Positions 1-64,000 of a stretch of 64,000 bases of DNA are shown here, in pieces. Position numbers and translations under genes: made by a program. Location: NCBI GenBank assembly GCA_003279005.1, contig QCBY01000003.1, positions 85,866 to 149,865 on the forward strand, read 5' to 3'. Position 1 is the stretch's first letter; every line of letters begins with the position of its first letter. Under the pieces are notes generated by a model. It did no database searches. It was given only the letters and a program-made list of their open reading frames with translations, and was not told the DNA's origin. The stretch comes from Prochlorococcus sp. AG-347-J22. Its GTDB lineage: Bacteria > Cyanobacteriota > Cyanobacteriia > PCC-6307 > Cyanobiaceae.

Positions 1-780
1 ATTGCGGGATCTACTACCTTTCTAAATATCCCTAATAATCGATTAAAAAATAGAATTTTTAGTAAGGGATATAACCAAGTAATTTATCTTGGACTTTATT
101 CTTTAGAAAAATACAACTGGTCACTTATTAAAGTTTTCAAGACTTCTCCTTATGAATTTGCACAAGTTGAAAGAAAAGACTTTGAGTGTGAATCTAATCA
201 GATGCTTGTACTAGTTCCTCAAAAAACTAATAATTTTCCTAAATCACCAAAGAAACTGCCCAAGCCAGATTCATTAAGAATAGATAAATCTCCAGTAGCA
301 GAGAGATGTTCTTTAAATTTTTCTTTTAAGAATTCAGTTACTTCTTATCAAGGAGAATACCCTTTTGAAATGGCTTTGTTAAAAAACAGCTCATTCTTCA
401 GTTTTGATGCTTTAAAACAATCTTCTTTCAAAGATGAAGTTTTGAATTTTGTAATTTATATGAATATCAATATAAATTCAGACGTACGAGACGAAGCTAA
501 TATTAATGTTTTTAATCCAAGTGATATTTTTTTAAAAAGAAAGTTTGTTGCAAAAAGAAATTCATTTACAATTCATCGAATACAAGAAGAAAACAATGGA
601 TCACAAATAAATTCAGTTTATTTTTATACTTCAGAAGATTGTTCTTTCATCCCAATAACTCTGACCTTAAATTTAAAGACTAATCAGTTATCAGCAGAAC
701 ATACTCACCCTCCCAGTGAATTTTTCTATGGTCTAAACAAAATAGATGGGGGAAGATTATTAAAAAAAACTTGGTTATAA
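1..780 (+). CDS. Hypothetical protein, 5'-truncated by window edge
   Basis: The frame is open from base 1 to the stop at 778-780, so the gene starts before the window; at least 259 residues are visible. I do not recognise a family. The visible part is rich in Asn, Phe, Lys and Ser, has no membrane segment, and contains an EHTHPPSEFF stretch shortly before the C-terminus. The next gene starts on the base after this stop, so the two are probably co-transcribed and co-translated. The nearby methyltransferase genes suggest a surface-polysaccharide or modification region, but that is inference from context only. Confidence 0.7.
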   Translation: MAGSTTFLNIPNNRLKNRIFSKGYNQVIYLGLYSLEKYNWSLIKVFKTSPYEFAQVERKDFECESNQMLVLVPQKTNNFPKSPKKLPKPDSLRIDKSPVAERCSLNFSFKNSVTSYQGEYPFEMALLKNSSFFSFDALKQSSFKDEVLNFVIYMNININSDVRDEANINVFNPSDIFLKRKFVAKRNSFTIHRIQEENNGSQINSVYFYTSEDCSFIPITLTLNLKTNQLSAEHTHPPSEFFYGLNKIDGGRLLKKTWL

Positions 781-1605
781 ATGAAAAATTTATTAAAAAG
801 ATATCTACCACAGGAATCGATTAAGTTTCTTTCTTATTTAAAAAACTGGAATCATAAAATTTACTCATTTAGAGACGATATCAATTTTGAAACTAATTTC
901 TCCGATTTTTTTATTTGGAGTAATGATTGTTCTAAAATTGAATTTGTTGCTGAGAATCTAAGAGGTTTAATTATTGGAAAAAAAATTGAAGTTACTCATA
1001 ATTTTGTTTTCTTCAATGAACAAGGTCAGTTCATAACAAGTCAGAAATATCAAACATGTAATTTTTTTGAAAAAATAGTACTTGATTCTCCTCTTGAAAA
1101 TCCAAAAAGTAAATATTTTTCATTCATTCATTTTGTAGATTCAAAAACATCTCTTAATGACATATTCGATAATATTGGTTTAAATAAACTAAATGATATT
1201 TGTGAACAAAATAGAGGTTATACTATCTACTATCCTGGAGAAAACAAATACAGTGCCGCTGTTGTTCATGGAAATTTTGGTGGCATATCAAAAAATTTTT
1301 TAAGAAGAGTAAAAACAAATTTTAGAAAACATATCTATACTCCTATCTATAAGTTTGAAGGACGAGAAAATTATGATTTAGTTTTTAATAATCCAACAAA
1401 GACTAATCTTGTTATAAAAATAATTTATAACGACTCAGATAAAATAATTAATTTAAATATCCCATCACTTGGTACAAAATATTTTAGTTTATCTAATTAT
1501 TCTGGGAGTATTAGTTTCGAATCAAAATTAGCAATTTGCAGGGCCTTAATATTTAGAAATCCAGCTCCTAATTTCAAAGGAACTTTTGATGTCTTCCACT
1601 CTTAA
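781..1605 (+). CDS. Hypothetical protein, 274 aa
   Basis: The ATG directly abuts the stop of the preceding gene, indicating translational coupling. The protein has no signal peptide or membrane helix. A Gly/Tyr-rich central part (GYTIYYPGENKYSAAVVHGN) precedes a C-terminal segment that looks like beta strands (YDLVFNNPTKTNLVIKIIY). I recognise no catalytic motif or known domain. It may share a fold with its upstream neighbour, since both have short Asn-rich strands, but I cannot show homology. The gene is followed by 240 bp containing a decayed tRNA-Pro scar, so it is part of the accessory island. Confidence 0.7.
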   Translation: MKNLLKRYLPQESIKFLSYLKNWNHKIYSFRDDINFETNFSDFFIWSNDCSKIEFVAENLRGLIIGKKIEVTHNFVFFNEQGQFITSQKYQTCNFFEKIVLDSPLENPKSKYFSFIHFVDSKTSLNDIFDNIGLNKLNDICEQNRGYTIYYPGENKYSAAVVHGNFGGISKNFLRRVKTNFRKHIYTPIYKFEGRENYDLVFNNPTKTNLVIKIIYNDSDKIINLNIPSLGTKYFSLSNYSGSISFESKLAICRALIFRNPAPNFKGTFDVFHS

Positions 1606-1767
1606 ATTACTAAAATTAAAATAAATTTTTTTATGAGTGGTTCTAAGATTATTTGAAAGTTTAAAATGTTGTCTTTTATTTCAAATATGAGGAAAATCTT
1701 AGCCAGATATGAAGTAACTTTTTTGGAAAGAAAATTATTATTGGTAGAGATTTATTGTTATTTTCGT

Positions 1768-1815
1768 ATCGGGTCTTAAGGATTCTAACCTACTACATTG
1801 TCCTCCCAAAGCACT
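1768..1815 (-). repeat. Decayed tRNA-Pro 3'-half scar (oldest recognisable)
   Basis: An ungapped alignment to the complete tRNA-Pro at 20713-20758 keeps the T-arm core (gattc.aacct) and the anticodon loop (cctcccaaagcac). About three quarters of the bases match. It lies in the 238-bp gap between two convergent genes. No terminator hairpin or direct-repeat pair is visible beside it, so it is probably an old attachment-site remnant. Confidence 0.65.
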
Positions 1816-1843
1816 CGAAAAAGTGAGGTTATTTTAAAAAACT

Positions 1844-2623
1844 TTATCTATTACTGAAAAAAACGTTCCTGTGATCATCACCTTTTGGAGGTGTGAACCT
1901 TTGAAAATTAAATTTTTTAAGTTTGTTCGAAATTGAAACTAAATATTCTTCGGAGTTATATTCTAAACATAATATTATTGGTAATTCTGAGGATATTAAA
2001 TCATGCGCACCATCCAATACAAATTCTTCATATCCTTCGACGTCAATTTTAATAAGTAAATTTTTTGGCCTTATCTTATCAATATATGGCATTAAGAAGT
2101 TGTCTAATTTAACTGATAATGTTCTAACTGAACCATCTCTTTGTGCAGTTGCAGCGCCTACTTCAGTATCAATATTTATAACATAATTTGTTAAAGCCTC
2201 CTCCAAGTTCGTAATTATAATTAAGTCATTCTTATTAGATACAGCGATTTGAAGTGGAATTATATTTGTAAATTTGTTTATATTTAAATTTTTAACACAC
2301 CTCGAAAATGATGAAGGTACTGGTTCAAAAGCAAATCCAAATTTAATTTTTTTTGCAAGCAAGCATGAAACAACTCCAGCATTTGCGCCAATATCTAGAA
2401 AAAGTGTTTCTTTATTGCATAAACTCAAAAGATTAAGCATTACTTTCTCCCAGTTACTTCTCAATATCTCTCTCAATTGAAAATTTTTTTTGTTCATTAA
2501 GAAATTTATATTATCTTTTTTAACTTTTATCTCATGAAAAAATTTAAAAAGTATAAATTCACTTAGTTTTCTATAGGCTTTAAATTTAATGGAATCAAAT
2601 TTAATTTTAGATTTAGGATGCAT
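1844..2623 (-). CDS. FkbM-family SAM-dependent methyltransferase
   Basis: The 259-residue protein has the FkbM-type methyltransferase layout. A SAM-binding glycine loop (FLDIGANAGVVS, residues 75-86) is followed by an acidic strand end (FEPVPSSF, about 99-106) and a late KIDVEGYEEFVLDGA block near 192-206, which is the family signature. FkbM-type enzymes O-methylate sugars or small metabolites; in marine cyanobacterial islands they often accompany surface glycan genes. The substrate cannot be read from sequence. It is cytoplasmic, with no signal peptide. It converges on the 781-1605 gene across a tRNA-Pro scar and is island cargo. Length is typical for the family. Confidence 0.85.
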   Translation of the reverse strand: MHPKSKIKFDSIKFKAYRKLSEFILFKFFHEIKVKKDNINFLMNKKNFQLREILRSNWEKVMLNLLSLCNKETLFLDIGANAGVVSCLLAKKIKFGFAFEPVPSSFSRCVKNLNINKFTNIIPLQIAVSNKNDLIIITNLEEALTNYVINIDTEVGAATAQRDGSVRTLSVKLDNFLMPYIDKIRPKNLLIKIDVEGYEEFVLDGAHDLISSELPIILCLEYNSEEYLVSISNKLKKFNFQRFTPPKGDDHRNVFFSNR

Positions 2624-2666
2624 TTTCGGTGCAAGGTTTTTTGGGTGTAATTTATATAAAGTATTT

Positions 2667-2981
2667 TTATACAGTAGGTTGAGAAATTAATATAAGAAAC
2701 CATATTGGTCCAATAACATGAAAAAACATTGTTATGGATCTAATAAATTTTTTATCAATATCTCTGAATCTCCTGACGTTGAAGGAGTAGATAGTGGGGA
2801 TTGATCCTAAAATAAAAAATAGCATCAAGATATAGCCAAAAGCTCCATTTAAAGCTAATAGAAAAGAAACTAGTACTAATATATTTTGTGCTAAGTAGGA
2901 GTACAAAAAATTTTCTCTTGTTGATTTTCCTTTAAAGTTAAAAGAATTCGCCCAAAACTTTTTATATTTCTTGAAGATCAT
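2667..2981 (-). CDS. DUF805-type small inner-membrane protein
   Basis: From the ATG at 2981 the product is 104 residues and begins MIFKKYKKFWANSFNFKGK, matching the start of DUF805 membrane proteins (FW..F.F.GR..R.E.W). Three to four hydrophobic helices follow, and the diagnostic VRRFRDIDKKF motif sits before the last helix. An upstream in-frame ATG at 3092 would add 37 residues that do not resemble the family, so I prefer 2981. DUF805 proteins are integral membrane proteins of unknown biochemical role. It lies just upstream of the FkbM gene on the same strand, with a 43-bp gap. Confidence 0.75.
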   Translation of the reverse strand: MIFKKYKKFWANSFNFKGKSTRENFLYSYLAQNILVLVSFLLALNGAFGYILMLFFILGSIPTIYSFNVRRFRDIDKKFIRSITMFFHVIGPIWFLILISQPTV

Positions 2982-3142
2982 AAAAATTATAAATTGTTCA
3001 ATTAAATATATCGAATTACATTTAAGATGTCTTGTCTTGTTATGTAAGTAAATTTTTAAGAAATTTAATTGGTCAATTTTGAAAATATTCAAACATCTTA
3101 GTGCTCTCTCTAGCTCTCTTTTCGAAGTATTAGAAAAATAGG

Positions 3143-3243
3143 CAATAAAAGAAGTAGGCCAGGAAACCTATCTATGACGTTATTCTTAGAATAGGAGTAG
3201 TAATAAATAATATAAGAACCTGCTATCAAGTGTACTCAAAAAA
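3143..3243 (-). repeat. Decayed terminator flank plus tRNA-Pro 3'-half scar
   Basis: Bases 3143-3191 resemble the flank just left of the scar at 11029: both read aataaaa..ga..aggc.aggaaac...tctat, then a ttct.aga.tagg stretch. This runs into a tRNA-Pro-like stretch with the T-arm/variable part (agaacctgc) and an aagtgtactcaaa loop region, interrupted by about 7 extra bases. Two independent parts line up in the same order, so I read it as an old copy of the same attachment module. No arm-repeat pair remains. Confidence 0.5.
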
Positions 3244-3403
3244 TTAACATACCGATTACAGCACTTGGCTTTGAAAGCATAACTATTTTTTAAAACAAAT
3301 TATCTAAATTGTCCTTAAGCAAACCTATTGAAGTATGCGAAAATGATATCTCAACTTAATTCGACTCAAAAAACTTTTTTTATTATAAAAAATTACTGAT
3401 TAG

Positions 3404-3704
3404 GTTTTTAATTCCTTAATTAACTGTAGAGGAAAACATAATGGTGAAAATTTTATAAATAAAGTCTTAAACCTAGAAAAGAAAAATAAAAAATTTATTT
3501 ATATTGACACTGTGAAAAACCAATGCAGTGATTTAAGTAATTCTGAAATATTCGGAAAAAGTTGAAATTTACTTATCTGATATTGTTCGCTTAATTCCAT
3601 TAAAATTTATTGACTTTTATATAGTGGTTAAATCAAGAATTAAATTTTTTGAAGATGAATTAAACCCCAGACCTGCCTTATTAAAAGAAATAAATATTCC
3701 GTAG
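3404..3704 (+). pseudogene. Frameshifted remnant of an unknown gene
   Basis: Two adjacent frames give a plausible continuous protein. The first (from 3411 to the stop near 3565) reads INCRGKHNGENFINKVLNLEKK...FIYIDTVKNQ. The second takes over near 3550 and reads KVEIYLSDIVRLIPLKFIDF up to LLKEINIP at the stop 3702-3704. Neither has a good start codon. The pattern fits a decayed gene, perhaps of the polysaccharide-modification kind seen around it, but no family is recognisable. The rest of the 3093-3738 gap holds only the decayed tRNA scar and AT-rich sequence. Confidence 0.45.
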
Positions 3705-3738
3705 TATAGTAATTTAAAAATTTGAGTAAAAAAATTAA

Positions 3739-4482
3739 GTGTTTAAAATTTTTAAAATAGTTATTTCTAATATTTTGCAAAGATTGTCCATAGTACGCAG
3801 TGATATTAATCGTAATGATAAACAAGGCGCATTAGCTAGAGCCTGGGGTCACGTTTATAACAATAGTATTGTTGGTGACTATGTTGAATTTGGTGTTTAT
3901 AAGGGAGAAAGTGTAATTTCCTCTCTCAAAATACGAAGGGATTTTAATCTTTGGTTAAAATCTCAGTATCAAAGTGATGAAAAATGGAGGCGAGATTTTG
4001 CCAGAAATTCTCCTCTAAATGACCCGCAAATATTTCACTGTCTAGACACTTTTGAAGGAATGCCTTTTAATGATGAAGGCTCTATTTCTTTCATGCAAGG
4101 CAATTTTTTCACGGAATTATCTAAAGTGAAAGCAAAAATAGAAAAACAAAACAGCGAAAAAATTAATGTTAAGTATTACAAGGGCCTTTTTAGTGAAACG
4201 CGCATTGAATTCCTTAAGTCAATTAAAAACCGCAACATTGCCATAGTTAATATAGATTGTGATTTAGAAGAGTCTACAAGAGATGCACTTTGCTCCATAA
4301 ATCAAAATATTAGTATCGGTACAATACTTCTTTTCGATGACTACAATTGTTTTAACGCCGATAATAGTAAAGGACAAAGGAAAGCATTTTCAGATTTTCA
4401 AGATAAGTCAGAATTTATATTTGAAAAGTTTTTTTCTTATCATTTCGCAGGACAATCCTTTCTCGTTGTAGGACTGAGGTAA
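3739..4482 (+). CDS. TylF/MycF-like macrocin-type O-methyltransferase
   Basis: The 247-residue protein starts at GTG and has the features of TylF-type metal-dependent O-methyltransferases. The SAM-binding motif is GDYVEFGVYKGESV (residues 46-59), followed by CLDTFEGMPFNDEG and the acidic NIDCDLEESTRDAL block near 170. A late LLFDDYN likely provides metal ligands. Characterised relatives methylate hydroxyls of antibiotic sugars; bacterial-island homologues probably act on surface sugars. It is cytoplasmic, with no signal peptide. It stands alone, with decayed coding sequence upstream, and is the second methyltransferase in 2.5 kb, which supports a glycan-decoration role for this end of the island. 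The exact substrate is unknown. Confidence 0.8.
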   Translation: MFKIFKIVISNILQRLSIVRSDINRNDKQGALARAWGHVYNNSIVGDYVEFGVYKGESVISSLKIRRDFNLWLKSQYQSDEKWRRDFARNSPLNDPQIFHCLDTFEGMPFNDEGSISFMQGNFFTELSKVKAKIEKQNSEKINVKYYKGLFSETRIEFLKSIKNRNIAIVNIDCDLEESTRDALCSINQNISIGTILLFDDYNCFNADNSKGQRKAFSDFQDKSEFIFEKFFSYHFAGQSFLVVGLR

Positions 4483-4762
4483 AATTATTCCTATAGTAAT
4501 TGTTTTAAATGCATCGAGATATTTTTATTTAATCAATAATTCAAAAAGATTAATACTAAAAATTAAAATCTATTCGTAATTAATAACTAGAGCTTGACTT
4601 TTCCTAATCTTTACCCTGCCATATCATTTATTAGGCAATCCACTTTTTAAAAATTTTTCAGTGTCATCCAATGGATCCTCCTTTTCAAATTTGTTTTACT
4701 TATGACATAATTCTTTTGATTGAAAGTCAATCTAAAATAAGAGACAATTAGCTCCTTTTATT

Positions 4763-5026
4763 ATGAACACCCTCATCATTTCAACTTTTAGCTGTACATT
4801 TGAAGAATTCAAAACCGATGTTTCTGGATTTATAACGGCAATGGGTCAAGAAGTAGTTTCAGAATTTGAGTTCGTACAAGCTGGTGAGCATAAATCTCAT
4901 TTACTTATGAACGTCTCAGATAACGAAGCACTTCAAGCTGAAATGACTTCAGATGCAGCTAAAGAGTGGGACAAGAAAAATAATTGTAAAGATAATATCT
5001 ATGCTATTAAATTGTTGAATAAATGA
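4763..5026 (+). CDS. DUF3764-like small protein
   Basis: An 87-residue soluble protein with a pattern of alternating strands and helices (STFSCTFEEFKTDV...SHLLMNVSDNEALQAEM). It looks like a distant relative of the 94-residue protein encoded at 5389-5673, which also begins with a strand, an F.F/S.T..FEEF/Y motif and ends in a short strand. I believe these belong to the cyanobacterial DUF3764 group, a dimeric alpha/beta-barrel-like fold of unknown function, from memory of the family and not a search. Its stop overlaps the next start by four bases (ATGA), indicating translational coupling. Confidence 0.7.
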   Translation: MNTLIISTFSCTFEEFKTDVSGFITAMGQEVVSEFEFVQAGEHKSHLLMNVSDNEALQAEMTSDAAKEWDKKNNCKDNIYAIKLLNK

Positions 5027-5208
5027 ATACTTGTAATTCAATTAATTCACTAGCACTTGGAAAACTTTTAAAAAAGTATAAGTTGAACCCTAAGAACAAA
5101 CAAAAGATTATTCTCTTAGCCCAACGGAAAACCTCTACTTGGTCTACACTTCATAGACAAGCGAGAATACTAAAATTTAAAGAGACAATAACCCAGCAAC
5201 AATATTAG
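5023..5208 (+). CDS. Small basic protein, 61 aa
   Basis: The ATG overlaps the stop of the DUF3764-like gene. The product is Lys-rich (LLKKYKLNPKNKQKI) with a short helix-forming N-terminus and a TSTWSTLHRQARILKF segment; no known motif. The coupled start and the tight succession 4763-5026, 5023-5208, 5209-5304 suggest a three-gene operon. Confidence 0.55.
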   Translation: MNTCNSINSLALGKLLKKYKLNPKNKQKIILLAQRKTSTWSTLHRQARILKFKETITQQQY

Positions 5209-5304
5209 ATGATTGGAAGCTTACCAAAATTAATAGCTCTTATTATGGTCTTGATACTAGTTGGCACCACTTTTATTGGTGGAATTATTTACTTTATTAG
5301 GTAA
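5209..5304 (+). CDS. Single-pass small membrane protein, 31 aa
   Basis: The ATG is the base after the preceding stop. The product begins MIGSLPKLIALIMVLILVGT and is one hydrophobic helix ending in an Arg, with no other domain. Direct abutment to the upstream gene supports its reality. Tiny single-pass proteins are common in this genus; function unknown. Confidence 0.5.
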   Translation: MIGSLPKLIALIMVLILVGTTFIGGIIYFIR

Positions 5305-5388
5305 AACCTATTTAGTATTTTTAGTTTTAATGAAAAGCTAACTACTTATATATCTAGTAAAAATATATAACTATTAATCATTTCAAAA

Positions 5389-5673
5389 TTATTCAGAAAT
5401 CCAGCGATTAATTATTGTCCCCTTATAAATATGGCCTGATGCTTCAACAATTGGTATAGTTTCTGGATTAGTAAAGATGTCATAAATATTATTTACTGGC
5501 CCTTGAAAAATGCAAGTTGCTCTTTTTGGATCTTCTATTGATTTACCAATATAAATAATTTTTACTTCCATTTCCTTAAACATGGCTTGCTGCTCTGGGG
5601 CATTCATGTGAGCTTCATATTCCTCAAAAGTATTAGTTAATTTGAAATCAAAAACAGTAGTTTCAATAGTCAT
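5389..5673 (-). CDS. DUF3764 family protein
   Basis: A 94-residue soluble protein with a recognisable cyanobacterial pattern: a strand (TVFDFKLTNTFEEYEAHM), a helix with NAPEQQAMFKEM, a strand (VKIIYIGKSIEDPKRATCIF), and a conserved FTNPETIPIVEASGHIYKGT ending in RWISE. I assign it to DUF3764 from memory. Such proteins are abundant in Prochlorococcus and Synechococcus and have no established function. An AAAAGGAG ribosome-binding sequence precedes its ATG. It is convergent with the 4763-5304 operon, which encodes a possible paralogue. Confidence 0.75.
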   Translation of the reverse strand: MTIETTVFDFKLTNTFEEYEAHMNAPEQQAMFKEMEVKIIYIGKSIEDPKRATCIFQGPVNNIYDIFTNPETIPIVEASGHIYKGTIINRWISE

Positions 5674-5756
5674 AAAAAAAAGGAGTTTATTGCCCCTTAT
5701 TGTAGATCGACTATCAATTAATTTGTATACTATCTGTCCACTTTTTTGGAAGTCAT

Positions 5757-5963
5757 AGTTTTAAATCTTTTTCTAAGTGTGAATTATTCTTTGATAGATT
5801 AATAAAATTAGAAGGTGTTGGAGTGTAAACGGCAAAACTTTTATGGGAAGCAAATTTAAAATCTTCTCATGATTTATTAAATGCTACAGATGAAAAACTT
5901 TTGAAAATTGAAGGTATTGGCAAATCTTTAATAGTGAAAATAAGGAATTCTAAGAATTATTGA
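5757..5963 (+). pseudogene. Helix-hairpin-helix protein remnant with in-frame stop
   Basis: One frame reads LIKLEGVGV, then a TAA at 5826-5828, then TAKLLWEANLKSSHDLL, NATDEKLLKIEGIGKSL and IVKIRN before the stop at 5961-5963. The two LEGVGV...A and IEGIG motifs are the paired hairpins of an (HhH)2 DNA-binding domain. The central stop and lack of a start codon point to a broken gene. Only AT-rich sequence surrounds it in the 5674-6033 gap. Confidence 0.5.
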
Positions 5964-6033
5964 TTTATTTAATAGAACATTTTTTGAACAGTATTTGAAT
6001 TTTTATTTATAAAATTGGGCTTTGAAAAGTACA

Positions 6034-7626
6034 TTAATTGTTATCAATTGACTTAAATTCTTTTATATTTGTATCTATTTCATTTAAAGGGAGAAATTCA
6101 TTATTTTGTCCCGATAATTCTGCGATACGTTTTGCTTGTGGTAATAGCCTCTTTTCATAAGAACCTTGAGCAGCATTATAAGATTTATTCAAATTGGAAA
6201 TTTTTGAACCAACTTCAGAGAATTTTTCTACAAAGACTAAAAATCTTTTATAAAGTTCTGTTGACATTTGCTGGATCTCGTTAATATTTTTTGTCATCTC
6301 AGCTTTTTGGATAGTCATAGAAAACCCTTTAAGTATTGCAAGAAGACTTGTAGGGAATGTGAGAATTATATTTTTCTCGAATGCATATTCTAAGAGATGA
6401 GGATCTCGCTCCAATGCCATGGATAGAGCCCCTTCAACTGGAATATATAAAACCACTCCATCAACTACTTCGCCGATCTCATTTAATTGATTTGAGTAAT
6501 CCTTCTTAGCTAGTTGATCAATATGACTACGAACCTTTTTGAGATGATCTGCCACTGCCTTTTCTTGAAGATTTTGATCAGTTGCTTTTATAGCATCTAA
6601 ATAACTTTCTATAGGTGCTTTTGAGTCAACTATTAATCTTCTTGATCCAGGAATACTAATAACACAATCTGGTCTTAATCTACTCTCTTCAGTTTCGACA
6701 CTAACTTGCTCATCAAAATCACAATAATTAATAAGTCCAACAAATTCTAAAATTCTTTTTAAGTTAACTTCCCCCCATCTACCCTTAACGTTTGGGGATC
6801 TTAGTGCACTTGTAAGTTGCATTGCAGCAACTTTAACGTCATCACTTTTTTTATCTAAATTAATTGTTGTTTCCTTTAAGGCACTTAATTTTTCTGTTGA
6901 GTCTTTTGATAATAATTCAACTTGTTTTCGAAGAGTTTCAACTTGTTTTGTAAAAGGCTCTGTTACTTCTTCTTTTGTCCTTTTTAAAAGCACATCTTTT
7001 GATCCTTCAAGCATCTTTGCACTAAGTGCACGAAATTGCGTTAAAAGATCAGCCTTAGCTTGCTCAAGAAATTTAGTTTGCGTTTCTTGAGATTTTAATT
7101 TCTCTTTTATTTCAGCAATTTGATTATTGAGTTTTTCTCTTTCCTTCCTAAGGCTTTCTTTATCATTGATAGCCGTTTGATAAATCTCTTCTAATTTCTC
7201 TTTTTCTGATTCGATACGTGTTGATTCTTCAGCTAGTGATTTATTTTGTTCTTTCAATTCTCCAATTTCAATACCCAGTGATTCCTTTTTATTTCTGAGA
7301 TATTCAAAATCTTTTTTAAATTCTATTTGGTTGTTCTCCAACTTAATCTTTTCTTCCGAGACTACCTTTAATTCTGTTTCTTTTATTGCAGCTTTTTCAC
7401 TCAACTCTTGCGTATTCTGCTGATAAATTTTTAATTCTTTTTTTTGATTATTTAGCTCTAATAAAGTTTCTTCTAGGTTTTTTTCAACTTTTAATAGATT
7501 TTCTTCTAGAAAGCTTTCTTTACTTCCATCATTACTTCTTGATTTCTTTGAATAAGAACGACTAATTATAAAACCAACAATAATTCCAGATAAAACACCT
7601 GTTATGAAAAGAAGGACATTATCCAA
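6034..7626 (-). CDS. rmuC: DNA recombination protein RmuC
   Basis: The 530-residue product has an N-terminal membrane anchor (residues 4-22), a long Lys/Glu-rich coiled coil (about 30-230) and the RmuC domain with LRSPNVKGRWGEVNLKRILE, RPDCVISIPGSRRLIVDSKAP and FPTSLLAILKGFSM. RmuC limits recombination at inverted repeats; its domain resembles restriction-type nuclease folds, and it is proposed to act as a nuclease on DNA structures. The domain order and length fit the family well. It stands alone on the minus strand within or at the edge of the island, immediately left of an arm-repeat pair and a tRNA-Pro scar. Confidence 0.93.
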   Translation of the reverse strand: MDNVLLFITGVLSGIIVGFIISRSYSKKSRSNDGSKESFLEENLLKVEKNLEETLLELNNQKKELKIYQQNTQELSEKAAIKETELKVVSEEKIKLENNQIEFKKDFEYLRNKKESLGIEIGELKEQNKSLAEESTRIESEKEKLEEIYQTAINDKESLRKEREKLNNQIAEIKEKLKSQETQTKFLEQAKADLLTQFRALSAKMLEGSKDVLLKRTKEEVTEPFTKQVETLRKQVELLSKDSTEKLSALKETTINLDKKSDDVKVAAMQLTSALRSPNVKGRWGEVNLKRILEFVGLINYCDFDEQVSVETEESRLRPDCVISIPGSRRLIVDSKAPIESYLDAIKATDQNLQEKAVADHLKKVRSHIDQLAKKDYSNQLNEIGEVVDGVVLYIPVEGALSMALERDPHLLEYAFEKNIILTFPTSLLAILKGFSMTIQKAEMTKNINEIQQMSTELYKRFLVFVEKFSEVGSKISNLNKSYNAAQGSYEKRLLPQAKRIAELSGQNNEFLPLNEIDTNIKEFKSIDNN

Positions 7627-7681
7627 TTGATTCCTAAGTAATTAAGATAATTTTAATAACATCCTTTAAATTAACAATCAA

Positions 7682-7717
7682 TTTGACCAATATTTGACCA
7701 CAAATAGAGAGGTCAAA
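7682..7717 (+). repeat. Arm-type repeat pair TTTGACCA plus inverted copy
   Basis: TTTGACCA occurs at 7682-7689 and 7693-7700 (11 bp apart), with the inverted GGTCAAA at 7711-7717. This is the same direct-direct-inverted layout as at the right end of other cassettes, 62 bp before a tRNA-Pro scar. No matching left end was found in the window, so its cassette is probably partly deleted. Confidence 0.7.
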
Positions 7718-7778
7718 TTGTGACTAATAAAAAATACAGGCTGGGGAACCAGTCTGCAACTTGGATTATTCATTAGAG

Positions 7779-7824
7779 TAGGAGCGAAAGGATTCGAACA
7801 TACGACCTAGTGCTCCCAAATCAC
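7779..7824 (-). repeat. tRNA-Pro 3'-half scar 2
   Basis: A 46-nt ungapped match to 20713-20758 with a handful of substitutions (for example aacatacga for aacctgcga and aaatcac for aaagcac). To its left is a shared flank: aataaaaaa, a decayed hairpin (caggctgggg..ccagtctg), acttggat and gagt. Homology ends at the anticodon stem on the right. Confidence 0.85.
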
Positions 7825-7912
7825 TTAATAGCCTTAGTGCAGCAGATGGTTTTCAAGCTATATCAAATTTTTTGCTTAGTTCTGCAAGGTTTGTCTTGAC
7901 AATTAAGTAATA

Positions 7913-7934
7913 TTTGTTCGCAATTTGTCCGCAA
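7913..7934 (+). repeat. Arm-type repeat pair, cassette A left
   Basis: Two adjacent 11-mers, TTTGTTCGCAA and TTTGTCCGCAA, differ at one base. They are the only notable structure in the 7825-8008 stretch besides a TGCAAGGTT motif shortly before them. Confidence 0.75.
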
Positions 7935-8008
7935 AATATTATTTAAGAAAATTTAAATAGCATTTTATACAAGATATTGATCAATTTAAATCAATAAAAA
8001 TTTGCGAG

Positions 8009-8170
8009 ATGGAATATAGTTTTTGGGAATTACGAGCAAAAATTTTGGAATCATTTGATTACTTCGAATATCTAAATTCAATATCATTTCATCCACCTGT
8101 AATGATAATAACTACATTAGTATTCTTTTATATCAGGAGAAAATTTTTATTAGCTGGCAAAAAACATTAA
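8009..8170 (+). CDS. Small membrane protein, 53 aa
   Basis: The ATG follows a weak purine stretch (gcgag). The product has an amphipathic N-terminus (MEYSFWELRAKILESFDYFE) and one hydrophobic helix (PVMIITTLVFFYI) followed by a positive tail (RRKFLLAGKKH), predicting one membrane pass with the C-terminus inside. No family is recognised. It is the first gene of cassette A. Confidence 0.5.
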   Translation: MEYSFWELRAKILESFDYFEYLNSISFHPPVMIITTLVFFYIRRKFLLAGKKH

Positions 8171-8258
8171 CAATCTATTTCATATTTATATTTTTGAATG
8201 AGTCAAAAATTAAATAAACAAAACAAGTAATAAAAACAATTACATAAATAGATTCCAT

Positions 8259-8627
8259 TTAACTTACCGTTGTTATTGAACTGCTTAATCCATAAGTTAG
8301 AAAAATAAAACTAGCAAAAGTAACTCCAATCATTACTGTTGTATATAGTTTATTTAGTTTGAAATTATTATTTCCAGATGAAAAGTCAGCAATAACCAAA
8401 CTTTTCATTGAATATTTATCTCTATTTCGGAAATTATTGCTGTTAACCAATCTGCCTAAAATTGGATCTGTAGAAACTTTTATTTCTTGATTGATAACAG
8501 AATTTAAACCTTTATCTTCATTGAAGAATCTTGGAAACATGTATGTATGCCATAAAGCTATTATTGCCACCCATAAAACTACACTAACTCCTGCAAAACC
8601 AAAAAGTAAGAATCTAAAGGTTTCCAT
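8259..8627 (-). CDS. Hypothetical two-helix membrane protein
   Basis: The 122-residue product has one hydrophobic helix near the N-terminus (FGFAGVSVVLWVAIIALW, about 9-26) and one near the C-terminus (TTVMIGVTFASFIFLTYGL), separated by about 65 hydrophilic residues. No catalytic motif is seen. It is the only minus-strand gene in cassette A and diverges from the PsbY-like gene at 8848. I do not recognise the family. Confidence 0.65.
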   Translation of the reverse strand: METFRFLLFGFAGVSVVLWVAIIALWHTYMFPRFFNEDKGLNSVINQEIKVSTDPILGRLVNSNNFRNRDKYSMKSLVIADFSSGNNNFKLNKLYTTVMIGVTFASFIFLTYGLSSSITTVS

Positions 8628-8847
8628 ATATTTTTTTTTGTTTACTAAAATCTACATCAAAAAAATATCTAAATATCGCAATCCAAAAAAATATACTTTA
8701 ATTAAATCAATTAATCATTTCATGATGTTACTAATGATTAGAAACAATGTTATTAGGGGTTTTTCTTTAAATATAAGTTAATGATCAAATCATTTATTTA
8801 AGTAAAAAAGACAAAATAATAATCAAATTTATTATTACTTTTTAGAA

Positions 8848-9144
8848 ATGGATTTTAGGATTTTACTTGTTATTACACCAATAATATTCTCATGGATATT
8901 TACAGTCTTTTGGTTAGGTAGGTGGGATGTATTTAGATTAACGCCGCTAGGATTACCAAAGAAGGGAGTAGCTCCTTTTAAAAATTATCAAGTATGGGAA
9001 GATTCAGCATTAATTCCTGATACTGGAAGACCAGCAGAAGGCTATCCAGTATTTACTGTAAGAACTGCAGCAGTTAATGCCCTAGGAATTCCAACCGTTT
9101 TCTTCCTTGGAGCAATATTGGCAATGCAGTTTAAATCTTATTAA
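8848..9144 (+). CDS. Small membrane protein with PsbY-like N-terminus
   Basis: The 98-residue protein begins [20 protein letters not shown], resembling photosystem II PsbY proteins (MD.R.L.V..P followed by one helix). It then has a hydrophilic middle rich in Pro and Gly ([20 protein letters not shown]) and a second helix near the C-terminus ([18 protein letters not shown]). It is much longer than PsbY (about 40 residues), so any relationship is limited to the first segment. The next gene repeats the same N-terminal pattern. A role in or near the thylakoid is only a guess. Confidence 0.65.
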
Positions 9145-9156
9145 AAGGAAATTTTG

Positions 9157-9342
9157 ATGGATATAAGATTTTTAATTGTTGGAGCACCATTTTTAATCAC
9201 ATTTTTTTATACCTTATTTTGGCTAAAAAAATGGGGTGCTTTTAATTCTACGAAAAATAATTTGCCAAAAAATATTTCTCTGAAAAATGAATCAGTAGAA
9301 CAAAATTATATTTTAGAGAATATCTTTTTAACAAAAAATTAA
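9157..9342 (+). CDS. Small membrane protein, paralogue of upstream gene
   Basis: From the ATG at 9157, with AAAAGGA about ten bases upstream, the product is 61 residues. It begins MDIRFLIVGAPFLITFFYTL, parallel to the [11 protein letters not shown] start of the preceding protein, but lacks the Pro-rich middle and second helix. It probably arose by duplication and truncation. It is 12 bp from the upstream stop and likely co-transcribed. A TTG at 9154 is an alternative start. Confidence 0.6.
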   Translation: MDIRFLIVGAPFLITFFYTLFWLKKWGAFNSTKNNLPKNISLKNESVEQNYILENIFLTKN

Positions 9343-9377
9343 TCAAATTTTCCTTACCCTTAAATTAATACCTTCTC

Positions 9378-9476
9378 ATGATTCCAATAGAACAGTATCT
9401 ATTTTTTGCACTATCTCTTTATGCATTTTTTTATCTTTCAATAACTATAGTCAGTACATTAATTAGCTTTTCTTAA
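9378..9476 (+). CDS. Single-pass small membrane protein, 32 aa
   Basis: The product begins MIPIEQYLFFALSLYAFFYL and is one long hydrophobic helix with a Ser-rich end. It lies 35 bp after the preceding gene. It has the size and look of small photosynthetic-complex subunits but matches none I can name. Short length keeps confidence modest. Confidence 0.4.
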   Translation: MIPIEQYLFFALSLYAFFYLSITIVSTLISFS

Positions 9477-9565
9477 GCAATAATTACATAAAATATTAAA
9501 CACATATTTGTATAAAATTAATCTTCCTGTATTTTAAAGCTCATTATATAAATATATAAGTAGAT

Positions 9566-9671
9566 ATTAGGGCAATCTACTAACCGCTAACTATTACAAA
9601 GCGGTTCGTAATGAGAACCTCCCTTTGACCTCATTTTCTTTTTTGCAATCTTAGAAAATGAGGTTTAAATA
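9566..9671 (+). ncRNA. Candidate sRNA 1 with Rho-independent terminator
   Basis: A compact structured stretch: tagggcaatct, a hairpin aaccgc..gcggtt (9582-9606), atgagaacctccct, then a perfect 12-bp terminator stem (9628-9639 with 9653-9664) and a T-rich tail. The start gtagatattagggcaatct.c.aac and the later atga.aacct match the element at 9795-9852, so the two look like paralogous small RNAs. A tatata stretch about 15-20 bp upstream could be a -10 box. No ORF is present. It matches no RNA family I can name. Confidence 0.5.
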
Positions 9672-9802
9672 ATTTTTTTAATATTCATAAATACTAAATT
9701 AAATTCCTAATTAAAACTCTAAATTATTAAATATTATTCCTTCTTATGTATATTATTTACTTTTTAAAAATGAGTTTTTTAATTATAAATAATGTGTAGA
9801 TA

Positions 9803-9906
9803 TTTGGCGAATCTGCAACGGTATAATTTCCGTCTTTATGAACCTAGCCAAAGAAAATATTCCTAACTACGTTTTAGTTATTTTAGTAGTTAGGAATATT
9901 TTTATT
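9803..9906 (+). ncRNA. Candidate sRNA 2, paralogue of sRNA 1, or leader of next gene
   Basis: The element is closed by TTTGGC (9803-9808) pairing with GCCAAA, with an inner acgg/ccgt hairpin and the shared aatct.c.aac and atgaacct motifs. It is followed by a perfect 14-bp terminator hairpin (9856-9869 with 9887-9900) and T-rich sequence. It lies just upstream of the 9944 gene, so it could be an independent sRNA or a terminating leader. The rest of 9477-9943 is plain AT-rich DNA. Confidence 0.5.
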
Positions 9907-9943
9907 TATTACACCTTTTAAAGTAAATTTTTCTGAAAATCAA

Positions 9944-10357
9944 ATGATCAATAAATCAAGTAATGAATCTACATTAGAAAAAATTTATAAGAATTTGGAA
10001 TCTGGAATGCCAGAGAATAAATCTATCAAAGAGTATGCTCTGCCTAATGCGAGACAGTGGCTTGGCGGAAGATTCGTTGCTATATGGGTTTTACCTATTT
10101 ATTTTTTAAGAAAAATTGCAAAGTTTTCTGCTTCTTCAGCCTTTGTTAGGCCATATTCTCCTTCTGTAAATGGGCCATCTTATAAGCAACCAGAAACTCT
10201 ATTTACTTCTTTACGAAGTGTTTTCAGGGGTGAAGATCATTTAAGATTTTTTGATCATAGATTTATTGGTATTTGGGTATTGCCTATTGCTTTGACTGGA
10301 ATTGTTTTTGAAGTCCTATTAATAGCTCCTACTAATAATACTACACCTTTCAATTAA
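9944..10357 (+). CDS. Hypothetical membrane protein with repeated RF.IWVLPI motif
   Basis: A 137-residue product with a hydrophilic N-terminus and two related hydrophobic segments, RFVAIWVLPIYFL near residue 43 and RFIGIWVLPIALTGIVF near 106, each preceded by an Arg- or His-rich stretch. The repeat suggests internal duplication. Between them is a Ser/Pro-rich linker (FVRPYSPSVNGPSYKQP). I do not recognise a family; it is not an Hli protein (no E..NGR motif). It is the last cargo gene of cassette A and sits directly behind the second sRNA-like terminator, which may control its expression. Confidence 0.65.
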   Translation: MINKSSNESTLEKIYKNLESGMPENKSIKEYALPNARQWLGGRFVAIWVLPIYFLRKIAKFSASSAFVRPYSPSVNGPSYKQPETLFTSLRSVFRGEDHLRFFDHRFIGIWVLPIALTGIVFEVLLIAPTNNTTPFN

Positions 10358-10363
10358 GGATCT

Positions 10364-10392
10364 TTTGTCACCAATTTGTCCTCATTGGACAA
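10364..10392 (+). repeat. Arm-type repeat array, possible cassette A right end
   Basis: TTTGTCACCAA (10364-10374) and TTTGTCCTCAT (10375-10385) are adjacent 11-mers, followed by inverted TTGGACAA (10385-10392). The layout copies other right ends. Resemblance to the left pair at 7913 is partial (TTTGTC core), and no tRNA scar follows. Confidence 0.55.
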
Positions 10393-10418
10393 TGGCGATT
10401 AAATATTAATTTAGTTAG

Positions 10419-10730
10419 TTATTTTTTTTTTATTTTTTCTAAATTCCATTTATTAAATATTAATTTCATTTCTCTTTCATAGTATCTTACTTTCTTTGCG
10501 AAAAGTAGTTGATGAATAATTATCCCAAAGGGGAATTTAAAAAAAGAAGAAACATAAACAATATAAAACTCGACAAAAGATGGTTTTTTTGGAAGTGGTA
10601 AATTTTTTACATATGCCCAATCAATGCAAGGTTTTAGTTGCTTATCACTAGCGATAATATTTTTTTTACATCTCCACCAAGAGAATAGATAAATGCAAAT
10701 AAAAATCGGTAACGGAAGCAGTCGCAACAT
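10419..10730 (-). CDS. Hypothetical membrane-associated protein, 103 aa
   Basis: The product has an N-terminal helix (LLPLPIFICIYLFSWW, residues 3-18), a hydrophilic part with KNLPLPKKPSF, and a second hydrophobic stretch (FYIVYVSSFFKFPFGIIIHQLLF). The C-terminus is Lys-rich. It follows the 37-residue gene at 10732-10845 with one base between them, so the pair forms a minus-strand operon. No family is recognised. Confidence 0.6.
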   Translation of the reverse strand: MLRLLPLPIFICIYLFSWWRCKKNIIASDKQLKPCIDWAYVKNLPLPKKPSFVEFYIVYVSSFFKFPFGIIIHQLLFAKKVRYYEREMKLIFNKWNLEKIKKK

Positions 10731-10731
10731 T

Positions 10732-10845
10732 TTACTTTGTTATATCTAATAAAAATATATAAATCCCCAACAATACTGCTGTAGCTACACCTACACCAAT
10801 AACTATATTTGGTTGATTATTCCAAAGATTAGTTAAAAATTCCAT
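10732..10845 (-). CDS. Single-pass small membrane protein, 37 aa
   Basis: From the ATG at 10845 the product reads MEFLTNLWNNQPNIVIGVGV and continues through one Gly/Ala/Val-rich helix ending in DITK. The stop lies one base before the start of the next gene, supporting a real two-gene operon. It resembles small thylakoid subunits in size, but I cannot assign it. Confidence 0.5.
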   Translation of the reverse strand: MEFLTNLWNNQPNIVIGVGVATAVLLGIYIFLLDITK

Positions 10846-10936
10846 ATAAAAATTATAGGAAATTAACTTCTTTACCAGTCATATTTATTATTTGAATCTA
10901 AGAATATCTACGAACAACTTAGAAAAGACACGCAAA

Positions 10937-10969
10937 TGACATCAAACTGACATCAAGAGAGTGATGTCA
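10937..10969 (+). repeat. Arm-type repeat pair TGACATCAA plus inverted copy
   Basis: TGACATCAA at 10937-10945 and 10948-10956 (11 bp apart), then inverted TGATGTCA at 10962-10969, lie 60 bp before the scar at 11029. This is a typical right end, but no matching left end was found between 7.8 and 10.9 kb. Confidence 0.75.
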
Positions 10970-11028
10970 ATAATTACCCAATAAAAAAGACAGGCTAGGA
11001 AACTCTTCTATCACTTGGATTCTAAGAG

Positions 11029-11074
11029 TAGGGGCGACAGGATCCGAACCTGCGATTTAGTGCTCCCAAAGCAC
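11029..11074 (-). repeat. tRNA-Pro 3'-half scar 3
   Basis: The 46 nt match 20713-20758 except for a few substitutions (gatccgaacc, gcgattta). The left flank has aataaaaaagacaggctagg, acttggatt and aagagt, shared with scars 2, 6 and 7; its hairpin is decayed. Confidence 0.9.
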
Positions 11075-11198
11075 AAGAGATGTTTTTTAAGAGATTTGTA
11101 AGAACTATTGCTATTATTGAATTTTTATTTGATCGTGGGGCATTCTTTAAACAGAAAAAGTGGCCTAGATATTGCTTGAAATAGTATGATATTAGCAA

Positions 11199-11222
11199 GG
11201 AGTGGCTCTCGGAGGGGCTCTT
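11199..11222 (+). repeat. Arm-type repeat pair, cassette B left
   Basis: Two 12-mers in tandem, GGAGTGGCTCTC and GGAGGGGCTCTT, differ at two positions. Nearly the same pair occurs at the left end of cassette D (13579-13602). A gatattgc motif lies about 25 bp before them. Apart from this the 10846-11379 gap has only the orphan TGACATCAA arms and scar 3. Confidence 0.85.
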
Positions 11223-11379
11223 CAAAGACCTAGTTTTGGGTCGATAATTTTGATTTTGATCAGAAGAAAATAATCAACAAATCTGCTTAAATCATTCCTT
11301 CTTTAGACAAACGGATATTTGATTTTTATTTGAAATACGTTTCTATGTAAATAGAGAAGTTTTTAAGGGATTGTCGATT

Positions 11380-11649
11380 ATGGAAATTCCAGACGAAATG
11401 TTGAAAGAAATTAGAGATAGTGCATACGATCAAGAGCTTGTATATAACTACATAAGAGAACTATTAAACAACGATAAACAAATTAAAGAAAATAATAATC
11501 TAGAGCTTATAGACAATTACTTATTAGACAAAGATATACAAGAACCTGTTGCTGAGATACAGATGGCAGCAGAGCTTATAGACAACTACTTATTAGATAA
11601 AAGATTTATTAGAGAGCTTGAAGATAGGGATGAATATGATGCTGCTTAA
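11380..11649 (+). CDS. Small acidic helical protein with duplicated decamer
   Basis: I choose the ATG at 11380, ten bases after AAGGGA, over a TTG at 11371; the product is 89 residues. It is highly charged and helical, with the decamer ELIDNYLLDK present twice (about residues 42-51 and 65-74), implying a tandem internal duplication. It has no membrane segment or known domain. Its 3' end overlaps the next gene by 20 bases, so the two are translated together as the sole cargo of cassette B. It could be a small DNA- or protein-binding factor, but nothing in the sequence proves that. Confidence 0.65.
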   Translation: MEIPDEMLKEIRDSAYDQELVYNYIRELLNNDKQIKENNNLELIDNYLLDKDIQEPVAEIQMAAELIDNYLLDKRFIRELEDRDEYDAA

Positions 11650-11791
11650 AAATAACTATAAAATGATGCAAGATCGAAAAACTATAGCTATTTCAGAGAT
11701 AGTAAAAATAATTGAAGAGTGCAGATATAATGATGAGCTTGCTGAGGGTTATAAGAGGGAGATATTAGACCAGGAGAAAGAATATGACTAG
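11630..11791 (+). CDS. Small helical protein, 53 aa
   Basis: It overlaps the upstream gene by 20 bases in another frame. The product begins MNMMLLKNNYKMMQDRKTIA and continues as a charged helix (SEIVKIIEECRYNDELAEGY). Several ATGs (11630, 11636, 11639) could start it. Charge pattern and helix content resemble its upstream partner. A pair of small co-translated proteins could be a two-component module such as an antitoxin pair, but there is no family evidence. Confidence 0.5.
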   Translation: MNMMLLKNNYKMMQDRKTIAISEIVKIIEECRYNDELAEGYKREILDQEKEYD

Positions 11792-11807
11792 AGGGGCAAA
11801 AGGAGCC

Positions 11808-11850
11808 CAATAGGTGCAAGTAATAGCAAGCTATAGCTCAGGAGGGGCTA
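11808..11850 (+). repeat. 43-bp repeat shared with cassette D right end
   Basis: The 43 bases from caataggtgc to ggaggggcta are identical to 14621-14663, and the preceding 18-20 bases (gaggggcaaaa.gagc) are nearly so. Both copies lead into the right arm repeats. Cassettes B and D also share left arms, so they were probably mobilised by the same recombinase type. Confidence 0.9.
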
Positions 11851-11862
11851 CTTGAGGGCAAA
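11841..11862 (+). repeat. Arm-type repeats, cassette B right
   Basis: ggaggggcta at 11841-11850 is followed by gagggcaaat about 12 bp on; the second copy appears to lack one G. It is the partner of the left pair at 11199-11222. Confidence 0.65.
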
Positions 11863-11912
11863 TCTTATATTAAGACGATTAGTGAAAATCTCAAACCTAC
11901 TGCAATAACTGG

Positions 11913-11958
11913 TCGGGGCGACAGGATTCGAACCTGCGACCTAGTGTTCCCGAAGCAC
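11913..11958 (-). repeat. tRNA-Pro 3'-half scar 4
   Basis: It matches 20713-20758 with two substitutions in the anticodon arm (tgttcccgaagcac). The left flank cctactgcaataactggtc resembles the flank of the complete tRNA (cttactgctataactgatc), and no terminator is present, so the two ends form a flank type distinct from scars 2, 3, 6 and 7. Confidence 0.92.
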
Positions 11959-12089
11959 TCGATCAACAAATTGCGACAGTACCCATGAGAACGAAGTGAG
12001 GCTATGAATTTAGTTTGAAATATTTGTTATCAAGATTAGTCTCAAGAATTGTCTTATATGCAGCAAAGTGTTGCAAGGTTAAGCATTTG

Positions 12090-12110
12090 ATCGCCCAGGG
12101 ATCGCCTGGC
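12090..12110 (+). repeat. Arm-type repeat pair, cassette C left
   Basis: ATCGCCCAGGG (12090-12100) and ATCGCCTGGC (12101-12110) start 11 bp apart, 132 bp from scar 4. cgcccagg and cctggc also form a small inverted repeat. The pair matches the right end at 13360. Confidence 0.8.
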
Positions 12111-12162
12111 TATGACCTAGTGTCATAAAAACAATAATAATTTTCACGAGCCAATCACTGTC

Positions 12163-12235
12163 AAATTGTGACCTTAAGTAATAAATAATGCAGGCTCAGC
12201 TTTTCTATGCAAGAAGTAAGAGCTTTAAATCAGTT
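12163..12235 (+). repeat. Decayed module flank without tRNA part
   Basis: gtcaaattgtgac..taataaa.aatgcaggct..g and tctatgcaagaagtaagag line up with the flank left of scar 2 (7712-7745) and scar 3. The tRNA portion that should follow is gone. The rest of the 11792-12351 gap holds the arms and scar 4, plus a CTTAACCC stretch at 12287-12294 that could be half a Pho-box-like site. Confidence 0.35.
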
Positions 12236-12351
12236 GCTAGATATATATCAAGAGTTATTGATTATATCAAAATAATTTGATGTATTCTTAACCCTTGAAT
12301 TTCGTCTTTTGTTTGATGCTATAAATGAATTGACTTTAATCAAAGTGGCTA

Positions 12352-13323
12352 ATGAGTATTTTAAAAAAATCTCTCATTTTATCTTCTGCAATTTCATTAA
12401 TACTTGCTCCATATGCGATGGCTTCAAAAAGATTGAGCGGAGCTGGTGCATCATTTCCTTCGAAAATTTATACCAGGTGGTTTTTTGACTTAGCTAAATC
12501 TGGAGGCCCTAGAGTTAATTATCAGGCAGTAGGTTCTGGATCTGGAAGAAAAGCTTTCATAGACGAAACTGTAAATTTTGGTGCATCAGATGATCCTATG
12601 AAAGATTCTGATATAGAGAAAGTTAAAAGAGGACTTGTGCAAATACCGATGGTAGGTGGAACAATTGCGTTTGGATATAACTATGAGTGCGACCTGAAAC
12701 TAACACAAGAGCAGGCTGTTCAGGTAGCGATGGGAATGATAAAAAATTGGAAGGAATTAGGATGTAAGTCAGGTAAATTAACTTGGGCGCATCGTTCTGA
12801 TGGATCAGGCACGACTAAAGCTTTTACAAATTCTATGGAGGCTTTCTCTAAAACCTGGAATTTAGGTGCTGGTAAATCTGTTAAATGGCCTTCGGGAGTT
12901 GGAGCAAAAGGTAATTCTGGTGTTGCAGGTGTTATTCAAAATACTCCGGGTGCAATTGGTTATGTAAACCAGTCATACATTAAAGGTAATGTTAAGGCTG
13001 CTGCACTTCAAAATCTTTCTGGTGAATTCGTTACTCCTAATACTGAATCAGGCGCGATAGCTTTGAATGGAATAAATCTTGATGAAAACTTGGCTGGTAA
13101 AAATCCGAATCCTACTGCTAAAGGAGCTTATCCAATAGCAACTTTGACTTGGATACTTGCTTATGAAAAAGGTAACGGAAGAAATACTAAGGCAATTCAA
13201 GATACATTCTATAAATTACTCAGTGATGAATATCAAGATAAAGCTCCTGCCTTAGGTTTCGTTCCCTTGAAAGGAGAAATTTTAAAAAAATCAATTGAGG
13301 CTGTGGGAAGAATAGGAAGGTAA
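12352..13323 (+). CDS. pstS: Phosphate ABC transporter substrate-binding protein PstS (accessory copy)
   Basis: A 323-residue periplasmic phosphate-binding protein. A signal peptide (about residues 1-24, ending PYAMA) precedes LSGAGASFPSKIYTRWF, the start of the mature PstS fold. Phosphate-contact loops are visible as GSGSGRKAFIDE, NFGASDDPM and HRSDGSGTTKAF, each as in known PstS/SphX proteins. It delivers phosphate to the PstCAB transporter, whose genes are not in the window. It is the sole cargo of cassette C, so it is an extra or movable PstS that could raise phosphate affinity or capacity. A CTTAACCC about 60 bp upstream may relate to phosphate control, but this is weak. Intact, no frameshift. 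Confidence 0.95.
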   Translation: MSILKKSLILSSAISLILAPYAMASKRLSGAGASFPSKIYTRWFFDLAKSGGPRVNYQAVGSGSGRKAFIDETVNFGASDDPMKDSDIEKVKRGLVQIPMVGGTIAFGYNYECDLKLTQEQAVQVAMGMIKNWKELGCKSGKLTWAHRSDGSGTTKAFTNSMEAFSKTWNLGAGKSVKWPSGVGAKGNSGVAGVIQNTPGAIGYVNQSYIKGNVKAAALQNLSGEFVTPNTESGAIALNGINLDENLAGKNPNPTAKGAYPIATLTWILAYEKGNGRNTKAIQDTFYKLLSDEYQDKAPALGFVPLKGEILKKSIEAVGRIGR

Positions 13324-13359
13324 TTTAGAACTAGTAAGCTATGCAAGGTATTGCAAATG

Positions 13360-13380
13360 ATCGCCCAGAGATCGCCCAGA
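13360..13380 (+). repeat. Arm-type repeat pair, cassette C right
   Basis: ATCGCCCAGAG at 13360-13370 and ATCGCCCAGA at 13371-13380 are perfect tandem copies, 28 bp from scar 5. ggtattgcaa lies directly before. They match the left pair at 12090. Confidence 0.9.
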
Positions 13381-13407
13381 GAGTATTTAAGAATCGTGAG
13401 AAGTCAA

Positions 13408-13453
13408 TCGGGGCGACAGGATTCGAACCTGCGACCTAGTGATCCCAAAGCAC
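13408..13453 (-). repeat. tRNA-Pro 3'-half scar 5
   Basis: Differs from 20713-20758 only in the loop flank (gtgatccc for gtgctccc). No terminator hairpin lies to its left. Confidence 0.93.
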
Positions 13454-13578
13454 TCGTGACTATTTTTATAATATCCTTGAGACTTCAGTAATAGCTAAAC
13501 AAGAAGATAGTTATTATAACCGATTTGAGACAGAGTATTGCAATTAGTAATCGCATGATATCAAATGATATTAACCAA

Positions 13579-13602
13579 GAGGGGCTCTTGGAGGGGCTCT
13601 TC
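13579..13602 (+). repeat. Arm-type repeat pair, cassette D left
   Basis: AGAGGGGCTCTT and GGAGGGGCTCTT in tandem, 12-bp spacing, about 126 bp from scar 5; gagtattgcaa lies about 45 bp earlier. Apart from the arms and scars, the 13324-13682 gap holds nothing recognisable. Confidence 0.88.
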
Positions 13603-13682
13603 AATTCATGAGTTTTTAATGAAATCTATTGAGGAAACTATCTAATGAATTCAAATATATAAATCTTTAGGAATTTAAAAGA

Positions 13683-14510
13683 TTAAATCTCTAATTTTGT
13701 AAATCCAACTAAATGAAAAGGATATTTTTTTTTATAGTATTTCCTTTGAGTATTAATAAAAGTTTTTTTAAAAAATAATTTGATGTAATAAATTATTTTC
13801 TTTACGAAAGATATTTTTGTTTTCAAAGGATACATCTCTGAAAATGAATCAAAAGAGATCTTTTTAAAACCAACTGATCTCAATAGGTTATTTAGACTCT
13901 CGGGAGTAAAAAAATGAATATGGGTTGGATTATCATAAGCATTTGTTAATTTTTCATCATAGTAACCAGGTGGTGTGGATAAAAATAAAAGACTATTTTT
14001 GTCCATTACTTTCTTCAAATTTAATAATATTTCTTTTGGGTTTTTTAAATGTTCAATAACTTCAATCATATAAATTATGTCAATCTTTTCTTCAATATTT
14101 TCTAAATTGGATACTGGTATAAGGTCCCATCGAGGGTAAAATTTTCTACATTTATGATTCGCTTCTAAACAGTAAATTTTTGCTTTGTTGCCTAAATAAG
14201 TTTTAAATGTTCGCGATATGTGAGCACAACCTGATCCAAAATCTAAAAATTTATACTTTTTCCTTCGAGAAATTTTCTTGAGAAAAAGTTTTAAAAGTCT
14301 TTTATTTCTCTCTCCGTATTCTTTCAGATTTTGATCAGATTCAATTGTCAAATCGTTATTTCTTTTATGAATGCCTTGTTCCTTTTTGGGCTCAAGTAAA
14401 AAATAGTGCTTACATTTTTTATTTTTACAATTATAAATTTTATAATTATTTTTTGATATGAATGAAAATTTCCCCTCATCAAAACAAATTGGACAAAATA
14501 TCTTTTTCAT
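13683..14510 (-). CDS. Class I SAM-dependent methyltransferase with N-terminal zinc ribbon
   Basis: The 275-residue protein starts with a likely zinc-binding ribbon (C6, C9, C28, C33), then a class I methyltransferase domain. The SAM motif is FLDFGSGCAHI (88-98), CLEAN ends the second strand, and IDIIYMIEVIEHLKNPKEI (143-161) is motif II. THIHFFTPESLNNLLRSVGF follows near 195-215, typical of Methyltransf_23-type enzymes. Such proteins often modify sugars in surface-glycan pathways; the substrate is unknown. The C-terminus is Lys-rich. It is the only gene of cassette D and is transcribed opposite to the flanking pstS and barrel genes. AGAGATTTC upstream of ATG 14510 is a weak ribosome-binding site. 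Confidence 0.85.
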   Translation of the reverse strand: MKKIFCPICFDEGKFSFISKNNYKIYNCKNKKCKHYFLLEPKKEQGIHKRNNDLTIESDQNLKEYGERNKRLLKLFLKKISRRKKYKFLDFGSGCAHISRTFKTYLGNKAKIYCLEANHKCRKFYPRWDLIPVSNLENIEEKIDIIYMIEVIEHLKNPKEILLNLKKVMDKNSLLFLSTPPGYYDEKLTNAYDNPTHIHFFTPESLNNLLRSVGFKKISFDSFSEMYPLKTKISFVKKIIYYIKLFFKKTFINTQRKYYKKKYPFHLVGFTKLEI

Positions 14511-14620
14511 GAAATCTCTTTATCACGTGAAATATACCATCTTATTAAAAAAAAAATCAATAAATTGCATCCCTCTATTTTTTATCAATTTAAATAAACA
14601 AGAGGGGGCAAAAAGAGCAC

Positions 14621-14663
14621 CAATAGGTGCAAGTAATAGCAAGCTATAGCTCAGGAGGGGCTA
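14621..14663 (+). repeat. 43-bp repeat shared with cassette B right end
   Basis: Identical over 43 bases to 11808-11850; includes a small agcaagctatagct inverted repeat and runs into the arm repeats. Confidence 0.9.
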
Positions 14664-14676
14664 TTGGAGGGGCAAA
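14654..14676 (+). repeat. Arm-type repeat pair, cassette D right
   Basis: ggaggggctatt and ggaggggcaaa, 12 bp apart, lie 72 bp before scar 6. They are partners of the pair at 13579-13602. Confidence 0.85.
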
Positions 14677-14697
14677 TCTAAATATGAGACTACTTAC

Positions 14698-14728
14698 AAA
14701 ATAAAAAGACAGCTTGGGAATGCTGTCT
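14698..14728 (-). terminator. Rho-independent terminator beside scar 6, tRNA orientation
   Basis: Read on the minus strand: GACAGCATTCCCAAGCTGTC followed by TTTTTATTTT. It lies 20 bp beyond the tRNA 3' end of scar 6. It would terminate a tRNA-Pro transcript, so this module appears to carry the tRNA's own terminator. Confidence 0.8.
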
Positions 14729-14747
14729 ATGACTTGGTTTTTAAGAG

Positions 14748-14793
14748 TCGGGGCGACAGGATTCGAACCTGCGACCTAGTGCTCCCAAAGCAC
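14748..14793 (-). repeat. tRNA-Pro 3'-half scar 6, perfect copy
   Basis: All 46 bases are identical to 20713-20758, from discriminator to the anticodon stem; similarity stops there (cacttaaca versus cacccgcgc). Confidence 0.95.
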
Positions 14794-14882
14794 TTAACAA
14801 CCCTAGTAAGGCACTATGTCTACAGACCATGACTAAATAGTTGCGGGGTATTGCTTAATTTGACATGACCAATAAGGATCTA

Positions 14883-14902
14883 TTTGTTGGCGATTTGTTG
14901 GC
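14883..14902 (+). repeat. Arm-type repeat pair, cassette E left
   Basis: TTTGTTGGC at 14883-14891 and 14894-14902, 90 bp from scar 6; gggtattgc lies about 35 bp earlier. The 14511-15019 gap holds the shared 43-bp repeat, arms, terminator and scar 6. Confidence 0.92.
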
Positions 14903-15019
14903 AATCTGAAAGTAATTCTCAGTTAGGGTTTATATAAATATAATCAGTAAACAATACTTTATTGACAGACCCAAAGTATCCGTGAAGATAAAAAAATATG
15001 TGAAGAAGAAAAAAGTAAA

Positions 15020-16882
15020 TTGAAGATAGTTGATTTTGAAAAATATTTAAAGAGTCTATTTTTAATTTGCTTTATTCCAACTGGTATTGGATTAGCAGAT
15101 ACTTTTAATGGAACGGGCATTTCAAATGAACCAGAATTAAGTGGTGGAACTGTTATTGATTTCTCAAATGGAGCCGGAACATCTGGAACCTACACAGAAG
15201 GTAATGTAACTTTTTCAAGCGAAGATGGTGGTGCAATAAGAATCGAGGCACACTACAATTACAATACCTCTGGTCATTATTTACAAAATAATTGTCAAGA
15301 AACTGGATACTGCAATGCCTCTCAAATAAGTGATTCATTAAAGTTTACATTTTCTAGTCCAGTCTCGGCTTTTGGTTTTAATTGGGGAGCTTCAAATGCA
15401 TACTGGGATTTAAAAGCTTACGATTCCAGTAACGCCCTAAAAGAAACTTATAGATTACCGATTACTGGTGGTAGTAATAATGGTTATTATGCTGGTATTT
15501 CAAGCGACTCAGAGGCTATTAGTTACGCGACATTAATTTATGCGGGCCTTGGTGATGGTAGTGACTGGATTTTTATTGATAATTTTACTTATTTAGGGGG
15601 TGCAAGTGATGATGGAGATGCAACATTTACCATTACTGGATCAACTTATGCAGGAAAAGTATTAACAGCATCTCTCTCTAATTCTGACCCAGATGGCGAT
15701 GGAACTTTTAGTTACCAATGGCAATCATCAACAGATGGAACTACATGGACATCTATCTCAGGAGCAACAAGTTCTACTTACACACTTACAGAATCAGAGG
15801 AAGGAAAATATATTCGAGTATCTATAAGTTACACAGATGGCGAAAGTTATTCTGAGAGCATATTCGTAGCAATTCAAGGATTAATTCCTCAACTGCATAC
15901 AGAATGGGTGCAACCATATGCAGCGATGCAAAATCTTGGCTTAAAATCAATTTATAATAATAGAGATTTAGTTTTAGCAAAAGCAGGAAAATGCAATAAC
16001 TATGGTTGGGTAATTGGAGATTCTGATTATTGCGCTTATACCAATGCCAATAATTCAATTTCTAATGTAGAAGGAGATAGCACGAAGGGTTCTTACGAAA
16101 CAACTTCTTTTAATTCCTCTCTAAATTTAGAGAAAACTATAAATGCAAAATGGAAAGCAGGAATTGCCTATGGTGTTGGATCTTCTAATTTAAATGGTTA
16201 TGATTTCTCAAATACAACAGCAAGTTTAAGTTCTACCAATACACATTATTCAATTTATGAAGTAAAGAAAGTAAGCGATAAATTTACCCTAAAAGGGATT
16301 ATTGGAGGATCTGACTTTGACTACAAAGGAGAAAGAAATTATTCAACTACATCAGCAACATCTTCTTACGATAGCGATGGATATACAGCAGAAATAAATG
16401 GTAGTTGGGATATTAAAAAGACTATAAAAAATACGAAAACCCCAATCCGTTTACAACCATCTTTTGGGGTTGCATATGCAGCTCACACTCAAGATGGATT
16501 TAGTGAATCTGGCAGCGGAGATTTAATAACAATAGATCCTAATCAAGCAGAATCTCTACTATTTAAAACTGGAATTGCAGTAGACAAACAAATCCTTATG
16601 GAAGGAGGAAAATGGTTATTGGTCCCATCAATAGCACTTAATTATGAAGTTGATGCTTATGCTTATTCTGGTCATAGAGGACTAAAAGGATCTTTAACAG
16701 AAAGTAGTACAGCGTCTACAAGAGTATCTGCAAAGAACATGGGAGAACAAACTGGTTCTGTAAAAGTGGGAGCAGATTTTGTAGTAACAAAAGATTTAAT
16801 GTTTAATTTAAATGCAAAATATGGCTTGGCAGATGGAGGAGATGAGCAGTCCTATGGCGGCGGTTTCAGATTCGTATTCTAA
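15020..16882 (+). CDS. Secreted outer-membrane barrel protein with Ig-like domain
   Basis: The 620-residue protein begins at TTG; the nearest upstream ATG (14997) meets a stop at once. It has a signal peptide (1-26, ending TGIGLA) and a jelly-roll-like domain (27-195) with ...WIFIDNFTYLGG. An Ig-like repeat (about 198-285) has YAGKVLTASLSNSDPDGDGT, YQW.SSTDGTTW and YTLTESEEGKYIRV. A C-terminal barrel (about 290-620) with alternating strands ends in GGGFRFVF, an aromatic terminus typical of outer-membrane insertion. The layout suggests an autotransporter-like or surface-display protein with an extracellular binding domain. It could mediate adhesion or receptor masking; that is inference. Sole cargo of cassette E. 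Confidence 0.75.
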   Translation: MKIVDFEKYLKSLFLICFIPTGIGLADTFNGTGISNEPELSGGTVIDFSNGAGTSGTYTEGNVTFSSEDGGAIRIEAHYNYNTSGHYLQNNCQETGYCNASQISDSLKFTFSSPVSAFGFNWGASNAYWDLKAYDSSNALKETYRLPITGGSNNGYYAGISSDSEAISYATLIYAGLGDGSDWIFIDNFTYLGGASDDGDATFTITGSTYAGKVLTASLSNSDPDGDGTFSYQWQSSTDGTTWTSISGATSSTYTLTESEEGKYIRVSISYTDGESYSESIFVAIQGLIPQLHTEWVQPYAAMQNLGLKSIYNNRDLVLAKAGKCNNYGWVIGDSDYCAYTNANNSISNVEGDSTKGSYETTSFNSSLNLEKTINAKWKAGIAYGVGSSNLNGYDFSNTTASLSSTNTHYSIYEVKKVSDKFTLKGIIGGSDFDYKGERNYSTTSATSSYDSDGYTAEINGSWDIKKTIKNTKTPIRLQPSFGVAYAAHTQDGFSESGSGDLITIDPNQAESLLFKTGIAVDKQILMEGGKWLLVPSIALNYEVDAYAYSGHRGLKGSLTESSTASTRVSAKNMGEQTGSVKVGADFVVTKDLMFNLNAKYGLADGGDEQSYGGGFRFVF

Positions 16883-16926
16883 AAAAAATGATCCGCAATA
16901 TCCTGCATGATTCTGAAAACTACTTA

Positions 16927-16962
16927 TTTGTTGGCTATTTGTTGGCTGCTATGAGCCAACAA
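16927..16962 (+). repeat. Arm-type repeat array, cassette E right
   Basis: TTTGTTGGC at 16927-16935 and 16938-16946, inverted GCCAACAA at 16955-16962. It lies 71 bp before scar 7. Confidence 0.93.
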
Positions 16963-16970
16963 GTAAATGT

Positions 16971-17008
16971 AATAAAAAAGCGAGTCTGAGTAACTCGCTA
17001 GTATGACT
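16971..17008 (-). terminator. Rho-independent terminator beside scar 7, tRNA orientation
   Basis: On the minus strand AGCGAGT and ACTCGCT pair around a TACTCAG-type loop and are followed by TTTTTTATT. Placement matches the terminator beside scar 6, although the stem sequence differs. Confidence 0.8.
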
Positions 17009-17032
17009 TGGATTTGATTGAGTCGGGGCGAC

Positions 17033-17078
17033 AGGATTCGAACCTGCGACCTAGTGCTCCCAAAGCATCCGCTGTATT
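17033..17078 (-). repeat. tRNA-Pro 3'-half scar 7
   Basis: Identical to the tRNA through 17067, then agcatccgc, where the t variant is also found in the 5'-half remnant at 21702. Homology ends a few bases later. Confidence 0.93.
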
Positions 17079-17159
17079 GAAGCTATAACTGAGACTTATG
17101 TTGCCATCAGTACATTTAGAGAAATAAGTGTGGTCTAATTCGGACTATCTAACTTTGAT

Positions 17160-17179
17160 TTGCGTGAGTTTTGCGTGAG
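17160..17179 (+). repeat. Arm-type repeat pair, cassette F left
   Basis: TTGCGTGAG at 17160-17168 and 17171-17179, 93 bp from the scar crossover. The remainder of 16883-17354 is the cassette E right end, scar 7 and AT-rich DNA. Confidence 0.92.
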
Positions 17180-17354
17180 TTTTCATTTGACAGCCGATTT
17201 AACATAGAGGGATAAAACCCTCTTCTTTAATGGATAAAAGATTTATTGCTGAAAAGATAATGACCCTAATTATTTCTTTAATTGGTTAATAAACTCAAAA
17301 ATCCTATTTCAAATATAATAAAATACCAATAGCTTGCTATTACTTTAGTAATCT

Positions 17355-18161
17355 TTATCTAAGAGTTTTATCAGAGAATTCATTTCTATTTGATTTAGGT
17401 TTAAGTAAATAATTTCTACAACCTTCGTCCACTAATGCTGTAATAATGCCTCCAAGTGGTTCCCATTCTGATAGTTGGGAATCTTCTTTACTTAGATATT
17501 TTGTCGCCATTTCCTTTTTATCGCAGTCGAAAATAGCAAGTTGAATAGATGTATTTACTCCTTCAGCCTGACCTGTTTGACCTCCAATGAAAGTCGTTTC
17601 AGGAGATTCAGTTTTGCAATTAATTCTCCCCGAATAATTTGTGGTGCCTCTATTAGAATCTCCAAAAAAGTAGGTTGATCCAAAACCAGATTGCCAACAT
17701 TTTGTTTTTGAATCTCCAATAGTTACTTGCTGTGGGGCTCGGTCAGGTATGTACTTTCTGTAAGACCTAATAATGAAAGTTGTTTCCAAAAAACGTCTAA
17801 ATTTATTATCTACTTCTAATTGTTTGAGACTTGGATTAATATAAAATGTTCCTTGTAATTCAGGGATCTCCTTATACAACCATCCATTTATTTTAGGTTC
17901 ACCCAAAAGATCATTTCCTTTCCCTGCGATACAAAAATTGTTAATTGGATCTTCATTCTTTTCACAATAATCTTCATTCCGATTAAAGACCCCATTAGTT
18001 TTTGAACTAAATATTTTTTTATTACTATTAATACAACCTTTATAGTCTTTCGCTTTTAAACACTTTTTATGAAATTCAAAAACATCACTCGTATAAAGAG
18101 GTAAAGTAAAAATTTTTGAGAAACTTAGAAAGATTATTAATTTTATAAAATATTTATTCAT
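17355..18161 (-). CDS. Secreted hypothetical protein with C..A.DY.GC motif (268 aa)
   Basis: The start ATG at 18161 overlaps the stop of the upstream gene (TGATG), which favours it over an in-frame ATG at 18179. A signal peptide (about residues 1-19) is followed by CLKAKDYKGC, shared with its neighbour (CLQASDYSGC). The middle has PDRAPQQVTIGDSKTKCW and TFIGGQTGQAEG, the end LVDEGCRNYLLKPK. Eight or so cysteines suggest disulfides in the periplasm or outside. No known catalytic domain. It likely works with the upstream protein, with which it is translationally coupled. Confidence 0.75.
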   Translation of the reverse strand: MNKYFIKLIIFLSFSKIFTLPLYTSDVFEFHKKCLKAKDYKGCINSNKKIFSSKTNGVFNRNEDYCEKNEDPINNFCIAGKGNDLLGEPKINGWLYKEIPELQGTFYINPSLKQLEVDNKFRRFLETTFIIRSYRKYIPDRAPQQVTIGDSKTKCWQSGFGSTYFFGDSNRGTTNYSGRINCKTESPETTFIGGQTGQAEGVNTSIQLAIFDCDKKEMATKYLSKEDSQLSEWEPLGGIITALVDEGCRNYLLKPKSNRNEFSDKTLR

Positions 18162-18958
18162 CAATATAAAGAAGGACAATAATCAACTAGTGAGTATTGA
18201 ATCTGTTTATCTAAATAAGAACTTCCTTTAAAATTAGTCCCCCATTTTTTATTCATCACTTTAGTTATTTTGTCCCATTTTTTTTCTAATTCTGCATAAT
18301 GTTCTTTTTCTCCAGATAAGGCAGATTTTTTACCCTTCATATTTCTATCATAGGCTTCATGACAAGTAATACAAGCCAATGTTTTCACAGAATCTAAAAG
18401 AAGACTATTAGATGGCTTTGGAGGTCTAATCTCACAAATAGGAGGTATTAGGTCTTCTTTCTTTACTGCAGAAATTTTTTTTGATAATTCTTCCTTGTGC
18501 ATATAATAAACAACTTCATTGAAAGGACGTGTACGCATCTTTGAACAATCATTACCATATTCATTCAACAAATAAGTAATCCCTTTTTTTACTAAATTTG
18601 CTTCCATATAACTTGTGGGTTGACCTCTTTTCTGAAATTCAGATTTCATATTTTTGTAATCTTTACTAGAAATTTTTTTATTAGGAGATATACATTTTTT
18701 ATAAGCCATCTCCACGGCAACAATTGCTTGATCTAATTGATAATCTGCAAAAATCTTAAGGTCTGGTGAGAATGTATATTTATTATTATTTTTCTTTTGA
18801 TTTTTAATTTCAGACTGTTTATTTTCTTTTGAATAAGCCTTAACACATCCACTATAGTCAGAAGCTTGTAAGCACATTTTGTGTATTTTGTTGCTTACCT
18901 CTGATTTTGCCGGATATGAACAAAATAAAAGCGTAAGTATAAAAATTATCTTTTTCAT
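18161..18958 (-). CDS. Secreted hypothetical protein with CxxCH motif (265 aa)
   Basis: I choose ATG 18958, which begins a clean signal peptide (MKKIIFILTLLFCSYPAKS); the longer form from 18991 adds a charged extension. CLQASDYSGC follows at about 29-38. A C-I-T-C-H sequence (196-200) matches the covalent haem c attachment motif CxxCH, in a helical context (EAYDRNMKGKKSALSG). One such motif could mark a small c-type cytochrome-like site, but other haem-ligand features are unclear. The neighbouring gene overlaps by one base, so the two form an operon in cassette F. Confidence 0.72.
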   Translation of the reverse strand: MKKIIFILTLLFCSYPAKSEVSNKIHKMCLQASDYSGCVKAYSKENKQSEIKNQKKNNNKYTFSPDLKIFADYQLDQAIVAVEMAYKKCISPNKKISSKDYKNMKSEFQKRGQPTSYMEANLVKKGITYLLNEYGNDCSKMRTRPFNEVVYYMHKEELSKKISAVKKEDLIPPICEIRPPKPSNSLLLDSVKTLACITCHEAYDRNMKGKKSALSGEKEHYAELEKKWDKITKVMNKKWGTNFKGSSYLDKQIQYSLVDYCPSLY

Positions 18959-19085
18959 TAATTTTTCTAGTGAATCTACCTTAATATTCAATTTAATATT
19001 TTTTCTTTAGAAATACAAAAAGATCTTTACGAACTAATTTTTCTATTAATAGGCTATTAAAATTCAAGCAAAATCCCTATCATTA

Positions 19086-19423
19086 ATGAAAATAAAAAAC
19101 ATATCTTTTTCATCTAGTATTTTTTTTTTAATTTTATCTTTATCCCCTCTATTATTGCTGGTGTCCCAAAAGACAATGCAGATCATTTGTTATTTGGAGG
19201 AGGGTTTTCTTTAGGAACAACTTTATGCGAATTAACTGTTTCTAAAGATATAACTATTAATAGAGCATTGGAGTTTCGAGATAGTTACATGAGTGAATGG
19301 AATAGGCCTGAAGCTATTAGAGATTATCAATTGGTTGGGACAGGTTTGAACTTAGGTATAACAATGCTGGTAGAAAATAATATTTCTAAATATTCATCAT
19401 GTAAAGAAATAATTTTGGAATAA
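19086..19423 (+). pseudogene. Small secreted protein gene frameshifted in a T10 run
   Basis: An ATG at 19086 opens a signal-peptide-like start (MKIKNISFSSSIFF) that enters a run of ten T (19120-19129). After the run another frame continues with AGVPKDNADHLLFGGGFSLG and reaches SSCKEIILE at 19423. One additional T would join them into about 112 residues. The later part (FGGGFSLGTTLCEL, EFRDSYMSEW) resembles short secreted proteins. Either a sequencing error, a recent mutation, or slippage-based switching; the sequence alone cannot decide. Confidence 0.6.
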
Positions 19424-19433
19424 ATTTTTAGTT

Positions 19434-20357
19434 TCAAGCAGCAAGATTTCTATATCTAGTGAATTGCGGTTCAAACAGTAATTTGACAGTTCCCACAGGA
19501 CCATTCCTATGTTTGGTAACTATCAATTCTGCTATACCTCTATCTTCAGTTTCTGGATGATAATATTCATCTCGATAAAGCATAATCACTGCATCTGCAT
19601 GACTTTCTAAACTCTCGGTTTCTCTTAAATCGCATAACATTGGTCTTTTATTTACTCTGCTTTCCACATCTTTAGACACTTGGGACATAAGCACCACAGG
19701 TACATCTAATGCTTTTGCCATTTCTTTAAGATCAAGGACAATTTTAGATAACTCTTTTTCTCTAGACTCTTTATTTGGACCATCCATCATTTGTATATAG
19801 TCAACTATTACCAATCCAAGTTTTCCTAGTCCTACCTTTTCTTTTACTTTCCTACTTTTTGAGAGAATCTCTTTAACTTTGATAGAGCCCTTATCACATA
19901 TAAAAATGGGGACCTCTGCAATGTCTTCTATCTCTTTACCAATTAAACCCCACTCATCTTGCTCAATTCTTCCAGTTCTCAGTCTTCCTGATTCAATACC
20001 AAGTCCCATAGAGAGAAATCTATAACTCATTTGTTCTCTGCTTTGTTCCAAACTGAAATAACAAACAGGTAATTTGTTTGTCTTAGCAACATTTTGTGCA
20101 AGATTCATGGCAAAAGAAGTTTTACCCATTGAAGGTCTTCCAGCAAAAACAACTAATGAACCCCTTTGTAGACCTTGAGTCATAGCATCTAAGTCATAAA
20201 AACTTACAGGCACCCCTGTTGAATATCTGCCTATTGAACTTTTTTCTATGTTTTCATAAGTTGTTGGCATTATGCTCGCTAAATTTTTCATATCATCTGA
20301 ATCCTTTCTTATACGAATGCCTTTGAGTTTTAGTTGCTTTTCTTTTGAATTACTCAT
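19434..20357 (-). CDS. DnaB-like helicase C-terminal (RecA-fold) domain protein
   Basis: A 307-residue protein equivalent to the C-terminal ATPase half of replicative helicase DnaB; the N-terminal collar domain (about 150 residues) is absent. Walker A is GRPSMGKTS (73-81), Walker B LVIVDYIQM (182-190); SLEQSREQMSYRFLS, SQVSKDVESRVNKRP, DLRETESLESHADAVIML and YRDEYYHPETEDR follow in the DnaB order. All expected ATPase and DNA-loop motifs are present, so it is probably active. Without the N-domain it may not load like DnaB; phage and plasmid helicases or recombinase-mediator ATPases show similar reduction. It sits in cassette F, 360 bp from the complete tRNA-Pro, and may help the element replicate or excise. 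Confidence 0.88.
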   Translation of the reverse strand: MSNSKEKQLKLKGIRIRKDSDDMKNLASIMPTTYENIEKSSIGRYSTGVPVSFYDLDAMTQGLQRGSLVVFAGRPSMGKTSFAMNLAQNVAKTNKLPVCYFSLEQSREQMSYRFLSMGLGIESGRLRTGRIEQDEWGLIGKEIEDIAEVPIFICDKGSIKVKEILSKSRKVKEKVGLGKLGLVIVDYIQMMDGPNKESREKELSKIVLDLKEMAKALDVPVVLMSQVSKDVESRVNKRPMLCDLRETESLESHADAVIMLYRDEYYHPETEDRGIAELIVTKHRNGPVGTVKLLFEPQFTRYRNLAA

Positions 20358-20641
20358 ATTAAATTTTCGATGGAGACTTATATAAGCAAACTCAGAAAAG
20401 AATGCAAATTAAGTTTCTTTAAGTTAATTATTAATCCTGTGAAATTATTTTCCTTTAAATAAAACTATTGGAGAAGTTGAAGAACTTGATGGAAATATAA
20501 GAGTTGGTCCTGTTCATACCCTTAATTTATATTCCTCTTGAATATTGGGCTTTTGTTCAACTTATATTTTGGATAATGTTGCCATTAATTCAATTCTTTT
20601 AAAGTGATTTGTCCAGACTGGAAATATGTGAAAATATAAAT
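20358..20641. other. Intergenic stretch with a possible gene remnant
   Basis: No intact gene. Near 20470-20535 one frame reads GEVEELDGNIRVGPVHT before a stop, and nearby frames encode short hydrophobic pieces (IPLEYWAFVQLIFW), suggesting a decayed membrane-protein gene. The right part holds the cassette F arm repeats. Confidence 0.3.
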
Positions 20642-20677
20642 TTGCGTGAGTTTTGCGTGAAGCAATAATTTGCGTGA
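20642..20677 (+). repeat. Arm-type repeat array, cassette F right
   Basis: TTGCGTGA at 20642, 20653 and 20670, all in the same direction; the first two are 11 bp apart. The third is direct and not inverted as at other right ends. It lies 36 bp before the tRNA 3' end. Confidence 0.92.
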
Positions 20678-20712
20678 AATATGTATTAGCTGAGACTTAC
20701 TGCTATAACTGA

Positions 20713-20786
20713 TCGGGGCGACAGGATTCGAACCTGCGACCTAGTGCTCCCAAAGCACCCGCGCTACCAAGCTGCGCCACGCCCCG
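20713..20786 (-). tRNA. tRNA-Pro(UGG), complete; integration hotspot
   Basis: The minus strand gives a full cloverleaf: acceptor stem CGGGGCG/CGCCCCG, D-loop with AGCTTGGTAGC, anticodon arm GTGCTTTGGGAGCAC (anticodon TGG), and T-arm CGCAGGTTCGAATCCTGTG-like. Discriminator is A; CCA is not encoded. The 3' half is repeated in at least six clear scars to the left and the 5' half in one to the right, so the crossover lies in the anticodon stem-loop, an inverted repeat (GTGCT/AGCAC) around CCCAA. No clear terminator follows on the minus strand. It may be the only tRNA reading CCN Pro codons in this small genome, which I cannot check here. Confidence 0.97.
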
Positions 20787-20881
20787 CTTATAAGATCTTA
20801 ATTCATAACATGCATCTGTTAAAGACCAAAATTTAAAAATATTGATAAAAAAACGATTTTTTAAGGAAAATTTGCTAATCC

Positions 20882-20919
20882 TCGCTAGATTGTCGCTAAT
20901 GTTTTTCTTCAATTTAGCG
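20882..20919 (+). repeat. Arm-type repeat array, cassette G left
   Basis: TCGCTAG at 20882, TCGCTAATG at 20893 (11 bp apart), inverted TTAGCG at 20914-20919. Confidence 0.8.
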
Positions 20920-20960
20920 GGAAGTTTGATGACACCCGCTTTACTTAAAAATATTGAAAA

Positions 20961-21341
20961 ATGAAACGCTTACTACTTGTACCATTGTTATTAGGTTTTA
21001 TTCCCACAGCTGATGCAGGTATTTATTTTCACCCCTTCTATCAAAATGGTGTAGAAATTCGATGTTCTGACGATGAGCCAAGACATTCGATTTCTTTTAA
21101 AAATGGTAGGTATATGCTCTTTGAAGATGATGGTGATGAAAAATACAAATTTCCAAAAACTTTTTTATGGCCAGAAAAAACTGACAAGCGATATACATAC
21201 TTTCCAAGTACAGCCGGTACGTTCTGCAGTTCAAGAGAACTTACTAAGAAAGAGAGAGAATTTTACATAAAGAAAGCAAAAGACGTTTGTTACTCAGGTA
21301 GCTTGGAAACAAGGATTAAACGTTGCTATGGTTGGAACTAA
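20961..21341 (+). CDS. Small secreted protein, 126 aa
   Basis: ATG at 20961 opens MKRLLLVPLLLGFIPTADA, a clear signal peptide. The mature part is charged and Tyr/Phe-rich with Cys residues (IRCSDDEPRHSISFKNGRYM, AGTFCSSRELTKKERE, CYSGSLETRIKRCYGWN). No known domain; the ELTKKEREFYIKKAK stretch forms a helix. The stop overlaps the next ATG (TAATG), so the two genes are coupled. Small MKRLL-type secreted proteins are recurrent in Prochlorococcus islands; function unknown. Confidence 0.75.
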   Translation: MKRLLLVPLLLGFIPTADAGIYFHPFYQNGVEIRCSDDEPRHSISFKNGRYMLFEDDGDEKYKFPKTFLWPEKTDKRYTYFPSTAGTFCSSRELTKKEREFYIKKAKDVCYSGSLETRIKRCYGWN

Positions 21342-21577
21342 TGAAACGCTTACTTCCTCAACTAATAGCTTCTATCGCTTTACCTCCTGCTGTTAATGCT
21401 GAGAATTGTTGGATGATAATTACTTATGGACTTGGAGGAACTAGGGCAGGGGCATTAGAAAAAATAGAAATGCTGAGTGCAGACTTTTGCGAAAAAGAAG
21501 GAAGACGTTAGGAAAATAGTCCAACGCAGGGATTAGGTAGTAAAACTAGAAGATTTCATTGTGTTATTGGGAAATAA
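21341..21577 (+). pseudogene. Small secreted protein gene with in-frame amber codon
   Basis: ATG 21341 overlaps the preceding stop and gives MKRLLPQLIASIALPPAVNA, a signal peptide, then ENCWMIITYGLGG...ALEKIEMLSADFCEKEGRR and a TAG at 21509-21511. Reading continues in frame for ENSPTQGLGSKTRRFHCVIG up to TAA at 21575-21577. The R.FHCVIGK ending looks like the normal C-terminus of such secreted proteins as I remember them, so the TAG probably truncates a 78-residue protein. The 56-residue version could still be made. Confidence 0.55.
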
Positions 21578-21619
21578 AAATTCGGCTAATATGAAATCAC
21601 CTGTGATACTCAATAAATC

Positions 21620-21636
21620 TCGCTAATGCTCGCTAA
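21620..21636 (+). repeat. Arm-type repeat pair, cassette G right
   Basis: TCGCTAA at 21620-21626 and 21630-21636; spacing here is 10 bp rather than 11. A related tcggctaat lies at 21581. Confidence 0.75.
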
Positions 21637-21701
21637 ACAGGTTGTAATAAATTATGTAATTTCTAGTCTTTGCAATGCTTTTGGTTTGGATATTCGTCAG
21701 A

Positions 21702-21740
21702 TCCCAAAGCATCCGCGCTACCAAGCTGTGCCATGCCTCG
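21702..21740 (-). repeat. tRNA-Pro 5'-half remnant
   Basis: tcccaaagcatccgcgctaccaagctgtgccatgcctcg matches the anticodon loop, D-arm and acceptor 5' strand of the complete tRNA with four substitutions, all C to T as written. The 3' half is missing. It is followed by a copy of the tRNA upstream region to about 21790. The rest of the 21578-21947 gap is AT-rich. Confidence 0.9.
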
Positions 21741-21947
21741 GTTATTTGATCTTATTTCATAACAGACACCAATAATAGACCAATTTACTAGATACTCTAT
21801 AAAAATCACTTTCAGCCTAAAAAATGTTTTTCATCTAGATTTTTTCAAAAAAAAAAAAAATAGAGATCTGGATGTATATTTACATTTTCGATAAGGTCAA
21901 TATGAATAATTAAATTGGGTTTGAATTTTCCCTTAAATATGTTGCAC

Positions 21948-22460
21948 ATGAAAAAACTTAAAGAATTAATTTCGACATATAAGGATTATCCAAGAACTGG
22001 AATTGAATTTAAAGATGTTCTTGGAATTATTCAAGAACCAGAGATATTCAAGGAACTGATTTTAAAAATGTCTTCTAGTAAAATCATAAAAAATGCAGAG
22101 GCAATAATTTCTATCGATGCTAGGGGTTTTATTTTTGGATCTGCAATATCTCTAGAAGCTTCAAAGCCTATGATAGTAGCAAGAAAACCTGGCAAGCTTC
22201 CAGGAGAACTACTTAGTCAAGAATACAGTTTAGAGTATGGTGAAAATTCACTTTCTATTCAAAAAAAGGCTCTTCAAAAATATAATTCATATGCCATTGT
22301 GGATGATTTATTGGCTACGGGTGGAACAGTTAACTGTGTCTCTAAATTACTTGAGAGCAATGATAAAGAAATTGCAGGGCTATTAGTTGTAGTTGAATTG
22401 ATGAAGTTGGGAGGAAGATTTAAATTAAATTTTCCTATTGAGTCATCAATAACTTTTTGA
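21948..22460 (+). CDS. apt: Adenine phosphoribosyltransferase
   Basis: The 170-residue enzyme salvages adenine with PRPP to give AMP. The PRPP-binding loop is AIVDDLLATGGT (116-127). ISIDARGFIFGSA (54-66) and ARKPGKLPGELLSQEYSLEYG (78-98) are the adenine/flexible-loop regions characteristic of Apt. Alternative starts are ATG 21939 (three residues longer) and TTG 21915; none has a strong ribosome-binding site, and 21948 gives the usual family N-terminus (MKKLKELI). Length is normal. It marks the right border of the tRNA-Pro island. Cytoplasmic. Confidence 0.95.
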   Translation: MKKLKELISTYKDYPRTGIEFKDVLGIIQEPEIFKELILKMSSSKIIKNAEAIISIDARGFIFGSAISLEASKPMIVARKPGKLPGELLSQEYSLEYGENSLSIQKKALQKYNSYAIVDDLLATGGTVNCVSKLLESNDKEIAGLLVVVELMKLGGRFKLNFPIESSITF

Positions 22461-22816
22461 AAATTTAATCTAGATCTTTTTTATGATTTATGGTTTTGAT
22501 CTTTGGCAAAATATTAATCATAATCTCTCAAGGTCTTCTAAAATTGGCGAATTGTTTTAAAAGTAAAAGCGTTAAAAATTAAACATGAGATTAAAATATT
22601 ATTAATGTGAACTATTAATTTTATTGGATTGAAATGGGACTCTTGTTATTTAATCGAAAAAGTGAATGGAAGTTATTACAACTAACAAATTTGTCATTTA
22701 GAAAAATTTTAATTTGGTAGTAATCTCAATTTTTTTAAGTGGCCTTTCAGTTAGATTAAAAATTTAAAAAAAAACCAGCAGTTTTTTAACATTAAGTTGT
22801 AGTAAAGAATTTTGAT
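22461..22816. other. Intergenic stretch, AT-rich
   Basis: No convincing gene. A 25-codon frame at 22483-22560 (MIYGFDLWQNINHNLSRSSK...) has weak support. A decayed hairpin-like aaaccagcagttttttaac lies near 22774. Confidence 0.3.
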
Positions 22817-22921
22817 TTATATCAAACCCATTGATCCTGCTGTAAAACCTATCACTAGAAAAAAAGAAAACTCCACTAAATCTCTCGGCAGAGAATTAAC
22901 AATTAAATTAATTTGAGTCAT
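22817..22921 (-). CDS. Small hydrophobic protein, 34 aa
   Basis: From the ATG at 22921, preceded by GAGGAG and AAGG, the product reads MTQINLIVNSLPRDLVEFSF and then a hydrophobic helix with GFTAGSMGLI. A strong ribosome-binding region and clean helix support a real single-pass membrane protein. Function unknown. Confidence 0.55.
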   Translation of the reverse strand: MTQINLIVNSLPRDLVEFSFFLVIGFTAGSMGLI

Positions 22922-23150
22922 TTGACCTTGTGCTCCTCAGGTTATAAATAATTTCACTAGAAACTAACCGATTATTTTTAATCTTGAGATGAAATTATAA
23001 ATAACTTTCTTTTTTCTAAAGAATTCAGTCAATTAAAATTTTTCTTTAAAAATTAATTTGTTAGATAATCTTAATTAAGAAAAATTAATTTTTGATTTGA
23101 AGACATAATCTTATTCAGATGCTATATTTTTAATTAAAACTTAAGGCTAT

Positions 23151-23318
23151 ATGGATTATAAAAAAAAATCTTTAAATAAACTTAAATGCCATGAAAGCTA
23201 CGAAGAAATCGATACAAGATTAGCAACTGGTTGGTATGTGGATTCAGTAGGTAATAATAAGAAAAAAAAATACAAAACCAAAGAAGTTTCTTATAAAATT
23301 TCCAAAAAAAATAATTGA
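23151..23318 (+). CDS. Small basic protein, 55 aa
   Basis: ATG 23151 follows TAAGG. The product begins MDYKKKSLNKLKCHESYEEI, then DTRLATGWYVDSVGNNKKKK, and is strongly basic at both ends. It could bind nucleic acid, but no fold is recognised. It lies in the leader region of the porin cluster. Confidence 0.5.
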   Translation: MDYKKKSLNKLKCHESYEEIDTRLATGWYVDSVGNNKKKKYKTKEVSYKISKKNN

Positions 23319-23474
23319 TTCAAAATCTTTCTCGTTCGGACAAAATTTCTAAATCAAATTAATGTATAGATAATAAAAGTGGCACAAAATTTTTAATTGT
23401 ATAAGTTTATACTTGCAGTTAATCTTTTTTTAAACTAAAGTGAAGCGTACTTATAATTTCGTGTGAGGAAATTT

Positions 23475-24644
23475 ATGAAGCTTTTTAAAAGCTTGCTTGT
23501 AGCTCCTGCGACATTAGGTCTTTTAGCTCCTTTGTCAGTTACAGCAAACGAAATGAATTTTACTGATGTTTCTGGTTACACTGAAACAGCTGAAGTTGAA
23601 AGCATTTCTGATTTCGATGCTGCTAAGGAACTAGCAGTTACTAACAGTCGTGTTGATGGCCTTGAAGCTAGATTTAATGATTTTGAAGCTGGTGCTTTCT
23701 CAGAAACAACAACAGCAGCTTTTTCAGCTGATTTTGCAGTTGGTTCTGAAGACGGTACAGATGCAGGTGACTCTGTTCAAGCAACTTACGGTTTTCAAAT
23801 TGATCTAAACACTAGCTTTACTGGTGAAGATTCTTTAGATATCTCTTTAGATGCTGGTAATGGTGGTGGTGGTTTAGCTGAGTTAGACCAAAACTCTACT
23901 TCAGATGCTGTACAAGTTGATGGTGTTTCTTACACTTTCCCACTTGCTGGTGCAACAGTTTTTGTTGGTGATAACACTGATGGAAGCGCAGTTTACAACA
24001 CAGCTTGTGTTTACGGTGGACCTTCTAACAACTTAGATGATTGTGGTAACGGTACTTCATCTTTGGGTAGTGGATCAGGAACTGCAGCAGGAGCAAGCTA
24101 TGAATTTGAAAACGGATTTACAGTTGCTGTTGGTTACACAGGTGCTGGTAGTTCAACTTCTGGATTAATGACTACTGAAGGTCTTGATCAAATTGGTACT
24201 CAGTTCTCTTATGCTACAGATTCATATGGTGCCTCTCTTTCTCTTGCGAAAGTAGACGTAACTACTGATGACGAAAGAAAGTACTATGGTCTAAATGGTT
24301 ACTTTGTTCCATCTGATGTTGGCCCTGTTCCATCAATAAGTGTTGGTTACGAAATAAGTGAAGCTCAAGGCCTTGCAGATACAACTCAATGGTTCGTTGG
24401 TCTTCAGTGGGATGAGGCTGGACCAGGAACATTCGGTGTTGCTGCAGGATCCGTAGGAGCATCTGCTGGAAATGAGGATTCATCTAGTCCAAAATACGAT
24501 CCAGACTTAGTGATGTACGAAGCTTTCTATGACTACCCTGTAAATGATGGAATGACTATCACTCCATTAATTTATTCTAAGGAAACAGGTGTCTTCAGTG
24601 ATGATAAAACTGGATACATGATTAAGACATCATTCAGTTTCTAA
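23475..24644 (+). CDS. Short SomA-like outer-membrane porin, copy 1
   Basis: From ATG 23475, after TGAGGAA, the 389-residue product has a signal peptide (about 1-25), a short linker with RVDGLEARFNDFEAGAFSET as in SomA-type porins, and a beta-rich barrel rich in Gly, Asp and Ser ending TGYMIKTSFSF, an aromatic C-terminus. It lacks the full SLH domain and is shorter than classic SomA. It probably forms a diffusion channel for small solutes in the outer membrane. Bases from 23697 to the end, plus 90 bp beyond, are repeated in copy 2. The leader gtgtgaggaa and a terminator hairpin are shared by all three copies. Confidence 0.85.
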   Translation: MKLFKSLLVAPATLGLLAPLSVTANEMNFTDVSGYTETAEVESISDFDAAKELAVTNSRVDGLEARFNDFEAGAFSETTTAAFSADFAVGSEDGTDAGDSVQATYGFQIDLNTSFTGEDSLDISLDAGNGGGGLAELDQNSTSDAVQVDGVSYTFPLAGATVFVGDNTDGSAVYNTACVYGGPSNNLDDCGNGTSSLGSGSGTAAGASYEFENGFTVAVGYTGAGSSTSGLMTTEGLDQIGTQFSYATDSYGASLSLAKVDVTTDDERKYYGLNGYFVPSDVGPVPSISVGYEISEAQGLADTTQWFVGLQWDEAGPGTFGVAAGSVGASAGNEDSSSPKYDPDLVMYEAFYDYPVNDGMTITPLIYSKETGVFSDDKTGYMIKTSFSF

Positions 24645-24683
24645 GTTTATTAACTTAATTTAGAAAATCTTACACACACTAAA

Positions 24684-24713
24684 AGACCTACCAGAAGGTA
24701 GGTCTTTTTTTTT
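24684..24713 (+). terminator. Rho-independent terminator of porin copy 1
   Basis: AGACCTACC, loop AGAA, GGTAGGTCT and a run of T. It is identical in porin copy 2. Confidence 0.92.
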
Positions 24714-24814
24714 GACTACATATTTGTGAGTATTTAAAAGTTTTTCCACAATACCTTAACGAATTAAGGAATCTTTGTTATAGTTGGGGAAATAATATTC
24801 TGTGTGAGGAATTT

Positions 24815-25969
24815 ATGAAGCTTTTTAAGCGTTTATTGATAGCACCAGCGGCACTTGGATTCTTAACCCCTTTAGCTGTTAGTGCAAATGAAGTTAATTT
24901 AAAAGATGTTTCAAACTATTCGACAGAGTTTGAAATGGATTCATCTACTTTTGATAATTCTTCATCTACGAGTAAATTAATTGCTGGTGGAGAAGGTATG
25001 GTTGATGATCATGACGGTGGCTTCTCAGAAACAACAACAGCAGCTTTTTCAGCTGATTTTGCAGTTGGTTCTGAAGACGGTACAGATGCAGGTGACTCTG
25101 TTCAAGCAACTTACGGTTTTCAAATTGATCTAAACACTAGCTTTACTGGTGAAGATTCTTTAGATATCTCTTTAGATGCTGGTAATGGTGGTGGTGGTTT
25201 AGCTGAGTTAGACCAAAACTCTACTTCAGATGCTGTACAAGTTGATGGTGTTTCTTACACTTTCCCACTTGCTGGTGCAACAGTTTTTGTTGGTGATAAC
25301 ACTGATGGAAGCGCAGTTTACAACACAGCTTGTGTTTACGGTGGACCTTCTAACAACTTAGATGATTGTGGTAACGGTACTTCATCTTTGGGTAGTGGAT
25401 CAGGAACTGCAGCAGGAGCAAGCTATGAATTTGAAAACGGATTTACAGTTGCTGTTGGTTACACAGGTGCTGGTAGTTCAACTTCTGGATTAATGACTAC
25501 TGAAGGTCTTGATCAAATTGGTACTCAGTTCTCTTATGCTACAGATTCATATGGTGCCTCTCTTTCTCTTGCGAAAGTAGACGTAACTACTGATGACGAA
25601 AGAAAGTACTATGGTCTAAATGGTTACTTTGTTCCATCTGATGTTGGCCCTGTTCCATCAATAAGTGTTGGTTACGAAATAAGTGAAGCTCAAGGCCTTG
25701 CAGATACAACTCAATGGTTCGTTGGTCTTCAGTGGGATGAGGCTGGACCAGGAACATTCGGTGTTGCTGCAGGATCCGTAGGAGCATCTGCTGGAAATGA
25801 GGATTCATCTAGTCCAAAATACGATCCAGACTTAGTGATGTACGAAGCTTTCTATGACTACCCTGTAAATGATGGAATGACTATCACTCCATTAATTTAT
25901 TCTAAGGAAACAGGTGTCTTCAGTGATGATAAAACTGGATACATGATTAAGACATCATTCAGTTTCTAA
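24815..25969 (+). CDS. Short SomA-like porin, copy 2
   Basis: The 384-residue product has its own signal peptide (MKLFKRLLIAPAALGFLTPL...) and a different N-terminal linker (YSTEFEMDSSTFDNSSSTSK), then becomes identical to copy 1 from FSETTTAAFSADF to the last residue. Identity covers 1038 bp (25022-26059 equals 23697-24734). The pattern, divergent 5' end and identical barrel plus 3' region, indicates recent gene conversion or unequal exchange between tandem copies. TGAGGAA precedes the ATG. Its own promoter likely lies in the 24714-24814 spacer. Confidence 0.87.
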   Translation: MKLFKRLLIAPAALGFLTPLAVSANEVNLKDVSNYSTEFEMDSSTFDNSSSTSKLIAGGEGMVDDHDGGFSETTTAAFSADFAVGSEDGTDAGDSVQATYGFQIDLNTSFTGEDSLDISLDAGNGGGGLAELDQNSTSDAVQVDGVSYTFPLAGATVFVGDNTDGSAVYNTACVYGGPSNNLDDCGNGTSSLGSGSGTAAGASYEFENGFTVAVGYTGAGSSTSGLMTTEGLDQIGTQFSYATDSYGASLSLAKVDVTTDDERKYYGLNGYFVPSDVGPVPSISVGYEISEAQGLADTTQWFVGLQWDEAGPGTFGVAAGSVGASAGNEDSSSPKYDPDLVMYEAFYDYPVNDGMTITPLIYSKETGVFSDDKTGYMIKTSFSF

Positions 25970-26008
25970 GTTTATTAACTTAATTTAGAAAATCTTACAC
26001 ACACTAAA

Positions 26009-26038
26009 AGACCTACCAGAAGGTAGGTCTTTTTTTTT
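26009..26038 (+). terminator. Rho-independent terminator of porin copy 2
   Basis: Same AGACCTACC/GGTAGGTCT hairpin and T run as copy 1, inside the duplicated block. Confidence 0.92.
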
Positions 26039-26168
26039 GACTACATATTTGTGAGTATTAAAAAGTTTTTCCATAGGTTCCTAGTCCTATTTGTATAAGC
26101 TGATACTTGAATTTGTTTTATTTATACTTTATAATGGAATGAATTTAAATTTCTGTGTGAGGAATTTT

Positions 26169-27368
26169 ATGAAACTATTTCAAAAATTGTTAGTTGCTAC
26201 TGCTTCTGTAGGATTGATTGCTCCTATAACTGCACAAGCTTCTGATGTTATAAATCTTCAAGGGATGAATGACTACAGTCGTAGTAAAAAATCATCTACT
26301 AAAAAACATTTCGATAGTAAAACATTCGTCAATGAAGATGTCGCAACACTCAAAAAGAGTGAGCAGGAATTGGAGATACTTCAAAATAACTTTGAAGCAG
26401 GGTCTTTCTCTGAAACAACAACAGCCTCCTTTTCTGCTGACATGGCAATTGGAGATGAAGATACTGCGTTTGGGCGTGGAAAAGTTAATGCACTCTATGG
26501 TTTCCAAATCGATTTAAACACTAGCTTTACCGGTGAAGATTCTTTGGATATCTCTTTAGATGCTGGTAACGGTGGTAATGGTTTATCTGAACTTGATCTG
26601 AACGAAGCTAGTGCTGGAGATGACTCTTTAGCAGTTGATGGTATTTCATACACCTTCCCAGTAGCTGGAGCAACAGTTTTTGTTGGTGATAACACTGATG
26701 GAAGTGCACTTTATAATACAGCATGTGTTTACGGTGGACCTTCTAACAACTTAGATGATTGTGGTAACGGTAGTTCAGCTTTAGGTTCTGGATCCGGAAC
26801 TGCAGCAGGAGCAAGCTATGAGTTCGCTGATGGATTTACAGCTGCTATTGGTTATACAGGAGATGGTAGTTCCACTTCTGGATTAATGACTGCTGAAGGA
26901 TATGATTCATATGGTGCACAAGTATCTTATTCAGCTGATTTATTTGCTGCTTCTGTTACTTATGGAAAAGTTGAAGCTGCTGGTAACAAGGACAGAAATT
27001 ACTTAGGCCTAAATGGTTATTTTGCTCCATCTGAAACTGGTATTGTTCCATCAATAAGTGCTGGTTACGAAGTTGGCGAAGGTCAAGGTCTTGCAGATAC
27101 CTATCAATGGTTTGTAGGTCTTCAATGGGATGAAGCTGGACCAGGTACTTTAGGTACTGCTGTTGGAACTGTCGGTGCAACTACTGATACTAATCCAGAT
27201 GCTGTAGGTGGCGATGGCGCTTTATTAATGTATGAAGCTTTCTACTCTTACGCACTAAATGATGGGGTAACTATCACTCCATTGGTCTATTTTAAGGAAG
27301 CTCCTAAAACATACACTGGTGATGATGATTTGATTGGTTTAATGCTTAAGACATCATTCAGTTTCTAA
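26169..27368 (+). CDS. Short SomA-like porin, copy 3 (diverged)
   Basis: I choose ATG 26169 (after TGTGTGAGGAA), as in the other copies, over an in-frame start at 26091. The 399-residue product has a signal peptide (MKLFQKLLVATASVGLIAPI...), a longer charged linker with LKKSEQELEILQNNFEAGSF, and a barrel clearly homologous to copies 1 and 2 but diverged along its length. It keeps short blocks identical to them (for example the region encoding GATVFVGDNTDGSA), perhaps from older conversion. It ends in LMLKTSFSF. Outer-membrane channel. Confidence 0.87.
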   Translation: MKLFQKLLVATASVGLIAPITAQASDVINLQGMNDYSRSKKSSTKKHFDSKTFVNEDVATLKKSEQELEILQNNFEAGSFSETTTASFSADMAIGDEDTAFGRGKVNALYGFQIDLNTSFTGEDSLDISLDAGNGGNGLSELDLNEASAGDDSLAVDGISYTFPVAGATVFVGDNTDGSALYNTACVYGGPSNNLDDCGNGSSALGSGSGTAAGASYEFADGFTAAIGYTGDGSSTSGLMTAEGYDSYGAQVSYSADLFAASVTYGKVEAAGNKDRNYLGLNGYFAPSETGIVPSISAGYEVGEGQGLADTYQWFVGLQWDEAGPGTLGTAVGTVGATTDTNPDAVGGDGALLMYEAFYSYALNDGVTITPLVYFKEAPKTYTGDDDLIGLMLKTSFSF

Positions 27369-27407
27369 GTTTATTAATTTAATTTAGAAAATTTTACACA
27401 TATTAGA

Positions 27408-27436
27408 AGACCTTTCTTCTGAAAGGTCTTTTTTCT
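27408..27436 (+). terminator. Rho-independent terminator of porin copy 3
   Basis: AGACCTTTC, loop TTCT, GAAAGGTCT and a T run. It is homologous to the other two porin terminators. The following 27437-27650 stretch is AT-rich with nothing recognisable. Confidence 0.9.
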
Positions 27437-27650
27437 TGTGTGAGTTATTACAATAAAATTTATAATTAATTCAACATAAATTAAAATAAAGATAATTAAA
27501 ATTTAATTAAAAATAAAGGTATGGAAATCTTAATTTTATCTTTATCAGTTTATTATTCAAAGGAGATTTTTATACTTATATTTATCAATTTGGTTAAAAT
27601 ATTGAATTTAGATTTCAATCAAAGTTTGATTATTATTTACTTCGAAGATA

Positions 27651-27815
27651 ATGACTCCTATATTCAAATGCCTAATTTGTAGAAAAGACATAGAGAGATC
27701 AACAAAATCTTTTTGGAGTAAAAGGGGGCATTTACTTTGCTCTTCATGTTTAGATAACATAGATTTAAAGTCAAAAAAAAAAGACGTTGGTAAATCACCA
27801 AAATCTTTCATTTAA
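27651..27815 (+). CDS. Small zinc-ribbon-like protein, 54 aa
   Basis: The product begins MTPIFKCLICRKDIERSTKS and has two C-x2-C pairs (C7/C10 and C30/C33) spaced as in a zinc ribbon, with FWSKRGHLLC between them and a Lys-rich tail. I recall similar small proteins in other Prochlorococcus genomes. It may bind zinc and nucleic acid or protein; no more can be said. Confidence 0.6.
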   Translation: MTPIFKCLICRKDIERSTKSFWSKRGHLLCSSCLDNIDLKSKKKDVGKSPKSFI

Positions 27816-28015
27816 ATATTAGAATATTTGGAATAACTATACTGGTGGTTAAGCATTCAAGTAACAAAGTTCTGAATTAAAAGGTTTTCATAAATCATTA
27901 AATCTTACAATATATAAGTTAAAACTCATAAATGCAGTTATTGTATAATTTATGTAATCGTTTAAATCAATGCTTGTTTGGAATGCTTTATTCAGTTGAC
28001 TTTCGTCAAGAAAAC

Positions 28016-28123
28016 TTAGAACCAACCAGGAATGATTTGACCAGTAGTAACGTATGCACCAACAGCTGCAACGAAACCTAACATTGCTGCCCAACCATTA
28101 AAACGTTCTGCTTCAGGAGTCAT
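28016..28123 (-). CDS. hli: High-light-inducible protein (Hli), 35 aa
   Basis: From the ATG at 28123, the product begins MTPEAERFNGWAAMLGFVAA and ends QIIPGWF. It has the chlorophyll-binding helix signature E..RFNGWAAM.GF, a shortened form of the Hli E.(x)NGR.AM motif in which Trp-Ala replaces Arg-Ala. Hli/Scp proteins sit in the thylakoid membrane near photosystem II and help dissipate excess light energy. Multiple small hli genes are typical of high-light Prochlorococcus. The ribosome-binding region upstream (AAATTATC) is weak. Confidence 0.88.
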   Translation of the reverse strand: MTPEAERFNGWAAMLGFVAAVGAYVTTGQIIPGWF

Positions 28124-28379
28124 GATAATTTAAGTAATTTATATGTATTATTGTAACAGCATTTATGTAGGTTTGTAAAGCTTTTTTAAGTAATTGCTTT
28201 AAAAAATCCCTAAATTCTAGATATTTTTAAATACCTTAACAAAACTGACACATCTATGTTCCACTTATAAAATTTTTTGTGGTTAAAAGTTTTATATATA
28301 TATATTTGATGAGAATAATTCTTCATTTGTCAGTGCCGGCCAAAATTAAATTCAATAATAAAATTGTCTCTCCACTTTT

Positions 28380-28568
28380 TTAAGATCCTAAATAATATAA
28401 ATGTTGCGTATTAGCTTGGCAAATAATTACTCCAGATGCATTTTGTGGAGTATGAGCAACATTTTTTAATTCAAATCCATCAATAATTTCATATAACTTT
28501 CCTTCACTAAGGCATTGGCAAAATTTATTTGTAGCAAATAGCTGATCGTAATTATTTGAAGAGACCAG
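28380..28568 (-). pseudogene. 3' remnant of a conserved small gene
   Basis: The frame reads SSNNYDQLFATNKFCQCLSE, GKLYEIIDGFELKNVAHTPQ, NASGVIICQANTQHLYYLGS and a stop. It is in good coding form but is preceded by a stop and no start codon. It looks like the C-terminal part of a lost gene. The surrounding 28124-28672 sequence is otherwise AT-rich. Confidence 0.4.
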
Positions 28569-28672
28569 TCAATTACGAATAATTGCATAAATTAAAATAT
28601 GTATTTGTTTAAATTTGTAAAAATTAAATCTTTTGAGTTTTGCTTTATTTAAATATACTCAATTTTGAAATG

Positions 28673-28744
28673 TGGGTCGCCTGAGATTCGAACTCAGGAC
28701 CAGCCGGTTAAAAGCCGGATGCTCTACCGCTGAGCTAGCGACCC
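28673..28744 (-). tRNA. tRNA-Lys(UUU)
   Basis: The minus strand gives a 72-nt cloverleaf with acceptor GGGTCGC/GCGACCC, anticodon loop CTTTTAA (anticodon TTT), T-loop TTCGAAT and discriminator A. CCA is not encoded. No scars of this tRNA are visible nearby. Confidence 0.97.
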
Positions 28745-28918
28745 ATTTGTAAAATTGAGTACATATGAAATTATCCCTTTTTAAGGTAAAAAAAACAACT
28801 TAATATCCCAAGTTGAACAATTGAAATACAATTCTTAACTTATGAGATAAAAATTAAAAATTCTCTCTTTATTCGCAGTTCAAAGGTAAGATATTATAAA
28901 AATAACTTAATCTTTAAA

Positions 28919-29035
28919 ATGTTACGTGCTATTGTCGTTTTTGCCCCAATTATTGCCGCTCTTGCATGGGTGATTTTCAATATACAAAAGCCTGCAAGAG
29001 AACAATTTAATAGAGATTTTTTGGGAAAGGATTAA
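28919..29035 (+). CDS. psbY: Photosystem II protein PsbY
   Basis: The 38-residue product begins [20 protein letters not shown] and ends [12 protein letters not shown]. It is one transmembrane helix with the PsbY pattern (R..VV.AP...A..W..FN...P...Q). PsbY is a peripheral small subunit of photosystem II near cytochrome b559. It lies 7 bp upstream of trmFO and may be co-transcribed with it. Confidence 0.85.
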
Positions 29036-29042
29036 TATTAGT

Positions 29043-30455
29043 TTGATAAATAAAGAAGTAATAGTAATAGGGGCTGGTCTTGCAGGTTGTGAAGCTGCTT
29101 GGCAAATTGCGAATTCAGGTGTGTCTGTAAAATTAATAGAAATGAGGCCTCTTAATTCAACGCCAGCACATCACACCAACGAATTTGGAGAATTAGTTTG
29201 TAGCAATAGTTTTGGCGCGTTAAGTCCCGATAGAGCAGCAGGACTTTTGCAGGAAGAATTAAGAACATTTAATTCTTTGGTTATAAATACTGCAGACTTG
29301 TTCTCTGTCCCTGCGGGAGGAGCCTTGGCTGTAGATAGGTCAAAATTTAGCAAATCTTTAACGCAAAGATTATCAACTCATCCTCTTATCAAGATAGAAA
29401 GAATTGAACAATTAGATCTACCAGATGAAGAAACTATTACTGTACTTGCCACTGGTCCACTAACATCTGATAAATTAGCCACCAGGATTAAAAAATTTAC
29501 CGGAATTAATTCTTGCCACTTCTTTGATGCTGCTAGCCCCATTATTTATGGTGATAGTATTAATTACGATATTGTTTTTAAAGCTAGTAGATACGATAAA
29601 GGAGATCCGGCATATCTAAATTGCCCAATGAATAAAATAGATTATTTAAATTTTAGAACTGCACTAGTTGAAGGTGAGCAAGCAACTTTAAAAGATTTTG
29701 AAAAAGAATCTTCAAACTTTTTTGAAGCTTGTTTACCAATCGAAGAATTAGCTAGAAGAGGAATTGATACTATGAGATACGGACCTTTGAAATCAATTGG
29801 TTTGTGGAATCCGAAATGGGGAGATTTATTTGATAAAGAAAATAGATTAAAAAAACGACCCCATGGAATTGTTCAATTAAGGAAAGAAGACCTTGAAGGA
29901 AGACTACTTAATTTAGTTGGTTTTCAAACTAACCTAAAATGGTCAGAGCAAAAACGAATATTTAGAATGATTCCTGGCTTAGAGAAAGCTGAGTTTGTAC
30001 GATATGGAGTTATGCATAGAAATACATTTTTAGAATCCCCTAAATTACTTTTACCAACACTTCAATTTTTGAAAAGGAAAACTCTTTTCGCATCAGGGCA
30101 AATAACAGGGACAGAAGGCTATGCCGCAGCTGTTGCTGGAGGCTTGTTGGCAGGTATAAATGCTTCATTATTAGCAAAAAATAAAACTCCTGTAACTTTT
30201 CCAAATGAATCAATGATTGGATCTCTCATGAATTTCATAAGTAATAAAAATGAAATAATATCTAAGCAGAATAAAAATAAATTTCAACCAATGCCCGCAT
30301 CTTTTGGTATAGTTCCAGAACTAACTAATAGAATAAAAGATAAAAAATTAAGATACATAGCATACCAAGAAAGGTCTCGAGAAGTATTAAAGGGATTTAA
30401 AAAAGTACTAGATTTGTGTTTAAGAAAAGAAGACTTACTTGTTGAGATAAATTAA
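29043..30455 (+). CDS. trmFO: Folate-dependent tRNA (uracil-54-C5)-methyltransferase TrmFO
   Basis: A 470-residue flavoprotein that makes m5U54 (ribothymidine) in tRNA using methylenetetrahydrofolate and FAD. The FAD-binding motif [13 protein letters not shown] is at 7-19, followed by RP and C-S-N-S-F-G motifs ([19 protein letters not shown]) and the late [20 protein letters not shown], all typical of TrmFO (formerly Gid). It begins at TTG with GGAAAGG 13 bases upstream, inside the psbY 3' end. Length is normal. Cytoplasmic. Confidence 0.96.
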
Positions 30456-30479
30456 AATGAATTATTCAAAAAATTAAAA

Positions 30480-32024
30480 ATGAAATCTGATAAAGAAAGA
30501 TTTGACGCAATTGTTATTGGATCAGGTATAGGAGGATTGGTAACAGCCTCACAATTAGCGGCTAAAGGTGCACAGGTATTAGTGCTTGAAAAGTATATTA
30601 TTCCTGGTGGAAGCGGAGGATCATTTCATAGGAAAGGATATACCTTTGATGTTGGTGCCTCTATGATTTTTGGTTTTGGAGAGAAAGGGCATACCAATTT
30701 GCTAACTCGCGCTCTAAGAGATGTAAATGAAAAATGTGAAACAATTCCTGATCCTGTCCAACTCGAATATCATCTTCCAGACAACTTCAATATAGCTGTA
30801 GATAAAAGTTATAAGAGATTTATTAATAAATTATCTGAACGTTTTCCTCATGAGAAGAGTGGCATAAAAAAATTCTATGGAACTTGTTCAAATGTTTTCA
30901 ATTGTTTAGATTCGATGCCCCTTTTATCAATTGAGGACCCCAGTTATCTTTTTAAGGTTTTCTTAAAGGCACCATTATCTTGTTTAGGTTTAGCTAGATG
31001 GTTGCCGATAAATGCTGGAGATGTTGCAAGAAAGTTTATTAAAGATCCTAAACTTCTAAAATTCATTGATATTGAATGTTTTTGTTGGTCAGTAATGCCT
31101 GCCCTCAAAACTCCAATGATCAATGCAGGAATGGTTTTTACCGATAGACATGAAGGAGGTATAAATTATCCAAAAGGAGGCGTGGGCAAGATCGCAGAGA
31201 AGTTAGTTACCGGAATGGAAAGATTAGGAAGTAAGATTCGTTATAGAGCAAATGTTAAAGAAATACTTTTAAAAAACAAGAAAGCCGTTGGAGTAAAATT
31301 ATCAAACGGAGAAGAAATTTACTCAAATATTATTGTTTCTAATGCCACTAGATGGGACACCTTTGGTCTTGGTGATCATAAAAAAGGATTAATTAAAAGT
31401 GATCAAGTACCTAAAAGTGAACATAAGTGGTCTGAGAAATATAAACCCTCCCCCTCTTTCGTTTCAATTCATCTTGGAGTTACAAAAAATTTAATAGATA
31501 AAGATTTTAATTGTCATCATATTATTGTTGAGAATTGGAATGAATTAGAGAATGAAAAAGGAGTAATTTTTATCTCTATACCTACCTTACTAGACTCATC
31601 TCTTGCTCCAGAGGGAAAACATATTATCCATGCATTTACCCCCTCATCAATCGATCAATGGGAGAACTTATCAAGAGAAGATTATTTAGAGAAGAAACAA
31701 TTATATTATTCATTTCTTGTTGAAAAAATTTCTAAAATAATTCCTAATTTAGATCAAAATATTGATCATAAAGAAATTGGTACTCCAAGAACTCATAAGA
31801 AATTTCTTGGAAGATTTGAAGGTAGTTATGGACCCATTCCTAATAAAAAATTATTTGGGTTACTTCCTATGCCATTCAACACTACAAAAATTAAAAACTT
31901 CTATTGCGTAGGAGATTCATGTTTCCCTGGCCAAGGGCTCAATGCAGTAGCATTTAGTGGTTATGCTTGTGCTCATAAAATAGGATCAAAATTAAATATA
32001 AATAATTTCAATTTGCCAGACTAA
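30480..32024 (+). CDS. crtH: Carotenoid (prolycopene) cis-trans isomerase CrtH
   Basis: The 514-residue flavoprotein resembles CrtISO/CrtH, which converts poly-cis-lycopene to all-trans-lycopene in cyanobacterial carotenoid synthesis. The N-terminal dinucleotide motif is IVIGSGIGGLVTASQLA (about 11-27), then GGSGGSF and YTFDVGASMIFGFG. The C-terminal FAD part has NFYCVGDSCFPGQGLNAVAFSG, as in phytoene-desaturase-type enzymes. CrtH is thought to act at the thylakoid membrane. It follows trmFO by 24 bp in the same direction. Confidence 0.92.
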   Translation: MKSDKERFDAIVIGSGIGGLVTASQLAAKGAQVLVLEKYIIPGGSGGSFHRKGYTFDVGASMIFGFGEKGHTNLLTRALRDVNEKCETIPDPVQLEYHLPDNFNIAVDKSYKRFINKLSERFPHEKSGIKKFYGTCSNVFNCLDSMPLLSIEDPSYLFKVFLKAPLSCLGLARWLPINAGDVARKFIKDPKLLKFIDIECFCWSVMPALKTPMINAGMVFTDRHEGGINYPKGGVGKIAEKLVTGMERLGSKIRYRANVKEILLKNKKAVGVKLSNGEEIYSNIIVSNATRWDTFGLGDHKKGLIKSDQVPKSEHKWSEKYKPSPSFVSIHLGVTKNLIDKDFNCHHIIVENWNELENEKGVIFISIPTLLDSSLAPEGKHIIHAFTPSSIDQWENLSREDYLEKKQLYYSFLVEKISKIIPNLDQNIDHKEIGTPRTHKKFLGRFEGSYGPIPNKKLFGLLPMPFNTTKIKNFYCVGDSCFPGQGLNAVAFSGYACAHKIGSKLNINNFNLPD

Positions 32025-32039
32025 AAAATCTTCGTTCAA

Positions 32040-32561
32040 ATGATAGAAAAGTTCAAAACTCTTTTTTTTGTAAAAAGTTCTTTAATTACCTTATATTTAG
32101 CACTTACGTTTCCTATACCATTTTTTTCGAATGAAAAATTAAAAATTTTCTCAATAATAACTTTCGTTCTTGGACTATTTTTGATAATTAATATCACGAA
32201 TGATTTTGTAAAAACCTGTGATACGAAAATTTCTTTTGAAACAAGCTTTATCTCTAAAATTTTTGGAAAGAAAAATTGGGAAATTTTTTGGAAAGATATT
32301 AGATTTATAAAATCGTTCCCTACTAGCCAAGGAAGTAAGGTTCATTATTTTATTACTAATAATGATGAAAGTTTTCTTATGCCACAAAGGATTGAAAATT
32401 TTGAGAGGTTTTTGTCTATAGTTAAAAAAAAAACAAAATTAAGAATACAAGAAATATCTTATATTTCCCCTTTATGGACGTATAAATTATTGACTTTCTT
32501 ATCTGTTGTGATGATTATTTTAGAAATAATATTTTTATTGTTTAAATATTATCTATACTAA
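32040..32561 (+). CDS. Hypothetical membrane protein, 173 aa
   Basis: Two hydrophobic helices lie near the N-terminus (SSLITLYLALTFPIPFF and IFSIITFVLGLFLIINI) and one at the C-terminus (TFLSVVMIILEIIFLLF). The middle, FGKKNWEIFWKDIRFIKSFP...FLMPQRIENFERF, resembles PH-like membrane-associated domains in pattern only. It starts 16 bp after crtH and its 3' end overlaps the convergent response-regulator gene by 20 bp. Function unknown. Confidence 0.75.
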   Translation: MIEKFKTLFFVKSSLITLYLALTFPIPFFSNEKLKIFSIITFVLGLFLIINITNDFVKTCDTKISFETSFISKIFGKKNWEIFWKDIRFIKSFPTSQGSKVHYFITNNDESFLMPQRIENFERFLSIVKKKTKLRIQEISYISPLWTYKLLTFLSVVMIILEIIFLLFKYYLY

Positions 32562-33279
32562 ATCTATATCCTTGTTGTCGAACTGTAGTAATACCGCCTC
32601 CCTCTCCTAAGCCTGCCAACTCTAATTTTCTACGCAATGTAAGGACCTGAGTGTCAACCGATCTTGGCCCTCCGCTAAATGGAGGCCACGCAAGCCTAAG
32701 AAGCTCCTGACGACTTCTAACCATGCCTGGAGGCATTAGCAGAGCACATAGTAATGCAAATTCTCTAGGACTTAATTCTACAGGTTTTTCACTTAGAGTA
32801 ACTTGTCTTAAAAGAAGATGAACTTCTAAAGGACCAACTGCAACTTTCTCTTGTAATCCTATTCGACCTCTTTTTAATAAAGTTCTGCATCTCGCAGCTA
32901 ATTCCTCTAATCCAAAAGGTTTTCTTAAAACATCATCAGCCCCCTCGTCTAAAAGGCTAACTAATGCATCTACTCCAGATCTCGCAGTTAGAACAATAAC
33001 TGAGCAACCCAACTGTTGAGCTAATCTCATCGCAGTATTTTGTTCCAATATTTCTGCGCTTACCAACAAGTCAGGAGATTGTTCTCTGCATAAGTCAACA
33101 GCCTCTATGGCTGATCCTACTGCCGCAGCTAAATGACCGTCTTGACGGAGTCTTTGCACTAAAACAGTTCTTAGTGTGGGGTGAGGTTCAACTACAAGAA
33201 CTCTCGAGGGGGTCTGAGAGGTCGAAGGCAATTGGGAACTGCCAGGAGTTGAAGCTATTATTTGCTCAGATGATTGCAT
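32542..33279 (-). CDS. OmpR-type response regulator with atypical receiver
   Basis: A 245-residue protein with an N-terminal receiver (about 25-140) and a C-terminal winged helix (about 145-240: LSPREFALLCALL, RSVDTQVLTLRRKLE, RQQGYRFSI). The receiver lacks key residues: the usual phosphoacceptor Asp is replaced (PDLLVSAEIL in place of PDLVLLDVML), and the acidic pair is reduced to VEPHP. The switch Thr (LTAR) and Lys (RKPFG) remain. It may therefore act independently of phosphorylation. Codon use appears richer in G+C than in neighbours. Starts MQSSEQIIASTPGSSQ with a Ser/Thr-rich extension. Confidence 0.9.
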   Translation of the reverse strand: MQSSEQIIASTPGSSQLPSTSQTPSRVLVVEPHPTLRTVLVQRLRQDGHLAAAVGSAIEAVDLCREQSPDLLVSAEILEQNTAMRLAQQLGCSVIVLTARSGVDALVSLLDEGADDVLRKPFGLEELAARCRTLLKRGRIGLQEKVAVGPLEVHLLLRQVTLSEKPVELSPREFALLCALLMPPGMVRSRQELLRLAWPPFSGGPRSVDTQVLTLRRKLELAGLGEGGGITTVRQQGYRFSIDNI

Positions 33280-33365
33280 TCTTATTTAATGTTTGGCCAG
33301 GCAATTTTTGTTCATCCTTAATAAGGTATAACAAATGCTAAATAAAAATCAGAATCTATCAAATT

Positions 33366-33635
33366 ATGACATCATTTGAAAATCCAGTAGCAATTCGCCA
33401 TTTTCAATCAATTTGCGATAGCTGCCAAGACCTAGTAACTAGATTTCATACTCCCTCAGACTTAAAACTGTTTAGTGATGGTTATCTTCAAGCCGTAAGG
33501 AATTGCAATAGTTTAGAGCCAAAAGATCAAGAGAAATTAGAAAGATTAATAGAAAGATGGATACTAGATCCATCAAGTTTTATAAATCCAGATGGGGATG
33601 AAAATAAAGGTTTTTTTGATAAAAAAAAGATTTAA
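33366..33635 (+). CDS. Conserved small cyanobacterial protein (DUF6761-like)
   Basis: The 89-residue protein begins MTSFENPVAIRHFQSICDSC, with a helical middle (DLVTRFHTPSDLKLFSDGYL) and RLIERWILDPSSF near the end. It recalls the DUF6761 group of cyanobacterial proteins (helices with an RHFQ... and DG.L..LR pattern), from memory. Soluble, function unknown. It diverges from the response regulator. Confidence 0.72.
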   Translation: MTSFENPVAIRHFQSICDSCQDLVTRFHTPSDLKLFSDGYLQAVRNCNSLEPKDQEKLERLIERWILDPSSFINPDGDENKGFFDKKKI

Positions 33636-33685
33636 AATATTAATTTTTATTAACTAAATTTCGGTATTTATACCCATGTAATATT

Positions 33686-34009
33686 TTAGGATGCTAATTC
33701 AATTTCAATCTTTTCTTTTAAAGTTCCTGAATTGTACATTTCGATAAGAATATCTGAACCCCCTAAGAATTCACCTTTTAGATAAACTTGGGGAATAGTT
33801 GGCCATTCAGAGTACTCCTTAATACCCTCTCTTATTTCAAAATCACTTAATACATCAAAAGTATTGAAGGAAACTCCAAGTGAATTAAGAATCTGGACTA
33901 CATTATTTGAGAAACCACATTGAGGCATTAATTTAGTTCCTTTCATAAATACCATAACTGGATTAGAGTCGATAAGGTTTTGAATTTTATTTTTAGTTAG
34001 GTCTTTCAT
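33686..34009 (-). CDS. grxD: Grx4-type monothiol glutaredoxin
   Basis: A 107-residue glutaredoxin with the CGFS active site ([13 protein letters not shown], about 30-42), MVFMKGTK at the start and [20 protein letters not shown] (70-89) for glutathione binding. CGFS glutaredoxins carry a [2Fe-2S] cluster bound with glutathione and usually partner with BolA proteins. Here it is three bases downstream of a BolA gene in the same operon, as expected for the pair. Confidence 0.95.
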
Positions 34010-34012
34010 AAT

Positions 34013-34243
34013 TTAAGTAGGTGTTTCTGTTTTTAATGCTAGTGCATGAATAGCTTCTGAAGCTAATTCTTCTTTTAGAGCAGAATAAACTAGTTGATGT
34101 TGTTTAACTAATGATAATCCATTAAATTCTGGTGAAATCACTGTTACTTGCAAATGATCATCTCCTTTTAAATTTTCAACAAAAACTTCGGAATCAGCAA
34201 TTTTTTTCTTTATTAAGTCTATTACTTCGGATCTTGTAGTCAT
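34013..34243 (-). CDS. BolA family protein
   Basis: A 76-residue BolA/YrbA-like protein: an N-terminal helix, DDHLQVTVISPEFNGLSLVKQHQLVYSAL containing the helix-turn-helix-like core, and ALALKTETPT at the C-terminus. BolA proteins form Fe-S-bridged complexes with CGFS glutaredoxins; the adjacent grxD supports that role. It lacks the conserved Cys of plain BolA, closer to the BolA-H group. Confidence 0.9.
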   Translation of the reverse strand: MTTRSEVIDLIKKKIADSEVFVENLKGDDHLQVTVISPEFNGLSLVKQHQLVYSALKEELASEAIHALALKTETPT

Positions 34244-34252
34244 TATGATTAT

Positions 34253-34771
34253 CTAGAGTCCCTTATAAGGTGTTTCAACAAAACCAAGCTGGATTAGATC
34301 TTTATAAGCCTCCTTACCTTTTGAACTTGTAGGGGACATTAATCTGATTATTTCTACAAGTAAAGGAACTGCAACTTCTGGCTGGTTCCTCCTTTTATAA
34401 AGCGCTGCTAATCTCGCATTGGACTCTGCCCATATTTTTATAGACTCTTTACCCTTTTCACCTGTTTCATCAGGAATTCGTGCATCAAATCCCTTAAATG
34501 CACCATTTAAATCTCTATAAAAAGATGCCAGTTTTTTAGCTAGATCTCTCGCTTTATCATATGAGTTTTTAGCTTCATCAAATTTACCATTTTCTATAAA
34601 AGCATCCCCCTCAGTTATATAAGCTTGTACATTAGTAATAGTGAGCTTTTTGTTATTGTTTGAAAGTACTTTATAAGAATTTGGATCCTTATCTTCCGCA
34701 TAAATTAAATTTGAAGATGGTAATATTCCTAAAAATATAAAAATAATTGGAATTAACTTTAAGAATTTCAT
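34253..34771 (-). CDS. Exported helical-repeat protein, 172 aa
   Basis: A signal peptide (about 1-25, ending SNLIYA) is followed by helices (ITEGDAFIENGKFDEAKNSY, ARLAALYKRRNQPEVAVPLL) with the spacing of a TPR-like repeat. GKESIKIWAESNARLAALYK and ..SSKGKEAYKDLIQLGFVETP complete it. Widely kept in Prochlorococcus as far as I recall; function unknown. It lies 9 bp upstream of bolA and likely starts that operon. Confidence 0.75.
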   Translation of the reverse strand: MKFLKLIPIIFIFLGILPSSNLIYAEDKDPNSYKVLSNNNKKLTITNVQAYITEGDAFIENGKFDEAKNSYDKARDLAKKLASFYRDLNGAFKGFDARIPDETGEKGKESIKIWAESNARLAALYKRRNQPEVAVPLLVEIIRLMSPTSSKGKEAYKDLIQLGFVETPYKGL

Positions 34772-34814
34772 ATTCTTTTTTATTTATTCAACTTAATATT
34801 ACCTGATTATGGAT

Positions 34815-35489
34815 TCATCGACCGACATCTTTTAATGCTTCGTTTTCAGCGTTTGTCATTTTTTCATACAATTTTTCATTAAATTCATTAATAGATAGAT
34901 CAATATTTTTATTAATAATCAAGGGCTCCCCAAAACATAGAGAAACTTTACTTCCAAATTTTGGAGTTACCTCACTATATGCAATTCCAACAGGGATTAT
35001 AGTTATACTGCTTGTTTTTTTTGTTGCTAATATGGCTAATCTAAATAGCCCCTCTTTCAGTACAAATTTTTTTCTACATTTATTAATTCTTCCTTCAGGG
35101 AAAATTACGAGTTGTCTTTTTTTTATGATTAGATCTACTGCATAGCGTAGTGCTGAAAGAGAGGGCGAAATTTGATTTATTGGAAAACAACCAAGTCTTT
35201 TTAAAAACCAACCTTGAACTCCTCTCATCTCTGCATTTGTAACCATAAATCTGCAATCCTTTTTTGTTATCCTTCTCCCCAATGCCATGGTAAGAATTAA
35301 ACCGTCCCACCTCGATCTATGGGTTGGGGCTATTATTAAAGAGCTGTTTTTTGGTATTGAATAATTATGATTAATAATTTTCTTTTCTCTAAAAAATAAA
35401 TTCATAACTATATCTTGTGTTATGAACATTGCAATATTTCCCAAAGTTGGATTTATTCCGTATTCGATATGAATATTATTCTTCTTCAA
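34815..35489 (-). CDS. plsC: 1-acyl-glycerol-3-phosphate acyltransferase (PlsC-type)
   Basis: The 224-residue enzyme carries the acyltransferase motifs THRSRWDG (H-x4-D, about 56-63), GCFPINQ and FPEGRINK (block III), and PVGIAYSE (block IV). PlsC acylates lysophosphatidate to phosphatidate in membrane lipid synthesis; downstream cdsA at the end of the window uses its product. The N-terminus has a short amphipathic/hydrophobic segment. Possibly one of more than one paralogue. Single gene, 43 bp from its neighbour. Confidence 0.88.
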   Translation of the reverse strand: MKKNNIHIEYGINPTLGNIAMFITQDIVMNLFFREKKIINHNYSIPKNSSLIIAPTHRSRWDGLILTMALGRRITKKDCRFMVTNAEMRGVQGWFLKRLGCFPINQISPSLSALRYAVDLIIKKRQLVIFPEGRINKCRKKFVLKEGLFRLAILATKKTSSITIIPVGIAYSEVTPKFGSKVSLCFGEPLIINKNIDLSINEFNEKLYEKMTNAENEALKDVGR

Positions 35490-35589
35490 ATCTAATTAAT
35501 GATTTATTAATAAATTATACGAATGTAATTTTTAATTAGCTATTATTAGTCGGTCAGTAAGATTGTTTAAAACTAAAATTCATAAATTC

Positions 35590-36306
35590 ATGGCAACATT
35601 AGGGGTAAATATTGATCATATCGCAAATGTACGTCAGTCCAGGAAGACTGTTGAGCCTGATCCAGTTCAATTCGCTTTCCTCGCAGAATTAGGAGGTGCA
35701 GATTCAATAACAGTTCACTTAAGAGAAGATAGAAGGCATATACAAGATCGAGATATATTTCTTTTAAGAGATACTATAAAAACAAAACTCAATTTAGAAA
35801 TGGCTGCTACTGAAGAAATGTTGAAAATTTCTAAAAAGTTACTTCCAGATTACGTCACACTTGTTCCAGAGAAAAGAGAAGAAATTACAACTGAGGGAGG
35901 ATTGGATGTTAAAAATAACAAGAAATACCTTAAGGATTATGTTTCTAGATTGAAAAGTTCAAATATTGAAGTTAGTGCATTTATAGATCCCGTGAATGAG
36001 CAGATTAATTGTTCAGGTGAAGTAGGGTTTGATTTCATTGAATTGCACACTGGCAAATACGCAGATCTAAAAGGGGAAGAGCAATATGTGGAACTCCAAA
36101 AGATTATTGAATCTACATACTATGCAATTGATCTTGATTTAATTGTTAATGCAGGACATGGACTTAATTATCAGAATGTAGAAAAAATTGCATCAATTAA
36201 CAATATTAATGAGTTAAACATTGGTCATAGTATTGTTGCAAGAGCTCTTGCTGTAGGTTTAGAAAAAGCAGTGCGAGAAATGAAGACCCTTATTTCAACA
36301 AATTAA
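35590..36306 (+). CDS. pdxJ: Pyridoxine 5'-phosphate synthase PdxJ
   Basis: The usual PdxJ N-terminus MATLGVNIDHIANVRQSRKT begins at ATG 35590, giving 238 residues. HLREDRRHIQDRDI, YVTLVPEKREEITTEGGLDV, ELHTGKYAD and VNAGHGLNYQNV are family motifs, including catalytic His and Glu residues. It joins 1-deoxyxylulose 5-phosphate and 3-amino-2-oxopropyl phosphate to pyridoxine 5'-phosphate in the DXP-dependent vitamin B6 route. It is followed after 8 bp by ycf54. Cytoplasmic TIM barrel. Confidence 0.97.
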   Translation: MATLGVNIDHIANVRQSRKTVEPDPVQFAFLAELGGADSITVHLREDRRHIQDRDIFLLRDTIKTKLNLEMAATEEMLKISKKLLPDYVTLVPEKREEITTEGGLDVKNNKKYLKDYVSRLKSSNIEVSAFIDPVNEQINCSGEVGFDFIELHTGKYADLKGEEQYVELQKIIESTYYAIDLDLIVNAGHGLNYQNVEKIASINNINELNIGHSIVARALAVGLEKAVREMKTLISTN

Positions 36307-36314
36307 TTTTTAAA

Positions 36315-36632
36315 ATGAAAACTTATTTTTTCGTTGCAGCAAGTGAGAAGTTTTTAACAGTTGAAGAACCTCTTGAAGAAATTTTAAAAGAAAGGACTAG
36401 AAACTATAAAGAGAATAATAAGGAAAAAGATTTTTGGCTTTTAAAAAATCCATCGTTTTTAAAATCTTCTAAATTTGCTGATTTGTCTAAATTGATTCCC
36501 CATCCTCCAGCCGCAGTTATATCTACGGATAAAAAATTCATTACATTCTTAAAGCTTCGCTTAGAATTTGTTGCAGTAGGCGAATTTGAATTTCCTAATG
36601 CAGAAATATCAGATCCATTTAAAGTTGAGTAA
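36315..36632 (+). CDS. ycf54: Ycf54 (DUF2488), cyclase-associated protein
   Basis: The 105-residue protein begins MKTYFFVAASEKFLTVEEPL and has KERTRNYKENNKEKDFWLL, IPHPPAAVISTDKKFITFLK and LRLEFVAVGEFEFPNAEISD. It matches the Ycf54 family, which stabilises the Mg-protoporphyrin IX monomethyl ester oxidative cyclase in chlorophyll synthesis. Length and all conserved blocks are typical. It is next to pdxJ and upstream of recC. Confidence 0.9.
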   Translation: MKTYFFVAASEKFLTVEEPLEEILKERTRNYKENNKEKDFWLLKNPSFLKSSKFADLSKLIPHPPAAVISTDKKFITFLKLRLEFVAVGEFEFPNAEISDPFKVE

Positions 36633-36650
36633 TATATCAACTATTAAAAA

Positions 36651-39600
36651 TTGCTTAATATTTATAAATCAAACAAAATTGAAGTTATTAGTCAGCTATT
36701 AGCAAAAGAATTAATAATTAGCCCCCCCTTTATTACAGAAAAACTTGATATCGCCGTTCCTAATTACTTTTTAGGTAAGTGGTTAAGAGATCAGATAACT
36801 ATAAGTAATCAAATAAGTGCTCTCTATGAATTAAAGACAATTTCTAATTATACCGAGGCTTTATTAACTAATTTCTTCCCTGGAATTGATATGGGAATTT
36901 GGAATTATGAGACAATAAAATGGGGGATCATAGATTCATTTGAAGAATTAAATTATCATAAAGAATCATTACCATTAAGTAGTTGGATTAATAAATATTT
37001 TAAAAATAAAAGGATGATTGATGGAGATATTTTTAATTTGACAAAAAAAATTGCAAATAATTTTATTGATTATCTAATTTTTAGACCGGAAATGATAGCT
37101 AATTGGCATAAGTATGATTTGAATTCTCCAAATCTTTTTAATAATTTAAATTCAAATGAATATTGGCAACCAATCTTATATAAATTAATTGAAAAAAAAA
37201 TGTCAAATAAACCATCATGTTTGTACATGATTGAAATAATTAATAATATTAAAAAATTTAAAAATTATAAACTTAGAATACCTAAACAAATTTATATTAT
37301 TTCTGATAATAATTTATCAAAACTATACATTGCCTTTTTTTCAAAATTAGCAGAATTTTCAAATGTAAATTTATACTTAATTTCTCCGGGCGATAATCTA
37401 TGGGACAGAATAAATTCTATTGAAGGAAAAGTAGATTTTAAAGATATTGAGAGTAACCTATATTTAAATAATTCAAATATTGAAAAGATATTTAGTAAAT
37501 TTGGAGCTAATTATCAGAAATTGATTGATGAAACTTCTAATATTGAAAATATAAAAATAAATAATAATTCCATTTATATTGATCCAACTACAAACATTTC
37601 TTATAAAAATAAAATACCTTTAATTAATCAAATACAGAAAAGATTAATTGATAATAAAGAGCATGATTTTACTATTGATGAAAAAGATGAATCGATTTTA
37701 TTTAGAGGACATGCTAATCAACTAAGTCAATTAGAATATATAAGAAATAAAATTATAGAAATATTAGAAACTCATGATGAAATTAAATATAGTGATATTG
37801 CTTTAGTTTCCCCTCAAACTAGTTTAATAAAACCTTTCCTAAAGTATATCTTTAATAATGAATTAATAAATGGTCAAAAGCTACCTTATTTTTTTATTGA
37901 AGAAGATTATGAAGATTATTCAAATGTATATAAATTTTTATTTGAAATTATAGAATTAGCAAATGAGAAAATTAATCTCGAAAAAATAGATTATCTTCTT
38001 TCTCAAAAATTTACCCAGAATATTTTTAATTTTGATATTTCTGAAAAGGACGAAATCATTTTTTTATTAACTCAAGTTGGCTTTCATTGGGGCTTAGATG
38101 CAGATGAAAGGTTTGGTGATGAAAAAAATACTTTAGATTGGTGTTTAAATAGAATTACCTTAGGTCTTATTTATGGTAAAGAATATAATTTAAAAAATTC
38201 TAATATTAAATCATTTAGTCCAATTAATATTAATTTGGATTTAAATAGATGGGTGAACATATTATTTCACCTTAAAAAATATATTAATTTATTAAGAGGT
38301 TCTTATAGTTATGAAGGATGGGTCAAAAAGATTAAGTTTATACTTATTAACATAAGAATTTTTAATCAAAATTTAGATTTAGAAATTTGTGAAATAAACA
38401 GAATATTTGATAATTTTTCAATACCTTTCCTATCACATCAAGTTGTTGTTTTAAATGTTTTTAGAGAAATATTCATTACATCTATAAGTAAATCTAAGTA
38501 TAAAAATCAATCTTACTTAAATAAGATATTGGTAAGTGATATTGAGAAGGTAAGACTAATACCTCGTAAAATTATCTTCTTAGTTAATATGAATAGTATT
38601 TATTATCCAAGATTATTAACTAATGAAAATATAAATTTATTAAATAAAAAATATCTTCTTGGAGATCCATCAACTTTTGATAGAGAAAAATATTTTTTCC
38701 TTGAGTTATTAGTCTCCTGTAGAAAACAACTTATAGTTTCTTGGATTAATAATGACAAAGATAATAATAAATTAGATATATCGTTTCCTATAAAGGAGTT
38801 AATAAACTATATCGAGAGTTTTTTAACCTCAGAACAATGTAATTCTATTATCAAATACTATGAATTCCAGAAAAAGCAAGTTATTAAGGTTAAAGAAAAT
38901 AACTTAAAAAGTAATTATTCTTTAATAAAAAAAATAGATTGGGAGGAAAAAGAATTTGAAAGTAAAGATTTTAAATTATCTGAATTAACCTATTGGTTCA
39001 AGTTCCCTCAACTATATTGGCTAAATAAAAAAAATATTTTCCCAAAAGGAACTTTTATGCATCATCCAGATGAAGAATATCTAAGTAATCTCCAGAAATC
39101 TGAATTAATTACCAAAATTATTAAGAAATTAGAGATTGATAACGAATACATTATTGATGAATTAAAAAATTTGAGTGTTAAAGATCATTTACTTGAGTAT
39201 GGAATTATTACATCAAAAAATAGTATCTTTTCAAAAGAAAAAGAAATGCAGGGTTTGTTAGGCAGCCTAATCACAAATTTGAGTAAATATAAAAAAATTT
39301 ACAGACTTTATATTAAATCAAATTCAAATAAAGAGGAATATTTCATAGCAGATAATATGGTTATTGAATTGATGCATGCCAAACTTAGTTTAAAGCGTTT
39401 GTCAGAAGCTTGGATTAGATTACTTTTTATTTCTTCTTTAGAAAAGAATATAATAAATACTCAGATAATTTTTAGAGAAGAAAATCAATATAAAAAAGAA
39501 GTTCTTCAATCACCGGGAGCAGAGTCTTCAAAGCAAATATTAGAGGATTATATTAATATTTTTAAGAATTCCTCAGAAAAATGCTTACCGCTCCCCCCAG

Positions 39601-39833
39601 AAAGTACTTATAAATATGTAGAGGCAAAAATCCAATCTAAAAATGAAATAAAAGCTTTTTCCGATAGATGGATAGGAAATAAAAATTTTAGTAAAGGAGA
39701 GAGAGATAATATCGAAATGCAAATGTGTTTTGGAAATAAAAAAGAACCAGATTTCTTTTTTAATAATAATATTTTTGATGATTTATCATTCAGATTTTAT
39801 GCCCCTTTATTTCAAGCATTAAAGAAAAAATAA
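36651..39833 (+). CDS. recC: Exonuclease V gamma subunit RecC
   Basis: The 1060-residue product fits RecC by size, position and motifs. The N-terminus (MLNIYKSNKIEVISQLLA) and VPNYFLGKWLRDQI resemble RecC starts; FKFPQLYWLNKKN and LLGDPSTFDREKYFFLELLV are conserved late blocks. Its helicase-like fold lacks a working ATP site, as usual for RecC. With RecB and RecD it would form the recombination helicase-nuclease for double-strand breaks. It begins at TTG; the stop overlaps the following methyltransferase start (TAATG). Extremely Asn/Lys/Ile-rich, consistent with low-GC composition. Confidence 0.92.
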   Translation: MLNIYKSNKIEVISQLLAKELIISPPFITEKLDIAVPNYFLGKWLRDQITISNQISALYELKTISNYTEALLTNFFPGIDMGIWNYETIKWGIIDSFEELNYHKESLPLSSWINKYFKNKRMIDGDIFNLTKKIANNFIDYLIFRPEMIANWHKYDLNSPNLFNNLNSNEYWQPILYKLIEKKMSNKPSCLYMIEIINNIKKFKNYKLRIPKQIYIISDNNLSKLYIAFFSKLAEFSNVNLYLISPGDNLWDRINSIEGKVDFKDIESNLYLNNSNIEKIFSKFGANYQKLIDETSNIENIKINNNSIYIDPTTNISYKNKIPLINQIQKRLIDNKEHDFTIDEKDESILFRGHANQLSQLEYIRNKIIEILETHDEIKYSDIALVSPQTSLIKPFLKYIFNNELINGQKLPYFFIEEDYEDYSNVYKFLFEIIELANEKINLEKIDYLLSQKFTQNIFNFDISEKDEIIFLLTQVGFHWGLDADERFGDEKNTLDWCLNRITLGLIYGKEYNLKNSNIKSFSPININLDLNRWVNILFHLKKYINLLRGSYSYEGWVKKIKFILINIRIFNQNLDLEICEINRIFDNFSIPFLSHQVVVLNVFREIFITSISKSKYKNQSYLNKILVSDIEKVRLIPRKIIFLVNMNSIYYPRLLTNENINLLNKKYLLGDPSTFDREKYFFLELLVSCRKQLIVSWINNDKDNNKLDISFPIKELINYIESFLTSEQCNSIIKYYEFQKKQVIKVKENNLKSNYSLIKKIDWEEKEFESKDFKLSELTYWFKFPQLYWLNKKNIFPKGTFMHHPDEEYLSNLQKSELITKIIKKLEIDNEYIIDELKNLSVKDHLLEYGIITSKNSIFSKEKEMQGLLGSLITNLSKYKKIYRLYIKSNSNKEEYFIADNMVIELMHAKLSLKRLSEAWIRLLFISSLEKNIINTQIIFREENQYKKEVLQSPGAESSKQILEDYINIFKNSSEKCLPLPPESTYKYVEAKIQSKNEIKAFSDRWIGNKNFSKGERDNIEMQMCFGNKKEPDFFFNNNIFDDLSFRFYAPLFQALKKK

Positions 39834-40306
39834 TGTTTAAATTTAATTCAAAAGGATTATTTGAATCTTCTAATGAAATAATTCTTGTCTTCTTTCAGTT
39901 TCTTATTATTAGTCTTCATTTTATTAAATTTGAATTTCTTCATAAGATACAAATAATTCAGAATAATTCTATATTTAGTCTTTTGGGGTTCATAATCATA
40001 ATAATCGCATCAATTATTATTTTTTTAGCAATTAAAGACTTAGGTAGTAATCTATCTCCTTTTCCAAAACCTATTTCAAATGGAAATCTTGTTACTTCGG
40101 GTGTTTATCGTTTTATACGCCATCCAATGTATTATTCTTTAATACTTATTTCTCTGGGCTTTTTTATAATTAACTTATCTTTTTATTATTTATGTTTAAC
40201 AATAAGTCTTACATTGGTAATTAAATTTAAGATTACTTTAGAGGAGAAATATTTGAAAAATAAATTTAAAAATTATTTATTTTATAAAGATAAAGTTAAA
40301 TTTTAA
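39833..40306 (+). CDS. Isoprenylcysteine methyltransferase-like membrane protein
   Basis: The 157-residue integral membrane protein has four to five helices and the ICMT/PEMT-type C-terminal signature GNLVTSGVYRFIRHPMYYSL, followed by ITLEEKYLKNKFKNYL. Such proteins methylate small or lipid-linked carboxyl, amine or thiol groups using SAM; bacterial substrates are mostly unknown. Its start overlaps the recC stop by one base and recB begins 13 bp after it, so it lies inside the recBCD operon, although no role in recombination is known for this family. Confidence 0.82.
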   Translation: MFKFNSKGLFESSNEIILVFFQFLIISLHFIKFEFLHKIQIIQNNSIFSLLGFIIIIIASIIIFLAIKDLGSNLSPFPKPISNGNLVTSGVYRFIRHPMYYSLILISLGFFIINLSFYYLCLTISLTLVIKFKITLEEKYLKNKFKNYLFYKDKVKF

Positions 40307-40318
40307 TTTAAATAAAAT

Positions 40319-43300
40319 ATGGATATTAATAAAATAATATTAGATAATAATTTTAAATTAGTAGAAGCTAGTGCCGGTACTGGAAAAAGTTTTACTTTGG
40401 CTCATATAGTTTTGAGAAATGTTTTAGAAAAAAAAATTAAGCCAGAGGAAATACTTTTACTAAGTTTTACAAAAAATACATGCTCAGAGTTAAGGGATAA
40501 AATACTTTTTAGATTCAATAAACTAAAGTTATTTTTACAGAAAAAGGATGGAACTGAAATAGATACGACTCTTTTAGAGTGGTATAAAATCTATCAGGAG
40601 AAGGAAAAATATCCTGAAAAAATAATATTCGATATTGATAATTTTGTTAATGCTATTTATAAATTAAAAGTAATTACATTTCATTCTTTTTGTAGCAATA
40701 TTTTAGAAGAATTTAGTATAGAAATTGGATCCGCACAAGATCCATATATTGAAAATAATTTAGACAAGTTATATGAAGAGTTAGTAAATGATTTGTGGAT
40801 TGATAAATTTCTAAATCTTGACCCTGAAATAATTTCTTTAGTTAGTCAAAAGAAAATCAATTCCCGATTCGGAACTAAAATGAATAAATCATTTTTTATT
40901 GATATTTTAAAAGCTATTGACCAAGAAAATATATGCAAAATCGAAATAAAAAACAAATATGAAAATATTAATATATCAAATTATTTAAAGGATTTTTTGT
41001 ATTTTAAATGGCAAGACTTTTGTATCGAATGGAATAAAAAAGGCGAAGAATTATTTCTTCAGCTTATTGAATTAGGAAAATTAATAAAAGATAGTGGAGG
41101 TAAAAGTCAGATATATGCAGCTAAACCAAGAAATAATAAATTTACTCAGATAACTGAATGGATTAAAGAGATTAATCTAAGGCTTGATTCAGAAGATATA
41201 GGTCAACTTTTATATGATATTTCAAATGAAGATATTTTATTTAATTATTTTTATAGTAAGAACATAATCAAAGAAATAAAGAAATTTAATCTGGATTTTG
41301 ATCTAAGCAGATTTAAGTTGCTCCAAGATAAAATTTATGAAATAAAGGAAGGAATTTTTACCGAATTTGTAAGAATATTCATCCAGTTATCTTACATTAA
41401 ACTAATTGACAAAAAGAAAGATTTATCAATTTTTAATTTTGGTGATCTCATAAAAACTGTTGAAAATAAATATTTAGCTTCAGATTTCATTGAAGAAAAA
41501 AGTCTTTCTGATATTCAAAATAGGTTTAAATGTATCCTTATTGATGAGTTTCAAGATACAGATATTGTTCAGTGGAACTTAATAAAAAAATTTTTTAATA
41601 ACCGAAAACATTTTTTACTATGTGTTGGAGATCCAAAACAGGCTATATATAAATTCCGAGGTGGAGATATCGAAACTTATTTAGATGCTAAATCTAATGC
41701 GATAGAGATCTTAACTCTTAAAAATAACTACCGATCTTCAAATAAATTACTTGATGTAATTAATAAGCTTTATAAAAATGGGCTTAAAGAATCAAAACTT
41801 GAATATAAGAAATTAAATGCTAAAAATAATGACACTATTAATTATAAATTTAAATTTAACAACGTATTTGAAATTATTGAGTTTTCTAAGAAAAAAATAA
41901 ATATCGAAGAACTTGTAACTCAATATATAGTTGATTTTCTCTATATTAATAAGGAAATTGATATTAATAAAATTTCAATTCTTACTTTATATAATTCGCA
42001 ATGTTTAGAATTAAAAAATAAATTAATGAAGTACAATATTCCCACCCAGATAAGAAACAAACAAAATATTTTTGATACTGAAGCAAGTACTTTATTAGTA
42101 TTTTTTATTGATTCTCTATTAAATCCATTGCTTTTTAGAAATATAAGTTTATTGTCTACATCTAAATTTGTGGAAATAGAAGTAGAAGAACTAATTGATC
42201 AACAAATTAGTAAAAAATTAGAAAATTTAACTAACCAGTGTATTAATTGGTCTTTGGAATTAAGAGAAAAAGGATTCTTAACCCTCGTTAATGAAATCAT
42301 TATTAGTTATGATTCCCCTTCAATTAATAGTGATCCGGATTTATATGCAAATTTGTTTCAATTGTCTGAAATAATTGAAATTGAATTAATCAAAAATGAA
42401 TTTAATCTAAATAAAGTATTTAAATGGTATAAAAATCAAATAGATAAATCGTTAAGAATTTGTACTGGAGAGGATTATTTAACCAAGGACTATAATCTTC
42501 AAAATGGAATAAATCTTTCTACAATACACAATAGTAAAGGACTTGAATATGACATAGTCTTGTGTCCATATCTATCTATTATTTCTAATAAATCAAATAA
42601 AACTAAAGGTCCAATTTGGAAATCAATTTTGGATAGAAACATATACATTAATATTTCTAATAATTACAGTAAAGTAGAAGAATTTTATTTAAAAGAGGAA
42701 AGAGATTTATTTAAAGAGAGTGAGAGGTTAATTTATGTAGCGCTTACAAGGAGTAAATATAAGCTTATTATTTTTAATGATATAGATAATACAAACAACA
42801 TTCTTAATAATGATTTGCTATCAAACTTAGAGAATATCCATATTTATAGGTCTAATAATGAAGATAAATTATTGAATATTAATTTTAGTGAATTTTCTAA
42901 TAGATTTAATATTAGTGGTTTATGTCAAAATCTTTGGAAAATAAATAATGTTAATACAAAAAAGCCTAAAATTTTTTCTCCTGATGAAGTAATTTCTTTT
43001 TCAAGTTATTCCTCTTGGATTCAAAAAGATAAAAAGACTGATTCTAGTTCAAATCAATACAAAGATTATGAAGATAATATCTCAATTATTAATACTCTAA
43101 AAGAAAATATTTTAAATAAATCTCAAAATTATCCAGAATATTTAAATCTGCCTAACCCTTTAAGTGATTTTCCTAAAGGAACTGTAGCTGGAACATGTTT
43201 GCATAAAATAATAGAGAGATTTGATTTTCAAAATGATAATTCTGAGAAACTACTTGATTTAATTTTTGAAGAACTAAATTTCTTCCAAATTGATTCTTCT

Positions 43301-43954
43301 TTGGCATTTAAAGTTAGAGATGGAATTTTGCGAATAATAAATATTCCTCTTGGAAATAAATTACGCAACAAAAGATTAATTGATATATCTTCAAATAATG
43401 TTCTAAAAGAGTTTAAGTATGATTTACCACTCTCTTATAATGGAAGACATATAACTACAAGTGATATTTCTAAATGTTTTTCATTGGATCAAGAATTTGA
43501 ATTTGGTCAGGATTATTCTAATAAAATTAATAGTCTTCAAATTTTAAACAAAGGGTTTCATTCAGGATGTATTGACTGCATAATACCAATAGGAAATACC
43601 TTAGAGGAAAGTAAATGGTGGGTAATTGATTGGAAGAGTAATTTCATATCTCGAAATGAAAATAGTGATTGTTTTCCTGCAAACTATAACTATGAAAATA
43701 TGAAAGAGGAAATGATTAAACATCATTATCCATTGCAATCTCATCTTTACTTGTTGGCTTTGCACAGATTTTTAAAATGGAGATTAAAAAATTATCAGCC
43801 TAAGTTTCATCTTGGAGGATATATATATATTTTTTTAAAAGGATTGCCTGATATTAAATTGTTTAAAAAATCTTTGGAGAAACATCTTTCTCCAGGTCTT
43901 TTTATTAGTCCTGCTCCTATTAATAGAATTAATTATCTAGATAATATATTTTAA
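40319..43954 (+). CDS. recB: Exonuclease V beta subunit RecB
   Basis: The 1211-residue protein has the UvrD-type helicase motifs: Walker A ASAGTGKSFT (17-26), IDEFQDTD (about 409), GDPKQAIYKFRGGD, NYRSSNKLLDV, STIHNSKGLEYD and YVALTRSKYKL. A C-terminal nuclease domain contains SGCIDCI and WWVIDWKSN (about 1101-1109), with the catalytic Asp and Lys. It drives 3'-5' unwinding and degradation in RecBCD. Length is close to the E. coli protein. recD starts on the base after its stop. Confidence 0.96.
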   Translation: MDINKIILDNNFKLVEASAGTGKSFTLAHIVLRNVLEKKIKPEEILLLSFTKNTCSELRDKILFRFNKLKLFLQKKDGTEIDTTLLEWYKIYQEKEKYPEKIIFDIDNFVNAIYKLKVITFHSFCSNILEEFSIEIGSAQDPYIENNLDKLYEELVNDLWIDKFLNLDPEIISLVSQKKINSRFGTKMNKSFFIDILKAIDQENICKIEIKNKYENINISNYLKDFLYFKWQDFCIEWNKKGEELFLQLIELGKLIKDSGGKSQIYAAKPRNNKFTQITEWIKEINLRLDSEDIGQLLYDISNEDILFNYFYSKNIIKEIKKFNLDFDLSRFKLLQDKIYEIKEGIFTEFVRIFIQLSYIKLIDKKKDLSIFNFGDLIKTVENKYLASDFIEEKSLSDIQNRFKCILIDEFQDTDIVQWNLIKKFFNNRKHFLLCVGDPKQAIYKFRGGDIETYLDAKSNAIEILTLKNNYRSSNKLLDVINKLYKNGLKESKLEYKKLNAKNNDTINYKFKFNNVFEIIEFSKKKINIEELVTQYIVDFLYINKEIDINKISILTLYNSQCLELKNKLMKYNIPTQIRNKQNIFDTEASTLLVFFIDSLLNPLLFRNISLLSTSKFVEIEVEELIDQQISKKLENLTNQCINWSLELREKGFLTLVNEIIISYDSPSINSDPDLYANLFQLSEIIEIELIKNEFNLNKVFKWYKNQIDKSLRICTGEDYLTKDYNLQNGINLSTIHNSKGLEYDIVLCPYLSIISNKSNKTKGPIWKSILDRNIYINISNNYSKVEEFYLKEERDLFKESERLIYVALTRSKYKLIIFNDIDNTNNILNNDLLSNLENIHIYRSNNEDKLLNINFSEFSNRFNISGLCQNLWKINNVNTKKPKIFSPDEVISFSSYSSWIQKDKKTDSSSNQYKDYEDNISIINTLKENILNKSQNYPEYLNLPNPLSDFPKGTVAGTCLHKIIERFDFQNDNSEKLLDLIFEELNFFQIDSSLAFKVRDGILRIINIPLGNKLRNKRLIDISSNNVLKEFKYDLPLSYNGRHITTSDISKCFSLDQEFEFGQDYSNKINSLQILNKGFHSGCIDCIIPIGNTLEESKWWVIDWKSNFISRNENSDCFPANYNYENMKEEMIKHHYPLQSHLYLLALHRFLKWRLKNYQPKFHLGGYIYIFLKGLPDIKLFKKSLEKHLSPGLFISPAPINRINYLDNIF

Positions 43955-45640
43955 ATGTATTTTAATAGTGTAAAAATTGAGGAATTTGAATATAGTCATA
44001 TATTTAATTTGCTAAAGGATATTTTTAAATTTAATGAAAAAAAGTATGGAGATTATGTTAAAGACACTTTAAAAATATTATTAGAATTTGAGAAAATTGG
44101 AGAAATTATAATAGAAGTAGATAAGATTTCAGTATTCTTTGATTTATTAAAAGATGGATGGCCTAATGAACACTTAAAAGTTTTGAAAGACTTAGGCTTA
44201 TTAAATACTTCTAATGCCCCGTTCATATTCGTTAATAGAAAATTATCATTAGCAAAATGGTCTGGAAAGATAGATAGGGTTATGAATGCCTTCTTAAAAA
44301 AAATAGATAAAATTGCAATAACTACAAATACGGATAATAAACTTGATCAAATTAAAAATATCTTTGAGAGTTCAAATATAGTTTTTTTGCAAGGGGGTCC
44401 AGGTACAGGAAAAACCACCCTGGTGATAAATTTTATATTGTATTGTTTAAAAAGTGATGGTTTCTTAAATATAGGTCTTGCTGCACCTACTGGAAAAGCC
44501 ACCTCAAGACTAAAAGAATCTCTTAATGAACAAAAAGATATTTTAAGCAAAAGTCTTGATCAAATAGAATGTCAAACTTTACATAAATGGATTTTTTATT
44601 CTAATCAAAAAGCCATAAAAATAAAATTTAAACTTAAGGAATTAGACATTTTCATTATTGATGAAATGTCTATGGTAAGTATTGATATGCTTGAATCAAC
44701 TTTAGATTTACTTGCTAAAGATTGCAAAATTATTCTCGTTGGGGATAGAAATCAATTGTCTCCTGTAAAAGATTGTTCTATCTGGAATTATTTATTTGAA
44801 TATTCTGATAATAATATTGTTCAATCTTGTATAGTTAATCTCAAAAAAACTTTTAGGAATAGTGGGAATATTGAATTACTTAGTAATCTAATATTTAATA
44901 ATAGAAATTATTTATTTCAGAAAAAGATAAAAGAATTAGCAACTCAAAATAAACCAAAAGAAGTAAATATTATTAAAAGTAATAATAAAAATATTCCTCT
45001 AGATCTCATAAATTTTATTCAAAATAACCTTAATCAATTAAAAAAATCAACATCAAATCTTAGTAAAAAAAAATATATCTTTGATAATAATATTGATGAT
45101 TTAATGATTCATGAAAAAGGTTTAGTTAAAAAAATTTTATTTGATTTACAAAAACATTTGATTTTATGCGAAAAAAATACTGGTACTTGGAGTGTAGAAA
45201 ATATAAACGATATCTTTATTGATAAAACAAAACCTTATGATTTCAAAACTCTTGATGAAGGGTTGCCAATTATGTGTACAAAAAATAATAATCAGCTTGG
45301 TTTATCAAATGGAGATATTGGTGTTTTAATTGGAATTAATGAGAATAGGAGATATCTTTTTAGAAAATTTAATGATAATAATGAACTTATAGTAGAGTTA
45401 ATCGATCCATCAGTTTTAGAAAATATTGTTCCAGCCATTGCAATTACAATTCATAAATCTCAAGGCAGCGAATCTGAGAAAGTAAGTATTTTGTGGACTA
45501 AAAAATCTAAATTAGATGAATCCATAAATAGTGACGAAGAAAGTGACAATACTTTTTATAGAGATAATTATGAGAAAAGATTGCTCTATACAGCAATAAC
45601 AAGAGCTAAGAAACTTTTAGATATTTATTATTTAAATTAG
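43955..45640 (+). CDS. recD: Exonuclease V alpha subunit RecD
   Basis: The 561-residue product contains SF1B helicase motifs: GGPGTGKTTL (about 147), LAAPTGKATSRLKES, IDEMSMVSIDML, LVGDRNQLSPV, AIAITIHKSQGSE and YTAITRAKKLL. RecD is the 5'-3' motor of RecBCD. It starts immediately after recB and ends the operon; a 138-bp gap with no gene follows before the DEAD-box helicase. Confidence 0.95.
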   Translation: MYFNSVKIEEFEYSHIFNLLKDIFKFNEKKYGDYVKDTLKILLEFEKIGEIIIEVDKISVFFDLLKDGWPNEHLKVLKDLGLLNTSNAPFIFVNRKLSLAKWSGKIDRVMNAFLKKIDKIAITTNTDNKLDQIKNIFESSNIVFLQGGPGTGKTTLVINFILYCLKSDGFLNIGLAAPTGKATSRLKESLNEQKDILSKSLDQIECQTLHKWIFYSNQKAIKIKFKLKELDIFIIDEMSMVSIDMLESTLDLLAKDCKIILVGDRNQLSPVKDCSIWNYLFEYSDNNIVQSCIVNLKKTFRNSGNIELLSNLIFNNRNYLFQKKIKELATQNKPKEVNIIKSNNKNIPLDLINFIQNNLNQLKKSTSNLSKKKYIFDNNIDDLMIHEKGLVKKILFDLQKHLILCEKNTGTWSVENINDIFIDKTKPYDFKTLDEGLPIMCTKNNNQLGLSNGDIGVLIGINENRRYLFRKFNDNNELIVELIDPSVLENIVPAIAITIHKSQGSESEKVSILWTKKSKLDESINSDEESDNTFYRDNYEKRLLYTAITRAKKLLDIYYLN

Positions 45641-45778
45641 AAATTATTTACTATAAATAATTTGGATTTCAACCTCTAGATGCTAAATTAGTATTATGGC
45701 TCTGAAAGGCTAATCAACAATTTAAGATTCTTTAGATAAATGTTGAATGCTTGATCAGATGATAATCAGGCATTTTTA

Positions 45779-47566
45779 ATGACATCAAATAAGGAAAATC
45801 AATTGGGAGAGGAAGATGATGATAATTTGGGGATTGATACTATTTCTAAAAGTAATCCAATAGAATCGGAAAATAAATTAAAGATTCTTTCTGAAGATAA
45901 GATTCTTCCTCCAAAAGAAGTTATTCAAAATGGTTTTGCTTGCTTTGGGTTTAATGAATCAATATTGAGTTCATTAGATAATAAAGGATATAAATCTCCT
46001 ACACCTATACAAAAGGCAGCAATTCCAGAATTAATGCTTGGAAGAGATTTGTTAGGGCAAGCTCAAACTGGGACGGGGAAAACGGCTGCCTTTGCTCTTC
46101 CCATTATAGAAAAACTTGAAAATAATAAAGAATCAAATGCTAAGGTTTTGGTTATGACACCAACGAGAGAATTAGCTACTCAGGTAGCAGATTCTTTCAA
46201 AAGTTATAGTGCTGAGTCAACTAATTTAAGGACATTAGCAATATATGGAGGGACTGATTTTAGGAATCAAATCTCATCACTTAAGAGGAAAACTGACATA
46301 GTCGTCGGAACGCCTGGAAGAATAATGGATCATATTAGACAAGGAACTTTCAAGATAAATAATATTAATTGCCTTGTTCTTGATGAAGCGGACGAAATGT
46401 TAAAAATGGGATTTCTTGAAGATATCGAATGGATAATAGATAAACTTCCTGAAAACAAACAAATGGTATTGTTTTCTGCAACGATGCCAAATGAGATAAG
46501 AAACATAGCAAAAAAATATCTAAATGAACCAGCTGAAATACTTATTAAAAGCGTTAAGAAAGAAACTCAATTAATTACCCAAAAATATATTAATGTTCAA
46601 AGACACCATAAGCTAGCTGCTTTAAAAAGAATATTAGAAATTACTAGTGAAGGAGTAATAATATTTGTTAGGACAAAATTACTTACTACTTCAATAGCTG
46701 AGGAATTAGAGAACTCAGGCCACAGTGTAGCTGTTCTCAATGGAGATATTCCCCAGAGTCAAAGAGAAAATACCGTTGATAGATTAAAAAAGGGATTTAT
46801 TGATATTCTTGTTGCAACTGATGTGGCGGCTAGAGGACTGGATGTTGAAAGGATTAAACTCGTTATTAATTATGATTTTCCATTTGATAATGAAACATAT
46901 ACTCATAGAATTGGAAGAACCGGGAGAGCAGGTAGATCTGGAGAAGCAATCTTATTTGTTAATCAAAGAGAAAAACATTTTTTAAGAAACTTGGAAAATT
47001 CTACAAGAAATAAAATTGAAGAAATTGAGATACCAAATAATCAAATGATTAATGAAAAAAGAATGGGGAAATTAATTTCAAATCTAAATGAAAGTTATCT
47101 TGCTCAAGAAAATAATGAAGAAAAAAAAGCATTGATGATCGATATCCTCGACACCTTAAAAGAAAATCATTCCATGAATGAATCAAATATAGCTATGGCA
47201 GCTATTAATTTAGCAATAGGTAATAAATCCTTTTTAATTAATGATGATGAGTCTTGGATTTATAGACAAAATAATTCTGATCGTAATAGATCAAATAGAA
47301 ATGGTTACGGAAATAATCGTGTGAGAAATACAAATAGAAGAAATAATTATCAAAATGATTCTTTTGAAACTTATAAATTTAACTTTGGGAAAATGGACAG
47401 AGTTAGAGTCGCCAATATTATTTCCACAATTTGTACCTCTACAAATATTAATGGGAGATCCATAGGCAAAATACAAATCTTTAACGACTATAGTTTGGTT
47501 GATTTACCAAGAAATTTGAATGGTGAAATTAGGAATAAATTGAGAAATTTAAAAATTAGAAATTAA
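45779..47566 (+). CDS. deaD: DEAD-box ATP-dependent RNA helicase
   Basis: The 595-residue protein has an acidic N-terminal extension, then the DEAD-box core: Q-motif (YKSPTPIQKAAIP), AQTGTGKTAA (about 95), PTRELA, TPGRI, DEAD (about 202), SAT, VATDVAARGLD and HRIGRTGRAGRSG. A C-terminal Arg/Asn-rich stretch (NRSNRNGYGNNRVRNTNRRN) is followed by a DbpA/CsdA-like RNA-binding domain. It likely remodels RNA or ribosome intermediates, and homologues are often induced by cold or stress. Size fits cyanobacterial CrhR/DeaD-type proteins. Confidence 0.94.
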   Translation: MTSNKENQLGEEDDDNLGIDTISKSNPIESENKLKILSEDKILPPKEVIQNGFACFGFNESILSSLDNKGYKSPTPIQKAAIPELMLGRDLLGQAQTGTGKTAAFALPIIEKLENNKESNAKVLVMTPTRELATQVADSFKSYSAESTNLRTLAIYGGTDFRNQISSLKRKTDIVVGTPGRIMDHIRQGTFKINNINCLVLDEADEMLKMGFLEDIEWIIDKLPENKQMVLFSATMPNEIRNIAKKYLNEPAEILIKSVKKETQLITQKYINVQRHHKLAALKRILEITSEGVIIFVRTKLLTTSIAEELENSGHSVAVLNGDIPQSQRENTVDRLKKGFIDILVATDVAARGLDVERIKLVINYDFPFDNETYTHRIGRTGRAGRSGEAILFVNQREKHFLRNLENSTRNKIEEIEIPNNQMINEKRMGKLISNLNESYLAQENNEEKKALMIDILDTLKENHSMNESNIAMAAINLAIGNKSFLINDDESWIYRQNNSDRNRSNRNGYGNNRVRNTNRRNNYQNDSFETYKFNFGKMDRVRVANIISTICTSTNINGRSIGKIQIFNDYSLVDLPRNLNGEIRNKLRNLKIRN

Positions 47567-47575
47567 ATCTAGATC

Positions 47576-47857
47576 ATGGGATCTACTACAAAAAAATTTT
47601 TCTTCTTAGTGAACTTTTTGCTTTTATGGGGATTTATAAATTTTAAATGTTTAGCTGATACCAAAAAAAATTTAATAATAAATTTATTTTGTATAGAAAA
47701 TTTTAAGGATGAAATGTTAAAGGCAAATATAAACTATGAAGAAGAAATTGCTAAAGAAACTTGTGATTGTTATTTAAAAGAATTTATAAACACAAATAGT
47801 CATCAAAAAGCTATCAATAAGTGTAAGTTAGAAACTAAGAAGAAATTCAATCTATAA
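47576..47857 (+). CDS. Small exported protein, 93 aa
   Basis: A hydrophobic N-terminus (about 8-24, FFFLVNFLLLWGFINFKCLA) looks like a signal peptide or anchor. It is followed by a helical part with four cysteines (NLFCIENF, ETCDCYLKEF, NKCKLETKK) that could form disulfides. It lies 10 bp after deaD and 9 bp before the ABC exporter, so is likely in their operon. No family recognised. Confidence 0.65.
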   Translation: MGSTTKKFFFLVNFLLLWGFINFKCLADTKKNLIINLFCIENFKDEMLKANINYEEEIAKETCDCYLKEFINTNSHQKAINKCKLETKKKFNL

Positions 47858-47865
47858 AATTTATA

Positions 47866-49638
47866 ATGAGATCTAAAACAAACCAAAATCCAATAGTCAG
47901 ACTTTATTTGAATTTAAGAGATGAAAGGAGTTTAATTTGTTGTGCTTTTTTAAGTTCGATAATAAATAAAATTTTAGATTTAGCCCCTCCAGTAATTATA
48001 GGACTAGCTGTAGATATTGTAGTAAAAGAACAGAATTCTTGGATTGCTGGTTTTGGGATAAAAGAAGTACCAATTCAATTAATTTTTCTTGCATTTGCTT
48101 CAGTTTTAGTATGGTCAGGAGAATCTTTCTTTGAATTTTTATATTCAGTTTTATGGAGAAATTTAGCTCAAATTTCACAACATAAATTGAGAATAAAGGC
48201 TTACAAGCATATACAAGAACTTGATATGAACTTCTTTGAAAATGATAATACGGGGAGACTTTTATCGATTTTAAATGATGATGTAAATCAACTAGAGAGA
48301 TTCCTTGATCAAGGGGCTAATCAAATTATTCAATTATTTATTACTGTTTTAATTATCGGTGGAACAATGATTTTTGTTGCGCCCAAAATTGCATTATTTG
48401 CTTTTTTACCTATCCCTTTAATATTTATTGGTTCTATAAAATTTCAAAGAAAGCTTTCTCCAAAATATAAGGATGTCAGAAATAAAGCAGGTCTTTTGGC
48501 TTCAAGATTAAATAATAATTTAAGTGGGATTCTTACCATAAAGAGCTTTACTAAAGAGAATTGGGAACTCAATAGATTAAATAAGGAAAGTCTTGCATAT
48601 CAAAAAAGTAATAAAGCAGCAATAAAATTATCTTCTGCTTTTATTCCACTAATAAGATTTGCTATTTTATTTGCCTTTATAGCAATTTTACTTATTGGAG
48701 GTTTTCAAACCTGGAATAATGTTTTGAATGTGGGAACATATAGCTTTTTAGTATTTATTACTCAAAGATTACTATGGCCTCTTACTACTTTAGGCCACGT
48801 TTTGGATGATTTTCAACGCTCAATGGCATCAATAAATAGAGTAATAGATCTTATAGATACTCCCATCACAATAAAAGATGGCAAAATAAAAATTGACTCT
48901 AAAAATATAAAAGGAGATATTAGATTTGAAAATGTGAATTTTAATTATCCTGGTAGAGAATCAACATTAAAGAATATAAATTTTGAAATCCAAAATAACT
49001 CAACTTTAGGAATTGTTGGATTAACTGGTTCTGGTAAAAGTACAATCATCAAACTACTCCTAAGGATTTACGATAGTAATAAAGGTTTAATATCCTTGGA
49101 TAACATTCCCATAAAAGATATTAATTTAAAAGATTTAAGAAAATGTATTTCCATAGTAAGTCAAGAAACTTATTTATTTCATGGAACTGTTCAGGAAAAT
49201 ATTGCCTATGGTTCAACTAATCCTAATTTTAAAGAAATAGTAAAAGCCTCACAAATTGCTGAGGCACATAAATTTATTAAACAATTACCGGATGGTTATA
49301 AAACAATAGTTGGAGAAAGGGGACAAAGACTTTCAGGAGGACAACGTCAGAGAATAGCTTTAGCGAGAGCAGTTTTAAAAGATGCTCCTATTTTGATCTT
49401 AGATGAGGCTACTGCTGCAGTTGATAATGAGACAGAATTTTTAATTCAAAAATCACTATCTAAAATAACTAAAGAAAGAACAACTATAGTTATTGCTCAT
49501 AGACTAAGTACAGTAAAAAATGCAGATAATATTATTGTTATTGATAAAGGAAAGATTATTGAAAGCGGAAAGCATCAGAATTTAGTAAATAACAAAAATG
49601 TATATTCAGATTTGTGGAATGTTCAAGTTGGTTTTTAA
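47866..49638 (+). CDS. ABC exporter (MsbA/multidrug type, fused TMD-NBD)
   Basis: The 590-residue half-transporter has six predicted helices (about 25-325) and one ATPase domain: Walker A GLTGSGKST (about 387-395), Q-loop VSQETYLF, signature LSGGQRQRIALARA (about 487-500), Walker B LILDEATAAVD and the H-loop AHRLSTVK. It would act as a homodimer exporting lipids, drugs or peptides. The family (ABCB-type) is common; substrate cannot be read. It ends near the convergent PsbP-like gene. Confidence 0.93.
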   Translation: MRSKTNQNPIVRLYLNLRDERSLICCAFLSSIINKILDLAPPVIIGLAVDIVVKEQNSWIAGFGIKEVPIQLIFLAFASVLVWSGESFFEFLYSVLWRNLAQISQHKLRIKAYKHIQELDMNFFENDNTGRLLSILNDDVNQLERFLDQGANQIIQLFITVLIIGGTMIFVAPKIALFAFLPIPLIFIGSIKFQRKLSPKYKDVRNKAGLLASRLNNNLSGILTIKSFTKENWELNRLNKESLAYQKSNKAAIKLSSAFIPLIRFAILFAFIAILLIGGFQTWNNVLNVGTYSFLVFITQRLLWPLTTLGHVLDDFQRSMASINRVIDLIDTPITIKDGKIKIDSKNIKGDIRFENVNFNYPGRESTLKNINFEIQNNSTLGIVGLTGSGKSTIIKLLLRIYDSNKGLISLDNIPIKDINLKDLRKCISIVSQETYLFHGTVQENIAYGSTNPNFKEIVKASQIAEAHKFIKQLPDGYKTIVGERGQRLSGGQRQRIALARAVLKDAPILILDEATAAVDNETEFLIQKSLSKITKERTTIVIAHRLSTVKNADNIIVIDKGKIIESGKHQNLVNNKNVYSDLWNVQVGF

Positions 49639-49657
49639 AATATCTTTTCAAAAAAAA

Positions 49658-50206
49658 CTATATTAAGAAGTTAAAAGACTCAATCACATTAGTAAATATT
49701 CCATCAACTTTGTTCCATCTATCTTCATTAGTTCCTACAGCGAAAGTATATAAAGTTCCTCTATCAATCACAACAGTTGCTAGTTCATGCCTATTTTGTT
49801 CATTTAAACTTAATTGATATTCTAAATCATAAAAAATATGATTTGAGGCTTCTCTTCTATTAGCATTAATAAGCTTGACTGATCTACCGGAGCCCTCAGG
49901 CGAAATAACTTTATCTATTAATGTTTGACCAACTTCAATTGGACTACCTAATTGTTCTAAATCAACTTCTTTATTTACATCCGACACAACTAAACTCAGT
50001 GTTTCATTACTATTAATCAAATCGTGGTAAATAATTTCAGGACCGCCATCAACTTTAACTCTAGTCCAACCTGTGGGATATAAAAAAGCATATCTTCCGT
50101 CAGGACTTTGGTATGCCTCTAATCCTGCGTTTATTCCTCCGCTGCAAGCACTTATAGTGAAGCATAAAATTATTAATAAAAGACCTTTAATAGGGTTAAA
50201 TTTCAT
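49658..50206 (-). CDS. PsbP-like (CyanoP) lipoprotein
   Basis: The product starts at the second ATG (MKFNPIKGLLLIILCFTISAC; about 182 residues). ISAC is a lipobox with the lipidated Cys at about 21. The mature part carries the PsbP fold markers: YQSPDGRYAFLYPTGWTRVK, VVIDRGTLYTFAVGTNEDRW and a final VIESFNFLI. CyanoP is a lumenal lipoprotein that assists photosystem II assembly. An ATG three codons earlier (50215) is possible. Convergent with the ABC exporter. Confidence 0.88.
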   Translation of the reverse strand: MKFNPIKGLLLIILCFTISACSGGINAGLEAYQSPDGRYAFLYPTGWTRVKVDGGPEIIYHDLINSNETLSLVVSDVNKEVDLEQLGSPIEVGQTLIDKVISPEGSGRSVKLINANRREASNHIFYDLEYQLSLNEQNRHELATVVIDRGTLYTFAVGTNEDRWNKVDGIFTNVIESFNFLI

Positions 50207-50318
50207 ATTCTTCATTTTAAAGAAATTATTTAATAAAAATATAATAAGACATTAAAAGCAAACAAATAGAACCATTTCCAAATTATACGTCTAAATTAAT
50301 CCTAGAAGAATTTTAATC

Positions 50319-50918
50319 TTGATAACTTTTACCAAACCACTTTCAAAATTAATCGGCCATTTTGAAAAATTTCCAGGAATTGGTCCAAGAACAGCACAAA
50401 GGTTGGCATTATTTATCTTAAAACAACCAGAGAGTACTATTAGAGATTTTTCTAAAGCAATTTTAGAAGCTCATAGTAATGTGGGGCATTGTAAACAATG
50501 CTTTAATTTAACATCAGAAGAAGAGTGTGAAATATGCAGAAATACTGAAAGAAATCAGAAAATAATTTGTGTAGTAGCAGAAACTAAAGATTTATTAGCA
50601 TTAGAAAGAGCAAGAGAGTTTAAAGGGGTCTACCATGTTATTGGGGGTTTAATTTCGCCAATGGATTCAATTGGTCCAGAATTATTAGAGATCAGAAGCT
50701 TGGTAGAGAGAGTAAGTAAATCAGAGGTTGATGAAATTATACTGGCATTAACTCCAAGTGTTGAAGGTGATACCACAAGCCTATATATAGGAAAATTATT
50801 AACCCCTTTTACAAAAGTAACAAGAATCGCTTATGGACTTCCTATGGGTAGTGAACTTGAATACGTAGATGAAGTTACTCTTTCGAGAGCCTTAGAAGGT
50901 AGAACAAACTTAATTTAA
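50319..50918 (+). CDS. recR: Recombination mediator protein RecR
   Basis: A 199-residue protein with the helix-hairpin-helix start [18 protein letters not shown] (18-35), a zinc finger (C57..C60...C69..C72: [17 protein letters not shown]), and a Toprim domain ([15 protein letters not shown]...). [23 protein letters not shown] and [20 protein letters not shown] close the protein. RecR works with RecO/RecF in RecA loading at gaps. It starts at TTG. lipA begins one base after its stop. Confidence 0.96.
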
Positions 50919-50919
50919 A

Positions 50920-51819
50920 ATGGAAGATACAAATCAGATTAAAGTAGAGAGAATTTTAAGGCTCCCATCTTGGATAAAATTTCCTATTAGTAGGGCTTCA
51001 GAATTTGAAAGAATGCAAAGATTAATCAAAAAATCAAACATACATACAATATGTGAAGAGGGGAGATGTCCAAATAGGGCAGAATGTTATGCCTCAGGGA
51101 CGGCTACTTTTTTACTAGGAGGTTCAATTTGTTCTCGTGCTTGTGCCTTCTGCCAGGTAAGTAAAGGTAAACCTGGTGAAATAAATAAATATGAAAGCAT
51201 TCAAGTCGCTGAAGCAGTAAAAGCACTGAATTTAAAATATGTAGTATTGACAGCTGTAGCCAGAGATGACCTCGCCGATCATGGAGCTAATTTATTTGTA
51301 TCTACGATTAATGAGATTAGGAAAATAGATCCAAATATTAATATAGAAGTCCTTACTCCTGATTTATGGGGAGGAGGGAAAAGTTTTGAAGATAAAGATA
51401 AACTTCAAAAAGAAAGACTAAAAATGATCTTAGACAAAAAACCAATTTGTTTTAATCATAATCTAGAAACAGTTGAAAGACTTCAAAAAGAAGTTCGTAG
51501 AGGAGCAAGTTATAAAAATTCTATAAGTTTGCTAAAAAAAGCAAAGTCTATTGCTCCTAATATTCAAACAAAATCAGGCATAATGTTGGGTTTAGGAGAA
51601 ACATTAGCAGAAATAGAAACTACAATTCTTGATCTAAAGAAAGTTGATTGTGACCAAATTACAATTGGACAATACCTAAGACCCTCATTGAAGCACTTAT
51701 CCGTAAAGAAATATTGGGACCCAAACGAGTTTGCATACTTAGAAAGGTTTTGTAAAAAATTAAGTTTTAAAAAAGTATCTTGTGGACCTTTAGTTAGAAG
51801 CAGTTATCATGCTGGTTGA
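50920..51819 (+). CDS. lipA: Lipoyl synthase LipA
   Basis: The 299-residue radical-SAM enzyme inserts two sulfurs into octanoyl groups to make lipoyl cofactors. It has the auxiliary cluster motif CEEGRCPNRAEC (C-x4-C-x5-C, about 45-56) and the radical-SAM motif CSRACAFC (C-x3-C-x2-C, about 72-79), followed by GLGETLAEI and QYLRPSLKHLSV. The C-terminal VRSSYHAG Ser is also conserved. Length is normal. The 3' end overlaps the convergent 51807 gene by 13 bp. Confidence 0.97.
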   Translation: MEDTNQIKVERILRLPSWIKFPISRASEFERMQRLIKKSNIHTICEEGRCPNRAECYASGTATFLLGGSICSRACAFCQVSKGKPGEINKYESIQVAEAVKALNLKYVVLTAVARDDLADHGANLFVSTINEIRKIDPNINIEVLTPDLWGGGKSFEDKDKLQKERLKMILDKKPICFNHNLETVERLQKEVRRGASYKNSISLLKKAKSIAPNIQTKSGIMLGLGETLAEIETTILDLKKVDCDQITIGQYLRPSLKHLSVKKYWDPNEFAYLERFCKKLSFKKVSCGPLVRSSYHAG

Positions 51820-52316
51820 GGATTATTGATCGAAGAGAGTTTTTTCTCAATTTTATTAAGAATATGAAAACAGTCCCCTTTCATTAAAGTTCCTGCCCCA
51901 CCCCAAACTAATCTTAAGAAAAGATCTATTGGAGTAGAACCAACCTCTTTTACAATTTCAAATCCAATAATCCTAAAATATCTAACAAGTTTAATGCTAT
52001 GTCCCTCCGTATCGTAAATAGCTAATAATCTTGCTTTTTTACTATTTTTCTTTTCGATAGCCCAAGCCATACTTGTTGCCCAAATTAATTCCGAAACAAA
52101 AGGAGGAGAGGTTTTAATTATTCTTAGAGTATCGAGCTGAAGGCCTTGCTTATTTAAAAGAGTCCATCCTTTCATCTCTCCCCAAATCTTTACTATGTTG
52201 TCTTTTTGTTCAGCTACAACGATTTTAAAAAAACATAATCCAAGTGTTTCTCTTACTTGTATTTTTATTACTAGACCTAAAGAAAACGCTATTTTTTGTA
52301 ATTCATCTATTTTCAT
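51807..52316 (-). CDS. Conserved cyanobacterial protein, 169 aa
   Basis: A soluble protein: helical start (MKIDELQKIAFSLGLVIKIQ), ETLGLCFFKIVVAEQKDNIV strands, GWTLLNKQGLQLDTLRI, then KARLLAIYDTEGHSIKLVRY and FRIIGFEIVKEVGSTPIDLF. The RLLAIYDTE...RYFR.IGF pattern recalls an acetyltransferase-like or regulatory fold, but I cannot assign one. It is conserved next to the lipA/bioB region in related genomes as far as I recall. It is the last gene downstream of trhO on the minus strand. Confidence 0.75.
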   Translation of the reverse strand: MKIDELQKIAFSLGLVIKIQVRETLGLCFFKIVVAEQKDNIVKIWGEMKGWTLLNKQGLQLDTLRIIKTSPPFVSELIWATSMAWAIEKKNSKKARLLAIYDTEGHSIKLVRYFRIIGFEIVKEVGSTPIDLFLRLVWGGAGTLMKGDCFHILNKIEKKLSSINNPQPA

Positions 52317-52327
52317 AATTTTATCTA

Positions 52328-53260
52328 TTAATCCTTATACAATTTTTGATTTTTATCTTTTAACTTATTTAGCTGTTTTTGTCTTTCTTCAAATCTTTTT
52401 TTATCTTCATCTGTAAATTGGTTAATACAATAATGACATTGTATACCCTTTATGTATTCCTTTTTTTTTTGATCTTCAAGAGAAATTGGCATTCCGCATG
52501 CATGACAAATTGAGTATGAACCTTTTTTTAAATCGTGATCTAAAGCTACTCTTTTATCAAAAACATAACATTCTCCTTCAAAAAGACTCTCTTCTTTTGA
52601 AATATCATCGAGGTACTTAAGAATCCCGCCTTTTAAATGGAAGATATTTTTGTAACCTTTCTTTTTTAATAAAGTGGTGGCTTTCTCGCATCTAATACCT
52701 CCGGTACAATACATAGCTATATTTTTGGGGTTTTCATTGCCTAAATGTTTATTTAAATTGTCATCTACCCACTTGGGAAACTCTCTAAAATTTTCAGTAT
52801 TTGGATTTATTGACTCTTTAAAACTTCCTATAGAAACTTCATAATGATTTCTTGTATCAATTACGATGGTATTTTGATCTTTTATTAATTTATTCCAATC
52901 AAATGAATCTATATAAGTCCCTGTACCTTTTGATGGATTTATTTCAGGAACTCCCATAGTTACTATTTCATTTTTAATTTTTATTTTTAATTTTTTGAAA
53001 ATTTTGGTATTTGAATAACTTACTTTAATATTTAATTCATTAATTCCAATAAATTTTCTAAGTAAATTAAGAACTTTTTCAATTATGTTTTCCTTAGCAC
53101 AAATAGTTCCATTAATCCCTTCTTTTGCAATTATTAATAATCCTGAAAGATCGTTCTCTTTCTCAATAGTCAATAATTTATCTTTTAGTTCAAGAATTAA
53201 GTTTTCTTGAAACGAGAAGAAAGAATAGATTGAAATTACCTTATAAATATTTTGTCTCAT
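52328..53260 (-). CDS. trhO: tRNA uridine(34) hydroxylase TrhO, rhodanese-like
   Basis: The 310-residue protein has the YceA/TrhO layout. The N-terminal domain ends near 100; then [13 protein letters not shown], the rhodanese active loop [13 protein letters not shown] (about 181-193; catalytic Cys in CTGGIR), and a C-terminal zinc-binding part with CHACGMPIS and CHYCINQF. TrhO hydroxylates U34 of tRNA in an oxygen-dependent route to ho5U/cmo5U-type modifications. Its start overlaps the bioB stop by four bases. Confidence 0.92.
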
Positions 53261-54264
53261 AAAGACGAAACTGTTTTATTACAAGATTCGAAATCATTGT
53301 TAAAAAGAACCCCTACTTCTTTAAGTAATTTTCTGTCCTCTTGAAAAGATGGATTTGAGGTAGTAAGTAACTCATCTCCATAGAAAATAGAATTTGCCCC
53401 ACATTGAAAACATAAAATTTGAGCCTCTTTAGTTAAATTCTCCCTACCTGCACTTAATCTAATTTTACTCTTTGGCATGAGAATCCTTGCAGTAGCTATC
53501 ATTCTTATCATCTCTAAAGAGTCTATTTCCTTATTATCTTCTAGTTTTGTACCTTCTATAGCTACTAATAAATTAATGGGGACACTTTCAGGATGAGGAT
53601 TCATATTTGAGAGGACTTCTAAAAAAGAGGCTCTATCTCCCATGTTTTCTCCTAAACCTATTATTCCTCCACAACATACATTTATGCCCGCATTTCTGAC
53701 TCTTTTAATAGTATCTAATCTATCTTGATAAGTTCTTGTCGTAATAATATTTTCATAATATTCAGGACTTGTATCGAGATTATGGTTATAGGCTGTTAAA
53801 CCCGCATTTGCAAGTTTTGAGGCTTGCTCATCAGTAAGCATACCTGCTGTTACACATGCCTCCATTCCAAGTTCTCTTACCCCTTTAACCATTTCTAACA
53901 TTGAGTTGAAAGGTTTCCCATCTCTAATTTCTCTCCAAGCCCACCCCATACAAAATCTATCTGCCCCTTCTTTTTTTGCTATTTTGGCTCTTTTCAAAAC
54001 ATTTTCAACTTCGAATTGAGGGTGACTTTTTATTTGGCTGGCACTATATATTGATTGGCTACAATATGAACAATCTTCTTCGCACCCTCCTGTTTTCACG
54101 CTAAAAAGAGAGGCTAATTGGACTTTATATTGATTAAACTTTCTGTGAATAATTTGAGCTTCCCACATTAAATCTATTAAAGGGGTATTTAATATTTCCA
54201 AAATCTCCTCAATATTCCAATCAAATCTAATTTTGCTAAATCTTTCAATATCTCTATTATTCAT
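53257..54264 (-). CDS. bioB: Biotin synthase BioB
   Basis: The 335-residue radical-SAM enzyme converts dethiobiotin to biotin. The cluster motif is [11 protein letters not shown] (C-x3-C-x2-C, about 59-69). [42 protein letters not shown] and [20 protein letters not shown] are conserved blocks, and the [12 protein letters not shown] end is typical. Length is normal. The four-base overlap with trhO indicates an operon. Confidence 0.97.
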
Positions 54265-54315
54265 TATTTAATTAGTGAAATAAATAGAATCTTCGTAAGA
54301 TTCATTTGGTAATGA

Positions 54316-55074
54316 TTATATACCTCCAAAACGCCTATCCCTTGATTGATAATCAATTATTGCTTTAAAAAATTCAATTTTGTCAAAATCAGGCCACATT
54401 ACATCAGTTACATAAATCTCGGAATAAGCTAATTGCCATAAAAGAAAATTACTAATCCTTTTTTCACCACTTGTGCGTATTAATAACTCAGGATCATTAG
54501 AACCTTTTAGTAATAATTCTGATTGAAACAATTGTTCGTTGATATCATCAGGTTTGATTTCTCCAGCGAAATACATTAGGGCTATTTTTTTTGCAACCTT
54601 TACTATCTCTTGTCTGCCTCCATAATTGATACAAATATTCAATGTAAAATCCTTATTATTTTTTGTAAGGGATTCTGCGCTATTGATAATCAATTTTAAG
54701 CCTTCAGGAAAAGGAGTTAAATCACCAATAAAATTAATTCTTATTAAGTTTTTGTGTATTTGTTCAATTTCTTTATTTATTACCTTTTCAAATAAATCTA
54801 TAAGGAAATCCACTTCTTTAGCAGGCCTTGACCAATTCTCTGTGGAAAATGCATAAGCTGTTAGAGTTTTACATCCTATATCTTTAGAGACTTTTATAAT
54901 TTCTTTTAATACACTTACACCTTTGTTATGACCAAATGTTCTAGGGAAACCTTTTTTTATTGCCCATCTTCCATTACCATCCATAATTATTGCTATGTGT
55001 TTTGGGACTCTAAGTTTATCTATTTCACTAGATAATTTAGAGTTCTCTTTAGTTGATATGTTTTGCGATCTCAT
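54316..55074 (-). CDS. uppS: Undecaprenyl diphosphate synthase UppS
   Basis: A 252-residue cis-prenyltransferase: HIAIIMDGNGRWA (about 26-38), HNKGVSVLKEII, ENWSRP, INYGGRQEIV and LLIRTSGEKRISNFLLWQLA, all signature regions. It condenses IPP units on FPP to make the C55 carrier lipid for peptidoglycan and surface glycans. Length is standard. Adjacent to cdaA (11-bp gap), same strand. Confidence 0.96.
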   Translation of the reverse strand: MRSQNISTKENSKLSSEIDKLRVPKHIAIIMDGNGRWAIKKGFPRTFGHNKGVSVLKEIIKVSKDIGCKTLTAYAFSTENWSRPAKEVDFLIDLFEKVINKEIEQIHKNLIRINFIGDLTPFPEGLKLIINSAESLTKNNKDFTLNICINYGGRQEIVKVAKKIALMYFAGEIKPDDINEQLFQSELLLKGSNDPELLIRTSGEKRISNFLLWQLAYSEIYVTDVMWPDFDKIEFFKAIIDYQSRDRRFGGI

Positions 55075-55084
55075 GAATTAATCT

Positions 55085-55963
55085 CTAATCTGATTTATTT
55101 GGATCATTTTCAATAATGATTTTATCATTGGTATTAATATTTTGGGAAAAAGTGCTTTTGTTTGCAGATGATTTTGGATTCCCTAATGAATTTTGATTTC
55201 CCACTAATTTTATAAGAAGCTCCTGTAATCGGCTACTTGTAATAGGTCTCTCAAGTTTTCCTTGATTAGCCAATGATAAAGTACCTGTTTCTTCTGATAC
55301 TACAATGCAAATACATCGGTCGAATCTTTCAGTAATTCCTAATGCAGCTAGATGTCTTGTACCGTAGCGACTGATGCCTTGCCTAGATAGAGGCAGTATT
55401 ACTCCAGCAGAAATAATTTTATTACCTTTTACTAAAACAGCACCGTCATGTAATGGGGTATCTGTTGCAAATAGATTAATTAACAAATCAGTAGACAATT
55501 GTGCTTCAATATTTATGCCTGAATATAAAAAATCTTCTGGTCTTAAATCGCTACCTAAATCTACAACTATTAAAGCTCCTTTTCTATTTTGAGAAAGTTT
55601 TCCTGCTGCTTCAACTAACTGGTTAACTGTTGTAGATGTAGCCCTAAATTCTCTAGGTGGGTTGCCTAATAATACAGCTAACCTGCCAGTACCTAATAAT
55701 TCCAATAACCTTCTTAACTCTCCTTGCCAAAGAATTGCTAGAGATAAAGAACAAGCTAAAACTACTGCGTCAATTAATTTTGAAGTTAGAGGAAGATACG
55801 CATATCTTTGAATAAACCACGCAAAAGAAACCAAAAATAAATATCCTCTTAGAAGCCATAATGTTCTTTGTTCTTTAACTCTCGAGAATAATAAAATTCC
55901 AAATCCAGCTGCAAATAAAACATCTAATAAAATCTTTAAATTTATAAACCCCCAAAAATTCAC
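55085..55963 (-). CDS. cdaA: Diadenylate cyclase CdaA
   Basis: A 292-residue protein with two to three N-terminal membrane helices (about 10-85) and a DisA_N cyclase domain. The catalytic motifs are LHDGAVLVKGN (DGA, about 185) and GTRHLAALGITER (RHR-type, GTRH at about 217). It makes cyclic di-AMP, a regulator of potassium and osmotic balance. The C-terminal tail is Asn/Lys/Ser-rich. Located between lysA and uppS, as in other picocyanobacteria. Confidence 0.94.
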   Translation of the reverse strand: MNFWGFINLKILLDVLFAAGFGILLFSRVKEQRTLWLLRGYLFLVSFAWFIQRYAYLPLTSKLIDAVVLACSLSLAILWQGELRRLLELLGTGRLAVLLGNPPREFRATSTTVNQLVEAAGKLSQNRKGALIVVDLGSDLRPEDFLYSGINIEAQLSTDLLINLFATDTPLHDGAVLVKGNKIISAGVILPLSRQGISRYGTRHLAALGITERFDRCICIVVSEETGTLSLANQGKLERPITSSRLQELLIKLVGNQNSLGNPKSSANKSTFSQNINTNDKIIIENDPNKSD

Positions 55964-55990
55964 ATTAAAATTTAATTTATTTAAATGTAC

Positions 55991-57364
55991 CTAACTTTGA
56001 TTGATAAAGCGATCGGGTAATACATCGTATTTAAGAAGATCAAGAGGAGTTTCTCTTTTTTGGATAATCTCTGCCTCCCCATTACACACTAAAAGTGAAG
56101 CAGGCTTGGGAATCCTGTTGTAATTAGAACTCATCGAATTATTATATGCACCAGTCCCAAAAACACAAATTAAATCTCCCGTTTTGCAATTACCTAGCTC
56201 AAGTTCTTTAAATAAAACATCTCCGGATTCACAATGCTTACCTGCGACGGTATATTTATTTTTGGAATTTCTATTTAAAGGATTATTTACTAAACAAGCA
56301 GAATAATTAGATTGATATGTAATTGGTCTGGGATTATCACTCATTCCACCATCAACTGATAAGTATGTTCTTATCCCAGGAATTTTTTTAAACGCGCCAA
56401 TTTTGTATATTGTTACGCCGGCAGTAGAAACTATAGATCTACCTGGCTCACACATAAGTACAGGTAAATCTAATTTATTTTTTTTGCATGCTTCTACAAC
56501 AGATAATGAAACTGTTTTGATCCATTCATCAATGGAAGGGGGATCATCTTCCTGGGTGTATTTAATTCCTAATCCACCTCCAACATTTAGTTCTTTTATT
56601 TTGTGTCCAAATTCTTTAGCTTGCAGGATAACATTAACCATAATTTCTCCAAGATCTTTATGTGGATCAAGTTCGAAGATCTGAGACCCGATATGAGCAT
56701 GCAATCCAATTAATTTTAAATGCTTAGTTTTGTTTAATACTAAAAATAACCTATTTAAAGACTCAATTCCAAAACCGAACTTGCTATCAAATGATCCGGT
56801 TCTAATATATTCATGAGTGTGGCATTCTATTCCAGGGGTAAACCTAATCATTATTTCCAGATCGTAATTTAATGAATCAGATATCTCTTCTAATCTTCTT
56901 AAGTCATGATCATTATCTACGATTACTTTAATTTTATTTTTTATGGCAAATGCTATTTCCTTATCAGATTTATTATTTCCATGAAAAACAATTTTGTCAT
57001 TTGGAACGCCACCTTTTAAAGCCGTTAATAATTCACCTTCTGAAACAGCATCAAGACCAAATCCTTCTGAAGCTACCAAATTACTCATAAAAAGCGAACT
57101 ATTTGCCTTAGATGCATATATTGGGAGGGATACTCCTGGATAATATTTCTCTAATGCTTTTTTGTACGCTCTACAGGAATTTCTTAGAGTGATTTCATCT
57201 AATATATACAATGGTGAATCGTATTTTTTTACTAAATCTTCAATAGAACATCCACCAATATTTAACTTATTAGCACTGTCAATAGTTGTAGTAACAGGTA
57301 CGATATTTTTGTTGGGGCTAACTAAATCAATTTTATTTTCTAAAAATGAATTTTTTACTTTCAT
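55991..57364 (-). CDS. lysA: Diaminopimelate decarboxylase LysA
   Basis: The 457-residue PLP enzyme performs the last step of lysine synthesis (meso-DAP to Lys). The PLP lysine is in YASKANSS (about 82-89). HGNNKSDKEI, GLHAHIGSQI, LNVGGGLGIKY, EPGRSIV, GKHCESGDVL and GTGAYNNSMSSNYN are conserved. Length is within the normal range. It is the first gene of the lysA-cdaA-uppS minus-strand group. Confidence 0.97.
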   Translation of the reverse strand: MKVKNSFLENKIDLVSPNKNIVPVTTTIDSANKLNIGGCSIEDLVKKYDSPLYILDEITLRNSCRAYKKALEKYYPGVSLPIYASKANSSLFMSNLVASEGFGLDAVSEGELLTALKGGVPNDKIVFHGNNKSDKEIAFAIKNKIKVIVDNDHDLRRLEEISDSLNYDLEIMIRFTPGIECHTHEYIRTGSFDSKFGFGIESLNRLFLVLNKTKHLKLIGLHAHIGSQIFELDPHKDLGEIMVNVILQAKEFGHKIKELNVGGGLGIKYTQEDDPPSIDEWIKTVSLSVVEACKKNKLDLPVLMCEPGRSIVSTAGVTIYKIGAFKKIPGIRTYLSVDGGMSDNPRPITYQSNYSACLVNNPLNRNSKNKYTVAGKHCESGDVLFKELELGNCKTGDLICVFGTGAYNNSMSSNYNRIPKPASLLVCNGEAEIIQKRETPLDLLKYDVLPDRFINQS

Positions 57365-57461
57365 AGGAACTCTTTCTCACAAAACCATTCTACAACTTTC
57401 AGAACTTCTATAATAAAATTATTTTTAAAAAGAATTTTTTTAAGGGATATGAATTAATTCG

Positions 57462-57899
57462 ATGCTTTCAATTAAAGAAATTGATCATGAACAATTTGAA
57501 TTATGTTATGAATTAGATTCAAATACAATTTGTTTATGGACTAAAAATCAATGGGAAAGCGAGTTTAAAAAAAGAGGAGTCAAAGTAGTCGCGTTAATAT
57601 TAAAAAAAGAGATAATTGGAGTTTATGTTGTTCATACAATAATTAATGAAGTCCAAATTAATTATTTTTCTATTAAAAAAAGATTTCGTAGAAAAGGTTA
57701 TGGCAGTTATTTAATGAACTATTTGATAGAACAATGTGAAAAATTGAATATTGAAAAATTATTATTGGAAGTTTCGGAAACTAATTCAATCGCTAAGGTT
57801 TTTTATGGTAAATACAATTTCTTAACTGTTGGGAGAAGAAAAAATTACTATAAAGACGGTACTGACGCTGTTTTAAAAGAAAAAAAACTCATAAAGTAA
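57462..57899 (+). CDS. rimI: RimI-type GNAT N-acetyltransferase
   Basis: A 145-residue GNAT-fold protein with the acetyl-CoA loop FRRKGYGSYLMNYL (R-x-x-G-x-G/A, about 74-87), a preceding VQINYFSIKK strand and LLLEVSETNSIAKVFYGKYNF afterwards. The pattern fits RimI, which acetylates the N-terminus of ribosomal protein S18, though other N-acetyltransferases are possible. Start chosen at ATG 57462 following an AAGGG site. Confidence 0.83.
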   Translation: MLSIKEIDHEQFELCYELDSNTICLWTKNQWESEFKKRGVKVVALILKKEIIGVYVVHTIINEVQINYFSIKKRFRRKGYGSYLMNYLIEQCEKLNIEKLLLEVSETNSIAKVFYGKYNFLTVGRRKNYYKDGTDAVLKEKKLIK

Positions 57900-58075
57900 T
57901 TTTTTTTTTTTGTGCGGATTACCAGAATCCTTGAAAACACTTTAATAAGCTGCTATGCCATCGATAAAATTAGTTTATTTTAAAAAAAATTAAAGGTTTG
58001 GGTATTCACAAAAGCTCATTTTGAACACAAAATTGTCTTAATGCTGGTAAGTTATAAATAGGGATTCAATCTTCA

Positions 58076-60607
58076 ATGTTTGAAAGATTTACAGAAAAAG
58101 CTATAAAAGTCATCATGCTTGCTCAAGAGGAAGCTAGAAGACTTGGACATAATTTTGTCGGCACTGAACAAATTTTGTTGGGTTTGATAGGTGAAGGTAC
58201 CGGTGTAGCAGCAAAGGTGCTTAAATCACTAGGAGTAAACTTAAAAGACTCTAGAATTGAAGTTGAGAAGATAATTGGTAGAGGCTCTGGTTTTGTAGCA
58301 GTAGAAATCCCTTTTACCCCAAGAGCAAAAAGGGTACTGGAATTATCCTTAGAAGAGGCACGCCAGTTGGGACATAATTATATTGGCACAGAGCATCTAC
58401 TTTTAGGTTTGATTAGAGAAGGAGAGGGCGTCGCTGCAAGGGTTTTAGAAAATTTAGGAATTGATTTAACCAAAGTTAGGACACAGGTAATAAGAATGCT
58501 TGGAGAGACAGCTGAAGTTGGGACTGGTGGAAGTTCTCAAAATAAGGGAAATTTAAAGACAGCAACTCTTGACGAATTCGGTACCAATTTAACCAAACTT
58601 GCAAGTGAATCAAAGCTTGATCCAGTTGTTGGACGTCATGATGAAATTGACAGAGTTGTTCAGATTCTAGGTAGAAGAACTAAAAACAATCCAGTTTTAA
58701 TAGGTGAGCCTGGAGTAGGAAAGACAGCAATAGCTGAAGGTTTAGCACAAAGAATTCAACTTGGAGAAATACCTGACATCCTTGAAGATAAAAGGGTTTT
58801 AACTCTTGACATTGGTCTTCTTGTGGCAGGAACAAAATATAGAGGTGAATTTGAAGAGAGACTAAAGAAAATAATGGAAGAAATTAAATCAGCTGGAAAT
58901 GTTATTTTAGTTATAGATGAAGTTCATACTTTAATCGGAGCGGGAGCTGCTGAAGGTGCTATTGATGCTGCTAATATATTAAAGCCAGCTTTAGCGAGAG
59001 GTGAGTTGCAATGCATAGGAGCTACAACCTTAGATGAATATAGAAAACATATCGAAAGAGATGCTGCTTTAGAAAGAAGATTTCAACCGGTAATGGTTGG
59101 AGAACCTTCCATCGAAGATACGATAGAAATTTTAAAAGGGTTAAGAGAACGTTACGAACAACATCATCGTTTAAAAATAACGGATGAAGCTCTTGAAGCA
59201 GCAGTTCACTTAGGTGATCGTTACATATCTGATAGATTTTTACCAGATAAGGCTATTGACCTCATAGACGAAGCCGGAAGCAGAGTGAGATTAATTAACT
59301 CTAAACTTCCACCTGAAGCCAAACAAATTGATAAAGAATTAAGGCAAGTACAAAAACAAAAAGAGGAATCTGTAAGAGATCAAGATTTTGATCAAGCTGG
59401 ACAGTTAAGGGAAAAAGAGATTGAATTGTCTGCGAAAATAAAAGAACTTTTAGAAAATAAAAAAGAAAGTGTTGATAAAAATGACTCGAATAACACTTTA
59501 GAAACTGTATTAGATAATACAAGTATTGTTCATAATCCTCTCGTTAGTGAGGAAGATGTAGCTCATATAGTAGCTTCATGGACAGGAGTTCCTGTACAGA
59601 AATTAACAGAAACTGAATCTGTCAAACTTCTCAATATGGAGGATACATTACATCAAAGATTAATAGGACAAGATGAGGCTGTTAAAGCAGTATCCAAAGC
59701 CATAAGAAGAGCTAGAGTTGGGTTGAAAAATCCTAATAGACCTATTGCAAGTTTTATTTTTTCAGGCCCTACCGGTGTAGGAAAAACAGAATTAACTAAA
59801 TCCTTAGCATCATATTTCTTCGGCAGTGAAGAAGCTATGATCAGATTGGATATGTCTGAATTTATGGAAAGACATACTGTTAGCAAACTAATTGGTTCCC
59901 CTCCCGGTTATGTAGGTTTTAATGAAGGTGGCCAACTCACAGAAGCTGTAAGAAGGAGACCTTACACAGTAGTTTTATTTGATGAGGTAGAAAAAGCTCA
60001 TCCAGATGTATTCAATCTATTATTGCAACTACTTGAAGATGGAAGGTTAACAGACTCAAAAGGTAGAACAGTAGATTTCAAAAATACACTCTTAATAATG
60101 ACTTCTAATATTGGTTCAAAAGTTATTGAAAAAGGTGGTGGTGGTCTAGGGTTCGAATTTTCTGGAGATTCTGTTGAAGATAGTCAATATAACAGGATTA
60201 AATCTCTTGTAAATGAGGAATTAAAACAATACTTCAGACCAGAATTCTTAAACAGACTCGATGAAATAATTGTATTTAGGCAATTAACTAAGAACGAAGT
60301 AAAAGATATTGCAGAAATAATGTTAAAGGAAGTTTTTTCTCGACTAAATGACAAGGGTATAAAATTGGAGGTAACTGATGCATTTAAAGAGAGGCTTGTT
60401 GAAGAAGGTTATAACCCTTCCTATGGAGCAAGGCCTCTAAGGAGAGCAGTTATGCGTTTATTAGAAGATAGTTTGGCTGAAGAGGTTTTATCAGGAAGAA
60501 TAAAAGATGGGGATAAAGCATTAGTTGATGTTGACGAGAATAAGAAAGTTACAGTAAATATCTCTTCAGAAAATTCTTCACAAGAATTGGCAGGGGCTAA
60601 TTTTTAA
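58076..60607 (+). CDS. clpC: Clp protease ATP-binding chaperone ClpC
   Basis: The 843-residue AAA+ protein has two N-terminal Clp repeats (1-75, 80-150), Walker A1 GEPGVGKTA (about 211), a UVR-type middle domain ([20 protein letters not shown], about 418-455), Walker A2 GPTGVGKTE (about 565), and a C-terminal arm. The UVR region identifies ClpC rather than ClpA/ClpB. It unfolds substrates for ClpP-type proteases and is essential in cyanobacteria. Length is typical. Confidence 0.97.
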
Positions 60608-60619
60608 CCCTACCATTAT

Positions 60620-61715
60620 ATGCAGTTAATATCTCCAGAAAAAATATTTAGGGGTAATGGTGCATGGTTAAAAGCTTTGCCTGAAATTAAAAAAGTGTCT
60701 AAAAGTCCTTTACTTTTAGGAAGGAGTTTATCAACTAATAAAATTAGACAACAAATTTATGAAGATCTGAATAATGAGAATTTGGATATATATCTATCAA
60801 ATTTAGAATTCGATTGTTGTTATGAAGATCTTGAGAGAATAAAAAAATTTATAGTTAAGAATAATTGTGATTCTATTATTGCTACAGGGGGGGGGGAAAG
60901 TTTTAGATGCAGGAAAATTTTTAGCAGATTCTCTTTCTATTCCAGTAATTACCGTTCCTTTAAGTCCATCTACATGCGCAGGTTGGACTGCTTTATCAAA
61001 TATTTATACAATTAATGGGCAATTTATTGAGGACGTTCAGCTGAAAGCTTGTCCTAAAATATTAGTACTCGATCATGCATTTATCGAAACAGCACCTAAG
61101 AGAACACTTGCTAGCGGAATAGCAGATGCTTTAGCCAAATGGTATGAATCTTCTTTAACTAGTTCAAGGGTTGAAGATGGACTTGTTCAACAAGCAATTC
61201 AAATATCTAGAGTTTTAAGAGATCAGTTACTTATAGATGGAGAAAATGCATACAAAAGGCAATCTACTCAAAATCTTTCCTGGTGCAATGTGGTAGAAGG
61301 ATGTGCACTTACTGCTGGATTGATTGGAGGAATAGGTGGAGAAAAGTGTAGAACTGCAGCAGCCCATGCTATTCATAATGCTATCACGCAAATAGTCTCA
61401 ACTCATAAGCCATTACATGGCGAAATTGTTGGAGTTGGAATAATATTGCAACTAAAACTTGAAGAAAAAATAAATAATAATAAATTAGCTTATCAATCTA
61501 TTAAACAGCTTTTAGTCTTAATGAAAAAATTAAATTTACCAACTACTATTGCCGAATTAGGAATCAATGTTTTTGAAAATAATAATTTACAGAAAATTGC
61601 TGAATTCACATGTAGAGATAAATCTGAGATTCATTATTTACCTTTTGAAATTAATCAGAAAGATATAATTGAAACTATAACAAATTCAGAAAAACAAAAA
61701 ATTAAACTATTTTAA
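60620..61715 (+). pseudogene. Glycerol dehydrogenase-like (GldA family), frameshift in G10 run
   Basis: The first frame (60620-60896) gives an N-terminal Rossmann-like part ending IIATGG; the second continues GGGKVLDAGKFLADSLSIPV, TVPLSPSTCAGWTALSNIYT, VLDHAFIETAPKRTLASGIA, AHAIHNAITQ and HGEIVGVGI, matching the NAD-binding and metal-binding regions of GldA/iron-type alcohol dehydrogenases. Joining needs one G less than the ten present at 60887-60896. It might be a true disruption, a sequencing error in the homopolymer, or slippage. Picocyanobacterial members are annotated as glycerol dehydrogenase-like; actual substrate unclear. Confidence 0.8.
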
Positions 61716-61720
61716 ATAAC

Positions 61721-62623
61721 TTGAATAAGTATATTTCTATTGATTTTAATAAAAAGAATATTGATTACTTTGAAAAAGTTAAAAACTCTCTTCAGGATCC
61801 GTTAGGGATTAAAATCTCTAAAGATGTTAAATGGATAAGACTTAACAAAAAATGGAATCTTTCTCAATTTCCTGTTGTTATTGGCGGTACTGGTAAACCT
61901 GTCCTCTTTTTACATGGATTTGATAGTAGTTTTCTTGAATTTAGGAGAATATATCCATTTTTAAAAAAAAAATTCCAATTAGTAATTCCTGATTTGTTAG
62001 GTTTTGGATTTACACCTAGGATTGCTTCCAATCGATATAATCCTGGAAAAATAATTTCTAATCTTATAGATATTATTGAAACTTTAAAATTTAAAAATAA
62101 ATTAATGATTGTAGGGGCTTCTATGGGAGGATCCGTCGCGATGAATTTAGCTAAAGAAATTCCTGACCTCATTGATAAGATGATCCTCTTGTCACCAGCC
62201 GGTTTATTTGGAGAATCTAAAATTATTCCTTTCCCATTAAACCAAATTGGTGCCACCTTTTTAGGACTACCTCAAGTGAGAAAGAGTCTTTGTAGGCAAG
62301 CTTTTGCTTATCCAGATAAAAGCGTCGGTCCACTAGAAGAGCAAATAGCTTCAATTCATTTAGGTTGCTCTGGCTGGAGAAATTCATTAGCTTCTTTTGC
62401 AAAAAGTGGTGGATTTGCAGGTACATATGAATATATGCAAAATATTTCAATTAAAACTATTTGTGGGGAGAATGATAGGATTCTTGGTAAAAAAGAAATT
62501 AAAAAAATCAAACAAATTGATAGATTGAATTTTGTTGGATTGAAAAATTGTGGTCATCTTCCTCACGTAGATTTGCCATCATTATCAGGCAAGATTATTT
62601 ACGATTATTTTTGTGATAAATAA
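61721..62623 (+). CDS. Alpha/beta hydrolase
   Basis: A 300-residue hydrolase beginning at TTG. HGFDSSFLEFRRI forms the oxyanion region, VGASMGGSVAMNLA (about 128-141) carries the nucleophile Ser, ENDRILGKKEI suggests the acidic residue, and GLKNCGHLPHVDLP provides the catalytic His. The family includes lipases, esterases and epoxide hydrolases; substrate unknown. It starts 5 bp after the gldA-like gene and may share its promoter. Chloroplast/cyanobacterial relatives often occur next to such genes. Confidence 0.87.
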   Translation: MNKYISIDFNKKNIDYFEKVKNSLQDPLGIKISKDVKWIRLNKKWNLSQFPVVIGGTGKPVLFLHGFDSSFLEFRRIYPFLKKKFQLVIPDLLGFGFTPRIASNRYNPGKIISNLIDIIETLKFKNKLMIVGASMGGSVAMNLAKEIPDLIDKMILLSPAGLFGESKIIPFPLNQIGATFLGLPQVRKSLCRQAFAYPDKSVGPLEEQIASIHLGCSGWRNSLASFAKSGGFAGTYEYMQNISIKTICGENDRILGKKEIKKIKQIDRLNFVGLKNCGHLPHVDLPSLSGKIIYDYFCDK

Positions 62624-62775
62624 AGGTATTATTAATAACTTTGTTAAGGTTGAAATTGAAATTTGGTTTAAATCTATTTGTAAGAGTTTAGATATTCAGA
62701 ATTTAAATTTATTAGTTTTTATATTAATTATGAACTTATAAATATAGATTTAACGACAAAAATAATATTTGATAA

Positions 62776-63639
62776 TTAATTTAAATACCTCAAAAGTATA
62801 ATTATGTAATAGATAACTGAAGGGGTAAAGATATAACTATCAATTCTATCAAGAATGCCACCATGACCTGGCAGAAAAGTCCCAGAATCTTTTATTTTTG
62901 CATCTCTTTTCATCATTGATTCAATTAAATCACCCACTAATGCCATGAGAGAAACTAATGTCCCATATAAAATACCTATTAAAAATGGATGATACCAATT
63001 TAGTAAAAATCCAAAAAATGTTGCTATTGAAATTGAACATAAAACTCCTCCAATTAAACCTTCGATAGTTTTACCAGGAGATATGGGAGATAGGGGCTTT
63101 TTCCCAAATGACTTTCCAATAAAATAAGAGCCAATATCACTAGCTACAATTAATAAACAAGAAATTAATGTTAAGTAGAGACCTGAAGAATTTGAGAAGC
63201 TTTTTAAAGATAATAATCCATCATAAGAATTAGCTAAAGTCGATTGAATTACCCTTAACTTAATCCAATAACTAGGTAAAAAACCTAAATAAAATAATCC
63301 GAAAATAGATGCTGCAATATCAGAAATAGTACCTGATTTAGGCTGTAGCAATAACCAAGTACATATACCTACAGCGCATATTGGTAATATCGAGTTGTAT
63401 ATTTCTCTATCCAGTAATCCTATGGCCTCTAAATATGTAGATATTGTAATTATGAAACAAGAAAATAATGTGGTTTTAGTGGCTGGTTTTATTCCAGTGA
63501 ATTCTGCCATTCTAAAAAATTCGAGTAGTGCAATGTAGGTAAGTAATGCAATTGCTATTGTGAAATACCATCCGCCTAATAAAACAACAACTAAACCAAA
63601 TAATCCTATTAGTAAACCGCTTCGCAATCTCATATTCAA
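62776..63639 (-). CDS. cdsA: Phosphatidate cytidylyltransferase CdsA
   Basis: The 287-residue integral membrane enzyme has about eight helices and the CDS signature SDIGSYFIGKSFGKKPLSPISPGKT-type region (split here: ASDIGSYFIGKSFG, then SPGKTIEGLIGG) and VGDLIESMMKRDAKIKDSGT followed by LPGHGGILDRIDS. It makes CDP-diacylglycerol for phosphatidylglycerol and related lipids. It follows the decarboxylase gene by three bases on the minus strand. Confidence 0.96.
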   Translation of the reverse strand: MNMRLRSGLLIGLFGLVVVLLGGWYFTIAIALLTYIALLEFFRMAEFTGIKPATKTTLFSCFIITISTYLEAIGLLDREIYNSILPICAVGICTWLLLQPKSGTISDIAASIFGLFYLGFLPSYWIKLRVIQSTLANSYDGLLSLKSFSNSSGLYLTLISCLLIVASDIGSYFIGKSFGKKPLSPISPGKTIEGLIGGVLCSISIATFFGFLLNWYHPFLIGILYGTLVSLMALVGDLIESMMKRDAKIKDSGTFLPGHGGILDRIDSYIFTPSVIYYIIILLRYLN

Positions 63640-63642
63640 TTT

Positions 63643-64000
63643 CTAGGTATGAAGTACTCTTATATAAGAATTTAACAGATCCTCATTATGAAAACTTTGG
63701 GTTTCTATCCAATTAATTCTCCTTTCGTCTATCTTTTCTCCAGGCACAATTAATGGTATCCCTGGAGGGTAAGGACAAATAATATCTCCAGAAATTTTTC
63801 CTAAGGATTCTTTTAAAGGAATACTATAGGTTTTACTTCTCCAAGCTACTCCTATAGGAATTTCTGGTGATTGAACTAATTTAAAAGGAGGTTTAATGGG
63901 TTTCAATTTCAAGGATTTACTAGTTTGAATTAGTAACTTTTCCCATAATTTTTGAAATAAAAAAATAAATTCTTTTTGATTTGAAAAACCTAGACAAAAA
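63643..64000 (-). CDS. Orn/Lys/Arg decarboxylase, C-terminal part (runs off window)
   Basis: The frame stays open to the window edge, so the gene starts beyond 64000. The visible 118 residues include FVWRSK-like GVAWRSKTYSIPLKESLGKI and SGDIICPYPPGIPLIVPGEK, the C-terminal domain signature of PLP-dependent group III decarboxylases, then ETQSFHNEDLLNSYIRVLHT. It would decarboxylate lysine, arginine or ornithine; the PLP domain that decides this is outside. cdsA follows after 3 bp. Confidence 0.88.
   Translation of the reverse strand, partial: FCLGFSNQKEFIFLFQKLWEKLLIQTSKSLKLKPIKPPFKLVQSPEIPIGVAWRSKTYSIPLKESLGKISGDIICPYPPGIPLIVPGEKIDERRINWIETQSFHNEDLLNSYIRVLHT

Follow-up and report, generated by a model that had tools for sequence, protein, structure and literature searches.

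Matched repeat pairs as putative integrase arm sites at the ends of gene cassettes beside a Prochlorococcus tRNA-Pro gene

The window analyzed here, a 64-kb stretch of DNA from Prochlorococcus sp. AG-347-J22, holds an array of small gene cassettes at one tRNA-Pro gene (Table 1). As in arm-binding integrase systems, the core shared by the cassette boundaries belongs to a tRNA gene and recurs as a scar at the distal boundary, and the scar cores from 11029 to 17023 differ from the tRNA by 0-4 mismatches. The outer boundary of cassette G (21701..21783) is 82% identical to positions 20748-20829, and crossover probably takes place at ~20750, within or beside the anticodon loop. The cargo of cassette C is presumably a phosphate-binding protein (PstS); Pfam itself gives PBP_like_2.

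Table 1 Features of the tRNA-Pro cassette array (window coordinates; offsets are distances from the crossover).
Feature	Coordinates	Strand	Source
Intact tRNA-Pro(TGG), target of integration	20713..20786	-	ARAGORN, Rfam, core alignment
Old scar core, older cassette/A boundary (tRNA-Pro 3' half, 6 mismatches)	7779..7824		core alignment
Scar core A/B, 4 mismatches	11029..11074		core alignment
Scar core B/C, 2 mismatches	11913..11958		core alignment
Scar core C/D, 1 mismatch	13408..13453		core alignment
Scar core D/E, 0 mismatches	14748..14793		core alignment
Scar core E/F, 1 mismatch	17023..17068		core alignment
tRNA-Pro 5' half and upstream sequence, cassette G outer boundary	21701..21783		repeat D4
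Older cassette (ends at core 7779), right pair, ATTTGACCA x2, period 11	7681..7700	+	tandem-match listing
Cassette A left pair, TTTGTTCGC/TTTGTCCGC, period 11, offset +89	7912..7932	+	tandem-match listing
Cassette A right pair, TGACATCAA x2, period 11	10937..10956	+	tandem-match listing
Cassette B left pair, GGAGTGGCT/GGAGGGGCT, period 12, one mismatch	11199..11221	+	tandem-match listing
Cassette B right pair, GGAGGGGCT and imperfect second copy	11841..11861	+	sequence reading, repeat D5
Cassette C left pair, GATCGCC x2, period 11, offset +132	12089..12106	+	tandem-match listing
Cassette C right pair, GATCGCCCAGA x2, period 11, offset -51	13359..13382	+	tandem-match listing
Cassette D left pair, GAGGGGCTCTT x2, period 12, offset +127	13578..13601	+	tandem-match listing
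Cassette D right pair, GGAGGGGC x2, period 12, offset -96	14653..14674	+	tandem-match listing
Cassette E left pair, ATTTGTTGGC x2, period 11, offset +90	14882..14902	+	tandem-match listing
Cassette E right pair, TATTTGTTGGC x2, period 11, offset -100	16925..16947	+	tandem-match listing
Cassette F left pair, TTTGCGTGAG x2, period 11, offset +92	17159..17183	+	tandem-match listing
Cassette F right copies, TTTGCGTGA x2, period 11, third copy ~20669	20641..20677	+	third copy: sequence reading
Cassette G left pair, TCGCTAG/TCGCTAA, period 11	20882..20899	+	tandem-match listing
Cassette G right pair, CTCGCTAA x2, period 10	21619..21636	+	tandem-match listing
Cassette B cargo, 92-aa ORF without Pfam family at E up to 0.01	11371..11649	+	
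Cassette C cargo, periplasmic phosphate-binding-like protein	12352..13323	+	Pfam PBP_like_2, E 1.4e-31
Cassette D cargo, methyltransferase	13683..14510	-	Methyltransf_23, E 2.3e-17
Cassette E cargo, autotransporter beta-domain protein	15020..16882	+	Pfam E 4.1e-24
Cassette F cargo, DnaB C-terminal helicase domain protein	19434..20357	-	DnaB_C, E 2.1e-88
Cassette F cargo, two ORFs (274 and 276 aa) without Pfam family at E up to 0.01	17355..18991	-	

Cassettes C to F carry exact tandem repeats of 7-14 bp at both ends, with copies 11-12 bp apart, and cassettes B and G have pairs at both ends with mismatches at one of them. A preliminary description of this DNA had given every cassette the same pair at both ends, which holds for most cassettes but fails for cassette A, whose ends are unlike because the pair at 7912 is TTTGTTCGC/TTTGTCCGC and that at 10937 is TGACATCAA. 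Its E pairs (TTTGTTGGC at 14883/14894 and 16927/16938) are exact; its F pairs (TTGCGTGAG at 17160/17171 and 20642/20653) were also recovered, the second copy of the latter ending in A, as were the D pairs at 13578/13590 and 14654/14666; these are of GGAGGGGCT type with a spacing of 12 bp, and one copy of each has one base changed. For cassette C the copies at 13360/13371 are exact, but the copy at 12101 agrees over ATCGCC only. The 12-bp spacing reported for B is seen at 11199/11211 (one mismatch), but its right pair near 11841 fell below the threshold of the tandem-pair listing and has a clearly imperfect second copy. The TCGCTAA assigned to G is present at 21620 with copies 10 bp apart, but the left copies at 20882 read TCGCTAG/TCGCTAA and lie 11 bp apart. 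Three pairs, at 7681, 7912 and 10937, had been overlooked. Throughout the window we found 37 tandem matches (≥7 bp, period 9-14, ≥2 G/C), and by hand count 12 of them fall inside 15 cassette ends of 220 bp (~3.3 kb), for which the other 25 matches give an expectation of ~1.4. The match at 11075 (period 14), one of the 12, is probably noise.

Paired repeats at cassette ends were confirmed to be real and general. We assembled a non-redundant set of 211 cassettes by taking segments of 250-20,000 bp bounded by cores that have ≤9 mismatches; the window and stretches L037-L072 and L133-L212 contributed to it (L451-L470 were left out). Pairs were found at both ends in 138 of these, flanking the core on both sides as arm repeats do in arm-binding integrase systems, and the two ends match in 117 of the 138, compared with a mean of 21.4 and a maximum of 36 matches when ends were re-paired (2000 permutations). 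Ends match in 101/119 integrase-less and in 16/19 integrase-bearing cassettes. The distance between pair and crossover is fixed, with main offsets that depend on motif class (+91, +128 or +134 on the left; -95, -74 or -49 on the right). In 142 cassettes, a period of 11 was seen at 150 of 284 ends but in 5 of 182 windows taken from cassette interiors. The pairs of E, F and C recur in 24, 34 and 50 of 266 genomes of the genus, respectively, in agreement with the recurrence predicted by the preliminary description. Further period-10 repeats lie near the ends, e.g., GCAAGGT ~120 bp inside the right end. We also considered self-avoidance of arms inside arrays and dropped it, as same-arm repeats within an array were not significantly depleted (3 vs. 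6.5 ± 2.5; 318 of 3000 shuffles were as low).

The same tRNA-Pro core adjoins the gene start of a divergent tyrosine-integrase family, with repeat families and offsets as in the cassettes; the suggested search for integrase genes with these repeats near their attachment sites was thus successful. The core (≤12 mismatches) lies close to the open-frame start in 71 of 85 family members, and a pair is present beyond it in 54 of those 71. The arm comparison used the 57 of 85 integrases that have a usable left pair, including three whose pairs were accepted without a found core. Residues R255, K281, R361, H384, and Y393 are invariant in all 30 aligned integrases and were assigned, from the alignment, as the likely catalytic Arg, Lys, Arg, His, and Tyr of a cognate tyrosine recombinase; Tyr358 takes the place of the His normally found in HxxR, and PF00589 is matched by 20 of the 30 (E ≤5). 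No known integrase was found within the 64-kb window, and the AG-347-J22 genome (86% complete) has one PF00589 match, on another contig. The non-redundant set includes 167 integrase-less cassettes with arms; in 85 of them a pair unit also found beside an integrase is present (≥8 exact bp), vs. 0-1 cassettes for letter-shuffled units (10 trials), and in 64 of the 85 the unit lies within 4 bp of the integrase-side offset. The remaining 82 showed no match to any integrase unit found.

Repeat identity tracks the N-terminal domain of the integrase better than the catalytic domain, except in the AGACTGCA class. The L150 and L133 integrases have 100% identity beyond residue 240 but 34% over the first 70 residues; their arm pairs are TTTGTCGGC and TTTGTTGGC, respectively, with the same base changed in both copies, and their DNA diverges over an interval that begins just past the pair and closes where the N-terminal domain ends. 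The L150 and L158 integrases have the same pair, with 86% identity in the N-terminal domain and 67% in the catalytic domain. Once near-identical integrases were removed, 51 were left for comparison. With the AGACTGCA class left out, a unit is shared in 0 of 626 integrase pairs with N-terminal identity <60% and in 12 of 17 with ≥80%, the other 5 of the 17 having different units; these counts are not independent because integrases and cassettes share ancestry. When that class is included, 58 of 1202 pairs below 60% share a unit, a single one across all 58. The class makes up 17 of the 57 integrases having a pair (offset ~+61, period 10), and a matching right-end pair was absent in all four of its elements with a next core. 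Pfam gave no match for the N-terminal domain, and its best PDB sequence match was unconvincing (E 0.1). Its covariation with the repeats supports a putative role in binding the arm pair. The earlier proposal that each pair records the specificity of a recombinase is largely supported by the shared families and offsets and by this N-terminal tracking; for the C and F pairs, integrases were not found, the sole family match in 20 regions around such pairs being a 111-aa fragment (L457) without an adjacent core.

Some cassette ends are related to the ends of integrase elements. Compared with the 7.7-kb L133 integrase element of Prochlorococcus AG-355-N18, cassette E is 89% identical over its left 115 bp and 81% over its right 115 bp; no similarity was found just inside the repeats, and the interiors are unrelated. 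For cassette D, the left 155 bp show 85% identity with the end adjoining the L135 integrase, and the left end of cassette B is only 59% like that end despite the common pair. As in cis-mobilizable elements, E and D lack an integrase while their ends resemble those of autonomous elements. A 3.2-kb integrase-less cassette occurs as 99.5-99.8% identical copies in three other genomes with different neighbours; it has exact cores on both sides, and neighbours were seen on both sides in two genomes and on one side in two others. The phosphate-binding-like cargo of the window occurs with different arms in L072.

We consider it likely, and hold with good confidence, that a cassette is cargo between two short ends, each consisting of the core and a pair at a fixed distance, that the pair is the putative binding site of one particular integrase, and that this integrase would move the cassette in trans. 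Since about half of the pairs also adjoin particular integrase genes in other cells, the pair likely labels the enzyme that would move the cassette. The N-terminal domain would bind the arm pair, with the core-binding and catalytic domains acting on the common core, and an integrase encoded by a satellite-like element, whether resident or incoming, would excise and insert the integrase-free cassettes that bear its arms. Because an internal scar combines a right arm with the left arm of the next cassette, an integrase would find its own arms only at the two ends of its cassette; therefore, one cassette could be lifted out and the array left.

It is also possible, though we regard it as unlikely, that the cassettes are shrunken autonomous elements that once had their own integrase, so that the arms are relics and nothing moves in trans. 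The homology of cassette ends to integrase-element ends would fit such an origin, as would the integrase remnants in 2 of the 167 armed integrase-less cassettes (L058 and L069), and each mini-element may have arisen with its interior cleanly replaced. However, 0 of 108 fresh armed cassettes have an integrase remnant (E up to 1e-4), the 3.2-kb cassette is nearly identical among differing neighbours without an integrase, and one phosphate-binding-like cargo lies between two different arm sets. Quite improbable, in our view, is that homologous recombination of whole islands or uptake of island DNA spreads the cassettes, site-specific recombination having built the array without being the mover any longer. 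Common cores and ends supply homology for such exchange, 16 of 87 cassettes having pairs at both ends carry unlike pairs, and the changed arms in L072 could be read in the same way; on the other hand, the exact cores of the 3.2-kb cassette persist among different neighbours, and matched arms are far commoner with fresh cores (97/132 cassettes; both cores ≤1 mismatch) than with an old one (12/63; ≥3 mismatches). We give very little credence to binding of the pairs by an excisionase, a transcription regulator or a nucleoid protein, for which the extra period-10 repeats may be sites and with which the different behaviour of the AGACTGCA class would agree, given that the pairs vary with the integrase N-terminal domain at the same base in both copies and that their fixed offsets and direct orientation flanking the core fit arm-type sites as described for phages (PMC3203893). 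Chance or low-complexity matches in AT-rich DNA, of which the 25 other tandem matches in the window might be examples, are refuted by the internal windows (pairs in 8 of 91, vs. 104 left and 111 right ends, each out of 142), which also show that density inside cassettes is much lower than at their ends, and by the E, F and C patterns read backwards, each found in 0 of 266 genomes of the genus.

As the preliminary description had anticipated, several putative arm specificities share one crossover site, with tens of arm units beside one core. More speculatively, the arms may constitute an address code in which one crossover site is combined with tens of mutually exclusive arms, each read by a swappable N-terminal domain of ~70 residues, through which an integrase would recognise its own cassette within the stack. 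Replacing the domain and both arms would create a new address, much as target-recognition domains are exchanged in restriction enzymes, and the cell would hold integrase-free genes at a single tRNA gene as a random-access library.

In lambda attP, arm-type sites flank the core. For the arm-binding tyrosine integrases of L5, Giles, and mycobacteriophage cluster K, the published account describes ~11-bp repeat pairs flanking a tRNA or tmRNA core, in direct orientation in L5 and Giles; an arm-base difference accompanies N-terminal substitutions in cluster K1 phages with one core, and Pixie and Tweety have a common core and different arms (PMC3203893). The Prochlorococcus cassettes likewise have repeat pairs on both sides of a tRNA core, but each mycobacteriophage has its own integrase and few arm variants are reported in that account, whereas tens of units share one core here and most of their bearers are integrase-free. 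Oenococcus prophages with IntF and IntB-F share a 63-bp tRNA-Leu core and differ mainly in the 66-residue N-terminus, which the authors read as binding to different sets of arm repeats; their section 3.6.1 describes no integrase-free arrays, unlike those seen here (PMC8074189). Those proteins are 92% identical with scattered changes, whereas we find whole-domain differences (34% beside 100%) in many families. Tycheposons and cryptic elements of Prochlorococcus (Hackl et al. 2023, Cell) are described as tRNA-anchored cargo linked to tyrosine recombinases (PMC10872708, PMC10187409, PMC11389934). Our elements share the genus and the tRNA-anchored cargo with them, and elements with a tRNA and an integrase were found here too. 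In integrons, one integrase serves all attC sites. The arrays and the trans use proposed here resemble integrons and CALINs, in which integrase-less cassettes stand in arrays and are acted on in trans (PMC11389934). In Prochlorococcus, however, the cassettes share a tRNA 3' half, and the repeat pairs that seem to set specificity lie beyond it. Both integrase elements (7.7 and 9 kb) encode AAA/DnaB-like ATPases and, as weak matches, excisionase-like HTH proteins, with a primase/helicase-like gene as well in the 7.7-kb element, and resemble phage satellites (PICI, PLE, PICMI, VEIME) in gene content. CIMEs are integrase-free segments whose attachment sites are related to those of an autonomous element, similar to the integrase-free cassettes with ends related to integrase elements. 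The array differs from them in its many apparently orthogonal arm specificities, which are not known to be part of the CIME description.

If the pairs are arm sites, they would provide a readable label for the recombinase behind each short cassette, including one with an apparent phosphate-uptake gene, in a very abundant ocean phototroph. Trans-mobilisation of integrase-free islands thereby becomes directly testable, the family offers a natural domain-swap set for how integrase N-terminal domains read arm DNA, and orthogonal recombinases with one common target are a possible use.

With regard to viruses, the E and F patterns each matched 14 viral-contig stretches and the C pattern at least 120. 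We rejected these as real arms and read them as chance, because 0 of the 108 listed (L213-L320, including 80 C stretches) have the tRNA-Pro core (≤12 mismatches) or a family integrase (E up to 1e-5). The phage records searched with the E-type integrase gave no match. Of 437 proteins found, the 120 listed were used, those of ≥360 residues; three names containing Cyanobium among the protein matches hint at relatives outside the genus.

Cassettes A to F, the cargo segments stacked at tRNA-Pro, are delimited by copies of the tRNA 3' half (cores), and the per-copy counts (0–10) indicate that core mismatches mostly increase with distance from the gene. Cassettes C, D, E, and F encode a periplasmic binding protein (which we take to be phosphate-binding-like), a methyltransferase, an autotransporter, and a DnaB-type helicase domain, respectively. 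Cassette G lies on the opposite side of the tRNA and has a second tRNA-Pro 5' half with its upstream region, not a 3' half (20748-20829 vs. 21702-21783, 82% identity), apparently restoring the gene from that side. In relatives, elements whose 462-aa integrases adjoin a full tRNA-Pro (L040, L144, L145, L212; L numbers denote regions fetched from related genomes of the genus) resemble cassette G. The window also holds three adjacent ORFs (23463-27368; 393, 384, and 425 aa) whose translations have long near-identical stretches in common.

tRNA-Pro features of the window, and main offsets (bp) of repeat pairs relative to the crossover, anchored on each pair's motif
Feature	Position	Strand or side	Mismatches	Left offset	Right offset
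Intact tRNA-Pro(TGG) gene	20713-20786	minus			
3' half copy (46 bp)	17023	left of tRNA	1		
3' half copy (46 bp)	14748	left of tRNA	0		
3' half copy (46 bp)	13408	left of tRNA	1		
3' half copy (46 bp)	11913	left of tRNA	2		
3' half copy (46 bp)	11029	left of tRNA	4		
3' half copy (46 bp)	7779	left of tRNA	6		
3' half copy, doubtful	1769	left of tRNA	10		
TTTG-type pairs				+91	-95 to -98 or -74
AGCTACCCC-type pairs				+128	-95 or -73
TCGCT-type pairs				+134	-95 or -49
TCGCCC-type pairs				+134	-49
TTTTCCC-type pairs				+105	-50

The preliminary description had named arm-like repeat pairs (two tandem copies of a short unit) matching at both cassette ends and mostly spaced by 11 bp. All of the named pairs were found in the window, some of them imperfect, and three further pairs were added. 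The tRNA-Pro core (≤3 mismatches) was present in 224 of 266 genus genomes, and arrays were taken from 21 of these and the window. Tandem repeats occurred in 104/142 left ends and 111/142 right ends but in only 8/91 internal windows, so that their density inside the cassettes did not equal that at the ends. Period 11 was likewise concentrated at the ends (150/284 ends vs. 5/182 internal windows), and periods 12 (53 vs. 7) and 10 (35 vs. 3) formed smaller peaks. The same 7-mer was in tandem at both ends of 70/142 cassettes; re-pairing the ends gave a mean of 3.6 and at most 9 in 1000 permutations. In an enlarged locus set (238 cassettes, 211 after merging near-duplicates), 138 had pairs at both ends and 117 of these matched (permuted mean 21.4, maximum 36 of 2000), which upholds the matching described earlier. 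Arms matched in 97/132 cassettes with fresh cores (both with ≤1 mismatch) vs. 12/63 with an old core (≥3 mismatches), a drop expected of sites decaying after their last use. Exact units fell into 45 groups over 326 ends (31 groups in at least two cassettes), a rough count since single linkage lumps some distinct units. The right-hand offsets differ in steps of ~22–24 bp, which we read as close to two helical turns. A second repeat layer adjoins the arms (period-10 GCAAGGT, CAAAGTA, and TCCAAAG in relatives), ~120 bp inside the core at right ends (e.g., L061, L062; window 12072 and 13342), and could represent candidate excisionase sites.

The genome to which the window belongs, 1.41 Mb in size and 86% complete, has one PF00589 tyrosine-recombinase match, on a different contig. 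In a relative, a 9-kb cassette with AGCTACCCC pairs at both ends (L049) encodes, from a start adjoining the core, a 454-aa protein with a weak integrase match in PHROGs and zero matches in a Pfam search. Its relatives, Xer-like ones counted in, occur in 236/266 genus genomes, and 85 members were gathered from the fetched regions. The residues assigned here as catalytic (Arg, Lys, Arg, His, Tyr) were invariant in 30/30 aligned integrases, and Tyr stands at the position of the usual first catalytic His. The tRNA-Pro core was close to the open-frame start in 71 of the 85, with a tandem pair past the core in 54 of these. An integrase unit, exact over ≥8 bp, recurred in 85/167 armed (pair-bearing) integrase-less cassettes, compared with 0–1 for letter-shuffled units (10 trials), and 64 of the 85 had the same left offset as the integrase pair within 4 bp. 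Integrase-adjacent pairs therefore belong to families of integrase-less cassettes; in the other 82/167, the unit matched none of the integrase-adjacent pairs found here.

The expectation that the window's own repeats recur at integrase elements held for the E and B/D pairs. For the C and F pairs, no integrase was found among the fetched genus regions, including 20 around such pairs. The E pair adjoins integrases in Prochlorococcus AG-355-N18 (L133) and AG-355-J04 (L149), with offsets of +90/-99 in the 7739-bp L133 element and +90/-100 in cassette E. Over the outer 115 bp these two are 89% (left) and 81% (right) identical, falling to 34% and 26% in the next 115 bp inward; compared with 28 other integrase elements, cassette E's left end is at most 66% identical (median 40%). 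In L135 an integrase lies beside the B/D pair, and the left 155 bp of this element are 85% identical to cassette D (50% over the next 155 bp) and only 59% to cassette B.

From residue 240 on, the integrases of L150 and L133 do not differ (100% identity), but over the first 70 residues their identity is 34%. Their DNA is ~90% identical from core to pair, both copies of the pair are altered at the same base (TTTGTCGGC vs. TTTGTTGGC), and past it the sequence coding for the N-terminal domain differs over ~210 bp while the remaining gene is nearly identical. Conversely, L158 and L150 have the same pair and 86% identical N-termini, with a catalytic half of only 67%. This pattern is repeated in the two directions by L162 vs. 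L161 (99% and 46%, pairs different) and L134 vs. L137 (46% and 83%, unit same). Among 37 integrases outside the AGACTGCA class, a common unit was found in 0/626 integrase pairs with N-terminal identity <60%, in 12/17 with ≥80% (5 without), and in only 6/19 with catalytic identity ≥90%, counts that are not phylogenetically independent. With a first, cruder arm measure, all four protein segments were significant in Mantel tests (0 of 300 permutations each). A better unit measure gave the highest correlation, 0.45, for the N-terminus, against 0.41 and 0.42 for the middle segments and 0.35 for the catalytic part; as partial correlations, the N-terminus had 0.35 and the catalytic part 0.19. Among the matches listed in a wider protein search (120 of 437 proteins, ≥360 residues), 243 pairs were ≥90% identical from residue 140 to the end, 46% of them with <60% in the first 62. 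The exception is the AGACTGCA class (17/57 integrases), with a period-10 pair at ~+61 and one unit over diverse N-termini; a right-end partner pair was absent in 4/4 elements with a next core. An integrase at L142:1390-2781 has the core and offset of the AGC(T/G)CCCC class and an N-terminus 61–79% identical to it, with a catalytic half at 15–18%.

Integrase-less cassettes might be decayed integrase elements, yet integrase remnants were found in only 2/167 armed ones and in 0/108 with fresh cores. One of 3.2 kb has copies at 99.5–99.8% identity in three further genomes, next to neighbours that vary in length and repeats (seen on both sides in two genomes and on one side in two). On this comparative evidence, action of integrases in trans is likely favoured over decay. 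Cargo and ends can also part, since the cassette C cargo (92.5% over 1143 bp) lies between other repeat families in L072. We hypothesize that differing arms protect neighbouring cassettes from excision; same-arm depletion within arrays, tested for such protection, was not significant.

The integrase elements carry excisionase-like and AAA/DnaB-like genes, and L133 also primase/helicase-like ones (some matches weak), a content that recalls phage satellites. Two papers hold small-scale precedents for a tRNA core with repeats to either side, for arms that differ although the core is one, and for change concentrated in the integrase N-terminus (PMC3203893; PMC8074189), and a third already presents the arm-binding domain as a mark of mobile-element recombinases (PMC8138268). 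The literature searched, with most subscription journals outside, yielded no description of a single core serving tens of arm specificities, of arm changes that go with the exchange of a whole domain, or of integrase-free arrays carrying arm labels. Arm sites around a tRNA core and N-terminal variation are therefore known on a small scale, and the scale, domain swaps, and labelled arrays are apparently new.

Inside the 9-kb L049 element, beside the large integrase, lies a second, mini tyrosine recombinase (4620-5258; strong PF00589 match) with relatives in L074, L076, L077, L096, L097, L099, and L101; at 190–220 aa, it seems to leave no room for an arm-binding domain. Integrase relatives also adjoin tRNA-Thr(GGT) in L190, L192, L193, and L194, where the stretch from tRNA to integrase gene again holds tandem repeats (period 10 or 12), and the arrangement may thus not be confined to tRNA-Pro.
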